Program-made: the position numbers and the translations under genes
Part shown: positions 1 through 64,000 of the stretch, in pieces
Layout: each line of letters begins with the position of its first letter
Numbering within the stretch: the stretch's first letter is position 1
The notes under the pieces: model-generated
What the model saw: the letters and a program-made list of their open reading frames with translations, nothing else
What the model was told of the DNA's origin: nothing
The model's database searches: none
Source: Beroe forskalii
Lineage: Eukaryota; Ctenophora; Nuda; Beroida; Beroidae
Reading direction: 5' to 3'
NCBI GenBank assembly: GCA_011033025.1
Contig: WFMF01000546.1
Span: 46,816-110,815, forward strand
Length of the DNA stretch: 64,000 nucleotides

Positions 1-365
1 AGTGCTGCACAATCTGATTGGTCGAGCGCGTACTACGTCATTATCATAAGCTAACGTATTGCGCTACGAAACGACGCGCGCGCACCAATATTGCAAAAAA
101 TTGTCTGGTTGGGCAAATTGAGTGAAATTTATTGAAAAAACTTTTGTCAAATGTTACATCATTGGAAAGATCTCATTCTCAGCTATAAATTAAAAAAGAA
201 TCGTGGAAAAAGATGCTTTGGATCGGGAGTTATGGGCGTTTTACTGAAATTTTGTAGCTGTCCTCCGCGAACATCGAATCTTTTCTCGCTCAAAAAATCG
301 AGCGCTCTTGTTCCAGAACATTCTCACCTCGTGTTTGCTAAATGTTCAATGCTTGCTTACGGTAA
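1..365. other. Window start, no gene seen
   Basis: AT-rich sequence with no exon that I can support. An inverted CCAAT box (tgattggtc, about 18-26) lies near several CpG-rich words (gcgcgt, cgacgcgcgcg). This could be a promoter fragment of a gene outside the window. The short ORF here shows no recognisable domain. Confidence 0.4.
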
Positions 366-1870
366 TACGGTGTGTCGGTGTTGCCGGTCATGAGCTTTTG
401 ATTAATTCTAAGTTACTATCAGTCACGATTTTAATCTTTCTTCTGGACTTTAGCTTGTGAGGGCGTTGTCGATCTTCTTCTTTCTTCACTTCATGTCGAG
501 AGTTTTGAATCTTTCAGTAATTTCCAGTCATAATTCTAATCTTTTTTCTTGGCTTTTTGCTTGTGGGGCGTTGCCGGTCTCAGTTCTTTCTTCTTTCTTC
601 ATTACATGTCGAGTGTTTTGAATCTTTTGCTCTTTCAATCATTTTCAGTCACAATTTTAATCTTTCTTCTGAAATCTGAGGTGATGCTTGTGAGGGCGTT
701 ACCGGTCTCAGATCTTTATTCTTTCTTCATTTCATGTCGAGTCTTTTGAATCTTTCGCTCTTTCAGTCATTTTCAGTCAAAATTTTTATCTTTCCTCTGA
801 GCTGATGTTTGTGAGCGTTGCCGGTCTCAGATTTTTATTCTTTCTAATTCTTCATTTCATGTCGATTGTTTTGAATCTTTCAGTAATTTTCAGTCATGAT
901 TTTGATCTTTCGATTCTTATTAGCTGTTGCTTGCGAGGGCGTTAACATTCTTAGATCTTTAGGCATTCTAATTTCTTCATTTCATGCCGAGTGTTATGAA
1001 TCAATTCAGTCATTTTCAGTACTTCAGTAAAATTTTAATCTTTTTTCAGCTGTTGCTTGTGACTGTGAGGGCGTTACCGGTCTCAGATCAATTTATTCTT
1101 TCTTCAATGGGGGGGGGGGTGTCACTGTCCCAATTGTCCCAAACTCAATAAAAAGTGGATTGGGACAGGGACAAATGGGACATTTGGGACAAATGGGACA
1201 ATTGGGACGAATGGGACAGAGAAAATGGAACAATTGGGACTCAAAAAGTGAATGCAGACTAGGAAAATTGGGGCAATTGGGACAAATGGGACAATTGGGA
1301 CAAATGAGACAGAGAAAAATGGGACTCTAAAAGTGAATTAAGACAGGAAAAAATTGGGACAAATGGGACATTTGGGACAAATCGGACATTTGGGACAATT
1401 GGGACAAAAGGTAGAGAGACAACTGGGGCTCAAATGATTGTGTTTTTGAGAAGCAGTTTAGTGTTTTTTTTGTCTTACAGCCTGTTACATAGCGGCAATT
1501 GAATATAACTTTCATTTCAATGATAGAAAAACTTGGATCAATGTAAAAAATGATGAATGACTGATTTTTTAAACTTTTTGTTTGTCCCAATTGTCCCAAA
1601 TGCTCAAATGTCCCAGTTGTCCCAATTGTCCCAAAAACCAGCCCCAAACTCAAAAAAAGTGAATTGGGACAGGGACATTTGGGACAATTGGGACAGTGAC
1701 ACCCCCCCCTTCAATCCATGTCAAGTGTTTTGAATGATCTTTAAGAACTTTTCAGTCATGGTTTTAATCTTTCTTCTTGAGTTTTTGATTTTGACTGTAA
1801 GGGCGTTGCCTGTCTCAGATCTTAATTCTTCATCTCATTTGTGATTTATGAAGCTGTCAGTAATTCTTTT
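366..1870 (+). repeat. ~120-bp tandem repeat, about 8 copies, interrupted
   Basis: A degenerate tandem repeat. Each unit carries a core like agggcgttgccggtctcag, then a T/C-rich stretch (tctttcttcatttcatgtcga), then a cagtcataattttaatc block. Cores are visible near 370, 461, 566, 693, 812, 937, 1068 and 1799, a spacing of about 105-130 bp. The gap between the last two is an inserted palindromic element at 1109-1709. No coding potential is visible. Confidence 0.8.
1109..1709. mobile_element. GGGACA-rich inverted-repeat element (MITE) with TTCAAT duplication
   Basis: A 601-bp element that starts with a run of 11 G and ends with a run of 8 C. Just inside, gtgtcactgtcccaattgtc on the left mirrors gacaattgggacagtgacac on the right. 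Between the ends there are many copies of gggacaattgggac or its complement. TTCAAT occurs immediately outside both ends (1103-1108 and 1710-1715), consistent with a target-site duplication in the surrounding tandem repeat. No transposase is encoded. The superfamily is undetermined. A related, decayed copy lies at about 13230-13530. Confidence 0.8.
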
Positions 1871-2104
1871 GTCATAATTTTAGACTTTCTTGAGTAATTT
1901 ATTTCGATAATTATCTAATTATGTGAAACTCAGAAAGTGTACTGGATGATGTCAACATCTAATCACTAATAACTTGCTATATGTCTTTTATTCACATTCT
2001 TTATTAATCAGAGACATCGTTGATAGTACTGTGAAGTCCTTGCCTGTGATATCAGCATATCTCTTGACTTTTTCAAGAGCCTTCAAACTCACCTATCCTG
2101 GTGG

Positions 2105-2305
2105 CGACATCTCATCTCTGACATTTTATCTCCGGACACTTCATCTCCCTGTCCTGAGCCTAACCATAACTCTAACTCCAAACCCTAACCCTGACCCTGA
2201 CCTAACTCCAACCCAAACTCTATTCTAACCGAGACCCTTATCTTGCATAGAGCTGACATATTGCGAGATAAAGTGTCCTGAGATGAAATGTCTGTTCCCG
2301 GGATC
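2105..2305. mobile_element. MITE with telomere-like interior, copy 1
   Basis: The ends are inverted repeats of the type gacatttcatctc/gagatgaaatgtc. The interior is a degenerate CCCTAA-type run (cctaaccataactctaactc, ccctaaccctgaccctgacc; about 2157-2230). Just before the right end is ttgcatagagctgacatattgcgagataaag, which recurs inverted in the copy at 60963-61173. A third copy lies at 62693-62836. It is not a true telomere, because the element sits inside unique sequence and is bounded by its own inverted repeats. Confidence 0.75.
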
Positions 2306-2398
2306 AGTATTAGGTTTGATTTTTATCACATTCATAATTGACAAGAGGTGCACCAGAACCTTGAGGACATAAGGAGGTAGATGACACACACTCTGATG

Positions 2399-3199
2399 TT
2401 ACACTTCATTAGCATTACTCATCAGTCGTTCATCTAGGATACCGGATACACTTTCAAGGATGTCCTTTTTCATAGTGCACATGATTGATTGAATATCTGC
2501 AAGTGTAGGAGGATGAGGATTTGGAGCCTGTGGATCTTGAGGTTTGTCAGGGGAGTCATCAACAGAGCTGATAGGGGGTGCCTCAGTAACAACGGATTCT
2601 TCATTAAGTGTACATTGAATTTGCTTGTTTTTGGTATCTGTTTTCTTCATATTTTTACAAAGTAACTTAAATGATTTTGAGCAGTCTTCGCATATGAAGA
2701 GAAACTTACCCCATCTCTCAGCATTGGCACCATAATGAGCAGAAACAGGTCTGAAAGAATCATAAAATGTTTTTGTACAGATTGATGTGCTGAGTGGAGT
2801 ACCATTTTTATCCCTACAGAAAGCATGATACATATTGTCACAGAGGTTACAAACAATTGACTCTTCTATGGCATTTGAACTTTTACATCTTGCACAGTCT
2901 CCATTATTCTTAAATCTAGGGGCAATTTCTTTAGCATAACTGAACGTTTTACCTTGGTCATTAGTAGACGAGTCAGACTTCTTAGACTTCTTCTTACCCT
3001 TTTTTGATTTAACTTTGTCAGTTTTGTCCTCTACAGCACTACTTTTGTCATCCAAACAAGAGGAGGGGCTTTTAGTGAGAACAACACTCACTGGCTTTGC
3101 AGTGACAGCCATATCCATTTTGCCATCAGCCTTGCCATCTTCCTGAAACACATCTGAGGTCTCCTCCATCTTATCCTTTGGCCCCTCCTCCTCATTCAT
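2399..3199 (-). CDS. Single-exon PHD-type zinc-finger protein, possible retrotransposon ORF1
   Basis: A 266-aa uninterrupted ORF. The first ~85 residues are acidic and lysine-rich, including a KSKKGKKKSKK block that could be a nuclear localisation signal. A PHD-like Cys/His cluster follows at about residues 102-175: CARC, then CNLC, DNMYHAFC and CEDC, which fits a Cys4-His-Cys3 arrangement. The C-terminal 35 residues (ADIQSIMCTMKKDILES) look amphipathic. PHD-like fingers of this sort occur in host chromatin proteins and in ORF1 of some CR1/L2-type non-LTR retrotransposons. No reverse-transcriptase ORF follows on this strand, since a MITE lies downstream, so it is either an orphan ORF1 or a small host gene. 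Start chosen at the first ATG. The upstream side is satellite DNA. Confidence 0.5.
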   Translation of the reverse strand: MNEEEGPKDKMEETSDVFQEDGKADGKMDMAVTAKPVSVVLTKSPSSCLDDKSSAVEDKTDKVKSKKGKKKSKKSDSSTNDQGKTFSYAKEIAPRFKNNGDCARCKSSNAIEESIVCNLCDNMYHAFCRDKNGTPLSTSICTKTFYDSFRPVSAHYGANAERWGKFLFICEDCSKSFKLLCKNMKKTDTKNKQIQCTLNEESVVTEAPPISSVDDSPDKPQDPQAPNPHPPTLADIQSIMCTMKKDILESVSGILDERLMSNANEV

Positions 3200-3324
3200 T
3201 ACACACTTTATATTTCAAAAGCAAACACTGTAATGCTGAAGGGAAGATGATCTCGGGATATGGATTTCGGGTTCCTCAGTTAGTTAATTTAATATGTGTT
3301 GTGTTGTAAGTTTAAAATCAATAG

Positions 3325-5725
3325 ATCGTAGCTCACTAGAACAAGATCATGGAACAGGATCGTAGAACTGGATTTAGATCTTGGAACAGGATCGTGGAAC
3401 TGGATTTATATCTTAGATCATAGTTCACTAGATCGTGGAACACAGATCAATAGATCGTAGCCTCATAGAACAAGATCGTGAAACAGGATCCTGGAACTGG
3501 ATTTAGATCTTGGAATAGGATCGTTGAACTGGACTTAGATTTTAGATCATAGTTCGCTAAATCGTGGAACATAGATCAATAGATCGTAGCCCACATGAAC
3601 AAGATCATGAAACTGGATTTAGATCTTAGAACATAGCTCACTAGATCATAGATCGTGGATCATAGATCAATAGATCGTAGCTCACTAGAACGAGATCATG
3701 AAACCGGAACAAAATCGTGGAACAGGATCGTAGAACTGAAATCAGATCTTGGAACAGGATCTTTGAACTAGACTTAGATCTTAGATCACAGTTCACTATA
3801 GATCGTGGAATATAGATCAATAGATCGTAACTCACATGAACAAGATCATGGAACTGGAACAGTTCTACGATCCTGTTCCACAATCTTGTTCCGGTTCCAT
3901 GATCTTGTTCTAAGATCTAAATCCAGTTCCACGATCCTGTTCCAAGATCTAAATCCAATTCTACGATCCTGTTCCACAATCTTGTAAATCCGGTTCCATG
4001 ATCTTGTTCTAAGATCTAAATCCAGTTCTGCGATCTCGTTCTAAGATCTAAGTTCCGGTTCCGTGATCTTGTTCTAAGATCTAAATCCAGTTCTACAATC
4101 CTCTTCCAAGATCTAAATCCAGTTCTACGATCCTGTTCCACGATCTTGTTCCGGTTCCATGATCTTGTTCTAAGATCTAAATCCGGTTCCAAGATCTAAA
4201 TCCAGTTCTACGATCCTGTTCCACGATCTTGTTCCGGTTCCATGATCTTGTTTTAGTGAGCTACGATCTATTGATCTATGTTCCACGATCTAGTGAGCTA
4301 TGTTCTAAGATCTAAATCCAGTTCCACGATCCTGTTCCAAGATCTAAATCCAGTTCTACGATCCTGTTCCACGATCTTGTTCCAGTTCCGTGATCCTGTT
4401 CCAAGATCTACATCCAGTTCCACGATCCTGTTCCAAGACCTTGTTCCAGTTCCATGATCCTTTTCCAAGATCTAAATCCAGTTCTACGATCCTGTTCCAC
4501 GATCTTGTTCCGGTTCCATGATCCTGTTCCAAGATCTATATCCAGTTCTACGATCCTGTTCCACGATCCTGTTCCAAGATCTAAATCCAGTTCCACGATC
4601 CTGTTCCAAGATCTAAATCCAGTTCTACGATCCTGTTCCACGATCTTGTCCTGGTTCCATGATCCTGTTCCAAGATCTAAATCCAGTTCTACGATCCTGT
4701 TCCACGATCTTGTCCCGGTTCCATGATCCTGTTCCAAGATCTAACCAGTTCTACGATCCTGTCTCAATGATCCTGTTCCAAGATCTAAATCCAGTTCCAC
4801 GATCCTGTTCCAAGATCTAAATCCAGTTCTACGATCCTGTTCCACGATCTTGTTCCGGTTCCATGATCCTGTTCCAAGATCTACATCCAGTTCCAAGATC
4901 CTGTTCCAAGATCTAAATCCAGTTATACGATCCTGTTCCACGATCTTGTTCCTGTTCCGTGATCCTGTTCCAAGATCTACATCCAGTTCCACGATCCTGT
5001 TCCAAGATCTAAATCCAGTTCCACGATCCTGTTCCACGATCTTGTTCCAGTTCCACGATCCTGTTCCAAGATCTAAATCCAGTTCCACGATGCTGTTCCA
5101 AGATCTTGTTCCAGTTCCACGATCCTGTTCCAAGATCTAAATCCAGTTCCACGATCCTGTTCCAAGATCTAAATCCAGTTCCACGATCCTGTTCCAAGAT
5201 CTAAATCCAGTTCTACGATCCTGTTCCATGATCTTGTTCCGGTTCCATGATCCTGTTCCAAGATCTAAATCCAGTTCTACGATCCTGTTCCACGATCCTG
5301 TTCCAAGATCTAAATCCAGTTCCACGATCCTGTTCCAAGATCTAAATCCAGTTCTACGATCCTGTTCCACGATCTTGTTCCGGTTCCATGATCCTGTTCC
5401 AAGATCTCAATCCAGTTCTACGATCCTGTTCCACGATCTTGTTCCAGTTCCATGATCCTGTTCCAAGATCTAAATCCAGTTCTACGATCCTGTTCCACGA
5501 TCTTGTTCCGGCTCCATGATCTTGTTCTAAGATCTAAATCCAGTTCTACGATCTTGTTCTAAGATCTAAATCCAGTTCTACAATCCTGTTCCACGATCTT
5601 GTTCCGGTTCCATGATCTTGTTCTAAGATCTAAATCCAGTTCTACGATCTTGTTCTAAGATCTAAATCCAGTTCTACAATTTTGTTCTAAGATCTAAGTT
5701 CCGGTTCGTTGATCTTGTTCTTAAA
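3325..5725. repeat. GATC-rich satellite, ~2.4 kb, with a head-to-head inversion
   Basis: A mosaic of 13-, 19- and 32-bp units that all begin with GATC, for example gatcctgttccac, gatcttgttccggttccat and gatcctgttccaagatctaa followed by atccagttccac. GATC recurs roughly every 13-20 bp. From 3330 to about 3860 the units lie on the minus strand (ggaactggatttagatcttgg); from about 3860 to 5720 they lie on the plus strand. Several overlapping ORFs of 60-130 codons are open here only because the unit has few stop codons. None is a gene. Confidence 0.92.
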
Positions 5726-5729
5726 TAAC

Positions 5730-6565
5730 TATAAATTAAAATTATTTATTAAAAAATGGGAAAAATTGAGTGAAAAATGAAAAAATTTGAAATAAAAAGT
5801 GGTCCCAAAAAAAAAGTAGGGCAAAAATGAGTCATCACCCCTTTTTTTAAAGGGGGAGAATACCTGATTTTCAGGAAAGAATCTTTTAAAAGATGAGGGG
5901 GGATCAGGACATGCCATTTCCCTTTTACAATTTTTAAATGTGCAATGTAAAAGGACACAATAATCCTCCCCCCTCCTCTCCTCACTTTCTTCACTTAGTT
6001 TTTTTGCTTAATTTTTGATGTTTGGGGAGTAAAAAACAAAGCCCAAAAGAAAGTTTCAGTTTATTAGGGGGTTTCACGAACTTGAGGCTAAAGGGGACCG
6101 GGGGTGACTGCGGGGGGCCTTCCCTCATAAAAACCCTTTTTAAAAAAAACCCCCGAAAGTAGGTATTTGACTAAAGATGCCTGCACACCACTCATCTTGG
6201 TGTGATCATTTAGACCCCTGCTGCTCTACTTTGGGATTACCAAAAGGGAATGTTTGTTCAAGAAGGAGTTGGAGAAAAGTCTTGCAGATTGATGTCTTGA
6301 AGAAAGATTTCTTTTTAATTCAAAAGAATACCAAGAAGTAATAATAAAGTACAGAGTTGGAGAAAATTTCTGCAGATTGATGTCTTAGAGAATTTTTCTT
6401 TATGATTTGAAGCATATGAACAAAGATAAGCTAATTTGGTGGCTTATTTGTGTAATGTTTGAGTATAATATAGCTTGATTAACCATGCATCTTCTGTAGA
6501 ACAAATACAATCATCTTTGTAGTCAAGCATAATATATATTTCAATTTTGAGTGATTAATGGAATA
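5730..6565. other. Intergenic, homopolymer-rich, no gene seen
   Basis: Long A, T, G and C runs up to about 6160, then AT-rich unique sequence. A phrase repeats at 6263-6300 and 6355-6390 (gttggagaaaa, ttgcagattgatgtctt). No supported exon. Confidence 0.4.
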
Positions 6566-7499
6566 ATGGAACCCAACAGCCTTCAGGATTTACAGGACTT
6601 GATAATATCTTCAAAATATCAAGAGTCTGAAAACAAGACATGGTCCATACCTGTTCAAATATTGATTGATCAATACGAAAGTTCTCAAGATAATGATGTT
6701 CTCTGTTCTGGTTAGTTTTTTATGAGCCTAACTTTCAATCAACAGTCACAGTTATGTTTTTTTCATGATATTGAAAGAGAATTGATTTATTAGCTGATAG
6801 TGATAAATATCTGAGCCTATTAGCACCGTGAAATATATTTCATTCAGGTTGATAAATCTGTGTTATTATGGTTCTCCTTTTCAGGCAATTTTTCCTTCAT
6901 CATCCAGCCTGATCAGTTGCCCAATGTTTTACAAGCTGATCAAGGTCAAAAGGCCCCTAAAGTCCCTAAAAGTAACCTCAAATCTCGTGGTACTTCCACT
7001 TTGCATTGTTGTGAACACTGTAATAAAGAATTTAATACTAAAACACTGTTTGTTAGACATCTCAAGTCACATTCAGGTAATTGGAAATTACTAAAAGCTA
7101 AGTCTTAATAACATTCATAGTGGTCTCCTAATTGATGTTTCTTTCAATTACCTTATAATGATGCATTTTGTTGGGACTAGGCTTTCATTGAATCTAAACG
7201 TAAAAATAAATTTAAACATGGAAGGTCAGATGATTGTTCTTTTAATAAATTAGATCAATATGATATTAATCTTATATTTTAATCCCAGGTGATCATCCCA
7301 TAGAGTGTAATGAATGCAACAAACATTTCAAACACCCTTGTCCGGGATAAGCATTTCAAATTAAAGCACTGTCCCCTTGATAACAAGGATCTAATGGATA
7401 ATATAAAGGTTAAAGGAGGTGATATTCACTATTGTAGTATCTGTCACAAATCATATCCATATTTGAGCGCATATCAGCTCATCTCAAGTCACATCACAG
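6566..7499 (+). pseudogene. C2H2 zinc-finger gene, three exons, frame broken in exon 3
   Basis: Exon 1 6566-6710 (starts MEPNSLQDLQDL), exon 2 6885-7076, exon 3 7289-7499. All junctions are GT-AG and all introns are phase 1. Exon 2 ends with a C2H2 finger: CEHCNKEFNTKTLFVRHLKSH. Exon 3 opens with a second finger, IECNECNKHFKH, then reaches a stop. Shifting one base restores LVRDKHFKLKH and then a third finger-like stretch, YCSICHKSYPYLSAYQL. Exon 3 is 211 bp where the phases need a multiple of three, so there is one extra base, most simply in the CCC at about 7338-7344. The gene is either a recent pseudogene or intact with a homopolymer error in the sequence. No further exon was recognised after 7499. 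Confidence 0.6.
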
Positions 7500-7669
7500 G
7501 TATGTGCTGTCCTGTATTAGGGATTATTTACATATAAAATAATTTATTTTTGCCACTTTTAACCCCCCTTGTGATCAAGTTGCCAGTAGTTATTTTGCTA
7601 CAATAACACAATAATCCAGAAACCCTCCTCCCCTTGAAAGATCCCTCATAATATGTATTTGTCAGCTAT

Positions 7670-8260
7670 TAGTGGTTGTACAACCCAGTACTCAAATTAA
7701 CCCGTATAAACAGCTAATTTCAGCTTTAGTAAATAAAACTGTTAAAATTACGTCGCTATCGTTTTACTTTTTGAGTTACTGCGCGATAATTACCTTAATT
7801 GGCCAATTATCTAATTAAGCAGTTGACAACCGATACTCAAATTGAACGTATAAACGTAACTTTAGCTTAAGTAAATAATACCGTTGGATTTACGTCGTTA
7901 TCGTTTTTATTTTTTTGTTATAGCGATAATTTAATTGGCCAATTATCTAATTAAGCGGTTGACAACCAGTACTCAAATTAAACGTATAAAACGTTATTTT
8001 AGCTTTAGTAAATAAAACTGTTAGAATTACGTTGCTATCGTTTTTACTTTTTGAGTTAAACGCGATAATTACCTTAATTGGCCAATTATCTAATTAAGCG
8101 GTTGACAACTGGTACTCAAATTAAATGCATAAAACGTAATTTTAGCTTAATAAAATAATACCGTTAGAATTAAGACGCTATCATTTTTACTTTTTGAGTT
8201 ATAGGCGATAATAACTTTAATTGGCCAATTAACCAATTAAGGAATTGGCATTTTAAAATT
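7670..8260 (+). repeat. ~140-bp AT-rich tandem repeat, four copies
   Basis: Units are anchored on gttgacaac...tactcaaatta at about 7674 (diverged), 7822, 7958 and 8101. Each is followed by cgtataaa, a ttagcttaagtaaata block, accgttagaattacg and aattggccaattatctaatt. aattggccaatt is itself palindromic. A diverged copy of the same sequence lies at the far end of the window (about 63790-63990). Confidence 0.8.
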
Positions 8261-8600
8261 TAATATGGCCTAATGCACGTACATCATTCTGAAGTTTCCT
8301 ATGCCGTTTAGATTACGATTCTATTTTTTTATAGTTTTATGGTTCTCGAGAACACTCAAACATAATTTTTATCATCGAGTCGGGTCGTCGTAGTCCATCT
8401 TCTAATTTTTGGCAAAATAGCGTTTTTTTGGTAATTTATTGTGAGAAAACGACGCGGTCGATTTTCATGAAATTTTCAGGATTTGTTGTTCGAGTCATGG
8501 ACTACGTCTGTGTGAATTTTCGTGACCAACGGATCAAATTAACAGGTTGAAAGCGCGGCTCGAAAATCGCGATTTTCGCACCACTGTATTTTATATAATA
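8261..8600. other. Non-coding stretch between satellite and hairpin element
   Basis: Unique-looking sequence with phrases like gattttcatgaaattttcagg and a CpG-containing tract (gacgcggtcg). I see no exon, RNA gene or clear repeat here. Confidence 0.35.
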
Positions 8601-8823
8601 GGCGCTGGCAAACGTATTTTCAATACTTGAAAAACGGTTCCGCTACCACTTTTAGCACTTCAGGCTGGTACTACTGGCTTGTTGGGCATGGCCAGCAGTC
8701 CGGCCCTTCGGGCCGGGACTGCTGGTTTGTTGGGCTGCCCTCGGCCCTTCGGGCCGAGGGCATCTGCCCTTCGGGCAGATGCCCTCGGGTTTTTTTCCGT
8801 GGCTGCGGGCGCTTGCCAGCGCC
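8601..8823. mobile_element. Small inverted-repeat element carrying three TTCG-capped hairpins
   Basis: Ends: ggcgctggcaaacg at 8601-8614 and its near-complement cgcttgccagcgcc at 8810-8823 (13 of 14 match). Inside lie three consecutive GC-rich hairpins, each closed by C(TTCG)G: 8692-8725 (ccagcagtc stem, one bulge), 8738-8760 (ccctcggccc stem) and 8758-8784 (gggcatctgccc stem, perfect). A run of seven T follows at 8790-8796. It resembles a bacterial terminator array, but the eukaryotic surroundings and flanking inverted repeats favour a mobile or fold-back element. No obvious target-site duplication was found. Confidence 0.65.
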
Positions 8824-8829
8824 CTGATA

Positions 8830-9596
8830 GCACGTTTGGGGGTCAAAGACAGATCTCTTAAAGACAGATCCGCCAAAATTTGAAATCGACTGGGTGTTAT
8901 TGCGTTACTTTTTTAAAGTATTACTTTTGTTTATGTCGTATATTTTTCGAGTGACTTTGCAGCAGTTTTACAGTTTTAGCCGTCACGTTCTTCCCCAATA
9001 TCATGAGCTTTACAATAAATAAGGCTTTGTCGCTTTAAAACCGCCGCGGACCATCACAACCTTTTTGGATTTTGGATAATAAACTTACTTATATATGAAA
9101 AATGACCTCACACTGGTTTACTCAAATGGGGTAGGCGGGGTCACGATCAGTAATATACCTACAGTATACAATTAGAGCATGATGGGGCTGGCAGGTATGG
9201 AGGCCCGAAAATAACGTTAATTGGAGACCTCTCATACCAAGTATCCTTCAAATATTCCAACCCAAGGGTTATTCCGTGGTTTGGGCTCCATCATACTGCG
9301 CTAGGGAGGCATGTCTAGGAGGCTACAAGCTTTTGCAATATTGAGTTTTTAGCATCCACAACGGATACACGGGCTCCCATAACTTGCTACCCAGATTCAC
9401 TTCAAGACAATCATACAAATTATAGGTATTAGCAAATTAATCAACATGGATCCATATAAAAATCGACTTAGATTGTTGATATTATTTTCTCTGCTATGAT
9501 CCGAATGATGTTAATAACATGCCAGTTCCCGGACTTGTGAAGTATTTACAGTGCTAGAGACTAGTATGACAACTCTTTATACTTTCTCCACTAGAC
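8830..9596. other. Intergenic, downstream of NDUFV2
   Basis: Mixed sequence that would hold the NDUFV2 3' untranslated region (minus strand, just below 9597). No second gene or repeat was recognised. Confidence 0.4.
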
Positions 9597-12500
9597 CTAC
9601 AAGTCCTCCCTGACACCAAAGCCAGGCCCAGTTGGAGGCTCAGTGAGACTTGTAAGGCCGGTTATTGGCTCACTAGCGAATCTGTCAATCCTACTGCCTG
9701 GCTTCGGAGTTCTTCCAGCTTTCAAGTCCTCCAGGATCTCACGCATGTCACTTTCTGGGAAAAAGTAGCATAGAGTCAACAACAGTCACTTATTAAACCT
9801 TCAAACATAACGATCAATGAGTAACAATGCAATATATGGACAGTTTAACCTCGTCCGTCTCTACATAGGAGGTGTAGGAAGTGAACTTGTTGGAGCGAGT
9901 GGGTCACAGAAATCTTAAAAATGGGTCTGAGAGGAAAATTTAAAAATTTTTGGTTGCGAGTGGCTGATTAGCTTTGCTTGCCAACAACCCCGCCACTTTT
10001 TTCAGCCTGGATCCACCCATGATAAGGCCATTACCTGTTAAGTCCTCATAGTAAGCATCATTTATCTGCACCATCGGGGCATTGACACACGCGCCCAGAC
10101 ACTCTACTTCACACAGAGTGAACATCTTGTCAGGAGTGGTTTCTCCCATTCCGATGCCGAGGTTCTCCTTGCAAGCCTTCACAATGGAGTCACTGTCACG
10201 TAGCATGCACGGTGTTGTGGTGCAGATTTGGACGTGATACTTGCCTGGGTTTGTGGGTCGTTAAAATCATATCCTACTCTACCAGATCAATAAATAATGC
10301 ATACATTTCTAGATAGCCAATCCGCTTAATTGTATAGGCAACAAAACTAGAATTCCAATGAATGTAACATTTCCCTCACCCACAGGAGTCCTGTTGAACA
10401 TAGTGTAGAATGTTGCAACCTCATATATCCTCATTGGAGCCATGTCAAGATAGTTTGCCACATAGTTCATTGCTGCTAATGGTAGCCATCCACCGTGCTG
10501 TCTCTGAGCTGAGAATTTGTTATCTTTTTATGATGCAGCAATATTTACATATCTTAGTAAAGAACACAAAATGTGGGGGGATGAAGTCAGAATACCGCAA
10601 AAAAGAGCCCAAGAATCGGAAAAGAAGGATGGGTCTTAAAAGATTGAAGGTTAAATGATATAACTGATACGGGAGAATTGTAATCAGAAGCTTTCAATAA
10701 TCTTGTGATTGTCGTCGTCGGGATGGGCCTTGTTTTTCTTGGTCCATTCTTTTGGTTTTGTTTGTTTTTGGTTTATTTTGTTTTTCGTTAAGGTTTTTTG
10801 AAATTTAAGGACTACTTTCACGTAAATGGATATTTGATTATTAGTTAGAGTTATTAACGAGTTACACCCTATGAAATGTTGCCTTGAATATCAGTAGTAT
10901 TAGAATCGGAAAAGGTGAACTACCTTAGTCTTAATAAAATGGCCATGATCGGTTTAATCGACCAGGCCGGTGGCAGCCATGAAAAGCGTAGAGACTTCCC
11001 TATACACTAAGCTAAGGGCGTGTCATCCTGGGTGGACACTGGACAGGCCACCTGACTGCCGGGATATCCTGGGCTGAAAGAAGCCAACCAGTCCAGGACC
11101 CCACTGGACTGGCGAGCTGCCGACACCCGTGGCATCAATCAGACTGCGAAGCAAAACGTGTAGTGGCTTCCCTGCAGATAATGTCAGAGATCTGCCGAAT
11201 GTAGCTATGTACCACCTCCCTTCGTCTAGATGGGTCACAGTGAGGTCTGACCCAGCAAGACTGTGTAAACAATATTCCCACACACTTATTAAGATCAGAC
11301 TAATTTTGGAATCCTGTTATCAATATCTTGAACCAATGATAATAGTTATCGTATACAGTTGTTTTTACCTACTGCATTTAACTATAATATCTTATAGTTT
11401 TCTATTTAATTATGCTTTTATAATGTTAGCTGGATGTGTTTTCAGGTTCTTATGCTAGAACTTAACAAAGCATGATATTTCTATTGATTGGTAATGAAAC
11501 TCATCAGTGTAAAATGCTTTGGTTTGATTGCTGTAAAATATAAATTTATTGTTTCATTTAATTTATTGTTTCATTTCATTGATCCAGGGACACACTCCTT
11601 GATCCATGGACACACTCCTTGATCCTGGGACACTCTCCTTGATCCTGGAACACCCTCCTTGAACCCAGAAACACTCCTTGATCCTGGAACACCCTCCTTG
11701 ATCCCAGACACACTCCTTGATCCTGGGAAACTCTCCTTGATCCTGGGACACTCCATAAACATTAAACAGTACTTCATCATTGGGCCATCATTATATCAGA
11801 TTCTTCACCAAAAATTATTGGAGAGTGTCCCAAAAATTGCCAGAATGTAACCCAAAATACCTAAAAAGTCTGAAAATCGGAAAATTAGGGTGGGGCTTGT
11901 TTTTGGGCTTCATTCCCCCCCCCCCCACCCAAAAAAACATTTATTTCTAATTTCAACATTTCATCTCAGCATTTGGCCAGTATAATTAATTACTAAGACT
12001 AAGAATTGATACAAAGGTAACAAGTTGGCATACCTAAGTACCTTGATGCTATTTCTCAAGTAACGGAACTGCAATTGATCAACTAAGGTCTAAGCATTTT
12101 ATAGTTTCTACCTAAATCAAGAAGAGGTATAGCAGCTGCCTGTTGATGTCCTGCTGGATACTGGGCAATGATGCCATCAGCTCGTAGTCTGTTGTCATCT
12201 GTAAACTCCCAATGCATATCAGCTCTGTTTTCCTCCTCTGAAAATACACCAACCAACATAAATACACAGTCGACAATGTCATATATTATTAATTCAATAT
12301 ACATTATACATAGTACATACCTACATATTATGATCATGAAATATCACTAAATGCATTCACCCTATGTATGTAACATGTGTACCATAAGATGAGTATTACT
12401 AAGAAACTGTTGAAACAAAGGGAAATATTAAGGTTATGAAAAAGTAAGTTTTGGCTATAACATTGCGCCTGATCAATGTTTCTTCAAAATTATTTTTCCT

Positions 12501-14143
12501 CTGGTAGATGAATTTTTTGCAAATATGCTTATTATATACCTATGCTTATTAAATATGATTATTATATTATTTAAGCCTGCGGTTGGGATATTGCGATCAA
12601 ATCATAAAAGCATACATTATCAAATTGATTTTAGAGGCAGATTCAGAAGGGAAATACCATTTAATTTTTCGCCTGTGGAGGGCTGTTGTGATAATATTAT
12701 ACAATACCAAATTGATCTTAGAATCAGATTCAGACGTGAAAAACCATGAAAATGTTCGCCTGCAGCCAGCTTTTATGATCAAACGACGTTACTAAATTGG
12801 ATGTTATCCCTAACCCCATGCTCAAAACCAAGGGGATTTCGATATCTGCTAACAACTTGGCAATAAAAAATGAAATGATTGATTTTGGGAAAATCAACGA
12901 AAATTAGCATTTTTACAGCAAAAAAAATCCACAGATGGATAGAAAATTCTTGAGACGGTGACGATCAAATTCTGTATTGAAATTCTTTGCTTGACGACCA
13001 ACAAGAGGTATTCTGTCACTGGGTTCTATGCCATTATCAACATTATGGTCACACAAAAGATACAAATTCAAAATTGAAAATGGCACATTGTGATTACCTT
13101 ATTGACCTTTATTAAGCTGGCCTTTTTTAACTGGCCCTATGGACAAAATTTGAATCATTTTTGATCAATTTTAACTGGCCCCTTGGATAAAAAAATTTTT
13201 CAGGCAGTTGCCAAACAAATAAAGGGGACTGTCCCAAATGTCCCAATTATCCCTGTCCCAATTTACTTTTTTTGGGACATTTAGGACAATTGGGATAAAT
13301 AAAAAGTGGAAAAAAATGATTTTTAAATTGATCCTTGTTCTTATCATTCAAATAATATCTGACTATTTCTGCCCAAAATTAATATCCAATTACTACTAAA
13401 CCATACTACTACTCCACTATACTAAGTAATTTAGAATGTTTAACTTATATGTTATTAATAACATTGCAGCAGCTGTTGCTGCATTGGAACTGCCATGTTC
13501 TTTCTCATTTGTCCCAGTCCCAATCCACTTTTTCATTACAATCAGCTTTTACACCAACTTAAACTAGGTAAATTGCATCAAAAAACCCTAAACCTAGTGT
13601 AATATCATGTCTTCATGATCTAGGTCATTTAGGGCATTACATAAGCCAATTATTAAAAGTTTCATGCAACCTTAATCAACTGACCCTTAATTTAATTGGC
13701 CCAACTTTAACTGGCCCTTAGGACAAAAATCTGTAAGTCGTTTTTGTCCTTAAGGGCAGTTAAATAAAGGCCAATGAGGTATTTTTTGGTAGAAGTAATT
13801 AGTTTGCCTTCCATTCAAATTTATATGGTAATTTTAATAGTAACTTGGGCTGAAACCCATCTGGGCAGATAGTTAAGTGGAACTTTTTGGTAGAAAATTT
13901 TACCAGTTAGGGTTCAGAACCTTACTGGTCAAGTCATCTGGGTCACCCACCTCTTATCTGGCATATGGTCCTACCACTAAGCTCTCAACACCCCCCACCC
14001 ATGATATAAATACCTTCAACATGTGTCAAAAGAGCATTGTGGGGTCCACCACCTCCTCCAAGTACTGCTTTAGTTGTATTCAAGCTCCGTGACCCTAGTC
14101 CAGCAGATAGAAATGCTAGTTTCCTCAAATGTGATGCAAGCAT
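9597..14143 (-). CDS. NDUFV2: NADH dehydrogenase [ubiquinone] flavoprotein 2, mitochondrial (complex I 24-kDa subunit)
   Basis: A complete gene assembled from five exons in transcript order: 14014-14143, 12112-12237, 10380-10508, 10035-10244, 9597-9754. All introns are GT-AG and phase 1, giving 753 bp and 250 aa (human protein 249 aa). The start gives [17 protein letters not shown], a basic, hydrophobic, acid-free leader typical of mitochondrial import. It is followed by a [11 protein letters not shown] stretch in the position of the human N-terminus. Conserved blocks: [67 protein letters not shown] at the C-terminus. The four 2Fe-2S ligands are present as CTTTPC (C136, C141) and CLGAC (C177, C181). 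The protein is the N1a-cluster thioredoxin-fold subunit of the NADH-oxidising arm, working with NDUFV1 in the mitochondrial matrix. The introns hold a TA-flanked MITE and a 20-bp minisatellite. No lesions are seen. Confidence 0.97.
11577..11757 (+). repeat. 20-bp minisatellite in an NDUFV2 intron
   Basis: About nine copies of ttgatcctgggacactctcc with small variants (ccaggg, ccatgg, ccagac). The short ORFs across it on both strands are by-products of the period. Confidence 0.85.
13097..13779. mobile_element. TA-flanked MITE in NDUFV2 intron 1, with nested GGGAC sequence
   Basis: The left end ccttattgacctttattaa mirrors the right end ttaaataaaggccaatgagg, and TA lies directly outside both ends, as expected for a Tc1/mariner-type insertion. 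Inside, tttaactggccctatggaca and its complement recur (13130, 13170, 13705). The section 13230-13530 is related to the GGGACA element at 1109-1709. It is non-coding. The intron splice sites lie outside it. Confidence 0.65.
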
Positions 14144-15785
14144 CCTCAAATTGAAGAGGACAAATGAATGACAATTTATTCAGATAAAAGTTTCAAGTCA
14201 AATGAATTAAAAATAGATTGAATCAATATATAAATTTATTCATGAACTCAAATTACAATATTTTGGCCAAGTAAAATCGTAAACAAGGTTGTAATAATGA
14301 TGGTGTGAATTTATTACAGTGGTGCACGCATTAGGTTTTAGTCAGTAGTCAAAACCTGGGCTACCAAACTGGGCTTCCAAATGGACCAAAAGTTAACATT
14401 TGCCAAGGAGATAGTTTGTCTAAAGAAGAACTCATTTCACACTATTATAAATCTTACTGTTGAAATTAGTTGTAAACAGTATGGTCATCTCTTGCTTAGA
14501 GTTTAGACAACTGTAATGGGTTATACTATGACATTGCAGAGATGCAAATAAATCAGCTACAAGAATAAGAATAGAATAATAGAATAAAACTTTATTATGG
14601 GAATTTATTTCACAATATCACTCCAATTAAATACTGCTCTTAGGAATATTTATCAATGTAATGAACTACAGGGTGTTTCATATTAAATGTGACTATTTTG
14701 AAGCTGTACTGGAAATTCAATGAATGACTTAGCACTGATTACCAGTCTTCTTGTTATGCCAATATGTTTGGAATTTATGCCCAAAAAGTTTCCAGATGAT
14801 TGCAATTGTATATTTTTCACAAATTGACCTTCTTGCTAGGGCACGGTTTCAGAAACTGGAAATTTCCAAATTTGATGCATGGTAGGAGATTCGCTGTTTT
14901 GCATACCTTTTAAACACTGTACTAAGTTTTAAACTTACTACACAACACTTATTAAATTAACTAACTGAGAATGTTGTGTTGCACTATATGGAGTTCCTGA
15001 AGAAATGATTTTTATAATCTTGAAACTGTCAGTAGAATAGTGGAGTATAGTGTGTGGGTTAGATTACTTTATTGAAAGTTGTTTGTTTCACTGCATCAAT
15101 GATCAATCACATCAAACATGTACTAAGTTTTGTTAGTCCAACTGAGGCTGTGTGGTGTCTAAACTATCAAAAATGCACATCTAAAGGTATTTCATAAAGT
15201 GCTATTAGTTATAAATATAACTATGAAAAATAAGAATAATTGTCATTATTAAAATTTAATTTCATAGTGGACTTGGCACTCGCTATAGACACAATAATCA
15301 AGGTAGTTCGAAAGCATGGAAGCAGAAAATTTGACAGATTGTAATTTTGAAAGGGAGTGATTAATCTATAAACAACCGGAGTCTGCAATAGCCTACTGGC
15401 TAGAAAGAGTGTTCCCTGGCTTAGGAAGTTTAAATATGCTTTGTGTACCCTCACAACTTTCTCGTTGGTGGCAACCCCACCCACACAAACACAAAATATA
15501 CAAGTGTCAAAAAGTTTACACAGTTAGTAACACAGAGAGTATTACAGTAAGTTGATATAATCATTAATATCAGTAAGAATTTAGATACATTTCTTTAAGC
15601 ATATCCTTGAATGTGGTCATGGATTTAATAGATCGCACATCATTAGGTAATAGGGTGCGCCCTTTTTTCAAAGTTTTTTAGGCACTTTGACTCGATAGTC
15701 GATTGTAGATCTCAGTGAGCTGATCGCGAGGATATCAAGTTTTTTGAAATTGGACAATGTCTTCCTTTGCCTCTGGGCGTTTTTC
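14144..15785. other. Region upstream of NDUFV2, no gene seen
   Basis: AT-rich unique sequence, presumably 5' UTR, intron or intergenic for NDUFV2. The ORFs here (for example 15221-15484, minus) show no domain or splice context that I recognise. Confidence 0.4.
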
Positions 15786-15790
15786 TGTTT

Positions 15791-15900
15791 CGTGACGTCA
15801 CATCACGTGACCTGTCACGTGACCTGTCACGTGATCCGCCTGCTAGTACTTTGTGCGCGCTCTGATTCCGCGCGCGCAATTGTAATTCTATGCGCGTTCG
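15791..15900. promoter_or_regulatory. CRE plus three TCACGTGA boxes in a CpG-rich patch
   Basis: TGACGTCA at 15793-15800 is a full CRE palindrome. TCACGTGA (extended CACGTG E-box) follows at 15803-15810, 15815-15822 and 15827-15834, spaced 12 bp apart as a tcacgtgacctg tandem. A CpG-rich tract (tgcgcgc, ccgcgcgcgcaa, gcgcgttcgcgg) continues to about 15905 in an otherwise AT-rich area. It resembles a promoter with CREB and bHLH-ZIP (USF/MITF/TFE type) sites. It lies 1.65 kb upstream of the NDUFV2 start codon, so it could drive that gene through an untranslated first exon, or another transcript. That link is inference. Confidence 0.5.
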
Positions 15901-15905
15901 CGGAT

Positions 15906-18389
15906 CTGAGTTGTCCGTGTCAATTCTGTGCTATCTATGGCATTGGCAAGACTTATCTTTATTGAATAATGGAATTTTCTGAACCAATCTATGATAGACG
16001 CAGATTGAGATAGCAAATAATTTAAGAATCAGCAAGTTTTGCCATTGCCATTTTCAAGCTGATAAGTGCGATTACTTGGAAAATGGAAGCTTAAGTTTAT
16101 ACATTGAGAGCTGGGAAGTACATTAGTACTATAAAGGGTTAAAATTGTACATCCCAATCAGGAGTCAGGGTGCATGTGACTGCTGAGTGTCCCCAGTCAG
16201 ATCACATGACAAAGCAGAGGACACTCTCCCTCAACCAATGACCGACAGTGGTGCAAATCCCGGGGGGGATGGGGGGGATTTATCCCCCCCAAAAATTGAA
16301 GCCCATCCCCCCCAAAAATTTCAAATTCCATCCCCTCCAAAATTTCACAAAATATTTTCAATAGCCGAAATCCCTCATCATGTTATTTTCAAGATCAGAA
16401 AGTTATTATTGGATGTAATTCCCACTACACTGCGGTCTTTAACGCAATTTCTCGGGTGTTTATGTAAGTTCTTCATAGCATTACATGAAATGATATTCTG
16501 TTCTAATTGAGCTCACACAACCTCCGTTACAAAATACAAACCCACATCAGTGATCAAAGGCAACCATTGCAGATCATTATCCCTCGATGTTCCTTGATAT
16601 TGTTTATGTATGGCGGTGTTTATTGGTGATTGATTAGCTGGTATAATGGCAATCAGATATATTGAGTGACGATCCCATCTTGTTAAGTCATCAATTTAAC
16701 ATTTCGTCTCAAGTTGCAAGGTGCCTAATTATCAACAGTAGTTATAGAGTGTATAGGTGCTGGGTGTCGGGTGAAAGTGGCTTGAATAAACAATCAAATT
16801 CACTCAGACTACAGCTATTCTGTACTGTAGTTCGTAGATAAAAATACTGTTTTGCTAAACATCTTAACTTGAAACAGAATAACATCTTTGCGACATTTTG
16901 ATGTTAATTACCTACTGTTCAACTTTTTTAGTTTTTGCTACCGTTTGTCATTGTGCTTATTGCATGTGTATTGTAATCTTGTTGGACAGTAAATTCTGTG
17001 GCCCATGGCCCATGGGCCATGGGGTCTGCACCGCTTTCTTAAATTTCATAGTCCAGCCCACTGAATGCTGATTTTGACTAATTAGGTACTCGACATTACT
17101 TTTTATAACAGTACAGGTAGGGCAGTCTACTTTCTGACGTTTATTCACAACTCTACCAAATAATATTGTGCCCAAGGGCAACCTATGTAGCGACTCAATG
17201 AGAATTGAGACATTTAAGTGTGTACACTGTCATTTGTGACTGCCAATAAAGCAATAATTAGGAGTCGATTCAGTATTCACATCACCAATGTAGCAATGTC
17301 AACTGCCTATCTTTTGTGGTTAGTGATTACGTAATACTTAGCTCCTACCTAGCCCCATTCTTCCAATTGTTTTACTTTTGGTCCTTTGGTCTGAGTTAAT
17401 TGAAGTAATCATCCTTGCCACATTCATAACTTTCCCCAGTATTTCTTAGAGCTAAGATCAATTATCGTACGATTGTTGAATTTTAATTTGGGACAGTGTG
17501 ATTTCCAACTGTACCGTTTGCTTTTGGTGACTTTCATGATAATTCATAAGTAAATTTGAAATTAGCACTGCTAATTTCAAATGCCCTTGCCCCTTGGTGC
17601 CTGCAGCCTGTGTCTATCCTAAAATAGACTTTAGATTAACAATATTATGATTAATCAATTCATAATTATTAGTGAATTGTAGTGATGTCAGATGTAGCAA
17701 CTACAGCGCCGTCAGTAAACAGTAATCATGACATAATTGCTTTGTTGAATGTCAACTTGCGTACTTGTGCGTTACTGTGATTTGATTTTGATGTTAATCA
17801 ATTAGTTAATTATAGCAATTTTTCAGTTCACTTTGTGCCCTATATATCGTACAGAAGATAAACAATTTGGTTTAAAACTTTATATAGTTGCGAGATGCGA
17901 GTGGCCCTTACATTTAAGTCGATACATCTAACATTGCCATATATACGATCTTTAATACCAATTGCTCTATTGAGTATTGATGAACTCTTTTGGGTACACC
18001 TACTGAATTCTTTGTCTGAGTTATGACTAATGTGTAGAAGCACGGATTTATCATTCACATCGAGTGTGTTTATGTGACTCCTGCTACTACGTTATTTGCC
18101 TTGATAGTTGATCGGTACGTATTATGATCAACTGCACTGGATATCCTACAATTTGATTTCAAATTACTGAACGAAAACTTTAACTGTTAATAAGGTTTAT
18201 GTACCAATTATAGATTTGACCACTATGGTAGCATTCTTGCCATTATTATCGAACTATAGTAGGTATAAATCACAAATCTTCAATTCGAGTGGGAAATTTT
18301 ACGCTTAATCGTGTCAGTGTATTTAAATTGATTTTTGAATATACGGAAAAATTTAACTCTTAAATTCCAACTATAATTTAGATAACAGC
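15906..18389. other. Intergenic, no gene seen
   Basis: Contains cagtggtgcaaatcccgggg at 16246, which looks like the terminus of a hAT-type element and is followed by paired G-run/C-run blocks (16261-16340). I could not find the opposite terminus. A short palindrome, ggcccatggcccatgggcc, lies near 17000. Otherwise it is AT-rich sequence without supported exons. Confidence 0.4.
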
Positions 18390-20909
18390 ATGCCGAAGCG
18401 GCCACCCCCTGATCCCAAAGGAAAGTCGCGCTCTCGACTGCAGAAGAGGACTAAAGTTACTGATCTCAGGAGCTTCTTCGTCTCAGCACATGAAAGCTCT
18501 GTAGCAGTTAATCAGAACACAGACAGTGATGCATCTTCATGTTCACACACAGATGTTAGGTCACCACAGCGAGATTGTGACATAGAAACTCAATCTTCAG
18601 AATCCTCATCAGACGCATTGTTTGACCTTAATGTTCCTATAGTTGATTTAACATCTGACTCAGAAACTGATGACCCTGATGTGACCATAGTTGAAGACCT
18701 TACTATATCTGAATATGTTGATAACTCTGAGGATAATAGCTGCAGCCATCCAATACAGTCCGCAAATATTGAGTCACCTCATGCATCAGCAAAACCTCGG
18801 GGTACATCAGAAAAACCCCATCACCCAAGTGCATCTATAATCCCAGTGAAGACTACCAAATTTCAAAATATAAGGTTCCAGCAGAAATGGTTCCAAGATT
18901 ATCCTTGGCTCACCTATGATAGTTCAATTGGTGCAGTTTTATGCTTTGAATGCAGCCGAGCTCACGATATGGGAATAATGGACTTGGCTAAAAAAGCAGA
19001 GAGTGCCTTCATACAAACTGGATTCTGTAATTGGAAAAAAGCCAAGGAGAGGTTCAACTCCCATATGACATCTGACACCCATAAACATGCAATTTCAGTA
19101 TTGAAATCTCAGGAGGGAAAAAGTGTCAAAATACAACTTAATGCTGAGGAGGAAGCAAAGCAGTGTGAGAGAAGAAGGTGTCTACACAAGATAGTAAGGA
19201 GAATAAGGTTTTGCTTACGACAAGGACTAGCATTGCGGAGTAACCCAGACACAGAAGGTAACCTTTATCAGCTCCTTTCTGATGATGCAGATGATGATCC
19301 CGGTCTTGCTGCCTTTTTAAAACAGAACACTAGCTATACTTCTTGGCTTATACAGCAGGAATTTTGTGAAGATTTTTCACATGCTATCTTACGTACAATA
19401 GCTAAGAATATCCAAAAACATGTGCAGTTTGCATTGATAATGGATGGAACCCAAGATTTGACTGGTTGTGAACAGATCTCAATTTCTCTGCGACATGTAG
19501 ATGAAGATTTAAATGCACACGAAGATTTCATTGGACTATATTCTGTGGATTCAACTACTGGTTCAGAACTCGCTCGAGTGGCAAAAGATGTGGCAACAAG
19601 ACTGGGAATAGACATGAAAAATGCCAGAGCTCAGACTTATGATGGCGCAGCAAATATGCAAGGGAAGAACAACGGCTGTGGTGCATTGATTAAAAAGGAA
19701 TATCCTTTGGTTATGCGTTTTCACTGCCGTGCTCATGCAGCAAACCTCGTCATTCAAGCAGCATGTGAGGCGTCACCACTTGTGAACAATGCTCTGACAA
19801 CCCTCCAGGATCTTGCCAAATTTTATAAGAAGAGTGATAAAGTCAGAAAAGAGGTTCGAGCAGTTTGTAAAGAGTTGGAATATCCTGAGAGCAACCTAAA
19901 CTCTATACGACCACTTTGTCCAACCAGATGGCTATGTAGGCTTAAGCCTGTCCAGGCCACTGTGGATAATTATTCTCTCTTACTACAAGCATTCTCAAAA
20001 CTTGCTGTTTCTAAGGAACTGTCTGCTGAAGCCAAGTCTAAGGCACAGCGAATCTTAAAGAACTTGGCTGATGCTGAAACCTTTTTGGGGTTGAGTCTGG
20101 TATTGAAACCATTTGCATTGTTAGAACAATTCTCAATAACGCTTCAAAGTGAAAAGGTTGATTTCGATTCTGCTGAAGAATCTGTAAAGAAAGTTGATGA
20201 AATGATCAAGAAATACCGTGACTCAGATTTCAGCACACACTTTGAGAGTGCCAAAAGTTTGCCAGACAGATTTGCAGATATCATCATAAAACCATTGCGG
20301 CAACCACGACAGAAGCGAATACCATTGAGATATGGTGGTGGAAGTAGTGATGCATCTGCAGATATCGAACAGCACTACAGGATACAATTTTATCAGTTTA
20401 TTGATAAGATCACAGTTGAGATTAAAGACAGGTTCAGTTCTACTAGCTCTGATTCGGATCTGTCTCTCTACAACGAACTTGCCCAGATTTTCAAGACTGG
20501 TGTTATTCCTAAGTCAGTGAAATGCTACCCAGAAATAGACTTTGCCAAACTCTCTTCCCAGATAAAATCATTCCGAGAACATACGAAAACAGACTCTGTC
20601 CATTCTGCCAAGAAAGCTTATCAAGCAATGGAAAGCTTAGAAAGAGGCCTTTTCCCACAGGTATTTGTATTACTCAAGATTCTTCTGGTGTGCCCAATCA
20701 GTTCTACATCTTGTGAACGGTCCTTCTCAACCCTGAGAAGGTTGAAGACATGGCTTAGGAATAGGATGGGCCAGAAAAGATTGAACTATAATGCTGTTTG
20801 CTCAATCCATAAAGATATTCTAAAACAAATAGACATAAGTAAGATATTGCAGGATTTTATCAACAAGAACAGTAATAGGCGAAGTAAGTTTGGTTCTGCA
20901 CAGTCATAA
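18390..20909 (+). CDS. hAT-superfamily transposase-like protein (TTF/BED zinc finger, DUF4371-like, C-terminal dimerisation domain)
   Basis: One intact 839-aa ORF without introns. Residues 1-150 are Ser/Asp-rich and probably disordered. At about 165-232 is a TTF-type zinc finger: WFQDYPWLTYD, CFEC and the closing HMTSDTHKHA. The RNase H-like core follows, with an acidic residue in LIMDGTQDLTG (about 351) and another in AQTYDGAANMQG (about 417), then FHCRAHAANLVIQAA. The C-terminus has the hAT dimerisation signature, CPISSTSCERSFSTLRRLKT, at about 768-787. The length and order fit the zinc-finger MYM-type 1-like/hAT family, which includes active transposases and host proteins derived from them. 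I found no convincing terminal inverted repeats or 8-bp duplication around it. It may therefore be a domesticated gene, or an element whose ends have decayed. The absence of stops over 2.5 kb argues for recent activity or selection. Confidence 0.92.
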   Translation: MPKRPPPDPKGKSRSRLQKRTKVTDLRSFFVSAHESSVAVNQNTDSDASSCSHTDVRSPQRDCDIETQSSESSSDALFDLNVPIVDLTSDSETDDPDVTIVEDLTISEYVDNSEDNSCSHPIQSANIESPHASAKPRGTSEKPHHPSASIIPVKTTKFQNIRFQQKWFQDYPWLTYDSSIGAVLCFECSRAHDMGIMDLAKKAESAFIQTGFCNWKKAKERFNSHMTSDTHKHAISVLKSQEGKSVKIQLNAEEEAKQCERRRCLHKIVRRIRFCLRQGLALRSNPDTEGNLYQLLSDDADDDPGLAAFLKQNTSYTSWLIQQEFCEDFSHAILRTIAKNIQKHVQFALIMDGTQDLTGCEQISISLRHVDEDLNAHEDFIGLYSVDSTTGSELARVAKDVATRLGIDMKNARAQTYDGAANMQGKNNGCGALIKKEYPLVMRFHCRAHAANLVIQAACEASPLVNNALTTLQDLAKFYKKSDKVRKEVRAVCKELEYPESNLNSIRPLCPTRWLCRLKPVQATVDNYSLLLQAFSKLAVSKELSAEAKSKAQRILKNLADAETFLGLSLVLKPFALLEQFSITLQSEKVDFDSAEESVKKVDEMIKKYRDSDFSTHFESAKSLPDRFADIIIKPLRQPRQKRIPLRYGGGSSDASADIEQHYRIQFYQFIDKITVEIKDRFSSTSSDSDLSLYNELAQIFKTGVIPKSVKCYPEIDFAKLSSQIKSFREHTKTDSVHSAKKAYQAMESLERGLFPQVFVLLKILLVCPISSTSCERSFSTLRRLKTWLRNRMGQKRLNYNAVCSIHKDILKQIDISKILQDFINKNSNRRSKFGSAQS

Positions 20910-21529
20910 ATTGCAAATAGGTTTAGTTTCAAAGATATATAGTAAACATAGTGGTTGACTGTTTGCACATAATTCGTATCGATAAATTGATCAATTTCAT
21001 ACAGTAACTTATTTAGAGATAAACATTGCTATTTTTAATTTTTAACGGTTCACAGTTTCATTTTTCATTAATTTCAATTTGGCGTGACTTTTCATTTCTT
21101 TTTGTATTTTAAATTTGTTTTGTTTGTAAATACAGTACAGAGATGTGAGGATTATATATTGATAACATATATATAATCTGAAAACTGAAGTAAAGTTTTT
21201 AAATGTAATCTTTATTTTTTATTTTTAGATCTTCTCATCAAACATAATTCAGCCGGACATTATATGGGTTAACTGGGGTTAGAAATTATCATGGATGCTT
21301 GAAACTTTGGATAATTTTTTGTAAGTTTTCATATAAAACTATAAAATCTCTATCAGTAAACCATTGATTAGAGACACTCATTTTTTTCAAACCATTCTAT
21401 TCAAATTTACACTCCACCTCTCATTTAACCCCTCCCTTTTTTCGTGATTTTAAACCTCTGTTTTCCTTGAGACCTGGAACACCCATAACCTTTTTTACTT
21501 CATTATCTCTCACAACCCTCTACAAGCAA
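20910..21529. other. 3' flank of the hAT-type ORF, no gene seen
   Basis: AT-rich. A near-palindrome, attatatattgataacatatatataat, lies at 21152-21178. No inverted partner to sequence upstream of the ORF was found. Confidence 0.35.
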
Positions 21530-22500
21530 CTCTAGGTGGAAGTTGACACTTGGGGTCCCAACAAAAGTACCAACCCTGCTCTATCCTCCTGGACTACGAG
21601 CCAGCAATTCACAATGCTGTGGCCTCATACCACCGGGGGTTGCAACGTCTACTTTAAGCAGTCCCCCTCAAGCATATGTGCCGAGCAGAACTTCTGTATG
21701 CGTATGCACCAGATTGAGAACTCACCAATCAGAGCTCAGGACTTCGCCAAGATTGGAGCCATTTCCTTTGTTCTAGTGGGTAATGTTGACTGAGTGTTGA
21801 GGACCATTAAGAGTCAACCTCTTTTTCCCTGTTGACATGACTGCCTTCCCCTCCCAAAATAATCACACTAATGCTGATGCTTCGACTGGAATTAATTTGA
21901 AGCTGAGGCCAAGATTCGGCATCCAGGAAGTTCCAGAGGGTGTAGTTGAAAAAGTCGTGGGCCATAGAGTGGAAGCCGTGGTGCCAGCGACTATAAGAGG
22001 AGCACTTGAGGAAGCGCCGTGCTGTCTGGTAATTGCACATGTGGCTGAAGATAAGTGGTGTGGAAGTAGGAGGTGAAGACAGCCATGTCTACAAAGAGAA
22101 GCGGCTTGAGGATCCTCCACGCTCAATATCACCCATTGGAACAAAAGAAATGGCTCCAATCTTGGTGAAGTTTTAAACTCTGATTGGTGAGTTCTCAATC
22201 TGGTTCCTACTCTGAATACAGAACTTCTGCTCCGTCGATAATATCTACTACTTAAAGTGTAAGTTGCCACCCCTGGTGGTCGAAGGCCACAGCATTGTGG
22301 ATTGCCAGCTTGTAGTCCAGGAGGATGGAGGAGGGTTGGTAGGGACCCCAGGTGTCAACGTCCTCCAAGAGTTACTTGTAGAGAGTTGTGGTCTTGCCAG
22401 GATAGAGTCCTTAGAAGAAGGAGGGGCAGTTCCTCTGGGAAGAAGTCATGGATGGTGAAGAGCTGCTTGCAGCGGTTGGGTGAAGACTTGCAGGTTGCAT
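21530..22500 (-). pseudogene. Decayed MULE-type transposase, in two opposed copies
   Basis: Read on the minus strand, 22265-22370 encodes DTWGPYQPSSILLDY and KLAIHNAVAFDHQGW. This matches the MULE transposase pattern in which an Asp-Tyr/Phe-Glu-like core precedes a GCxxHFxQ motif. Further along the same strand, 21900-22000 encodes SRWHHGFHSMAHDFFNYTLW, the family's W-H-x-G-F block followed by LWNFLDA. A second copy of the first block lies on the plus strand at 21530-21660, with GGCNVYFKQS. The two copies are inverted about 600 bp apart. Frames are broken in several places. The family call comes from motif memory and is moderately sure. Confidence 0.5.
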
Positions 22501-24410
22501 CCATGATCCGGTGATAAAGTCAATCATGACAGCAGCATTGGTGTCTGTTCTCTTCAGTGTTCAGTGTAGCAGGAATCCCCCAGCAGTAGAGAGAATATAG
22601 TAAAAAGGGCGATGGGTGTTCCAGGACTCAGGGAGAACAGAGGTTCTCCTAGCCGGGCAGCCTGGCGGAGTGGTGGGTTGGTCTACATCTGGATATCCTA
22701 GCGACCTAGCATGAAGGGAGGCAGCACAACCTGACCTTGGCTTGAAGTGGAGGCATCAGCAGCAACACGCTTATTTGGAGAATTCAGTTGCCACAGCTTT
22801 CCTCTTCAGCTCCTGCTTCTGCATGTAGACGGTAGACAGCCCTCTGAGCACCATGGTTGTTGTGGTTGTTGTACTCTTAAAATTAGAGTACGATTTTGGA
22901 ATATTTCCAATTTTCCGAGGGAGCCGCAGCCCCTGGGCCCTCCCCCTGTCTATGGGCCATAGAGAGCACACTACCAGTAGCTCAGTAGTGAGTAGGAGCT
23001 GTCAAAGTGTGCTTTCAGAACAGCAAAAAAGCAACAGCAGTGCCTTATAGCAGCGAAAAATTGTTGGACAACGTTATTAAAGGACGCAAAAAAAGAAAAT
23101 TTGAATTTTTCCGCTCAAACTTTTTCTAAGTCCCGAAAATTTTCTAAGTCAAAAATTTTTCAAAATATTCGTAAAAACACGTTTTTTCCACGTTTTATGC
23201 TATTGCGATCATTTTAAGCGAAAAAAAGTTTTTTCGAATTTTTGAAAATGACCCAATTAGCTAATTGGTCAATTAACTAATTATCTGACAAAAAAGTTGT
23301 CAGAGAAAAAGTTGTTCCCCTCGATGAGATAGACACCCTGGTTAAATTCTGAAGTCTCTATGACCATCAGAAGTCGAAATAATCTGGCCTCGTAACACCA
23401 CATGAGGGCAAAAATGGGCGTGGCCGTACGACCCCCCAGGACGTCGATTAAAATAACGTTAGCAGGCAGGATGTCTTTATCATGCTTTAAACTAACGAAA
23501 ACCGTCGAGAAACTGCGTCCACAATGAAAAGTACACGGCACTGCCCTCAGCTACTGGAGTATTAAGATTTTGAACAATTTTTAAATGTCAGTTTTATCCA
23601 ATTGTCCAATTTTTATAAAATTTGGGAAGCTTGATAATATTGTGTATTTCAATTACCTCAGGTGATGAGGTGAATTAACAAAAAGTTTAGGGAGCAATTG
23701 CACATATTGTGTCAGCACTTTTTTGGTCATTTTCAACCCCTTTCCCTGTCTGTCAGCATATGTCATCATTGGCTGATGTTAGCATTGACTGACCCCCCTC
23801 CCCCCATTTTTAAAACCAAACAAAATTCAAGCAAACCAAACTATCAGAGCAATGGAAATCCCCCAAAACAATGAAAATCCCCCAAAAAGTTATCAAAAAG
23901 AGCAAACAGTACCTGCATTACAAGTTAAAATAATACACTGATAAGTGTTCTTGTAGCTAGTTGCACCATCACTGAGTTACCAGGCGTGCCTAATCTGGAA
24001 ATACTAGCCCCCAAGATAAATAAGTGTTAATGATGTTTACCTTTTCGTGAGTGAAGTGAGGTCCCTGTTTCTGATACTGATTCATACCTACATAACTAAG
24101 AGAGAATCCAATGTCTTATCTATATAGAGGTGTATGGGTATACTACAAACATAACTAAATACTGCATATCAATTTTCTAATTCAAGGATTGACATGAGAG
24201 GCAGAAGAGACTAAACTGTGAATCATCAGCAGTTACCCTACAGTTGTTAGGCTTCCCTGCCATCTGCGATATTGTAGATGTCCCATCAGCAGGTGACCTA
24301 CCCCTCACAGCTTACAACTGCAAGGCTCGGCCACTCAGGACTCCAGATTCCTGAGCAACACAGTTTAGAGGGGAGGGGGAGGAAAAAGAAAGAGTTCAGT
24401 AGAGGTCAAA
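22501..24410. other. Intergenic, no gene seen
   Basis: Includes a gttgtt run (22855-22873), an A/T-rich tract with aattagctaattggtcaattaactaatta (23255-23283) that resembles the ~140-bp satellite at 7.7 kb, and pyrimidine-rich stretches near 23790. No exon that I can support. Confidence 0.4.
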
Positions 24411-24418
24411 GATCAATG

Positions 24419-26129
24419 GGAAAAATGGTACCACAGGAACACAACGAAAATTAGCCTCCATTAACCTCCATGGAGGCTGAGTGGAGCCTGAGTGGAGGCT
24501 AAGTGGAGGCTATTTTCAAAAATTAGCCTCCATGAAGGCTAATGGATGCATGAGGCTAATTTTTGAAAAATAACCTTCACTGTGGAGGCTAATTAGCCTC
24601 CACTAGCCTCCATTAGCCTCCAATCAGCCTCCATGCAGGCTAAAATTTTGGTTTAGCGTCCACTAGCTTCGACTGAAGAATTAGCCTCCATTAGCCTCCA
24701 CGGAAACTGAAATATGTCATTTTTGTTCAGGCTAAAGCTTAAATATGGAGGCTAATGTAGGCTGAGTGGAGGCTGAGTGGAGCCTAAATCAACAGGTCCG
24801 TTGAGAGGATTTTAGGGGCTGGGTGATATCCCTACCAGGGCCTATTCTCTTTTCTACAATGTGCCATTTTTCATTCAGCTCTGGGTCTGGGGGCGGCAGT
24901 CCCCAGAAGCCAGACGTTCTGAGTAAATGAAATGACCGTCTCAATATGATAATCGAAAATATTTTGCTATCTTGGCAATTTGGGGCCTATCTGGGAAGCT
25001 TGGGCCGGCGACAGCTGTCACCATTATAAGGCCCCCTCTCGACGGCCCTGTAAATCAACGAGCATCCAAACGAAGACATTTCTCGCTGAAAATGGTGATT
25101 TATGTGCACTAATATGAAAAACTATATATAGCTTCAAACTTTCAGACAGCTCCAACTATCCTACACTCAGCCTCCACTAGGTCCCACGCAGCCTCCACAA
25201 GGCTCCATTAAGCCTCACTAGGCTCCACTCAGCCTCCACTAGGCTCCACTCAGCCTCCACTAGGCTCCACTCAGCCTCCACTAGACCACTAGGCTCCACT
25301 CAGCCTCCACTAGGCTGCACTCAGCCTCCACTAGGCTCCACTCAGCCTCCACTAGGCTCCACTAGACCCCACTAGGCTCCACTAGCCTCCATTAGACTCC
25401 ACTCAGCCTCCACTAGGCTCCACTCAGCCTCCACTAGGCTCCACTCAGCCTCCACTAGGCTCCACTCAGCCTCCGTGGTGGCTGAGTGGAGCCTAGTGGA
25501 GGCTAAGTGGAGCCTAGTGGAGGCTGAGTGAAGGCTAGTGGAGGCTGAGTGGAGCCTAGTGGAGGCTGAGTGGAGGCTGAGTGGAGGCTGAGTGGAGCCT
25601 AGTGGAGGCTGAGTGAGCCTAGTGGAGGCTGAGTGGAGCCTAACACTTGCTGGGTGAGAAACTTTGGTCTATGTTACAAAATGTGCTCTTTTTGTACAAA
25701 CATGACATAAATTTAATTTTTTGGAGGCTAGTAGGTATATTTTCTGTGTTTTTTGTGATTTAAGCCTCCATTTGGAGGCTATAGCCTCCACTAGCACTGT
25801 CAAAATAGCTTCCATAGAATCCAAAAAATGACTTCTTAAATTTCTGTGGAAGCTAATGGAGGCTAATTCTTCAGTGGAGGCTAAACCAAAATTTTAGCCT
25901 CCATGGAGGCTGAGTGGAGCTCAGTGGAGGCTAGTGGAGGCTAGTGGAGGCTAGTGGAGGCTAACTAGCCTCCATAGTGGAGGCTATTTTTCAAAAATTA
26001 GCCTCATGCCTCCGTGGAATTTTGAAATTAGCCTCCACTTAGCCTCCACTCAGCCTCCACTCAGCCTCCAGCCTCCATGGAGGCTAATGGAGCCTAATTT
26101 TGGTCATGTTCCTGTGGTACCATTTTGCC
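24419..26129. mobile_element. 1.7-kb fold-back element made of GCCTCCA arrays, 8-bp target duplication
   Basis: The left end, ggaaaaatggtaccacagga at 24419, mirrors the right end, tcctgtggtaccattttgcc, ending 26129. GATCAATG stands directly outside both ends (24411-24418 and 26130-26137), a perfect 8-bp duplication as made by hAT-type transposases. The interior consists largely of a ~21-bp unit (taggctccactcagcctccac). It runs in one direction from about 25150 to 25475 and in the reverse complement from about 25476 to 25640, with a symmetry centre at cctccgtggtggctgag (about 25471). Further cattagcctcca words appear near both ends. It is non-coding and could fold into very long hairpins. Confidence 0.88.
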
Positions 26130-26137
26130 GATCAATG

Positions 26138-27118
26138 ATTGCTAAAATTGTGTGGAATATCTTACTTATAAAGTCGCAAATCGTGTATGTTTTCCATACA
26201 TCACGCCCCATGGCAACGCGCGCACAATGGGGGAAAATGCACGTGCAGATTAAGTGTGCACATTCATTGCTGTTCAATGATGTTTTGAATACGTTGCACT
26301 GTATAACTTTTGATCTGAATGAAATTTTTTGATGCGGTAAAAAGTATTTAATTGATTTGAATTGTGGGGTTTGAAATTTGCGAATGAGGTGCTGCGTAGC
26401 AGTGCCGAGTGAGCTGTGTATATGCAGGCCCAACGGGTCTGCTAGTCTTAATATAAAGCTATTAAAACCTGAATTTGAACGTTGAAATAAAAGGAGAAAA
26501 GGGAGGTTGCAGCCATCTGCCTGTCAAGCCCCATGTTCAGTCCCGGACCAATCATACAGCAAGTTATTTGAGGTCAGCAACAAGCTGCACAACTAACCAG
26601 TAAAGAATGTGAAGAACCTTGTGTGCCAATACCTAAACAAATTGATCTAAAATTGTACTGTCATCTAAAATTGCATATTTTTGAAAAAAGGCAACATTTA
26701 GTAATGTCTACAAGATTGGAGTTACTATCTCCTCTTTCAATCAGTTTTTGGAAAACTTTTTTAAGATTGAAAAGGAAAGTTTCAAATTCAGTACAAATGT
26801 TAGTATATCTAAGGATTTGACTATAGAATACATTATGGCCTACTTCTAGAGGGATATTACTCTACATGGAAATGTTAAGGAAACTACAGAGAAATTAAAG
26901 TCATTGGTCTTGTTTTATACAGACACAATGACTTTGCTTGGTTGTATAGAAATGTTGAGGTTCAGGTAATGTGAATTCAAATATACCTACCTAATATGAT
27001 TTGATTTAGGTATAAATGCTGAAAATAATAAATTGTCTTTTATTAAGTTTTCATGTTACGACATGCTCAATTTCTATGTGGGTTATCTCTTATATCTAAT
27101 TTTTAATATAATTGAGGG
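26138..27118. other. Region upstream of the Tubby-like gene
   Basis: Near 26383-26412 is gaatgaggtgctgcgtagca followed by gtgccgagtgagc, almost the same as 48142-48174. A CpG-containing stretch (26205-26225) could be promoter DNA. No separate gene was recognised. Confidence 0.4.
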
Positions 27119-30100
27119 ATGTCAGCTAGCTGGGCTACTCCAGGGTCAGTAATAGACAATGGTAACCAAATGGAAGATGATAGTAAGATTTTACGACAGA
27201 GAAAACTTGATCAACAGAGAACAATACAGCAGCAAAGACAGCAACAAAAGAGACAAGTTAGTGGAAATATTCCATTATCTCATTTACATTTTAACAATGA
27301 TATAGGCCTAGGTAATTATTACTAGTTGGTTTATGGTCATTGATGATTTTAAACTCAAGAAGGGCAGCATATTTTCTTGAATATGATGATTTCTGGCTGA
27401 AAGTCTATGATCATTAGGTATGTATATTATCATTGCATATATGCAACCATAGGCCTGAATTATCATTTTCATAATATTACAGGTTAGCTAGGTACCAATG
27501 AGTCAAATCCTTACAATGATGTTATTCATTTTACCTTTACCTATTGGTAAAATGAAAAATCTTACAGGCTACTGGTATGGTGATATCAAACAGTTTAGCT
27601 ATCAACAGTTCTCGTCCATCATCAGGGGGTGGTCCAAAAGATGAATTCTCCCATGTTAGCTCATCCCCTCAAGTAACCCGGCCCACCTCCCCACCCACTG
27701 CTGAGCAGACCAGTGTTGCTGACAAGCTGGCAGCCCTGGGTATCTCCTCTAATGTGGACTACTCTGAGAACTCTCCCAGCAAAACCCCTCCTTCCCCAAA
27801 GCCATCAACTCCTTCACTTGCTAATGAAGAGGAAGAGTTCCAGCCTGTTGCACCAGCCCCAGGTCAGTGATATGTGACACCATGGCTATATATCAACCAT
27901 GTTTGATGTATTCTTAGTTTATCTTAGTTCATCAATTCTTAGTTTATCTATCCTTAGTTTGGGCAAGCCTAATTGGGCAAATCTAATTGTGTTGTTGATA
28001 TTATGAAATAACTACATGAAACTACTATGAAACTACTATGAAATAACACACACATGATTTAAACTGTTCAAGTGCTAAATGATCACCTTGTCAATTGCTC
28101 TGAAATAACTCATATAGATCACTGAAATGACAGCTATGATCTCAGTGTTATATGACCCAATTATGTAAAGAGCTGTACTACCTTGTTCAATTTTTCCATT
28201 GAACAAACTAATAGTTAAAATTTCCCAGGGTTTGCTGATGTCAGACCGTTACCTGTCTCCAGACCAAGTACAGCCAAGTCTCTAGGACCTTCCAACCCAT
28301 ATCCAGACTTGCCCTCTCTTAATGAAAGGGTACGAATTATCGTCATGCTACAATGTACAATTTACTTACAGTTATTTTCAGGATAAATGGTACTTTAACT
28401 TTGGATAGGTATAGCAAGACGATAAAATGATGCCTATAATAACTAGAAAAGTGCTACTGCCATGGTAGCAGGTATTTTCAAAATGATAAATCAATGCTAA
28501 TGTCGAGTATCTACTTACTTAGTATTTAATCAAGATTATAGATTCTAAACTGCTGCATGTTGATAATTCACTGAGGTACATTTTCTGGTGTACCATCATG
28601 ATACATTAGGTACCTTCCTATTATTCTATCAATTCCCCGGCCTCATTAATCCATTGGTATTGTTTTCAAATTGTTTTCAAATATTGTTTCATTATTGGAA
28701 ATCCTTTCTATAAACTGTATCTAATCCTATCTAAACCAATTAACTATAAGATATTCAACTTATGATTATTTATCAATCATTATAGAGCTCCAAGAATCTA
28801 ATTTATCATCCCCTGATTCCTGAAATTAGTGCCTTTTGCTTCTAATCAAGGATGTATACAGGGCATACACTAATAGAAATGCATTTCATTAAATATTTGG
28901 GCAATATTAAAAGGAAGAATCAGGTTAGTTCGTGGCTCCTATTAAAGTACATTTAAAGTATATTTAAACAAAGGCATAGTGTAACTAATCTGCATCTTTA
29001 TTTAGGTAAGATGTCGACTTTAATTTTGTTTGTCCACTACCTAATGCTTTATTGATGTTTTTAGAGTTCATATCAATTTTATCAACAACAAAAAACTAAC
29101 ATTTTTTGAAGAAAATAATATTGTTATCCTATAGTGGGTGGCATTGTCAATGACTAGGTATGCGCTCTCCCTTAGCCCAACCAAAAAATCAATTCTTATG
29201 AACTCAAAGATATATCATCATGGTACTGTGCTGTCAAAATTCAGTTCAATTCAATTTGCTCCCGTATAGGAGGTATTCCAGAGACTGTGTAGCTGTGTTC
29301 ATGACCTGATCTAGCAATAGCTATAGCAATATATATATCGTTTCCTAGCAACAGTAGGTACAATGATTCTCTAACCTTCTAACAGTCTATAATATTATGC
29401 AATATGCTGTATACTCTCACTGTACTAGGTCTCTACTGGCAGACATCACGTCTAATGCTGTGATGTTGGCCGTATTATATAACAAGAAGGAATAAGGCTA
29501 TGAAACGTCTGAAAGCTAATGTCTAGTTATTATCTGGTACTTGTTAATAATTGTTCAAACTTGTGATAATTATCGATATATCACTCTTTATAGGACTACT
29601 GAACAGTGGCTGAATAATGAAGTTCGTCGTTATTGGAAGTTCCTTATCATTTGTGGGCTGAGAGTTTACTATTCAGTGGTTGAGTCTCGGGTTATAATTA
29701 TCAATTCTCTCGTTCATAAATAGCTCAGGATATTGAATAGCTATACCAGCTAAAAGTTCCAAAGAATAACTGCAAAAACTATTCACTCCTCTCTGTTTAG
29801 GAACTTGATCAAAACATGGCAATCAATATTACTTGATCACTGATTAATCAAGATTGGCTTACAAATCATGAAACCTTTTGTTCATCAGTTCAAAACACTT
29901 GTGTAATCAAAGCATAATAAATTAATATATTTCAGTTAATTGAAGAAACGTTTATGTAGATTTGATATCGTGCTTTCAAGACTCTGCGGCTTCATAAGAT
30001 GGCGGAAATCATTTCCATCGCATTCGAAAATAACACTTTGATGAAAAATTTCGCACCCATACCAACTCATAGTCAATCTTTCAATGCAATTATATTCATG

Positions 30101-33100
30101 ATTTTGCAATACGTTTTCCACCTGAAAACCTCTGCAAATCATATTAGCCACACGACTATCAACGTAGGCACTAGGCGGGAATAACCCGTGTATACCAATG
30201 AACTAATATTTCCCAGGAAGAACTGGAAGAGTTCGCACTGCGACCTGCGCCTCAGAACCGTGACATGAAATGCCGCATCACGCGCGACAAGAAGGGAATA
30301 GACCGGGGCATGTACCCCACCTACTACCTGCATCTGGAGAGAGAGGACCACAAGAAGGTGTTCTTACTGGCAGGGAGGAGGAGAAAGAAGAGCAGCACTA
30401 GCAACTACCTTATCAGGTACACTGAGCAGCACTAACAACTACCTTATCAGGTACACTGAGCAGCAGTAGCAACTACCTTATCAGGTACACTGAAGCACTA
30501 GCAACTACCTTATCAGGTATACTGAGCAGCACTAGCAACTAACTTATCAGGTATACTGAGCAGCACTAGCAACTAACTTATCAGGTACACTGAGCAGCAC
30601 TAGTAACTACCTTATCAGGTACACTGAGCAGCACTTGCAACTACCTTATCAGGTACACTGAGCAGCACTAGCAACTACCTTATCAGGTACACTGAGCAGC
30701 ACTAGCAACTACCTTATCAGGTACACTGAGCAGCACTAGCAACTACCTTATCAGGTACACTGAGCAGCACTAGCAACTACCTTATCAGGTACACTGAGCA
30801 GCACTAGCAACTACCTTATCAGGTACACTGAGCAGCACTAGCAACTACCTTATCAGGTACACTGAGCAGCACTAGCAACTACCTTATCAGGTACACTGAG
30901 CAGCACTAGCAACTACCTTATCAGGTACACTGAGCAGCACTAGCAACTACCTTATCAGGTACACTGAGCAGCACTAGCAACTACCTTATCAGGTACACTG
31001 AGCAGCACTAGTAACTACCTTATCAGGTACACTGAGCAGCACTAGCAACTACCTTATCAGGTACACTGAGCAGCACTAGCAAGTAGCAACTACCTTATCA
31101 GGTACACTGAGCAGCACTAGTAACTACCTTATCAGGTACACTGAGCAGCACTAGCAACTACCTTATCAGGACATCAGGTACACTGAGCAGCACTAGCAAC
31201 TACCTTATCAGGTACACTGAGCAGCACTAGCAACTACCTTATCAAGTTCACTGAGCAGCACTAGAAACTACCTTATCAGGACATCAGGTACACTGAGCAG
31301 CACTAGTAACTACCTTATCAGGTACACTGAGCAGCACTAGCAACTACCTTATCAGGTACACTGAGCAGCACTAGCAACTACCTTATCAGGTACACTGATC
31401 AGCACTAGTAAATACCTTATCAGGTACACTGAGCAGCACTAGCAACTACCTTATCAGGTACACCTTATAGCACTAGCAACTACCTTATCAGGTACACTGA
31501 GCAGCACTAGCAAGTAGCAACTACCTTATCAGGTACACTGAGCAGCACTAGTAACTACCTTATCAGGTACACTGAGCAGCACTAGCAACTACCTTATCAG
31601 GACATCAGGTACACTGAGCAGCACTAGCAACTACCTTATCAGGTACACTGAGCAGCACTAGCAACTACCTTATCAGGTACACTGGGCAGCAATAGCAACT
31701 ACCTTATCAGGTACACTGAGCAACACTAGCAATTACTTTATCAGGTACACTAAGCAGCACTAGCAACTAACTTATCAGGTGCACTGAGCAGCACTAGTAA
31801 CTACCTTATCAGGTACACTGAGCAGCACTGGCAACTACCTTATCAGGTACACTGAGCAGCACTAGTAACTACCTTATCAGGTACACTGAGCAGCACTAGT
31901 AACTACCTTATTAGGTACACTGAGCAGCACTAGCAACTACCTTATCAGGTACACTGAGCAGCACTAGCAACTACCTTATCAGGTACACTGAGCAGCACTA
32001 GCAACTAACTTATCAGGTGCACTGAGCAGCACTAGCAACTACCTTATCAGGTACACTGAGCAGCACTAGCAACTAACTTATCAGGTGCACTGAGCAGCAC
32101 TAGCAACTAACTTATCAGGTATACTGAGCAGCACTAGCAACTACCTTATCAGGTACACTGAGCAGCACTAGTAACTACCTTATCAGGTACACTGAGCAAC
32201 ACTAGCAATTACTTTATCAGGTACACTGAGCAGCAATAGCAATTACTTTATCAGGTACACTGAGCAGCACTAGCAACTACCTTACAAGCTGAAGTTATGA
32301 GTTCCTAACTTGCTCCTCACTGTTTCGTGTGTAATGATTTTACCAAGACTAATGGCTGTTATTTCGATTCAAGATACTTTCTTTTATTTAGGTTGACATC
32401 AGCACGTTATATTAGCCAATTTTGAGGGTACTTGTAGGCGTGCAATAATAAGTAATATTGCACTCCTCACATTGGCTAATACACTAAGAGCATGGCAAAT
32501 GGTCATGACGCTAATAAATTATTGCACTCGGCTTCGACAATTTGGTATTGTCGCACTCGGCCTGCTCCTCGTGCGACAATACAAATTATTGCACTCGGCT
32601 ACGCCTCGTGCAATAATTTCTATTAGCGCATTCCCAGCCATGCTCTAAGCGTATAATAGCAACCCTCTGTATCGTGTTGGAACACGGCATATTAAATATT
32701 CACGTTTTCCCACAGTGCGGACCCAACCGACCTATCACGGGACGGAGAGAGTTACGTGGGTAAAGTCAGGAGTAATCTGGTCGGAACTAAATTTACCATA
32801 TTCGGAGCCGGAACGAACCCCATCAAACCCCCCAAACCAGAAGCAGAACTTCTCTACCGGGAGGTAAGGTCATACCTGGCTACTCATACTTGGGGAATGG
32901 TTGGTAATGTATTGATGGGGTGTTTCATTGGTGGATTGACATATGACTGGCTGGTGAAGTCCTGTACCTGGTAATGTGGTAGGTACCTTAGCATAGCAGG
33001 AAGCTGTAAATAGTACGTACATGACCATGGTTGGCACCTGTGCTTATTGCTTAATAGGCACCTGGCGCATACGTACAGTCGTACACTTTTGATTTTATTT

Positions 33101-36100
33101 CCAATGGTTTCATACCTTATTATGGAAGTATGGAATACCTTTTGGTATACAGTCTCACAGAATAATCCAGGTTCGAGCACTGTAAATCTGACTTTTTAGC
33201 ACGGGTGAGAGATAAATGTAATTATTTTCGGAATTGGTGATATGGAGTAGTTGAATATTGAATATTCGTGATAAAGGGTTTAAATTCCACAGACAACCAC
33301 GACTATTGAGCCATTGTTGCGAGGAAGCTTTGTAAACTACAACCGTAACCGTATGTATTTAAACTTTTAAATACCTCCCCTTGATCCCGGCTCATAATGC
33401 CATTTTTGGCATATATCACAGTTTACTTTACTCCCAGTGGTTCCGATTTGCCGTGATGTGTAGCAAGTGAAAGTTACGCAATTTACATTATATTATCTGA
33501 GTATTTGAGTAACTAATCGGGCTCCTGTGTTGTCTGGGTGGTAAAATTCTGGCTCCTGTATCGTCTCGCAGCCTGATTAAGGCGAGTGGTGATAAGTACC
33601 ATGGTGACGTCGGTTATTAATTGGTCGATTAAGTAGTTACTTTTCTCACACAATAATGATGAATAAAATAATACCTACTATTATATTACACTATCTATTC
33701 ACCTTCAGAAGAAAGCTTCAATTGCTTGGGGGTATAGGTAATCGAGTGCTTCCTTTTTGAATAATGTGGCCCCTGTGCTGGCGCCTGGCAGTACACATGA
33801 AGCTACTAGTATTATTCCTGCTCAATGAATGTTAGGATAATGTCCAGTGGCTCCTGTGCGGGCAGTCATGTCACCCATCTCTCTACATCCTCTTGCATGA
33901 GAGATGCCCGGACCTCTCACTTTACTATATTATAAGGTTCCCTCAGTTTTCGCATGCATATTATGCATACTTATGCATACTTATATTCTGCTCACCCTAT
34001 AATATAACTATAGGACATCATTTCGATGCATATTGTGCATATTGAACTCGGCTTCTCCTCGTACAATATGCACTAATATGCATCTCAATGCTGTCCTATA
34101 GTTATATATTACATATCCACGTACAAAGTATTGCAACATTTCAGAAGAATGAGTGGATGAATGAATCCTCCGCAAGACACGTCTTGCGGAGGATTCATTC
34201 ATCCACTCATTCTTCTGAAACTCTATGTTTTTAGATTGAAATGTTGCAATGCTATGTCTTGCAAATTAATGTAATCAAATTTGAGCCCTGATAATGTCGC
34301 TGAGTGATGAAATTAAACCGAGCAGACATTTCTTATGCATCACAATTTGAGAATTAATGAACCTTTTCTCAATACATCAATAGTAACAATCTGATTATAT
34401 ACGGTCCTGTATCTCTAACAGCTTCAATAGAGATTAGAGATGATTGCACATTTGGATCAATCAAATTAGGGGTTCGAAGAAGGCACTTGATTGAAATTAT
34501 CAGTGCCAAGAAGCCAGCGAGTAACGCTGTACATGCATGCGCCCTTGAAAGCATTTCTGTTGTTTCAAGTGCGCATAATGCCATCATTTGATAAATTCCA
34601 CGATTTCTATATTCCTTAATTTCATCGAATGTGTTTTATTTAGTGAACTTAAATTAGGTAGAAAGTACCACAAACTTGAGCCTTGAAACATTTCCTGCAA
34701 TGGCTACAGTGCTAGTACTATCGCATGTACAGTAATCAGTGTTTAGGTGGGTGAAAGTACCAAAATGTTAGTACCTAAAGTGTTATAGTAGCAAACCTGT
34801 TGCCCTGGTAACAGGTGTATCACATTGTGTACTGAATCTGTCAATTCTTAGTGTATTGCTAGTACATGATGTAGGTATTGTATTGTATTGTATTGTAGGT
34901 TCCCCAAACTCGGAAGTAAGGGGGACAGTACCCTTAAGGGCACTGCCAGCACTGGGGCCACGGGACACCACTTATAGCGACGGCAAGTTGCCACTGGTAC
35001 CCACTGGGTGCTCTGGCTTTATTGGGAACAGCATTTCAGTGACATTGGCTTGGTGAACTTCACTGAGCAATGGGGGTCAGGTGTTAGGCCAGACAAGCCG
35101 CCTTTACTGCTGCACACTACAGTTTGAGTCAACTATATCTCTGTCCAAAGCACAGAAAAATAGATTTACTCTCTCTGTCCACATTGCCATGGGTCGGTCA
35201 AAAAGTCATAAAGGTAAGTGTAGTTTTGAAGGCGTGAGCTGGGTTGCCTTCGGTAACATAAGTGTATTTAAAAAGTGGTACGGATTTCATTTTGAGTGGT
35301 GATTATCGAAATGTCAGGACCCTCCTGCTCTCCTTCCATTATTTTCTTGAATCAGCTGGTGTATCGTCGTCTTTTATTATTATTACCTTGTGTAGGTGTG
35401 CTTCTACGTTTGTTAGTTTTGTGAGATAGTGTTCTGTTGGGGAAGGCTTCTTTTTTGTTATTTGTGGCTTTCTTTCAAAAATATTGGTGTTGTTGAAAAT
35501 TTTATCATTTTGTTGATTAGATGACTACTTTGCAGATCGTCAATGCTATCAAATTGGTATTTGTTGAATATTTCTTTTCTTTTATTGCTGAAATAAGAGC
35601 ATCTACACAGTATATGATGCGCTGTTTCTAGGCAGTTCTCTTCCCAGTTGTAGTCAACGTATTTCATTATTCTGTACAGTATTCACAGTGTTCATTATAA
35701 CTCTGTTTTGTTTTTGTCATGTGATAGTTTAGGTTGTTATGATTGGATAATATTTTAATTAAAGTACTTATTTTCTCATAGTTTAGTGTTAAGATTTTGT
35801 TTGTCATTTTATTTGTCCTGTATTTATAAGCTTTGACTAAACCAGATGTAAGTATCTTAGCCTCACAGCTTATATCACTATATATAAATCTGTTTTCTAT
35901 TGATCTATGGTAGTGTTTGTTAATGATATTAATAAATGTTGTGAATGGTGCTTTATTATATAGTGGATTTGATACTTGTTTTTAGGGAACCTTTCTTAGC
36001 AAGGTAGTCAGCTATTTCATTTCCTTCATGACCTTCGTGGCCAGGTATCCAGTTGAGATTGACTGTGTTATTTCCTCCCAGCCTCATTAAGTGAGTTATG

Positions 36101-39100
36101 GCACATTTTTATTAATTCATTTTTTTGTATGTTTGTTCATTAGAGACTTAAGTACTGCTTGTGAATCTGAGTAGAATTCGATATTTAAATTACTTAAGTT
36201 TTTTGTTTCGTATGATTTCGCTAGCTTTCCATATGGCAATTGCTTCTGCTTGGTAAATGCTGGTGTGTGTTGGGGAGTGGTTCTGCTACCTCATTTATTT
36301 CTTCTTCACTGAATGTTATACCGATTCCTGTGTTGCCTTTTTCATTTTTTGACCCATCTGTGAAGATTAGAAGGTTTGATTCACATTCTTTCACTTGTAT
36401 ACTGTCCCTGTTTTCAATGTTGATTTTGTATGTTTTGTTTAAGATTGAGAAAGGACTAATTTTGTCTGAAATTGGGTTTGGTTCAATTTTTATCACAGGT
36501 TTTAATTTCCAATCAATTATTTCTTGTGTTGATTGTATTTTTTCATTTTTATAGTTATTCATGTTCCAGTGTCTTTCAGTCTTGAGAGTTAATGTTCTTT
36601 TAAAGCTGTTTCTTCTAATTTTAACCAATTGTTTATTAAGGAGTAAATTTAGGAGTATTTTGGGAGTGCTAATTTTACACCTTGTTATCATATGTTGCCA
36701 TAGTTTGTATAGGAGTTATTTTTAGCTATTTGTGATTTTGTTAGGTTCATTGCCCAAACAATAGATCCATAACTTATAATCGGTATGATGATTGTCTTGT
36801 ATATCCAGAGCATTTGTTGTGAGATATTCCCATTTGCTACCTATTGCCCTTTTTGTGGCAAAGAGCCTTTTACTCTTTTGACTACATTCTCGATGTGATC
36901 ATTCCATTTTAGTTTATTATCAATTGTTATTCCTAAGTATTTTTACTGTTTTTGATATCTCAATTTTGTGACCATCAAGTTTGATTGATTTTGGGTGTTT
37001 ATTTTCCCTGGTTGTAGACCAGAAAATTACTTTTTGTTTTAAGTGTGCTGATTTCTAGTGAGTTTTAGTTTACACCATTTCATTATTTTTCTCAACCATG
37101 TTTTTTGTGTTTATTTTTATTCCATATATATATATCTTTCCCAGTACTGAGTAAGAGATTACTTTTAGAGGATTAGTAATCTGATACAGTATTATTTATT
37201 TTTTTTTTAATTTTGTAAATATACTTGTATATCATTTAAACTAATTAAGGTTAATTAATTAATTATTTCTTGATTAATTAATTATATTCTTATGCATATT
37301 TGTACTAGTTATTTGTATATTTCTGTGTTTATCTTGACAATACTGTTTTCTACAATCAAATTTAAGTTATAATGATTCGTAGAGGATTGTACAGATTCAA
37401 TTTATTCTATGTTTTTGAGTAGTGAAATTTAAAATTTTGGCAGAGCTTCCGCAGGGCAAAAGCCCTACTTCAAACTGTTGAACAAAATTCCCCAATATCA
37501 CTTGAATTTAGTGTGACAGATTGGGACCTCACTGGTAGATCTGGAGGATTTTTAGTTCTCATCCGGCTGAAAGCACAAAGAACTATTGACTTTAAGAGAA
37601 AAGACTAATGGCTGATACAGCGCTAGTCTGTTAGGTTGCACATTGTTCTTATATAAGAGCATAAGTTGGCAGCCTACTTGTTGCTTGGTCTTAACGCACC
37701 ATCGCTGTAGTATTAGCAAGCTAATCTACAGACTACGGCCCTCGGGAGCAGCAACGAAGCTCCGTTCCAGGGAATCTCACCGATGTTCTGATTTAACGGT
37801 ATGGTGCCCGAATCATCAGAACCTGGACATGATGTAGGTACTAAGTGCAACAGTACTGATTTATAGTGTGTAACCGATGAATAATTGTAACTTTGTAAGA
37901 TCGTTTAGGTCGTAAGTCTAAGTGTAAGTGATACTCTGAATCAGCCATTTGATGCTAATGACACACCAGTGCTCCATTATTACCAGTTGCCTATAATATG
38001 ATATGTTCCTGCTTACTTTTTGGCTACTGCACTGCCGTCATAATTATTGCTTGCTCAAATACACTGAGCTCAGTCCTCTTTCAAACATTTTAGTGACATT
38101 TCAAAATTCACGATTCTTCGGACTTAATTAAACTAAAAACTAAAAAGTTAAGAAGCAATTTGATAGCTATTGTCCCGGAGAGCCGAGAGGAATGGGAATT
38201 GTTCCCATCCACAGTCCCCCGGCACACTGAGACACTGCCCAGAACCTCTCGCAGATCTGTCCGTCTATTAGTAGTAGATTACTATTAGATTGTTGCGATG
38301 ACTCGCTGCTGATGTGTTATGTTAACCGCTCATGTAATGTAGGGCATTGCTAGTTGCTACTAAAATGTTCGAAACACGCACCCAATCTTAAAATCAGTTT
38401 GGTAACTAAAAACATGTATATTGCGCAGTGTCCTTCCCGCAGAATCTATCTACTTAATTGGCCCTTTTCTAAGTGACCTTGAGAACAAAAAAGGCTTGAT
38501 TCTTTGTCCAGAGGGTAGTTTAAAAGAAACCAATTAAAATGGGGCCGGTTAAATTAAAGGACAATATTTAATTGAGGTCAGATGAAACATTTATTACTTG
38601 GCTTATATTGTGTTTGATTTACTTGAACTTTATTAGTCATTAAGTCATTACATACTTACATAACACAGATAATTAGCTAAATCATGAGATTAGGCCGATT
38701 ATACCAATTGATGCAATTTATCGAATATCGAACATAGATGAGTTTTATTGTTTGTTTCATAGAGTCATAGCATAAAATCCTTGATCTGGTAACTGCTTGA
38801 ATCGTCCTTGTTGATCAGGTATCTTACCTCCTACCTCCTTCAGGAGTTAGCAGCAGTGGTGTACAGCACGAATGTCCTGGGTTTCAAAGGCCCCCGCAAG
38901 ATGACAGTACTCATTCCGGGCATGACGGGAAACAGAGAACGGGTGGAGATCAGACCGGAGTCAGAACATGTGAGTTATTTCCCGGGTAATCACACTATTG
39001 TCTGACGCTGACACTTGTCCGCAATTTATGGAAATTCCTTCAAATTTTGGGGAAGTTATTTGTACTGGAGCTATTAATAAGCTTTGTATTCGTAGGACAC

Positions 39101-42100
39101 GGACATAACTGTACGAAGTCACACATACACAGTGTGTATGTGCGAAAGTTCTCTCTGAATGATCTATGAAGATAGACACATCCTAAGACTTAGAGTCTAA
39201 GATTCTATCTTCATAGATCATTCAGAGAGAACTTTTGGATTGTTGTCTGCTTCCAAATTCCAATCTATTGTTATTATCATTTCGTGGAAAAAGTTAGTGC
39301 TTTGATTCCATGCTATCTTACCAGCAGAACAAACTAATAAAGTAATGAATTAGAATGTCCGGCTCGCGGTCTGTGCTCCTATACTGACTAACCTATAATC
39401 CGTGTACTACGTGAGCCACTTAATACATTCCACTAAACAACACCGTATTGTGTGGTGTTACTTACACTACTGTCTACTGCACAGTACCTTCATTATTACT
39501 CCTTGTAATGCACTATAATGCTGCTGTAGTGCGTGAGTTGGGTACAGGGATGGGAGAATCTGGGGGTTTACAGAATCTGGGAGTTTACAGAATCTGGGAG
39601 TTTACAGAATCTGGGGGTTTACAGAATCTGGGAGTTTACAGAATCTGGGGGTTTACAGAATCTGGGAGTTTACAGAATCTGGGAGTTTACAGAATCTGGG
39701 AGTTTACAGAATCTGGGAGTTTACAGAATCTGGGAGTTTACAGAATCTGGGGGTTTACAGAATCTGGGAGTTTACAGAATCTGGGAGTTTACAGAATCTG
39801 GGAGTTTACAGAATCTGGGGGTTTACAGAATCTGGGGGTTTACAGAATCTGGGAGTTTACAGAATCTGGGGGTTTACAGAATCTGGGGGTTTACAGAATC
39901 TGGGAGTTTACAGAATCTGGGAGTTTACAGAATCTGGGAGTTTACAGAATCTGGGGTTTACAGAATCTGGGAGTTTACAGAATCTGGGGGGTTTACAGAA
40001 TCTGGGAGTTTACAGAATCTGGGAGTTTACAGAATCTGGGAGTTTACAGAATCTGGGGGTTTACAGAATCTGGGAGTTTACAGAATCTGGGGGTTTACAG
40101 AATCTGGGAGTTTACAGAATCTGGGGGTTTACAGAATCTGGGAGTTTACAGAATCTGGGGGTTTACAGAATCTGGGGGTTTACAGAATCTGGGAGTTTAC
40201 AGAATCTGGGAGTTTACAGAATCTGGGAGTTTACAGAATCTGGGGGTTTACAGAATCTGGGGGTTTACAGAATCTGGGAGTTTACAGAATCTGGGAGTTT
40301 ACAGAATCTGGGGTTTACAGAATCTGGGAGTTTACAGAATCTGGGGTTTACAGAATCTGGGAGTTTACAGAATCTGGGAGTTTACAGAATCTGGGAGTTT
40401 ACAGAATCTGGGGTTTACAGAATCTGGGGGTTTACAGAATCTGGGGGTTTACAGAATCTGGGAGTTTACAGAATCTGGGGTTTACAGAATCTGGGGTTTA
40501 CAGAATCTGGGAGTTTACAGAATCTGGGGGTTTACAGAATCTGGGAGTTTACAGAATCTGGGGGTTTACAGAATCTGGGAGTTTACAGAATCTGGGGTTT
40601 ACAGAATCTGGGGTTTACAGAATCTGGGAGTTTACAGAATCTGGGGGTTTACAGAATCTGGGGGTTTACAGAATCTGGGAGTTTACAGAATCTGGGAGTT
40701 TACAGAATCTGGGAGTTTACAGAATCTGGGAGTTTACAAAATCTGGGGGTTTACAGAATCTGGGGGTTTACAGCGATGAAAATATTGATAAGTGACGCCT
40801 TATTAATATCAATTATTTCTGCTTTTATGTATTATGCAAACATCCAAAAAGATTGCAGAGTGCACCGTTTCAGAACTGGTTTGGAGTAGGTATATCCTAT
40901 TTATCTGATTGTCTTTCAGCATTCTATTCAGAGAGTTAGACCGGTAATATAAGTCTCACTATCTGAGTATGTTACTATCTTAGTATCTAAACTGTATCTA
41001 AGACGAGTCTATCATTTCAGCATTCCATATTGGAGCGATATAAGCGCGGTGAGGTGGCTAACCTATTGGAGCTCCACAACAAGACACCAGTGTGGAACGA
41101 CGAAACACAGAGCTACGTTCTCAACTTCCACGGCCGCGTCACACAGGTATTACTATAGTCACTTGATCTATGGAAATGAGATTGTACTATGATGTTTTCA
41201 TATCATTTTATTCCAGATGTGCTGAGGTGACTGCCAAAATTGTGATGTAAGTTATCCCATAATGTTACAGAAGACGAATTTGAGAATAATTTTTAGGTGG
41301 TCACACATGTAAGATTATTTACCTGTAATCTATAGTACTCAAGAGATAATATTGTTATATACATTATACATGCACACCACCTTTTTCTTTGAATCAACTT
41401 TTGCCACAACGATATTATATATTGGCCCTATATTAAGACGCATAAATTATAAAAGTCGAATTAATAATATGCGGTTGATGTTGTAGATTTGTCCTACACC
41501 ATTCTTTTATGTTTCGAGCCTACTATTATAGTACCTATTATGGTTCGAAACTATTGTGTTTCGAACCTAGATAAATTTCTATAATTACATAAATTTCTGA
41601 CAAATATAATAAATCTCTGAAAAATATAATTTTCACTTGTCAGATAAAGAAACAAATTGTAACTACCATAATATTGGGTCGTATGAAAGTTCAGTAGGGG
41701 ATCAGCAGAGGGTCAGCAGGGGGTCAGTAGGGGGTAATTGGTATGCTTTCATACGACCTAATATTGTCTTGGCTCAACGATTGAATTGCTATGCAGTATG
41801 CATTTCTTTTATTCAGAGTGCGCATTCAAGGTGCCTCATCGGACATGACCTAGTTAGCCGGACATAACTTAGGCACCGGAAGCCCAAAATTATACGATTA
41901 TGTCTAACCAAATTATGTGAACATTCATTTCGTTACAGCTCGATTGTTTTTGATTGAGCTCAAAATCTTTCAAAGTTGACATTTCCTCCAAGCACCCATA
42001 ATCATGTCCGCCTACAATTTTGTCTATTAATTTGATGGGGTAACGACAAGTGAATATTATGTGAATATATTCAACACGCTTTACCAAATATTTTTTCCTG

Positions 42101-43565
42101 AAAATTATTAGAAAAGTTAAGAATCGAGAGATCGTACTGGACTTTGTGTTTTGATAGAATTGTAATGCACTGTAGGTTTGTTTATTCAAGTCTTTGTAAC
42201 CATGGAAACAAGTAAAAGCAATATATCCATGCAGTCCGAACATTGAAAGTATGTTACGTCACTCAATGATTCTTTAATCAATCTTTACATCTCCACTTAA
42301 CTTCTGCCTGATAGCAAGTAGAGATAACGTGTTTGTGACGCGTCCGTGTAAAGTAGCGATGTGTGTTGCGTCTTATCATGCATTAATTCTACATTAACCA
42401 TCATATATCCATCATGTAACAGAATATAATATAGAATACAATGTCATGCATCAGCCGTGGAGTACAGTGTAGTTTTACAATCGGCTCCAGCAGAAGCTGC
42501 GTGTCTGGGAATTGGGTGTGTTCGTATGACTCATAGATCTCGTAGGAGCTGTCTGGGAATTGGGTGTGTTCGTGTGAGTCATGGACTTCGTAGGAGCTGT
42601 CTGGTAATTGGGTGTGTTCGTGTGACTCATGGACCTCGTAGGAGCTGTCTAAGAAATGGGTGTGTTCGTGTGAGTCATGGACCTCGTAGGAACTGTCCGG
42701 GAATTGGGTGTGTTCGTGTGAGTCATGGACCTCGTAATAAGAGCTGTCTGAGAAATGAATCTGTTCGTGTAAGAAATGGACCTCGTAGGAGCTGTCTGGG
42801 AATTGGGTGTGTTCGTGTGACTCATGGACCTCGTAATAAGAGCTGTCTGAGAAATGAATCTGTTCGTGTGACTCATGGACCTCGTAGGAGCTGTCTGGGA
42901 ATTGGGTGTGTTCGTGTGAGTCATGGACCTCGTAGGAGCTGTCTGGGAATTGGGTGTGTTCGTGTGACTCATGGACCTCGTAGGAGCTTCTGCTTCTGCA
43001 GCATTCTATCTTTCTATCATTACAATGCTTTTATACGTGACTAATTGATGCTATCGAATGGCCCAATACAGTAATGTACCTACTGCAAATGTAGTTCCAG
43101 CGCGCCGTCTGCAATATAACTTGAATATAACGAAATGATTGATAGAAGGGGGTAAAAGGTGACGAAATGTTTCATATAGAGCAACTACAGCTTACTGAGT
43201 TACTGATATGATGAAAAATATGATGATCCATAGATCTAAGTTATTTAATCACTCATAAACATAAATTATTGCCTGATTGGGTGATTGAAAGCATAATCAA
43301 TCAACCATCTGTCCATCTAGTCCGGGGATTATTGCTCATTTTTCAGATGTGGCATATGCTGACCGTACACGTAATCCATCGCTCGTTTCAGGCGTCAGTA
43401 AAGAATTTCCAGATAATTCACGACAACGACCCGGACTACATCGTCATGCAGTTCGGCCGGGTGTCCGAAGAGGTCTTCACCATGGATTTCAAGTACCCGC
43501 TCTGTGCGCTCCAAGCCTTCGCCATAGCTCTCTCATCCTTCGATGGGAAGATAGCGTGCGAGTGA
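27119..43565 (+). CDS. TUB: Tubby-like protein (TUB/TULP family), eight exons
   Basis: Exons: 27119-27256, 27568-27862, 28229-28329, 30217-30416, 32716-32863, 38844-38969, 41021-41146, 43392-43565. All are GT-AG and in phase, 1308 bp, 435 aa; vertebrate members are about 440-560 aa. Residues 1-46 hold the N-terminal helix ([20 protein letters not shown]) that in TULP3 contacts the IFT-A complex. Residues ~47-178 are Ser/Pro-rich linker. The tubby domain runs from about 180 to the end: [21 protein letters not shown], then [16 protein letters not shown] with the basic residues that bind PI(4,5)P2, LLGTKFT-like [53 protein letters not shown]. The family signatures [15 protein letters not shown] (split between exons 7 and 8) and [10 protein letters not shown] end the protein. 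Known role: phosphoinositide-dependent adaptor that brings membrane proteins to cilia. Exon 4's donor lies inside a minisatellite. The exon 1 donor (GTTAGT) is the weakest call. No lesions are seen; exact orthology within TUB/TULP is not decided. Confidence 0.96.
28330..30216 (+). other. Tubby-like gene intron 3
   Basis: AT-rich intron with no recognised element. The donor is aagg|gtacga and the acceptor tttcccag|gaaga. Confidence 0.6.
30391..32283 (+). repeat. 34-bp minisatellite (~55 copies) that contains the exon 4 splice donor
   Basis: The unit is agcagcactagcaactacct then tatcaggtacactg. The first copy is the last 26 bp of Tubby exon 4 plus the first 8 bp of the intron. Every following unit therefore repeats the coding end, the CAG|GTACAC donor and the start of the intron. 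Most units differ by 0-3 bases; a few carry extra pieces such as aagtagc or acatcagg. It ends at cttacaagctgaag. Reading on from exon 4 past the first donor gives a stop codon within the next unit (TAA or TAG after GAGCAGCAC). Confidence 0.96.
32408..32649. mobile_element. Two adjacent fold-back elements in Tubby intron 4
   Basis: 32408-32482 is a small hairpin: tattagccaattttgagg against cctcacattggctaata. 32484-32649 is a second one with ends ctaagagcatggc/gccatgctctaag, then gctaataaattattgcac against gtgcaataatttctattagc. The centre holds actcggcttcgacaa and actcggctacgcctcgtgc words. Both are non-coding, and both lie before the exon 5 acceptor at 32715. Confidence 0.75.
32864..34002 (+). 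other. Start of Tubby-like gene intron 5
   Basis: AT-rich intron sequence. From about 33935, ggttccctcagttttcgcat and gcatattatgcatac introduce the fold-back element at 34003; the same lead-in is seen at 56830. Confidence 0.5.
34003..34106. mobile_element. 104-bp fold-back element with ACTCGGCTTCTCCTCGT core, copy 1
   Basis: tataactataggacatcatt at the left mirrors gctgtcctatagttata at the right, and gcatattgtgcatattg faces caatatgcactaatatgc. The loop carries aactcggcttctcctcgtac. A sister copy with a nearly identical stem and loop is at 56906-57009. Confidence 0.75.
34139..34220. repeat. Perfect 40-bp-arm palindrome
   Basis: The arms 34139-34178 and 34181-34220 are exact reverse complements with only AC between them: tttcagaagaatgagtggat ... 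and the mirror ending ctcattcttctgaaa. The outer word ttgcaacattt (34131-34141) recurs inverted at about 34239-34249 after a gap. No coding content. Confidence 0.95.
34221..35369 (+). other. Tubby-like gene intron 5, unremarkable part
   Basis: Contains a short tattg pentanucleotide run at 34877-34896 (ttgtattgtattgtattgta). Nothing else was recognised. Confidence 0.4.
35370..37060 (-). mobile_element. 5'-truncated, decayed non-LTR retrotransposon (RT end, RNase H, zinc knuckle)
   Basis: On the minus strand, in order: the end of a reverse transcriptase ([10 protein letters not shown] then [16 protein letters not shown], 36890-37000); the ORF 36221-36691 with the RNase H opening [20 protein letters not shown]; the RNase H segment [20 protein letters not shown] near 36010-36070; and the C-terminal zf-RVT-like [19 protein letters not shown] in 35458-35667. 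The 3' end runs into a TAA repeat (taataataataa, 35373-35386), a tail style known from I-type elements. Several frame breaks mean it is dead. It sits antisense in Tubby intron 5. The clade (I/R1/Outcast-like) is a guess from the RNase H plus zinc-knuckle layout. Confidence 0.82.
37061..38843 (+). other. Tubby-like gene intron 5, distal part
   Basis: AT-rich sequence with ttaattaattaattatttcttgattaattaatta at 37253-37287. At 38455-38585, gtttaaaagaaaccaattaa and ggccggttaaattaaagg resemble the aactggccc words of the MITE at 13097-13779. No exon was recognised. Confidence 0.4.
39145..39235. repeat. Hairpin with perfect 32-bp arms
   Basis: 39145-39176 (aaagttctctctgaatgatc...) is the exact reverse complement of 39204-39235. 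The 27-bp loop contains cttagagtctaag, itself palindromic. It lies in Tubby intron 6, 176 bp after exon 6. Confidence 0.92.
39556..40776 (+). repeat. 17-bp G-rich minisatellite (~72 copies) in Tubby intron 6
   Basis: The unit is gaatctgggagtttaca (17 bp), with 16-bp (ctggggttt) and 18-bp (ctggggggttt) variants and G/A alternation in gggag/ggggg. The plus-strand unit has no stop in any frame, so two overlapping ORFs of over 400 codons run through it. They are artefacts of the period. The array stops 244 bp before exon 7. Confidence 0.95.
41670..41765. mobile_element. 96-bp hairpin element in Tubby intron 7
   Basis: aatattgggtcgtatgaaag at 41670-41689 faces ctttcatacgacctaatatt at 41746-41765 (one mismatch). 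The loop is a short repeat of ggtcagcaggg/ggtcagtaggg. Confidence 0.7.
42475..42995 (+). repeat. 48-bp minisatellite (~10 copies) in Tubby intron 7
   Basis: The unit is gagctgtctgggaattgggt then gtgttcgtgtgactcatgga and cctcgtag. Two copies are 51 bp through an added taa in cctcgtaataagagc. The period is a multiple of three, so both strands show long ORFs (195 and 107 codons). The context is intronic, and I do not call a protein. The flanks also mirror each other loosely (ccagcagaagctg against gagcttctgcttctgcag). Confidence 0.9.
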
Positions 43566-44051
43566 ACACCGAAGGAAGCACGGAGTTCGTGAACGAGTGT
43601 AGGTCACGAATTGATTCGTGCTCGATTGAATCCAGAAATCGTTATGTTGTTAGAATGTACGCGTATTAATGGTGTTGTTATTCGTGACAATGCCACGTCA
43701 TCACGTGTAATATTGTATGGTCTGTACAATCAGAACACGATACATGAAGTGTACGCGCACAACGTTAGGTGTTTGATATTGTCCCAAGGGATCGCTCACA
43801 TGTAATTGCGTAATCAATTTTTCAGCACTTTTACCCCCTCCCTCCCCCCTTAGTCAAGCTTACAGTTGCTAATAATAGTTGTATTTGTTATAGTAACATG
43901 TAGCGTAATCATTTGAAAACGCACTCCCTCCCCCTCAAGCAGATTACGTATCATGTGAACCAGCTCTAAGTGACAAAGAGTCCCCACCAACTTCAGACTT
44001 TATAAACCACTATAATAATTACGATGTTTATTAAAATCAGAGAGATACACA
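43566..44051. other. 3' flank of the Tubby-like gene
   Basis: Would contain the 3' untranslated region. AT-rich, with a C-rich stretch at 43832-43850. No gene seen. Confidence 0.4.
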
Positions 44052-44053
44052 TA

Positions 44054-44510
44054 CCTTAGTACACTTAAGAACGGCATCACGTAATTTGCGCGCACTTTAA
44101 GATCGGAGCACTTTATTAGTGCGGTTTTTATTTTCCTCTAGATTGCAGGAAATCATATTCATACTTTCATAGAGGACCAACGATCGAAAATTTTGCAATT
44201 ATGAAAATAAATCAAATTTTCTACAGTAATTGTATCCATTACAATTTCTATCTTTAAACTATTTAAGTTTTAGCTAGTACGGTCACGATATACAGCTCAT
44301 TTTGTAATTGTACTAATATTTTTGGCCACTATAAACTTATCATTAATTCATGTCCGAAAAAAACAAAATCGAAAAACGCAAAATTCACAAAATTGTTCAC
44401 TTAATTAGCATACACTTAATTTTATGCGCACTTAAATACTATACACTTAATTAGTGCGGTTTTTTCCAAACCGCACTAATTAAGTGACGCCGTTCTAAAG
44501 TGTACTAAGG
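44054..44510. mobile_element. 457-bp MITE with TA duplication
   Basis: The left end, ccttagtacacttaagaacg and gcatcacgtaatt, mirrors the right end, aattaagtgacgccgttcta and aagtgtactaagg (about 30 of 33 match). TA stands directly outside both ends (44052-44053 and 44511-44512), as for Tc1/mariner-type elements. agtgcggtttt and its complement occur inside. Non-coding. Confidence 0.8.
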
Positions 44511-44512
44511 TA

Positions 44513-46583
44513 ATTGTTCTATGTACATGCATATTACATAACCTCGGTTGTGGAATACGGCTTGATTTCAAGAAATGGTACCTTTTTAGTGGTACCTACG
44601 CGATGGTATTCCACAACCTAGCGCACAGTATGACCTGTGCCCGGTTTAATTTATTTTCTTTTATTCTTTCAAACCTTTTATTGAAACACACTCAAGTGCC
44701 ATCATAAGACGTGGTCCATGTATATATGTTTCTAATGTTGTTGTATAAGTGTTATATGTCAATGCCACGAAATGCTCAAAAATTCATTCAGAAACTTAAA
44801 ACTATTTAGATTTTATGTTTCAAAGCGCATGTTCGGTCGAACGTAAAACGATTAGCAACATCTAAAGTATAATTGACATCCAAAGTATACCTACATTTGC
44901 TGAAAATATTATCGTGATTGTATTTTGAAAAATCATCTACAGTAGGAGAGTTAATTAAAGTCGTTATTTATAATTTACGAATCTTGTAAAAAGTAAAATG
45001 TATTTTATTTTCTAAAAAAGATTTATCATATTGATGTAAACACTTGTGTATAATAGGTATGCCGTTATAAATAGGTTCTGAGAGATTTTTAGGAGTCATC
45101 TAATATATAAGATTCTGAACTGAATGATTATCCCTTTTGGAGAACTTAGAGCAGCTTATTAAATATATCATAAATGAAATAAAATGTTCCTGAGATTTAT
45201 TGTGGAGATCATGCGTTCCGGGTTTCAATGCAGCTGCCTCAATCATCATCTAACTTGATTAAATGTTATGTAACCTTGAGGTTAGGACACCGTTCACGGT
45301 GCCCAATTTATTATGGTCTCTACTAATCAAGTAATCAGCAGATTGTGATCTTGCGTTTTTAATATGATGTATTCGATAAGAAAGTCTTGAACTATCTTGG
45401 TATAAATGAAGCTGACTGAATGATTGGGTGCAGTGATACTTTGTGATTAAAGATTTAGCGTCTTGCACCCTGCAGCGGAGGTCAGAGGACATCAGCTTCC
45501 TAAAATCTTGGGTTTTTGCAATGAAAGTATCACGGAGGGATTAAGATCTTGAACTTATCAGTGTATTAAATTATGATGATTTTGGCCACTGCTTCAGATT
45601 ATAATCTCTGGTTCATTGATGATGGATCTCAGATTATTAAGCGGTTACATGTCGAAGTGGTGACCGTATACCGCAACTTACATGGTTGAGGCGACAGCCG
45701 AGACTGTGTAAGGTGGATAATGGACGAGGCGTGCCGAGTTCATTATCGAAGGTATACGGTCACAGCTGAGATCATGGAACCGGATTATACCCCGACCGGA
45801 AACAGCTAGGACCGACTATTCTATGACCAAACAACAGTATTTCTTCCTACTCGGGTCTGACGACCCTCGTCCGGATTCAACGCTTAAGTAGATTTTTGAG
45901 TGCTCCTTTATAAAATTAAATTTCATTTTCAGCTTTTTTGCACTGTAATTCAATGGAGACCGTATAACCAAACTTAAACGGTCGCCAAAACAAGCTTGGG
46001 AGGGGTATAATACGTTATAACTGTCGCAGTGTTGCATAAGCTCGATGTGCAAACGTAAAAAATAATTCCTTTATTCTATAAAGCTATAATATAAGTTAAT
46101 TCAGATTAAATTTGAAGAAAAGGCAAGCAAAAATTTGAAACTGTTGAGCAGTGTTCAATGGAGCAATAAGCATCAGTTATTGATAGTGTGATTCGATTTA
46201 GGTGCTGGCGTCTAACTATCAACAATATTCATTATTCAACAGTAATTATTAAAATTAATGATATTTCAATGCATCAACTTTTCAGCCTTGCGTTGATATT
46301 GAATAGCGAAAAATTAATGAATATTCAATTATTCTGTTTCTAGCTATCAAGGTAGTGGACACTTCTTGTTGTCAATTAGCCAACTGAAGAAAATAAATTA
46401 AAAAGTCTAAGTTACAGTACGAAAGTTTGCTCAATGTGATCAGAACTGTTTCCTAATCCTAAATCCGAATTAGGTTTTGCTTACCATCTTACCATGTTTG
46501 TGTTGTTGTGTACATGTTCTAGTGTATTATGTAAAAGCTCAATGAACGGATATGTTGAAAATTTATATTTTGAGTATATTACG
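44513..46583. other. Intergenic, no gene seen
   Basis: An imperfect inverted repeat, gtgaccgtatacc (45661-45673) against ggtatacggtcac (45751-45763), encloses a gacgaggcgtgccgagtt word; it may be another small fold-back element. The rest is AT-rich without supported exons. Confidence 0.45.
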
Positions 46584-46591
46584 CAACAGGT

Positions 46592-48218
46592 CAGGCATGG
46601 ATCCACGGGGGCGTGCTGGGGGCGTGCGCACGCCCCCAAACGAAAATTTGGGGGCGTGCTCTGGGCGTGCAATTCAAAGATTTCAAACTAAAGCATCATT
46701 AGAATTTAAAATGAATTCCGAAAAAGGACTGAAGAATTTATGAAAATTAATAGCTTTTTAAACATAAGGTTATAAATTCCGATCCATGAAAAGTCTTATT
46801 TGTCAACTGTCAAGTATCTAGAATAGCATTGGTCAGAAATCGATGGCCTTCCATTCAGTGTGGCTGTGGGCCTGAAGGATGCTTCAATGATGGATACCAA
46901 TGAGAACATCAGATGCTGAAGTAATTGTCTTCAAGGACAAGCTTTACATGAACTGAATTATTGGTTTGGAAACAACATAAAAGTATCAATTGAATGGAAA
47001 TACGCTATTGTTGTCACTTCTTCACTTGTTTCTTCCAAAACTGTTTCTTCCCAAACTCTGGCTTTCTGGGGCTGCCGCCTTCAGGGCTCAGACCCTGTTG
47101 TTCATTTGATTTGCAATATTAAATTTATTGAAATTGAGTACGACATAATCGATAGAGCTGTTGAAATGAAAACAATGCAAAACCCTATTGAGCTATTGAG
47201 GTGACAACAGACATGTCTTACTCCAGACATATGGCTCCTGGGGGCTGCCTGCACCCCAGACCCCTGCTGTTCTTTATTCCTGGTGATTGGTAATATATTT
47301 AGTGAAATAATGTACGACAAAAACGACGGAGCTGTTGAAAATTGACATGAAAACAATGCAAAAACTCTATTGAGGTGACCCGTGACATTTCTTTAAATTC
47401 AAGACCTCTGGCTTCTGGGGGCTGCCGCCCCCAGACCCCTGCTGTTCTTTCTTTCTTTTGATTGTGAATATATTTAGCGAAATTGAGTATGACTACAACG
47501 ATGAAGCTGTTGAGATGAAAACAAAGCAAAAACTTTATTGATTTGACATTTCTTTAAATTTCAGACCTCTGGCTTCTGGGGGCTGCCGCCCTCAGACCCC
47601 TGCTGTTCTTTCTTTCTCCTTGATTGTGAATATATTTAGTGAAATTGATTACGACTACAACGATGAAGCTGTTGAGATGAAAACAAAGCAAAAACTTTAT
47701 TGATTTGACATTTCTTTAAATTCCAGACCTCTGGCTTCTGGGGGCTGCCACCCCCCAGACCCCTGCTGTTCTTTCTTTCTTTTGATTGTGAATATATTTA
47801 ATGAAATTGAGTACGACTACAACGATGAAGCTGTTGAGATGAAACATTGCAAAAACTTTATTGATTTGACATTTCTTTAAATTCCAGACCTCTGGCTTCT
47901 GGGGGCTGCCGCCCCCAAACCCCTGCTGTTCTTTCTTTCTTTTGATTGTGAATATATTTAGTGAAATTGAGTACGACTACAACGATGAAGCTCTTGAGAT
48001 GAAAACAATGCAAAAACCCTATTTAGATGACATTTCTTAACATTCCAGACCTCTGGCTTCTGGGGGCTACCGCCCCCAGGCCCCTGCTAGTGCTAATACA
48101 TACTTGAATTATCTTTATTTTCGAAAAACGCACTTACTGCGAATGAGGCGCCGCGAAGCGGCGCCGAGTGAGCTCAAATTTGCACGCCCCCAAAAATTCT
48201 GGGCTGGATCCATGCCTG
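46592..48218. mobile_element. 1.6-kb hAT-like non-autonomous element with 8-bp duplication and internal ~165-bp repeat
   Basis: The ends are caggcatggatcca (46592) and tggatccatgcctg (to 48218). A g-rich block, gggggcgtgc, lies just inside on the left and gcacgcccccaaaaatt on the right. CAACAGGT is duplicated perfectly outside (46584-46591 and 48219-48226). A CAG start plus an 8-bp duplication is typical of hAT elements. The interior, 47040-48090, is about seven copies of a ~160-180-bp unit keyed by ggcttctgggggctgccgcc and accctgctgttctttcttt. Near the right end is gaatgaggcgccgcgaagcg followed by gcgccgagtgagc. No ORF of note. Confidence 0.9.
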
Positions 48219-48226
48219 CAACAGGT

Positions 48227-51161
48227 CAAAATATAAGACATCCAAATCCTATGAAATTTTTAGGGGCGCGTATATGTTCCGCTCAAGGGTAGAAGTTTAC
48301 ATGATAAACTGACGCGAGAAATGATTTCGATCCAAATCTTTCTAAAACCATGTAATTATCATCACCAGCTGGCGCCGTAGGTACCGGTTTTCAATAGGAA
48401 GCCGACCCACATAAAATAATTCTGTCTCCACCAACTTGATTTGTTTTTTGTCGATTATGGATAACAATACTTTCCCCATTCCCCTTTTACAGAATATCTT
48501 ACTCCACAATCGCTAAACCCGTATCTTATCATCTCCTCAGTCTACTGTTGCAGTTTGTAGGGCTATGTCCGGAATGACAAAATTGACTCCTTGTTTTTCC
48601 GGGTCCTTTAAAGAACCTAATGAGACTGTGTGCTTAGTAGGGAAAGATTTTCTCCACAATCCTTGTACATCACGAAATATGAAATAATAGGCAGTAGACT
48701 CCAGCCCAATACTTTGACCTGTTGAAATGAATTACCTGTGATGTTATAGTCCGCCATTTTCCACTCAAAATATGTGTTAAATAATCCTAAAAAGGGAATG
48801 TTAAATTGTAAAAATGATATTAGAAATATTGTGAGAATGATATTTTAATATATATGTATCAAGTTGTGTCTGCTTAAATGAAGATTTTAACAGATTTTTC
48901 ATTAGCTGAGTGAGTTTGCTTTGTTTACATCGGCTATAGTTAGTTTCACCATAACACCAAGTGTCAAGTGTTCTCACTTCTGAAAGAATTGGTTTATAAG
49001 TTCCCATCTGTGAAGTGTACAAGTATGCTTATTGAAAGTCATTGCTCCAACATACTTACATACTGTAAATATGACGTATCATCAGAATTATTTAATGTGC
49101 CCCTGTAGCCACTGGTAGCACCCCATTCTGGAAAAGTGGAAGGAGATAAAACGCGGAGAAGTTTCGTTATTTTGAGGATTTTAACATCTTCGGAATAATA
49201 AATCCCACAAATAAGCACCAGGAGGGCCAGCTAGCCCCTTAATTATCACTGAGTGTAATACGATGAGATGCAACCAACACTTCACCGACAGTATCATGGT
49301 AATCTGAAACTCCAATATCTGAAAACTGATACGCCATTTGAAATATGATACGTGCTTAGCAGGTACGTGGATACCACGTTTGGAACAGGACCGAGGACCC
49401 CATGATAAAATGAGGAGATGTAAGACAAACGTACCAGAATTAATGCTTGATGTTAAATTACCGATAATGAAAGGTGTTGCAACAGAAAAATTTCAATATT
49501 TGAGCTTTGGAGGTCGAAAGCGTATTATTGAAAATAAAGACCGAGGCCGCAGACCGAGGTTTTTATTGAATTTTTCACTTTTTTCGAGTTTACAAATCTG
49601 ACGTAAGCAGCGAACTAGCAGGCTTAGCCACAGAAAGGGTGTCTACTCCACTACAGAATTTCAATACTGCTGTAGTAGGTAACTAGTATCTACCGTACCT
49701 ACTGTACTACTGTACTACTGTAGTAAAGTAGTAATGTGTGATGCTGCCTGCTAAGAGTACACACCTTCACCACTACACCACTAGTGAGTGTGTAGACTGA
49801 GTAGACATCCCCTCCTTTACACTTGTACACTGTCTATGATATGCACGTTTCATGATTAATCAGCGTTCTTCAGTAGTATCTACTACTGGTAGCTCTCAAC
49901 TCAATATCATAGCACGAAGTGTCTTTAACTCAAGGTACACCGGTAAATTGAAGAGGTCTGTTGAGGTAAGTAATACACTGATGATACATTAGTACATCCA
50001 TACTAACTTGAGCTGTAAGTCTGTAGAGTGCAGAGATTGGCAAACTCTTCTTCTCATTTCAAATTCGCTTGTTGCTGGTTGTATTCGAGTCGTCATAATA
50101 TCGATACGTGGTAACTGGTAGGTTATCAGCTCTTCCCATTCTCCTTATAAGCTTATAACTGTAGGTAGAGCAAAGTATGACGCATTCACTAATGCTCGGA
50201 TAGGCTGAAATACTAGAGGCCTTCGACCTGTGTTGGGCTATTAGAACGACTCTACAGTGACTGTATGCTGTACACATCTATTGTTAGGAAGTAGGAATGA
50301 TTATATTTCGTTTAAAACCCTAACGGGTACCCCACCGTGGGTTTTCAACAACAACAACAACCTACTTTAGTGCCATGAAATTTATTCTATTTCATATACT
50401 AGGTACACTGGTATCTTGGTAGGTACACTAAACAGACAGGTACACTATAACACTGTGTACAATGTACCTACACTGGTATCTTGGTAGGTACACTAAACAG
50501 ACAGGTACATTATGCACCGTAATTACTCGTTAAAAAGGGGATAATTTCAAACACAAGGAAATGTTTTAATTTATGATATGAAGGTACAACTGGGTTGACT
50601 GTGCGAAATAAATTATTACGCACACCATAATAAATTATTATGACCTACAGTGCGTAATAAATCCTGATTTTGGCACTTCAGTGCGTAATAATTTATTGCG
50701 CACGGTACTCTGGTGCCTATACAGGTTTTTGAATACATAGCAAAAACATGCCTGGAAGGTGCATAATATCACGTTTTGCACTTTTTACTCGTTACTAAAC
50801 CCTTCATTACATACTCGGGCCTTCGGCCCTCGTGTGTAATATGACGTTTAGTACTTTTTACTCGTTACTAAACCCTTCACTATAACACTGTGTAGAATGT
50901 ACCTGCACAGGTATCTTGGCAGGTACACTCAATACTTCAATAGTTCAATAGACATAACTACACTGTGTGCAGTGTACACTGTGCACACTGCACAGCTATT
51001 TTGGTAGGTACACGCCTACACGCCCAGTTCCCAAATCCCTTAATCCCAATTCCCATGGCATATTTAATCATTTACCTACAAATCAATTAAATACTCAGTA
51101 CTTTGGTAGTCACTAATACTCTAATAGTCATTGTAGAATGTAGGTAGGGTCTTAGGTATTA
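48227..51161. other. Intergenic, no gene seen; short local repeats
   Basis: Contains a ~70-bp tandem duplication at about 50400-50515 (ctggtatcttggtaggtaca), inverted words aaataaattattacgcac and gtgcgtaataatttattgcg (50609-50701), and tactcgggccttcggccctcg at 50813. Sequence from 49670 to 51160 is rich in gtacctac/gtaggtac. No gene was recognised. Confidence 0.45.
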
Positions 51162-51169
51162 TCTTATTA

Positions 51170-52477
51170 CAGGGCCGTAATTCTCAATTTTGAGTTGGGG
51201 GGGCTGGGCGAGCGAAGCGAGTCCAGGGAATGGGGTCCAGGGGCGGAGCCCCCTGGCGGGGGGCTAGGGGGCGGAGCCCCCCGGCTGCAGTGGTATGGGG
51301 GCGCAGCCCCCAGCGGGGTCCAGGGGCAGTCCCCTGGCCGGGGGTTAGGGGGGCGGAGCCCCCCGGAAATTTTTTTGGTTTTTCAATGTCTGAGAATGAA
51401 TTTTAGGCTACAGAAATGGGTAAGAATCGTGAAAATTATGAGTCGTATACAATGGTACTTTGACAAGTCTTGAGCAAGTTTCCATGTTAAAAACCGTGTG
51501 CAGAACATATTTTGCCTCATAATCACCCTTGCCCAACTGATGACCCATTCTTAGCCCAGAGCACTTGCTGGTTTTTAGGCGTTTAAAATTATTATGAACA
51601 TCATTGAATCTTTTTTATTCATTCCAGTATGTCACTTGCATAAATCTATGAACATGTTATGAGCATGATTTGAGCACGATATTTAGTTATTCCTTTCTTT
51701 ATTATTATTATTTTTGCCTACTTACTATGGAGACATGGATTGATTACAGCACTTCTGTACTGTGGTTTGTAGATGAAAATGTAGTAACATCGTTTATCTC
51801 AGTTATTATTTATCAGATAATAAGTTGCCCTAGTTTAGATATTATCAAGCACCACGTACCTTTTGGCATTTCCCCTAGGGGCCTAATATGAGATTATCCC
51901 CTCGTTTTCTCCGGATTATGTTTCATAGTTCCTCTCGTTCCCCTCGGGGCCTAATTGCCTGTTACGTTGTTTTTGTTATCTTAGCAGCGTCTGGCCGCCA
52001 CAAGGTGCGCGCCCAGACGGCTAATGGTTTCCTACTTTATCCTCTTAGCACTGACGTGTACCCTAATAAGGCCTCCCTGTTATTACAACGCGGTTTTATG
52101 AGTTTTATGACGTCATTGTTTTATACCTTTATATATCCCGATCCCAGTAGGATCGGGGCCCTTTCACTTGGTCAGAACATTACTATACCACTTGTTTTAC
52201 TTAGTGTTTCCGCTCGGCACTTACCCTCAGAACCCCTTGGAGGGATCTAACAAAAATACCATGATGAACCTACAAACTAGCCTACCTGAAGTGTTGAAAT
52301 GATGTTGAAACCTTCACAATTGCGAATGACGCATCAATATCATTCCCTATTTAATGAGTAAACTGTAAAGATCAGTTAAGTTGGAAATTTTAATAGGGAG
52401 TTAGAATTTTTTTGAGTCAGTTCAAAAATATTGGGGGGGCTTCAGCCCCCCAAGCCCCCCCGGGAATTACGGCCCTG
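51170..52477. mobile_element. 1.3-kb hAT-like non-autonomous element with 8-bp duplication and GC hairpins
   Basis: The left end cagggccgtaattctc and right end gggaattacggccctg are inverted repeats beginning with CAG. TCTTATTA is duplicated perfectly outside (51162-51169 and 52478-52485). Just inside the left end is a GC-rich array (51195-51366) with several ggggcggagcccc or ggggcgcagcccc hairpins. The right end has gggggggcttcagccccccaa. ORFs of 92 and 120 codons inside show no domain. The superfamily is assigned from terminus plus 8-bp duplication only. Confidence 0.9.
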
Positions 52478-52485
52478 TCTTATTA

Positions 52486-55035
52486 TGCATATACCTAACC
52501 TATCATAATATCTACTACCATCTCAACTACTGAGAGTATCCATGAGTAGGTACCTATGAGCTCATACGGCCACAACAAGGTTCCTACTAACTTACTAAGC
52601 TACTACTACAGTACTACCCACCATTACACTTTATATTATGCAGTGTTTTGTTTTGCTTCAACTTAACAACAAGAAGAGCTTGGTTGCTATGGTAGCATCA
52701 GTTTTGTGCGTGTTTATACCAATCTCTTGCTACATGCTAGTGCAGTTCAGATCTCTCCTGTATTAAAAGATTTTAAGTATTAAGTTTGTTGGATACTTTA
52801 ATAGGAGCTTTGCAACCTATATGGACATTGGACACTATGTTATGAACAAGGAACACTCTCGTATGAATAAAAGATATAATATGTACCCGGGCTATGAATA
52901 AAAGATTCTCTGATCGTATGCATCTAACTTGGTTCATTGTTGCAATACTATTCTTCAGAAGATCTCGAGACTTGATTTTTATTGTAGCGATACAATTAAA
53001 ATAAAATGCCCATGTTTTGAAATATAAGAAGAATTATTTTATTGAATTATGGCATCGATAATATGATTATTTAGGTAGGTAGTTATTAGCTGGCCTTTAA
53101 CATAGGTACATTGTACAACCCAAGTATCAAGCGATGGAAACATTGGAAATGCCTTCTGAAATATTCAGTTACCTAACAGTTTATACACAAAACCTGTACC
53201 TAGTAATGTGGTGGTTTTTCCTTCTATTCCGTAATTATATCTCACCATTATCATGACTATAGTGTGTTCACTGTATACAAGTATTTACACACATTCATGT
53301 ACAATTCACAAACAATACACAGTACCTACTACAGTCTACATCAGAGCATTAGGTACTGTTGCTGCATTAGTCCATTATACTTCTAGATACTATTAAATAT
53401 TATTAAAGTCCATTAAATCGCTCAGCCCTCTGGTAGGTACCTAAACACTGCACACATTTATACAATGTAGGTACATCTATACACAAACACTGTACATCTT
53501 TACACAATACATATACACATAAACTGTACAATGTACATCTATACACATAAACTGTACCTACGTACAATGTACATCTACACACATAAACTGTAGGCACATC
53601 TATCCACATGAACTGTACATCTATAAACATACACTAAACACATTTTTGCTGTAGGTATTTGACTATTTGGACACTGTAAGACTACACTGGTTCCTACTGC
53701 ACACGCAGTACCTACGGTCCCCCGTGAGCAACTCTATTGTAAGTGTAGCAGTCTATAAAGCTGCAAGTCTATAGGTATAGGTACCTACCTAATGTTCCTG
53801 TATTACAATAATGGTAGACATATCCTAATGGATCAATTTAGCAGCTGTTGCTGTACCTAAATGGAGGGACTCAGAGACGGGTAGATTGGAGCATGTCTTT
53901 TATGTACCTAAAGAATACTTAGATATAGCTCCACGTACACAGGCAGTATTTTTCTGTGGAAATGTTTAACAGCAGACGATGTTTCAAAGTTTTAAAAGGT
54001 AGTTGGATGTGGCTACTTAATAGTTACATTACAATATCTATTAAAGAGTCTACCTGACTACCTACTGCCTAGTACAATGTACATACATAATTACATACTT
54101 ACTCACATAAACATTGCCTGACTTCCTTACAAAAGCAGAATGGAATAAAATGCCCGTGAAGCAAGCTGACAAGAGATAGAAACTTTTAGAGCCATGTTTC
54201 TACGTTCATAGTTACAAATTCGCAGCTATTTCCCTGGCCAGTGGCACACAAGCGAGTAACCTACCTTAGAACGACCCTGAGTTTTCTGCTTAGCTATATG
54301 CCTTTATCTGAATCGCATCTTGGTAGGCATATTGCAGTAGGATGTATTGCTCCAGAAGTTTCCTGTGGTGCACGCCGCACAGTTTCCCTAACAATTTCCT
54401 CGTAAAACGAGAGATAGCAGTGTCACAAAACCGCTACATGTTTGTAACGCGCGTTGCAATATTTAAATAGCAAGAGTGATTTTTCGGCAGTTAGTGTGAC
54501 TTTTACAAGTCCATATCTCTGGAGTCTATGGGCGCTTGTGCATACGTGCACAAGCGTCGGGTGTGATCTTATGCTTTGGCCGGGACACACCCATCGGTAC
54601 TTCATATTTTACATAGCTCCATTGAGATATCGTGACACCTGGCATGGGGACAACTCAAAGTTGTAAAGTGTACATAGTTTTGATGATGGATGTATTATTA
54701 TTTGGATCCAAAGATGTATGCAGGAATAACACCGTTCCCATAACTCAAGCGCTTGAGTGAAGCGGTGTGGGGATGTGGACGTTATGGGCAACGAGCACCT
54801 CTCCCCTTTTCCTGCCCCCTGGCTAAGTTGTGTTAGATGAAAGACGGTGCCCCCTGGCAAAGTGGTGTTGGATGGCAGATGGTGATGGATGAAGTTGCTC
54901 TGCAAACAGGTCAGTAGTTGGTACAGTGTCTCACCCTACTGACCTAGTCATGGCCCTAGTCTGGCTAACTTTAGTCATAAACATGCGCCAGCCGGAAGCT
55001 GTAGAAGCAGTGGACTAGGGCCAGGGTTATTATTA
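52486..55035. other. Intergenic, gtacctac-rich, with a ~28-30-bp minisatellite
   Basis: At 53455-53640 about six diverged copies of acacataaactgtacaatgt acatctat occur. Elsewhere there are many gtaggtacct words. The ORFs at 54423-54905 have no recognised domain. No gene is supported. Confidence 0.45.
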
Positions 55036-55039
55036 TTAA

Positions 55040-57211
55040 AGGGGTTGGCAACTATAGAATTGACTAGCAGGAACGTGAAAATAATTATGTTTTTATCAAT
55101 TCTCACCTAGCATGTTACACAATGGAGAAAATCTCACCTCTCTATCTTAATTATTTCGCGAGTTATTGCGGTTTTAAGATTTTAGCGCGATGACGTCACT
55201 GTGGCAGTAACATGTTATTGCGCTGCGTTACATTACTGGTAAAACGGCTGTATCGTGTTTTAGGTGCTAATTCCTTTACGATTTAACCAGACTTTTTATT
55301 TATTTATTTGATTCCTTGAAGTTTGGATCATCTCCGTTTGTCGTAGTTTTCTCAGTCTTCAGTCATAACACATACGTTATCTAAAAAACCACCAGTTATA
55401 TTATTCATAACTGGTGGTCAGGGGATCTGAATAGACATATTACTTACTGTGCGTGAAACCCCTTTTATATTAATTGCTTATCACTTTTTTTTTCTTTTTT
55501 TTTTCACTCAGATTGTGGCGAATGATCATTGAGCACCTTGTTAGGGCGCTCTCACACCCTGTCACATTCATCATCGTGTACATGTACTTAAATAGTGACA
55601 TTTTTCCCTTGTCTATTGCCTCAGCCTTCATCCCACAAAATCTGAAATATCTGAAATAAAAGTAGGTATATTAAAATAAATAATAAACTAAGCTCATCAC
55701 TTCTTAACCACGAAAATACGCTAATCAAGACGAATAGGTTTTTGAAGTTTTAAATTTAAGAAGCCAAGGCATAATTTGAAAAATTGATATTTATGATGGG
55801 TCAAAAATGCATGTGCGATATAACAGATCCATGTCCAGCTTTGAAGCCAGAGTACTCGTCAGAAAATTGTCTAGCAAGCCGTACAATACAGGAAAGTGAC
55901 AATGGGGTTGGCAAGTATGGGAGCCCGGGAATAGGGGGAGGCAATAATGTTCCCCCTATTCCTGAAATCACACATAACAGCGACACCCGTACCCAGGCTT
56001 CCCCTTCACATGGGATCACCTCTGATCACGGGCTCACCTATACACCACTCCCCTGAATCTAGGGCTCACCTGATTTTCCGGGGCTCACCTCTATACTCGG
56101 TGTCACTTTAACCAGACTCACCTCATTGCCAGCCGTCACCATACGAGGCTCCACCTAATCCTGGGCTTCATCAATGCCTCGGCATAACCCCGATACAAGG
56201 GCTCAGCCTTACCAGACTCACCTCATTGCCGGACTTCACCATACCAGGCTCCACCTTATCCTGGGCCTCACTGATATTTTGGACTAACTCTGAAATATAG
56301 GATCACCCAAATGAGGCTCGCCCTTACCTTGGGCTTCACCTGGCTCCACCTTTATCCTAGGCTCCACCTTATCCTGGGCTTCACCGAAGCTTGGGCTCCC
56401 CACACTAACTCGCACTCCCTTCCAACCGGGACTACCCCATACTTGCACCAGGCTCCCCATACTAACCTGAGCTCCCCATACTAACTTGGGTTCCCCCATT
56501 CTAACCTTGGCTCCCGCATACTAACTCGGTCTCCCCTATACTAACTCGGGCTCCCCCTTACTAACCTGGGCTCCCCCATACTAACCTGGGCTCCCCATAC
56601 TAATTCGGGCTCCCCCATACTAATTCAGGCTTCCCCACACTAATTTGGGCTCCCCCTTACTAACTTCCAGGGCTCCCCCATGCAAAGCTAGGCTCCCCTA
56701 TACTATTTGTGCACCTCAACCAACTCGGGCTCACCCACAAACTCGGGCTCCTCCATACCAACTCGGGCTCCCTCAAACTAACTCGACGCTCTGTTATGGT
56801 GGAGCAATAGTTTATACTAAATTATAGTAGGTTCCCTCACTTTTCACATGCATATTATACATGCTTATACATTACTATCTTTCTGCTGACCTACTAATAA
56901 GCTAATATTAGTATTGGCCATCATTACAATGCATATTGTTCATATGAAACTCGGCTACGCCTCGTCTAATATGCACTATTATGCATCTCAATGCTGTCAA
57001 ATACTAATAAAATACAGCATTAACCTAGTGATCATAGCGCTGGGTTGTGGTGAACTGCCACTGTGACGCAATCGCGCGGTAACATAAAGGTGCGATATCT
57101 CACGATTGGAGGGGCTTAGAAACATGGGGATTTCACACATTTTGATTTCACAGTATTTATAGGTAAATTAGATAATAAAATATGGTACTTTTTCTGTAGT
57201 TGCCAACCCCT
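55040..57211. mobile_element. TTAA-flanked element, copy 1 (2.17 kb)
   Basis: The left end aggggttggcaactatag and right end tagttgccaacccct are inverted repeats. TTAA lies directly outside both (55036-55039 and 57212-57215). TTAA duplication with AGGGG termini fits the Kolobok or piggyBac type. The interior holds a conserved non-coding block, a 90-codon ORF (55784-56056) without a domain, a ~20-bp minisatellite (ctcccccatactaacctggg, 56460-56790), and a nested fold-back element at 56906-57009. No transposase is encoded. Confidence 0.85.
56906..57009. mobile_element. 104-bp fold-back element with ACTCGGCTACGCCTCGT core, copy 2
   Basis: tattagtattggccatcatt mirrors gctgtcaaatactaata. The loop contains aaactcggctacgcctcgtc. 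It is a sister of 34003-34106, including the lead-in ggttccctcacttttcacat. It lies inside TTAA element copy 1. Confidence 0.75.
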
Positions 57212-57215
57212 TTAA

Positions 57216-58882
57216 AGGGGTTGGCAACTATAGAATTGACTAGCAGGAACGGGAAAATAATTATGTTTTTATCAATTCTCACCTAGCATGTTACACAATG
57301 GAGAAAATCTCACCTCTCTATCTTAATTATTTCGCGAGTTATTGCGGTTTAAAGATTTTAGCGCGATGACGTCACTGTGGCAGTAACATGTTATTGCGCT
57401 GCGTTACATTACTGGTAAAACGGCTGTATCGTGTTTTAGGTGCTAATTCCTTTACGATTTAACCAGATTTTTTATTTATTTATTTGATTCCTTGAAGTTT
57501 GGATCATCTCCGTTTGTCGTAGTTTTCTCAGTCTTCAGTCATAACACATACGTTATCTATATTATTCATAACTGGTGGTCAGGGGATCTGAATAGACATA
57601 TTACTTACTGTGCGTGAAACCCCTTTTATATTAATTGCTTATCACTTTTTTTTTTCTTTTTTTTTTCACTCAGATTGTGGCGAATGATCATTGAGCACCT
57701 TGTTAGGGCGCTCTCACACCCTGTCACATTCATCATCGTGTACATGTACTTAAATAGTGACATTTTTCCCTTGTCTATTGCCTCAGCCTTCATCCCACAA
57801 AATCTGAAATATCTGAAATAAAAGTAGGTATATTAAAATAAATAATAAACTAAGCTCATCACTTCTTAACCACGAAAATACGCTAATCAAGACGAATAGG
57901 TTTTTGAAGTTTTAAATTTAAGAAGCCAAGGCATAATTTGAAAAATTGATATTTATGATGGGTCAAAAATGCATGTGCGATATAACAGATCCATGTCCAG
58001 CTTTGAAGCCAGAGTACTCGTCAGAAAATTGTCTAGCAAGCCGTACAATACAGGAAAGTGACAATGGGGTTGGCAAGTATGGGAGCCCGGGAATAGGGGG
58101 AGGCAATAATGTTCCCCCTATTCCTGAAATCACACATAACTGTAACAGCGACACCCGTACCCAGGCTTCCCCTTCACACGGGATCACCTCTAATCACGGG
58201 CTCACCTATACACCACTCCCCTGAATCTAGGGCTCACCTGATTTTCCGGGGCTCACCTCTATACTCGGTGTCACTTTAACCACTACCAGACTCACCTCAT
58301 TGCCAGCCGTCACCATACGAGGCTCCACCTTATCCTGGGCTTCATCAATGCCTCGGCATAACCCCGATACAAGGGCTCAGCCTTACCAGACTCACCTCAT
58401 TGCCGGACTTCACCATACCAGGCTCCACCTTATCCTGGGCCTCACTGATATTTTGGACTAACTCTGAAATATAGGATCACCCAAATGAGGCTCGCCCTTA
58501 CCTTGGGCTTCACCTGGCTCCACCTTATCCTAGGCTCCACCTTATCCTGGGCTTCACCGAAGCTTGGGCTCCCCCACACTAACTCGCACTCCCTTCCAAC
58601 CGGGACTACCCCCCGCTTACTCGGGCTCATACTAACCTGAGCTCCCCCATACTAACTTGGGTTCCCCCATTCTAACCTTGGCTCCCGCATACTAACTCGG
58701 TCTCCCCTATACTAACTCGGGCTCCCCCATACTAACCTGGGCTCCCCCATACTAACCTGGGCTCCCCCATACTAACCTGGGCTGCCCCATAATAATTCGG
58801 GCTCCCCATACTAACCTGGGCTCCCCCATACTAATTCGGGCTCCCCCATACTAATTCAGGCTTCCCCACACTAATTTAGGCT
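57216..58882. mobile_element. TTAA-flanked element, copy 2, right end missing
   Basis: It starts with the same aggggttggcaactatag at the TTAA shared with copy 1 and follows copy 1 closely for about 1.65 kb. Differences include the loss of aaaaccaccagttat (near 57558) and a six-base insertion, tgtaac, at 58140. The 20-bp ctcccccatactaacctggg array runs from about 58620 to 58880. The homology then stops at ggctccgtgacggg, with no right terminus, so this copy is truncated. Confidence 0.82.
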
Positions 58883-59769
58883 CCGTGACGGGTTTGAGAA
58901 CGTTATGGGCGCCAGTCAGGATCTGCGCAGAATTTTGTGCTGATCATTATGCTTTTTTCCCCGAGTTCCAAATCCGATGTTTAAGCCTTTCAAATCGCAC
59001 TTAAAGTTTGCTTAAAAATGGTCACGTGATAGGCAACTCCCTGGCTTAATATTGAATTAAGGGTATCAATATATATTGGATAATTGCGTTACTCGCCATT
59101 TTGGCAACCATCACCACAACACCCAATCAGACGCTGAACGTGGAAGTCAATTGGGAAGAGGAACGCGCCATGTCTCATGATTGAGTTATCGGCTGTCTAA
59201 CTGTGAGCGCAGCGTTTGCTAACAATAACAATTATCGGAAAGGAGATAATCGCTCTATAATAATAGGCGGTTGTCTATGACATCATTATCATGGTTGAAA
59301 ATGGCATGTATACGATATTAAGCCGCCGATTGTCCTTCTCGGACTAACGGATCGTATCCGTGTTTGTGTGTGGGTCAATGTATTATGTAACATATCCACA
59401 TTGTGTGTAACACCACATAATATCATCACGATCACATTGCTCCAGCATCAAGCTATGAGATCAGAGATACGACGTGATCAGCGCATACGGAATTTTACCG
59501 TATACTTGAAAACTTCAGGGCTCAGGAAATTGAAAACATCGTCAGTAAATCACAATAACCTTGTTGGTTGTAATAGGTTATAAAATTAAATGGCGAAACT
59601 TACTAACTTACTAAAATAAATACGTACTTACTAACCCACGTTATGATATTGATATACTTACAGTATAAAAATTACATAATGAAAATTACAATGATGATTA
59701 GAATCAATAAATTAGTAAATTTTCTCATAGTTTCTGTATTAGGAACCTTATAGTTATATCAGTCAACAA
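58883..59769. other. Intergenic, no gene seen
   Basis: Unique-looking sequence. The ORF at 59368-59583 has no domain. This is the 3' flank of the minus-strand gene ending at 59857 or 59770. Confidence 0.4.
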
Positions 59770-59856
59770 TTATGATGGCTTCTGTCTCTTAGCCTTAGCC
59801 AAAGCAGCAGCAGCCTTTTTGCCTTCCGCTTTCTCTTTCTTGAAGGGTGAGCACTC

Positions 59857-62800
59857 CTAAAAGTCCAGTGCCAATCTGCTGTGCAGCTTGCCGAGTCTCC
59901 CCACCACCTCTTTAGCAGTCCTGGTCATGAGGGCGATGTTCCTCTCGACAGGCTGCGTGTGGCTCAGGAACTCTGTCTTTAGTGGCTGTATTCTGAACCG
60001 GATCACCTCTTCAGTCGTGAGCTCCCTCGTCAAGGGCGGCTCAGAAACTCTCTCTAGTTGATGCGGTCCTGTCAAACACGTTAATTGTCGATAATTAACG
60101 TTCATTACCATTAATTACTGGGATTAGCGATAATAAACGGCCAATAGCGCTAATTAGCGATTCAGAAGCGATAGTAAGCGCTAATATCGCTTTATTAACG
60201 AAAAAAGCGCTATTTTTGACCACCGTTAATAAACCGTTAATAAGCGTTAATACCGCTGGATTACCGGTATTTTCGACACATTCAAATTACCGGTAATAAT
60301 CGCTTACCCAGCGCTTTTTCTTTCGGCTAAAATCAAAGAAAAAATGCCATTAATTATCGCTTATAATCGCTTCCGTTAGCGATAATTATCGATTATAAGC
60401 GCTTCATCAGCGGTAGGGTAAAAACCGCTCAGTGAGCGATTATAACCGGTATTCTAGGGCGAAAAGCGATAACGTACCGCTAATGTCGATTATTATCGAT
60501 AATCAATGTTGAAAAAGCGCTTTTTTGTTTGCAATGTCAGTGAAAAGCGGTAATTACCGGAAATTTAGCGCCTTTTTTCCGAAATCTGAGACCTCAAAAG
60601 CACTTCGTAAGCGTTTTATGAACGGTCTTTTTCCAATAAAAGCGGTATTTACCGCTTTTTTGCGATAATTATCGATAATTTTAAAAAAAGTTCCCAACGA
60701 CATTTGCCCACGATTCTTATTTAGTTATTTCAGGTAGGTTATTTCAAGTACCTATCAGGTAATTAAAATACGTAATTAGTATGGGATACTGCAGTCCTTC
60801 AGCGATATATATTACATAATCAGCTATAACACTTTTACTTTTAGTTTTAGCCGAAACTGAAAGAAAATACATATGAGTATTACTATGATGTCCGGTTTTC
60901 TGCGTTTTACCCGGTTTAATCTGCTTTTATAAATGAAGTTACAGAAAATCAGGGGGATCAACGGACATTTCATCTCACGACACTTCATCTCACGACACTT
61001 TATCTTGCAATCTGTCAACTCTATGCAAAGGTGAGGGTCTGGGTTATGGTTAGGATTTAAGTATGGGTTAGATTTAGAGTAAGTGTTCCGATTACGTTTA
61101 GGCTTATGTAGGTTTTAGGGTCAGGACAGGGAGATGAAGTGTCCTGAGATGAAATGTCGTGATATGAAATGTTGAATTACCTGCTCCGGTTCGAAACCAC
61201 CAACCCCGCGTGTTCTCAGTGTAGATGGGAAGCTCCCTGTAACTGCGGGCACTCAAGTTCAGCTTAGGTTTGTAGAAAATTCTGGTAGACCGTGAACTCC
61301 CGTAGTTACCAAACAGACGCTCCTTCAAGGTCCGTATCTTTAGGATATCACGTACTCCCGCCCTCCTTACATCTCTGTCACTATCAGCTGAACATTGGTT
61401 GGAGGTTGAAAGTCGGGCTACCCTTATCACTGATATTGGACGCAATTCTTCTATTCGTTCCTCGTTTCCGATTTTGGAAAGGCGGTTCTCCCGTTACCGG
61501 CTCGTATTACAAAGGGAGAGCTCTCCCTTATCTACTCACATACTATTAGAGCATTAGCGCTTATGAGCTTATACGTAATAAAGGAGCTCTCCCTTTCCCT
61601 ATTTAATTTGATGAGTATAGAGCCGGTACAAAAGTCTTAATGAGTTAATGGTGAGAATATAAGCGAGAACTCTCTCTTTGTAATAAGAGCCGGTAAGGGG
61701 AGAATTGCCTGTCAAAATCGGAAACGAGGAACAGGAAAGGGAGAATCGCCTATCCAGTTCAACGGCCTGTACGTTAAGAATTAACAGATTAACAGCGGAC
61801 GTGGAACGCTGATTAAACACCGATCAGCGCTGATCAGCACCAATCAGCGCTGATCGTCAGTGCATCTGCCAAATTATCAATGAAAAATGTTGCCAATTGC
61901 AATTACACAAATGTGATATTCCAACCTATAAGTATAACTTACCTAAGGAAGCAAGAATGACTGACTCAGGATGGCCATAGTAGGAGTTAACTTGTAACTT
62001 GTCTGTTATGACTTCCCGCTCTTGAGAGGTCAGCTGGGCTTCGCTTGAGCACTTCAGTAGATTGAACAAGTGTACAGCACCAAACTCTAGTCTCGGCTGC
62101 AGCTTCACACCTGCATGCACCTGACGACAAAAACAATGGTAATGTACCTACCTATTCATGAAAATATGTTGATGATTCATTGATCTCATCAATCAAACTT
62201 AACACCCTCATGATTGTCGACAATCATCGCCATTATCAACAATGGCAAAGTTTCAGAGTCATCATATTCGCCACTGTATTTGTGTAGAGCTCTATACCTA
62301 TATAACTATCACTATTAAGCTATTATACCTATATGCTTCAAGTTCATACCTTATAATAAGCTCGGATGATGTAACGTGCCAAAGTCTCAACTGCATAGTA
62401 ATGGTGAGGTTCTGGAATCGCAGCATAGTACCGCAGTACCCTGATCGCACAGGTGAGCCATCTGAATGGGCATAACGGCCCAATGCGTGCATTCGCAAGA
62501 GACTGTGAGATGTAACCTGCGATAAATGTTGAAATAGAGAAATAGTTAAAATTTACATACAGTAATTAATTGAGGTGCTCTTCAAGTTCATATGCAAAAT
62601 TTTTCTTATATAATAATTATGTAAGTACAATTGTTGGCAAAATTATGGCAAGTATAAGGTGGAACTGGGAGCACTGCACTTATAACCTCAGACATTTCAC
62701 CTCACTGCATTTTATCTCCCACCCTTAACCGTAACCATAACCCTAACCCAGACCCTAACCTTTCTCTATGGTTGAAATATCATGAGGTGAAGTTTAAGTA

Positions 62801-63459
62801 TCATAGGTGAAAAATTTGAGGTGAAATGTCCATTCCTCATCGCAAATTAAGCTTCTGTGATACTTACCATCAATGATCCCAATGCACAGTGAGTAGAGGA
62901 GCTTCTGATCTTGAGACAGCTCCATAATCACTTCTGGGGGTAGGCGAGGGAAGTCTTCACAGGGAATTCTTTCTGAACTCCTTCACCGGGTGGGTATCCC
63001 AGAGATTCTTGGCTATGACTCGTCCGATGGAGGTGTTGAACATACCCAGCCCTGAACAATTGCATTCCCATTCATAAATGTATATTCACATGCTTATAAT
63101 ATTTTGAACGCCTGCATTCCTAATAAGTTCCCATAGGTACACATGACCATTGACCAATTGGAATATATATTTAATATTTATACTTAATTCTTTAATTGAC
63201 GCATTTCACCACTCAAAATCAAATATAAGTTAATGCAATTTATTGAGAGGATGCTGAAAAGTTATTTACCTTCTTTGATTTTGACCCCAGCTAGTACTGC
63301 TTTTTTCTGCCTCTCTGCTTCCTTCTCTGCCTCCACTTTCGCCTCTGGTTGCAGGAAGCACCACAGTCCACGGAGCGGAAGTTCGCAGGTGTGTAAGATG
63401 CACACTGCCAGCTGGCACGGCCTCCTCAGCTGCCACTGTATCAGTCGTAGAGCACCATT
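59857..63459 (-). CDS. Last six exons of a conserved gene of unknown function; one frame break and an in-frame TAG
   Basis: Exons in transcript order: 63270-63459, 62868-63051, 62350-62516, 61943-62120, 61181-61387, 59857-60068 (GT-AG, compatible phases, about 379 codons). The 5' part lies beyond the window. Key stretches: CILHTCELPLRGLW, ELSQDQKLLYSLC, GPLCPFRWLTCAIRVLRYY, NSYYGHPESVILASL, FYKPKLNLSARSYREL, EPPLTRELTTEEV and FLSHTQPVERNIALMTRTAK. The layout (QDQKxLY, RWLTxAxRxLRxY, HPExxLAxL, KLNxxAxxYxEL, EPPxT, HTQxVER) matches, from memory, a widespread family of uncharacterised invertebrate proteins, some perhaps transposon-derived. Exon 2 is 184 bp, one more than the phases allow, so the frame shifts between WDTHPVKEF and CEDFPRLPPEV (about 62966-62975). 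The last exon ends at TAG 59857-59859, but the same frame continues in a Lys/Ala-rich tail to a stop at 59770. It may be a pseudogene, or intact with sequence errors. Confidence 0.72.
60090..60700. repeat. Degenerate GCGATAATTATCG/TTAACG palindromic region
   Basis: About 600 bp built from short self-complementary words: cgataattaacg, tagcgctaattagcga, aataccggtaata, gcgataattatcgattataa. There is no fixed period, but word use is strongly restricted (GCG, TAA, TTA, ACCGGT). It lies in the last intron of the minus-strand gene, directly upstream (in the transcript) of the final acceptor at 60069. Confidence 0.7.
60963..61173. mobile_element. MITE with telomere-like interior, copy 2
   Basis: The left end gacatttcatctcacgacac and right end gtcctgagatgaaatgtcgt are inverted repeats. 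The interior holds a degenerate TTAGGG-type run (gggtctgggttatggttagg, gtaggttttagggtcaggac). It is inverted relative to copy 1 at 2105-2305 and shares its gcaatctgtcaactctatgc block. It lies 7 bp from the donor of the exon ending at 61181. Confidence 0.78.
61455..61745. repeat. Inverted repeat of ~75 bp arms
   Basis: 61459-61530 (gttcctcgtttccgattttg ... ggctcgtattacaaagggag) mirrors 61660-61733 (actctctctttgtaataaga gccgg ... aaaatcggaaacgaggaac) with scattered mismatches and about 130 bp between. It is probably a fold-back transposon in an intron. tcagcgctgatcag words follow at 61824-61852. Confidence 0.65.
62693..62836. mobile_element. MITE with telomere-like interior, copy 3
   Basis: Ends gacatttcacctcac and gaggtgaaatgtc. 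The interior has ccttaaccgtaaccataacc and ctaacccagaccctaacc. It is more diverged and shorter than copies 1 and 2. It lies in the intron between the exons at 62868 and 62516. Confidence 0.72.
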
Positions 63460-64000
63460 CTGAAGATTCAATGATTGCAAAAAGCCATTGATTTGACGAT
63501 TCACGTTTTTCAAAGTTATTAGGGGCCAATACGTTTATCACATTTTTGTGTTTAGGTACAGCCTGGATCTTGACAAAGTCAAAGAGGATTTAACAATGAA
63601 TTAAAGAGCTGTTATTCCATTACTACATTGGAAATTGCAGTGGTCTACTACCACCGTGCACCGCCACGACTGGGCTGTGATTAAAAATTCATATCAATTT
63701 TTATCGTATAATTTTAGGTACTGAGTGGCTGTGCGAAACCAAAACAATTTCCACTTGTTTTGGCTATCCATATCACTCTTTTTTGCAAAAAAAACTTTCG
63801 GCTCTATTAAATAATAATACCGTTAGAATTAAGTTTCAAATTTTTTTTAAAAGAGAAATTACTTTTTAAATTCCAATTATTCAATTAAGGGTTTACAACC
63901 TGTACCAAATTAACGATAACTGAATTTTTGGCTCTAGTTTACCGGAAAAAGCCCGTTTTAAGAAAAAATTGGGCAAAATTATTCAAATCTTTATGGGCTT
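63460..64000. other. Window end: intron or upstream part of the minus-strand gene, plus AT satellite copy
   Basis: Further 5' exons of the gene were not identified before the window ends. From about 63790, ataataccgttagaattaag, ttcaattaagggtttacaac and gtaccaaatta match the ~140-bp satellite at 7670-8260 in diverged form. Confidence 0.5.

What the first reader, a model, noticed from the sequence alone, without database searches (positions are those of the whole stretch)
30391..32283. A 34-bp minisatellite that copies a Tubby exon's splice donor about 55 times
Seen: the array's first unit is the last 26 bp of exon 4 plus the first 8 bp of intron 4, and nearly every later unit keeps CAG|GTACAC. 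Only the first donor keeps the reading frame. Using any later one meets a stop codon within the next unit. Inference: the spliceosome faces dozens of nearly identical competing donors, so expression may depend on a rule such as preference for the exon-proximal site, and array length could vary between individuals and change output. The duplicated segment encodes the PIP2-contacting part of the tubby domain. An exon-intron junction amplified in place like this is unusual.
Basis: partly seen in the sequence, partly recalled or inferred. Interest (0 to 1): 0.85.

Follow-up and report, generated by a model that had tools for sequence, protein, structure and literature searches.

The report
Splice-site minisatellite in a Tubby gene
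A short stretch spanning the end of one exon and the start of the next intron in an animal Tubby gene has been copied head-to-tail about 55 times, giving the splicing machinery 53 near-identical start signals of which only the first makes a working protein; similar arrays sit at several kinesin exon ends in the same genome, and a human gene (ABCA7) suggests that the first signal can win such a contest.

Summary
Window 30390-32284 is a 34-bp minisatellite of 55 units (last one partial). Unit 1 is the last 26 bp of exon 4 plus 8 bp of intron 4 of an intact Tubby domain; 53 of 55 units carry AGGT. Of 53 AGGT donors only donor 1 keeps the frame; the other 52 meet the same stop. Position or upstream context must choose donor 1: 20 later units are letter-identical to it, and predicted RNA structure does not single it out.

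Two results move the case. First, it is not unique here: 7 arrays in 6 of 90 sampled kinesin exon records span an exon-intron junction, on donor and acceptor sides; uniform placement predicts 1.64 (P 0.00065; by contig 5 of 29 against 1.57, P 0.011). The excess lies in the first 30 records (6 against 0.68), not the other 60 (1 against 0.97). Second, a human precedent: the ABCA7 intron-18 VNTR has a donor GT in its unit; retention of one unit is about 2% whatever the array length (PMC5954066).

Best reading: tandem duplication hit a splice junction, and exon definition by the innermost site pair made the extra copies tolerable decoys. No RNA data were available.

The parts
30390..32284 (+). 34-bp minisatellite, 55 units (54.7 copies), 53 with AGGT
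   Evidence: TRF; unit decomposition; single locus in the genome
30217..30416 (+). Tubby exon 4 (Tub domain start); its last 26 bp form the exonic part of unit 1
   Evidence: Pfam Tub match; translation; PDB alignment; boundaries
30391..30424 (+). unit 1: 26 bp exon 4 + 8 bp intron 4, the only frame-keeping donor (GT at 30417)
   Evidence: frame test over 53 donors
30361..30390 (+). purine-rich exon stretch (22 of 30 purines) directly upstream of unit 1 and absent from the repeat; candidate enhancer, untested
30433..30435 (+). TAA in unit 2, met in frame by every later donor tested
   Evidence: codon 73 from 30217
30417..32715 (+). intron 4 (2299 bp), of which 1868 bp are array; acceptor CCCACAG lies 431 bp beyond the array
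   Evidence: sequence; boundaries
32716..32863 (+). Tubby exon 5 (ADPTDLSR...; carries the GKVR motif)
38844..38969 (+). Tubby exon 6
41021..41146 (+). Tubby exon 7
43392..43565 (+). Tubby exon 8 with stop codon

Best explanation
A DNA-level tandem duplication of 34 bp straddled the exon 4/intron 4 junction and then grew to 55 units by ordinary minisatellite turnover (inferred). It was tolerated because splicing takes the innermost site pair around the exon body: donor 1, next to the unique part of exon 4 and its upstream acceptor, is used, and the 52 downstream donors are decoys removed with the intron (inferred; shown is that only donor 1 is compatible with the protein). The choosing information must lie more than 26 nt upstream of the junction or in the order of transcription, because 20 later units equal unit 1 letter for letter (shown). 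The same rule would cover acceptor-side arrays elsewhere in this genome, where the last-transcribed copy is the one next to the exon body. That favours exon definition over a pure first-come rule. A small leak to donor 2 and later, destroyed by nonsense-mediated decay, is expected.
For: Intact Tub domain with correct exon joins. Frame test, 1 of 53 AGGT donors viable. Unit 1 letter-identical to 20 other units (21 of 55 in all); 24 of 55 units have the exact exonic 26 bp; a block of units 21-24 is repeated at 33-36, as in ordinary minisatellite growth. Same-genome junction arrays on donors (L026, L031, L041) and acceptors (L022, L027, L041, L131; L019 probable); L041 has arrays at both ends of one exon. 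In donor arrays every later copy read gives a stop: L026 1 of 1, L031 8 of 8, L041 18 of 18; the L022 acceptor array, 24 of 24. The kinesin paralogues C164 and C897 each carry an array at an exon where the other shows a single copy in the stretch held, so arrays look younger than the introns and dispensable. Human ABCA7: about 2% of the measured isoforms keep one repeat unit, not changed by array length, and these are NMD targets (PMC5954066, one section read). Nascent donors stay tethered to Pol II by U1 in human cells (PMC8316553, abstract).
Against: No transcript data of any kind. The donor is weak at +4 to +6 (duplex energy with the U1 end -7.1 against -11.6 for the consensus), which does not help donor 1 to win. 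The abstract of PMC5585400 reports that SRSF1 bound just upstream of two competing donors suppresses the intron-distal (first) one in hundreds of human genes, which goes against an enhancer favouring donor 1 (one section heading of that paper in the same call reads the other way; I did not read the section). Not all wrong copies are excluded by frame: 6 of 6 upstream acceptors in the stretch of L131, 7 of 14 in L041 and 1 of 25 in L027 would give open in-frame insertions. Splicing rules are carried over from human cells to an unnamed animal. In ABCA7 only retention of a single unit was reported, so wider leakage there is not excluded by what I read.
Confidence: 0.68

Rival explanations
1. The array is a length-dependent brake: decoy donors and intron length cause leakage to PTC transcripts or skipping of neighbouring exons, so array length tunes Tubby output and varies between individuals.
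For: All 52 later AGGT donors give a PTC. In human ABCA7 VNTR length is associated with lower expression (section heading) and raised exon 19 skipping (PMC5954066). Non-productive sites can be used to lower output in yeast (PMC3983031, abstract).
Against: In ABCA7 retention of a unit did not depend on array length. No length variation could be seen in a single assembly. Nothing found here points to conservation or regulation.
Confidence: 0.22
2. Units work as recursive splice sites: each has AG|GT, so splicing from donor 1 to a later unit regenerates the same donor and removes whole units without a scar before the last step to exon 5.
For: AG|GT is in 53 of 55 units; recursive sites are juxtaposed acceptors and donors (abstract start of PMC8605326 in the listing). 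Any such step yields the same mRNA.
Against: No strong pyrimidine tract is seen before the unit AG by eye (not scored). The model fails for the acceptor array L022, whose unit has no GT right after the AG. Nothing but sequence supports it.
Confidence: 0.07
3. The array length or its position is an assembly artefact.
For: Ten successive identical units (9-18) could have been mis-sized; read data are not available.
Against: Variants and a duplicated block are placed consistently. Units carry 23 distinct sequences. Several other arrays of 1-3 kb are assembled in this genome.
Confidence: 0.03

Closest known systems
ABCA7 intron 18 VNTR, human (PMC5954066; passages and one section read)
   Same: Minisatellite (25 bp, 23.7 copies in the reference) starting at the exon's own donor, with a donor GT in the unit; the first donor is the canonical one; use of the next donor retains one unit and shifts the frame.
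   Different: The ABCA7 unit is described as lying in the intron from the GT on. Here the unit includes 26 coding bases, so exon end and donor are copied together; the array has more copies than the human reference, and the same genome has comparable arrays at acceptors.
Intron gain by tandem duplication of an AGGT segment (Rogers model; potato RdRp, ATP2A1, a 24-bp fission-yeast case; PMC4974935 abstract and introduction read)
   Same: A short AGGT-containing exonic stretch duplicated in tandem, leaving the peptide unchanged.
   Different: There the new intron runs between copies. Here the intron uses an acceptor 431 bp beyond the array, and in the kinesin paralogue pair the introns look older than the arrays.
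Internal tandem repeats at exon-intron boundaries of human segmental-duplication genes (PMC2812944; passages read, part of the abstract among them)
   Same: Tandem repeats at exon-intron boundaries altering splicing in many genes of one genome.
   Different: Those vary between recent paralogues and form novel introns or exon repeats; the passages I read do not describe dozens of copies of a single donor or acceptor.
Recursive splicing ratchet points (PMC8605326, listing only)
   Same: Juxtaposed AG and GT.
   Different: No evidence of stepwise removal; tandem rather than single sites.

Membership tests
Minisatellite / VNTR | Head-to-tail array of 10-100 bp units with high identity | tested here: met
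   34 bp x 54.7, 91% matches
Minisatellite / VNTR | Copy-number variation between individuals | not testable with these tools
   one assembly, no reads
Splice-donor VNTR of the ABCA7 type | Donor GT inside the repeat unit, first copy being the exon's own donor | tested here: met
Splice-donor VNTR of the ABCA7 type | Array begins at the GT, outside the coding sequence | tested here: not met
   unit 1 holds 26 exonic bases
Splice-donor VNTR of the ABCA7 type | Minor retention of one unit; exon skipping rising with length | not testable with these tools
   no RNA data
Intron gain by tandem AGGT duplication | Duplicated exonic segment with AGGT | tested here: met
   53 of 55 units carry AGGT; the GT itself is intronic
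Intron gain by tandem AGGT duplication | New intron bounded by two copies of the duplicated segment | tested here: not met
   acceptor at 32715 lies 431 bp outside the array and gives the correct protein
Recursive splicing ratchet point | Juxtaposed AG|GT | tested here: met
   53 of 55 units
Recursive splicing ratchet point | Pyrimidine tract and branch site before the AG | not tested
   looked at by eye only
Recursive splicing ratchet point | Stepwise splicing products | not testable with these tools
   no RNA data
Tubby family (host gene) | Tub domain PF01167, intact reading frame over exons 4-8 | tested here: met
   5 of 5 matches are above cut-off and lie in this gene, one of them read past the exon end into the TAA of unit 2; joined frame open

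The most novel reading that the evidence does not exclude
In this animal's genome exon-intron junctions, donors and acceptors alike, are preferred seeds of minisatellites. A process acting at junctions (for example damage or template switching during co-transcriptional splicing), or protection of such arrays by selection, builds introns largely out of copies of the neighbouring exon's end. The genome is then a natural experiment in exon definition, with up to dozens of equal splice sites per exon.
Probability: 0.2. Interest if true: 0.8.

Novelty: new variant of a known kind. Interest (0 to 1): 0.52.

Why it matters
How the spliceosome picks one of several equal donors is an old question, usually studied with a few engineered copies (recalled). 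Here nature supplies 53 near-equal donors, and on other exons tens of near-equal acceptors, with a clear readout: only the first copy keeps the Tubby frame. If junction arrays prove to be over-represented genome-wide, they would also be a direct route by which introns grow from exon sequence.

Tried and rejected
RNA structure hiding the later donors: rejected. Local folding gives donor 1 rank 12 of 53 for accessibility, all near zero.

Splice-site strength: rejected as the discriminator, since donor 1 equals most copies. Against the U1 end the array donor (-7.1) is weaker than this gene's exon 5 donor (-10.1) and similar to exon 7 (-7.2).

Enhancer upstream of unit 1: kept only as a possibility. 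The stretch is purine-rich, but the abstract of PMC5585400 reports the opposite effect for SRSF1 placed upstream of competing donors.

GC-driven seeding as the reason for the excess at exons: partly fits. Other arrays have mean GC 0.435 (n=33) against 0.389 in flanks and 0.484 in exon matches; the eight arrays then taken as junction arrays range from 0.36 to 0.65. Not decisive.

L019 was first counted as an eighth junction array (8 arrays, null mean 1.65, P 0.00025; by contig 5 against 1.57, P 0.012). Its exon start, placed from the frame, lies 26 bp beyond the repeat called by TRF, with one more degenerate copy of the junction there. I dropped it from the count and reran the test. One search, an earlier run, had 7 arrays (with L019, without L026), null mean 1.64, P 0.0009. 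L041's acceptor unit holds only 5 exonic bases, exactly at the threshold.

Candidates looked at and not counted: L032, L043, L076 (arrays starting in the intron after the donor), L080 (ends just before the exon, without exon sequence), L083 (17 bp x 2, exon end unclear), L084 (degenerate, ambiguous), L040 and L121 (intronic), L117 (same array as L031).

Kinase control: of 18 arrays in 30 Pkinase loci (30 of 135 matches; most of the 30 match the whole domain in one open frame), 1 overlaps the match, a two-copy repeat at a C-terminus (L054).

Sister species: no animal genomes are held. An exact 35-base pattern had 0 hits in viral contigs, as expected. The genome-contig scan was not used, because it holds bacteria and archaea.

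Papers: searches for a described junction-minisatellite phenomenon (43, 45 and 18 on neighbouring topics) listed nothing that I recognised as a genome-wide case beyond the works cited; I saw listings, not all papers. Passages on an earthworm metallothionein intron minisatellite (PMC12783039) do not describe copied splice sites. One search was a malformed query.

Full report
What is there. Window 30390-32284 holds a 34-bp minisatellite of 54.7 copies. A wrap-around decomposition gives 55 units, the last one partial, with 23 distinct sequences; 53 of 55 carry AGGT, and the commonest sequence (21 units) is also that of unit 1. Unit 1 is the last 26 bp of exon 4 plus the first 8 bp of intron 4 of a Tubby gene. 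The gene is intact over exons 4-8: all five Tub-domain matches found in the genome lie in it, and the joined exons give an open frame. An eye-made join of the same exons (one residue off) aligns nearly end to end with Tubby chains of the PDB. The array sits at a single place in the 216-Mb assembly (all 12 exact hits fall in it).

Frame. Joining each of the 53 AGGT donors to exon 5, donor 1 alone reads through; all 52 others stop at the same codon, TAA at 30433-30435 in unit 2. Unit 25 also keeps a GT (CAA|GTTCAC), which was not in that test but lies beyond the same stop. The PIP2 remark is mostly not: the unit encodes SSTSNYLIS, while the tested residues K330 and R332 (PMC10445746, passages) map to exon 5 and the second site 301-305 maps just upstream. 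The mapping assumes that the 1c8z chain starts at residue 241.

What must decide. Twenty later units equal unit 1 letter for letter, so the 26 bases upstream of their GT are the same. Whatever selects donor 1 must read sequence more than 26 nt upstream (exon body, upstream acceptor, enhancers) or the order of transcription. RNA structure does not help: donor 1 ranks 12 of 53 in predicted accessibility.

Not unique in this genome. I took kinesin-domain exon matches as a gene-family sample: 90 of 120 matches, on 29 contigs. Tandem repeats were called at score 80 or more and period 15-200. Seven arrays, in 6 of the 90 records, overlap an exon end by at least 5 bp and by no more than about one unit. 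On the acceptor side they are L022 (56 bp; 39 copies by pattern search), L027 (58 bp; 36 copies), L131 (39 bp; 10 copies) and L041 (30 bp, with only 5 exonic bases). On the donor side they are L031 (36 bp, 9-10 copies, filling most of a 311-bp intron), L041 (45 bp) and L026 (43 bp, two copies). L041 thus has arrays at both ends of one exon. An eighth, L019 (acceptor side), is probable but fails the strict test.

How strong is the excess? With the same arrays placed at random, exon-destroying placements redrawn, the mean is 1.64 and 7 or more occur in 0.00065 of 20,000 runs. By contig it is 5 against 1.57, P 0.011. Against this: the excess is in the 30 best-scoring records (6 against 0.68). The other 60 show 1 against 0.97; they were read with only 250 bp of flank. 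Two of the seven arrays are on contig C897. The test was thought of after seeing the first cases. Exon ends were corrected by hand only in the seven records of interest and otherwise taken from domain matches. I regard recurrence as shown and enrichment as suggested. Thirty Pkinase loci, most of them matched in one open frame, gave 1 overlap among 18 arrays, a two-copy repeat at a C-terminus.

Age relative to introns. Kinesin paralogues on C164 and C897 share exon starts. The C897 copy has the acceptor array at the LSLVDLAGSERA exon, where the 3.2 kb held of C164 has one copy; C164 has it at the VFTPDTRGDQEH exon, where the 620 bp held of C897 have one copy (exon identities 162 of 196 and 97 of 116). 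The arrays therefore look younger than the introns, independent and dispensable. This argues against the Rogers type of intron gain for these cases and fits amplification of existing junctions.

Mechanism. For donor arrays the first-transcribed copy is the one next to the exon body, for acceptor arrays the last-transcribed one. Frame tests on the copies held: the later donors all bring a stop in L026 (1 of 1), L031 (8 of 8) and L041 (18 of 18), and the upstream acceptors do so in L022 (24 of 24) and L019 (2 of 2). In L027, 24 of 25 upstream acceptors bring a stop and the nearest one would add an open 57-base insert. In L041, 7 of 14 stop and the other 7 are open and in frame. In L131, 6 of 6 are open and in frame (13 residues per unit). 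So the frame demands the innermost copy in Tubby and most of these arrays, not in all. A single rule, the innermost acceptor-donor pair around the unique exon body (exon definition), covers both sides; a pure first-come rule covers donors only. This is inference, as no RNA was available.

Comparison with the known. The nearest relative is the human ABCA7 intron-18 VNTR: 25-bp units beginning with the exon's donor GT, 23.7 copies in the reference, alleles up to about 427 (PMC5954066, passages). There retention of one unit was about 2% of the measured isoforms and did not depend on array length, while skipping of exon 19 rose with length; the PTC transcripts are NMD targets. The Tubby array differs in copying coding sequence together with the donor, and in having acceptor-side counterparts in the same genome. 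Human tandem repeats at exon-intron boundaries (PMC2812944, passages) and AGGT-duplication introns, including a 24-bp multiple duplication in fission yeast (PMC4974935, introduction), are the other neighbours.

Verdict. Observation confirmed; 'unusual' overstated; the contest among donors is real on the DNA level. I class it as a new variant of a known kind. Its larger interest is the recurrence of junction arrays in one genome, which deserves a whole-genome count.

Noticed in passing
window 39555-40773: 17-bp array, 72 copies, 96% matches, in Tubby intron 6; open frames of more than 420 codons run through it in all three forward frames.
   Followed up: no
window 25164-25474 and 25475-25642: Two adjoining minisatellites whose 21-bp units are close to reverse complements of each other, i.e. 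an inverted pair of arrays; a like unit also forms an array on another contig (L015 3129-3425).
   Followed up: partly
window 56392-56785 and 58628-58884: Two separate arrays of nearly the same 20-bp unit (GGCTCCCCATACTAACT...) about 2 kb apart, suggesting that minisatellite units disperse in this genome.
   Followed up: no
window 34140-34219: A perfect inverted repeat, two 39-bp arms with a 2-bp spacer.
   Followed up: partly
window 18357-20909: 850-codon open frame resembling a hAT-type (ZNF862-like) transposase; the likeness is recalled, not searched.
   Followed up: no
L131 1-275 and L041 1063-1509: Acceptor-side arrays with units of 39 and 30 bp; use of an upstream copy would add 13 residues per unit in L131 (6 of 6 copies open) and 10 per unit in L041 (7 of 14 open) to a kinesin motor domain.
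   Followed up: partly
L128 and L041 (C897) against L027 (C164): The two kinesin paralogues differ by an intron inside the P-loop motif (QTG|SGKT), present in C897 and absent in C164; in C897 that intron carries the 30-bp acceptor array.
   Followed up: partly
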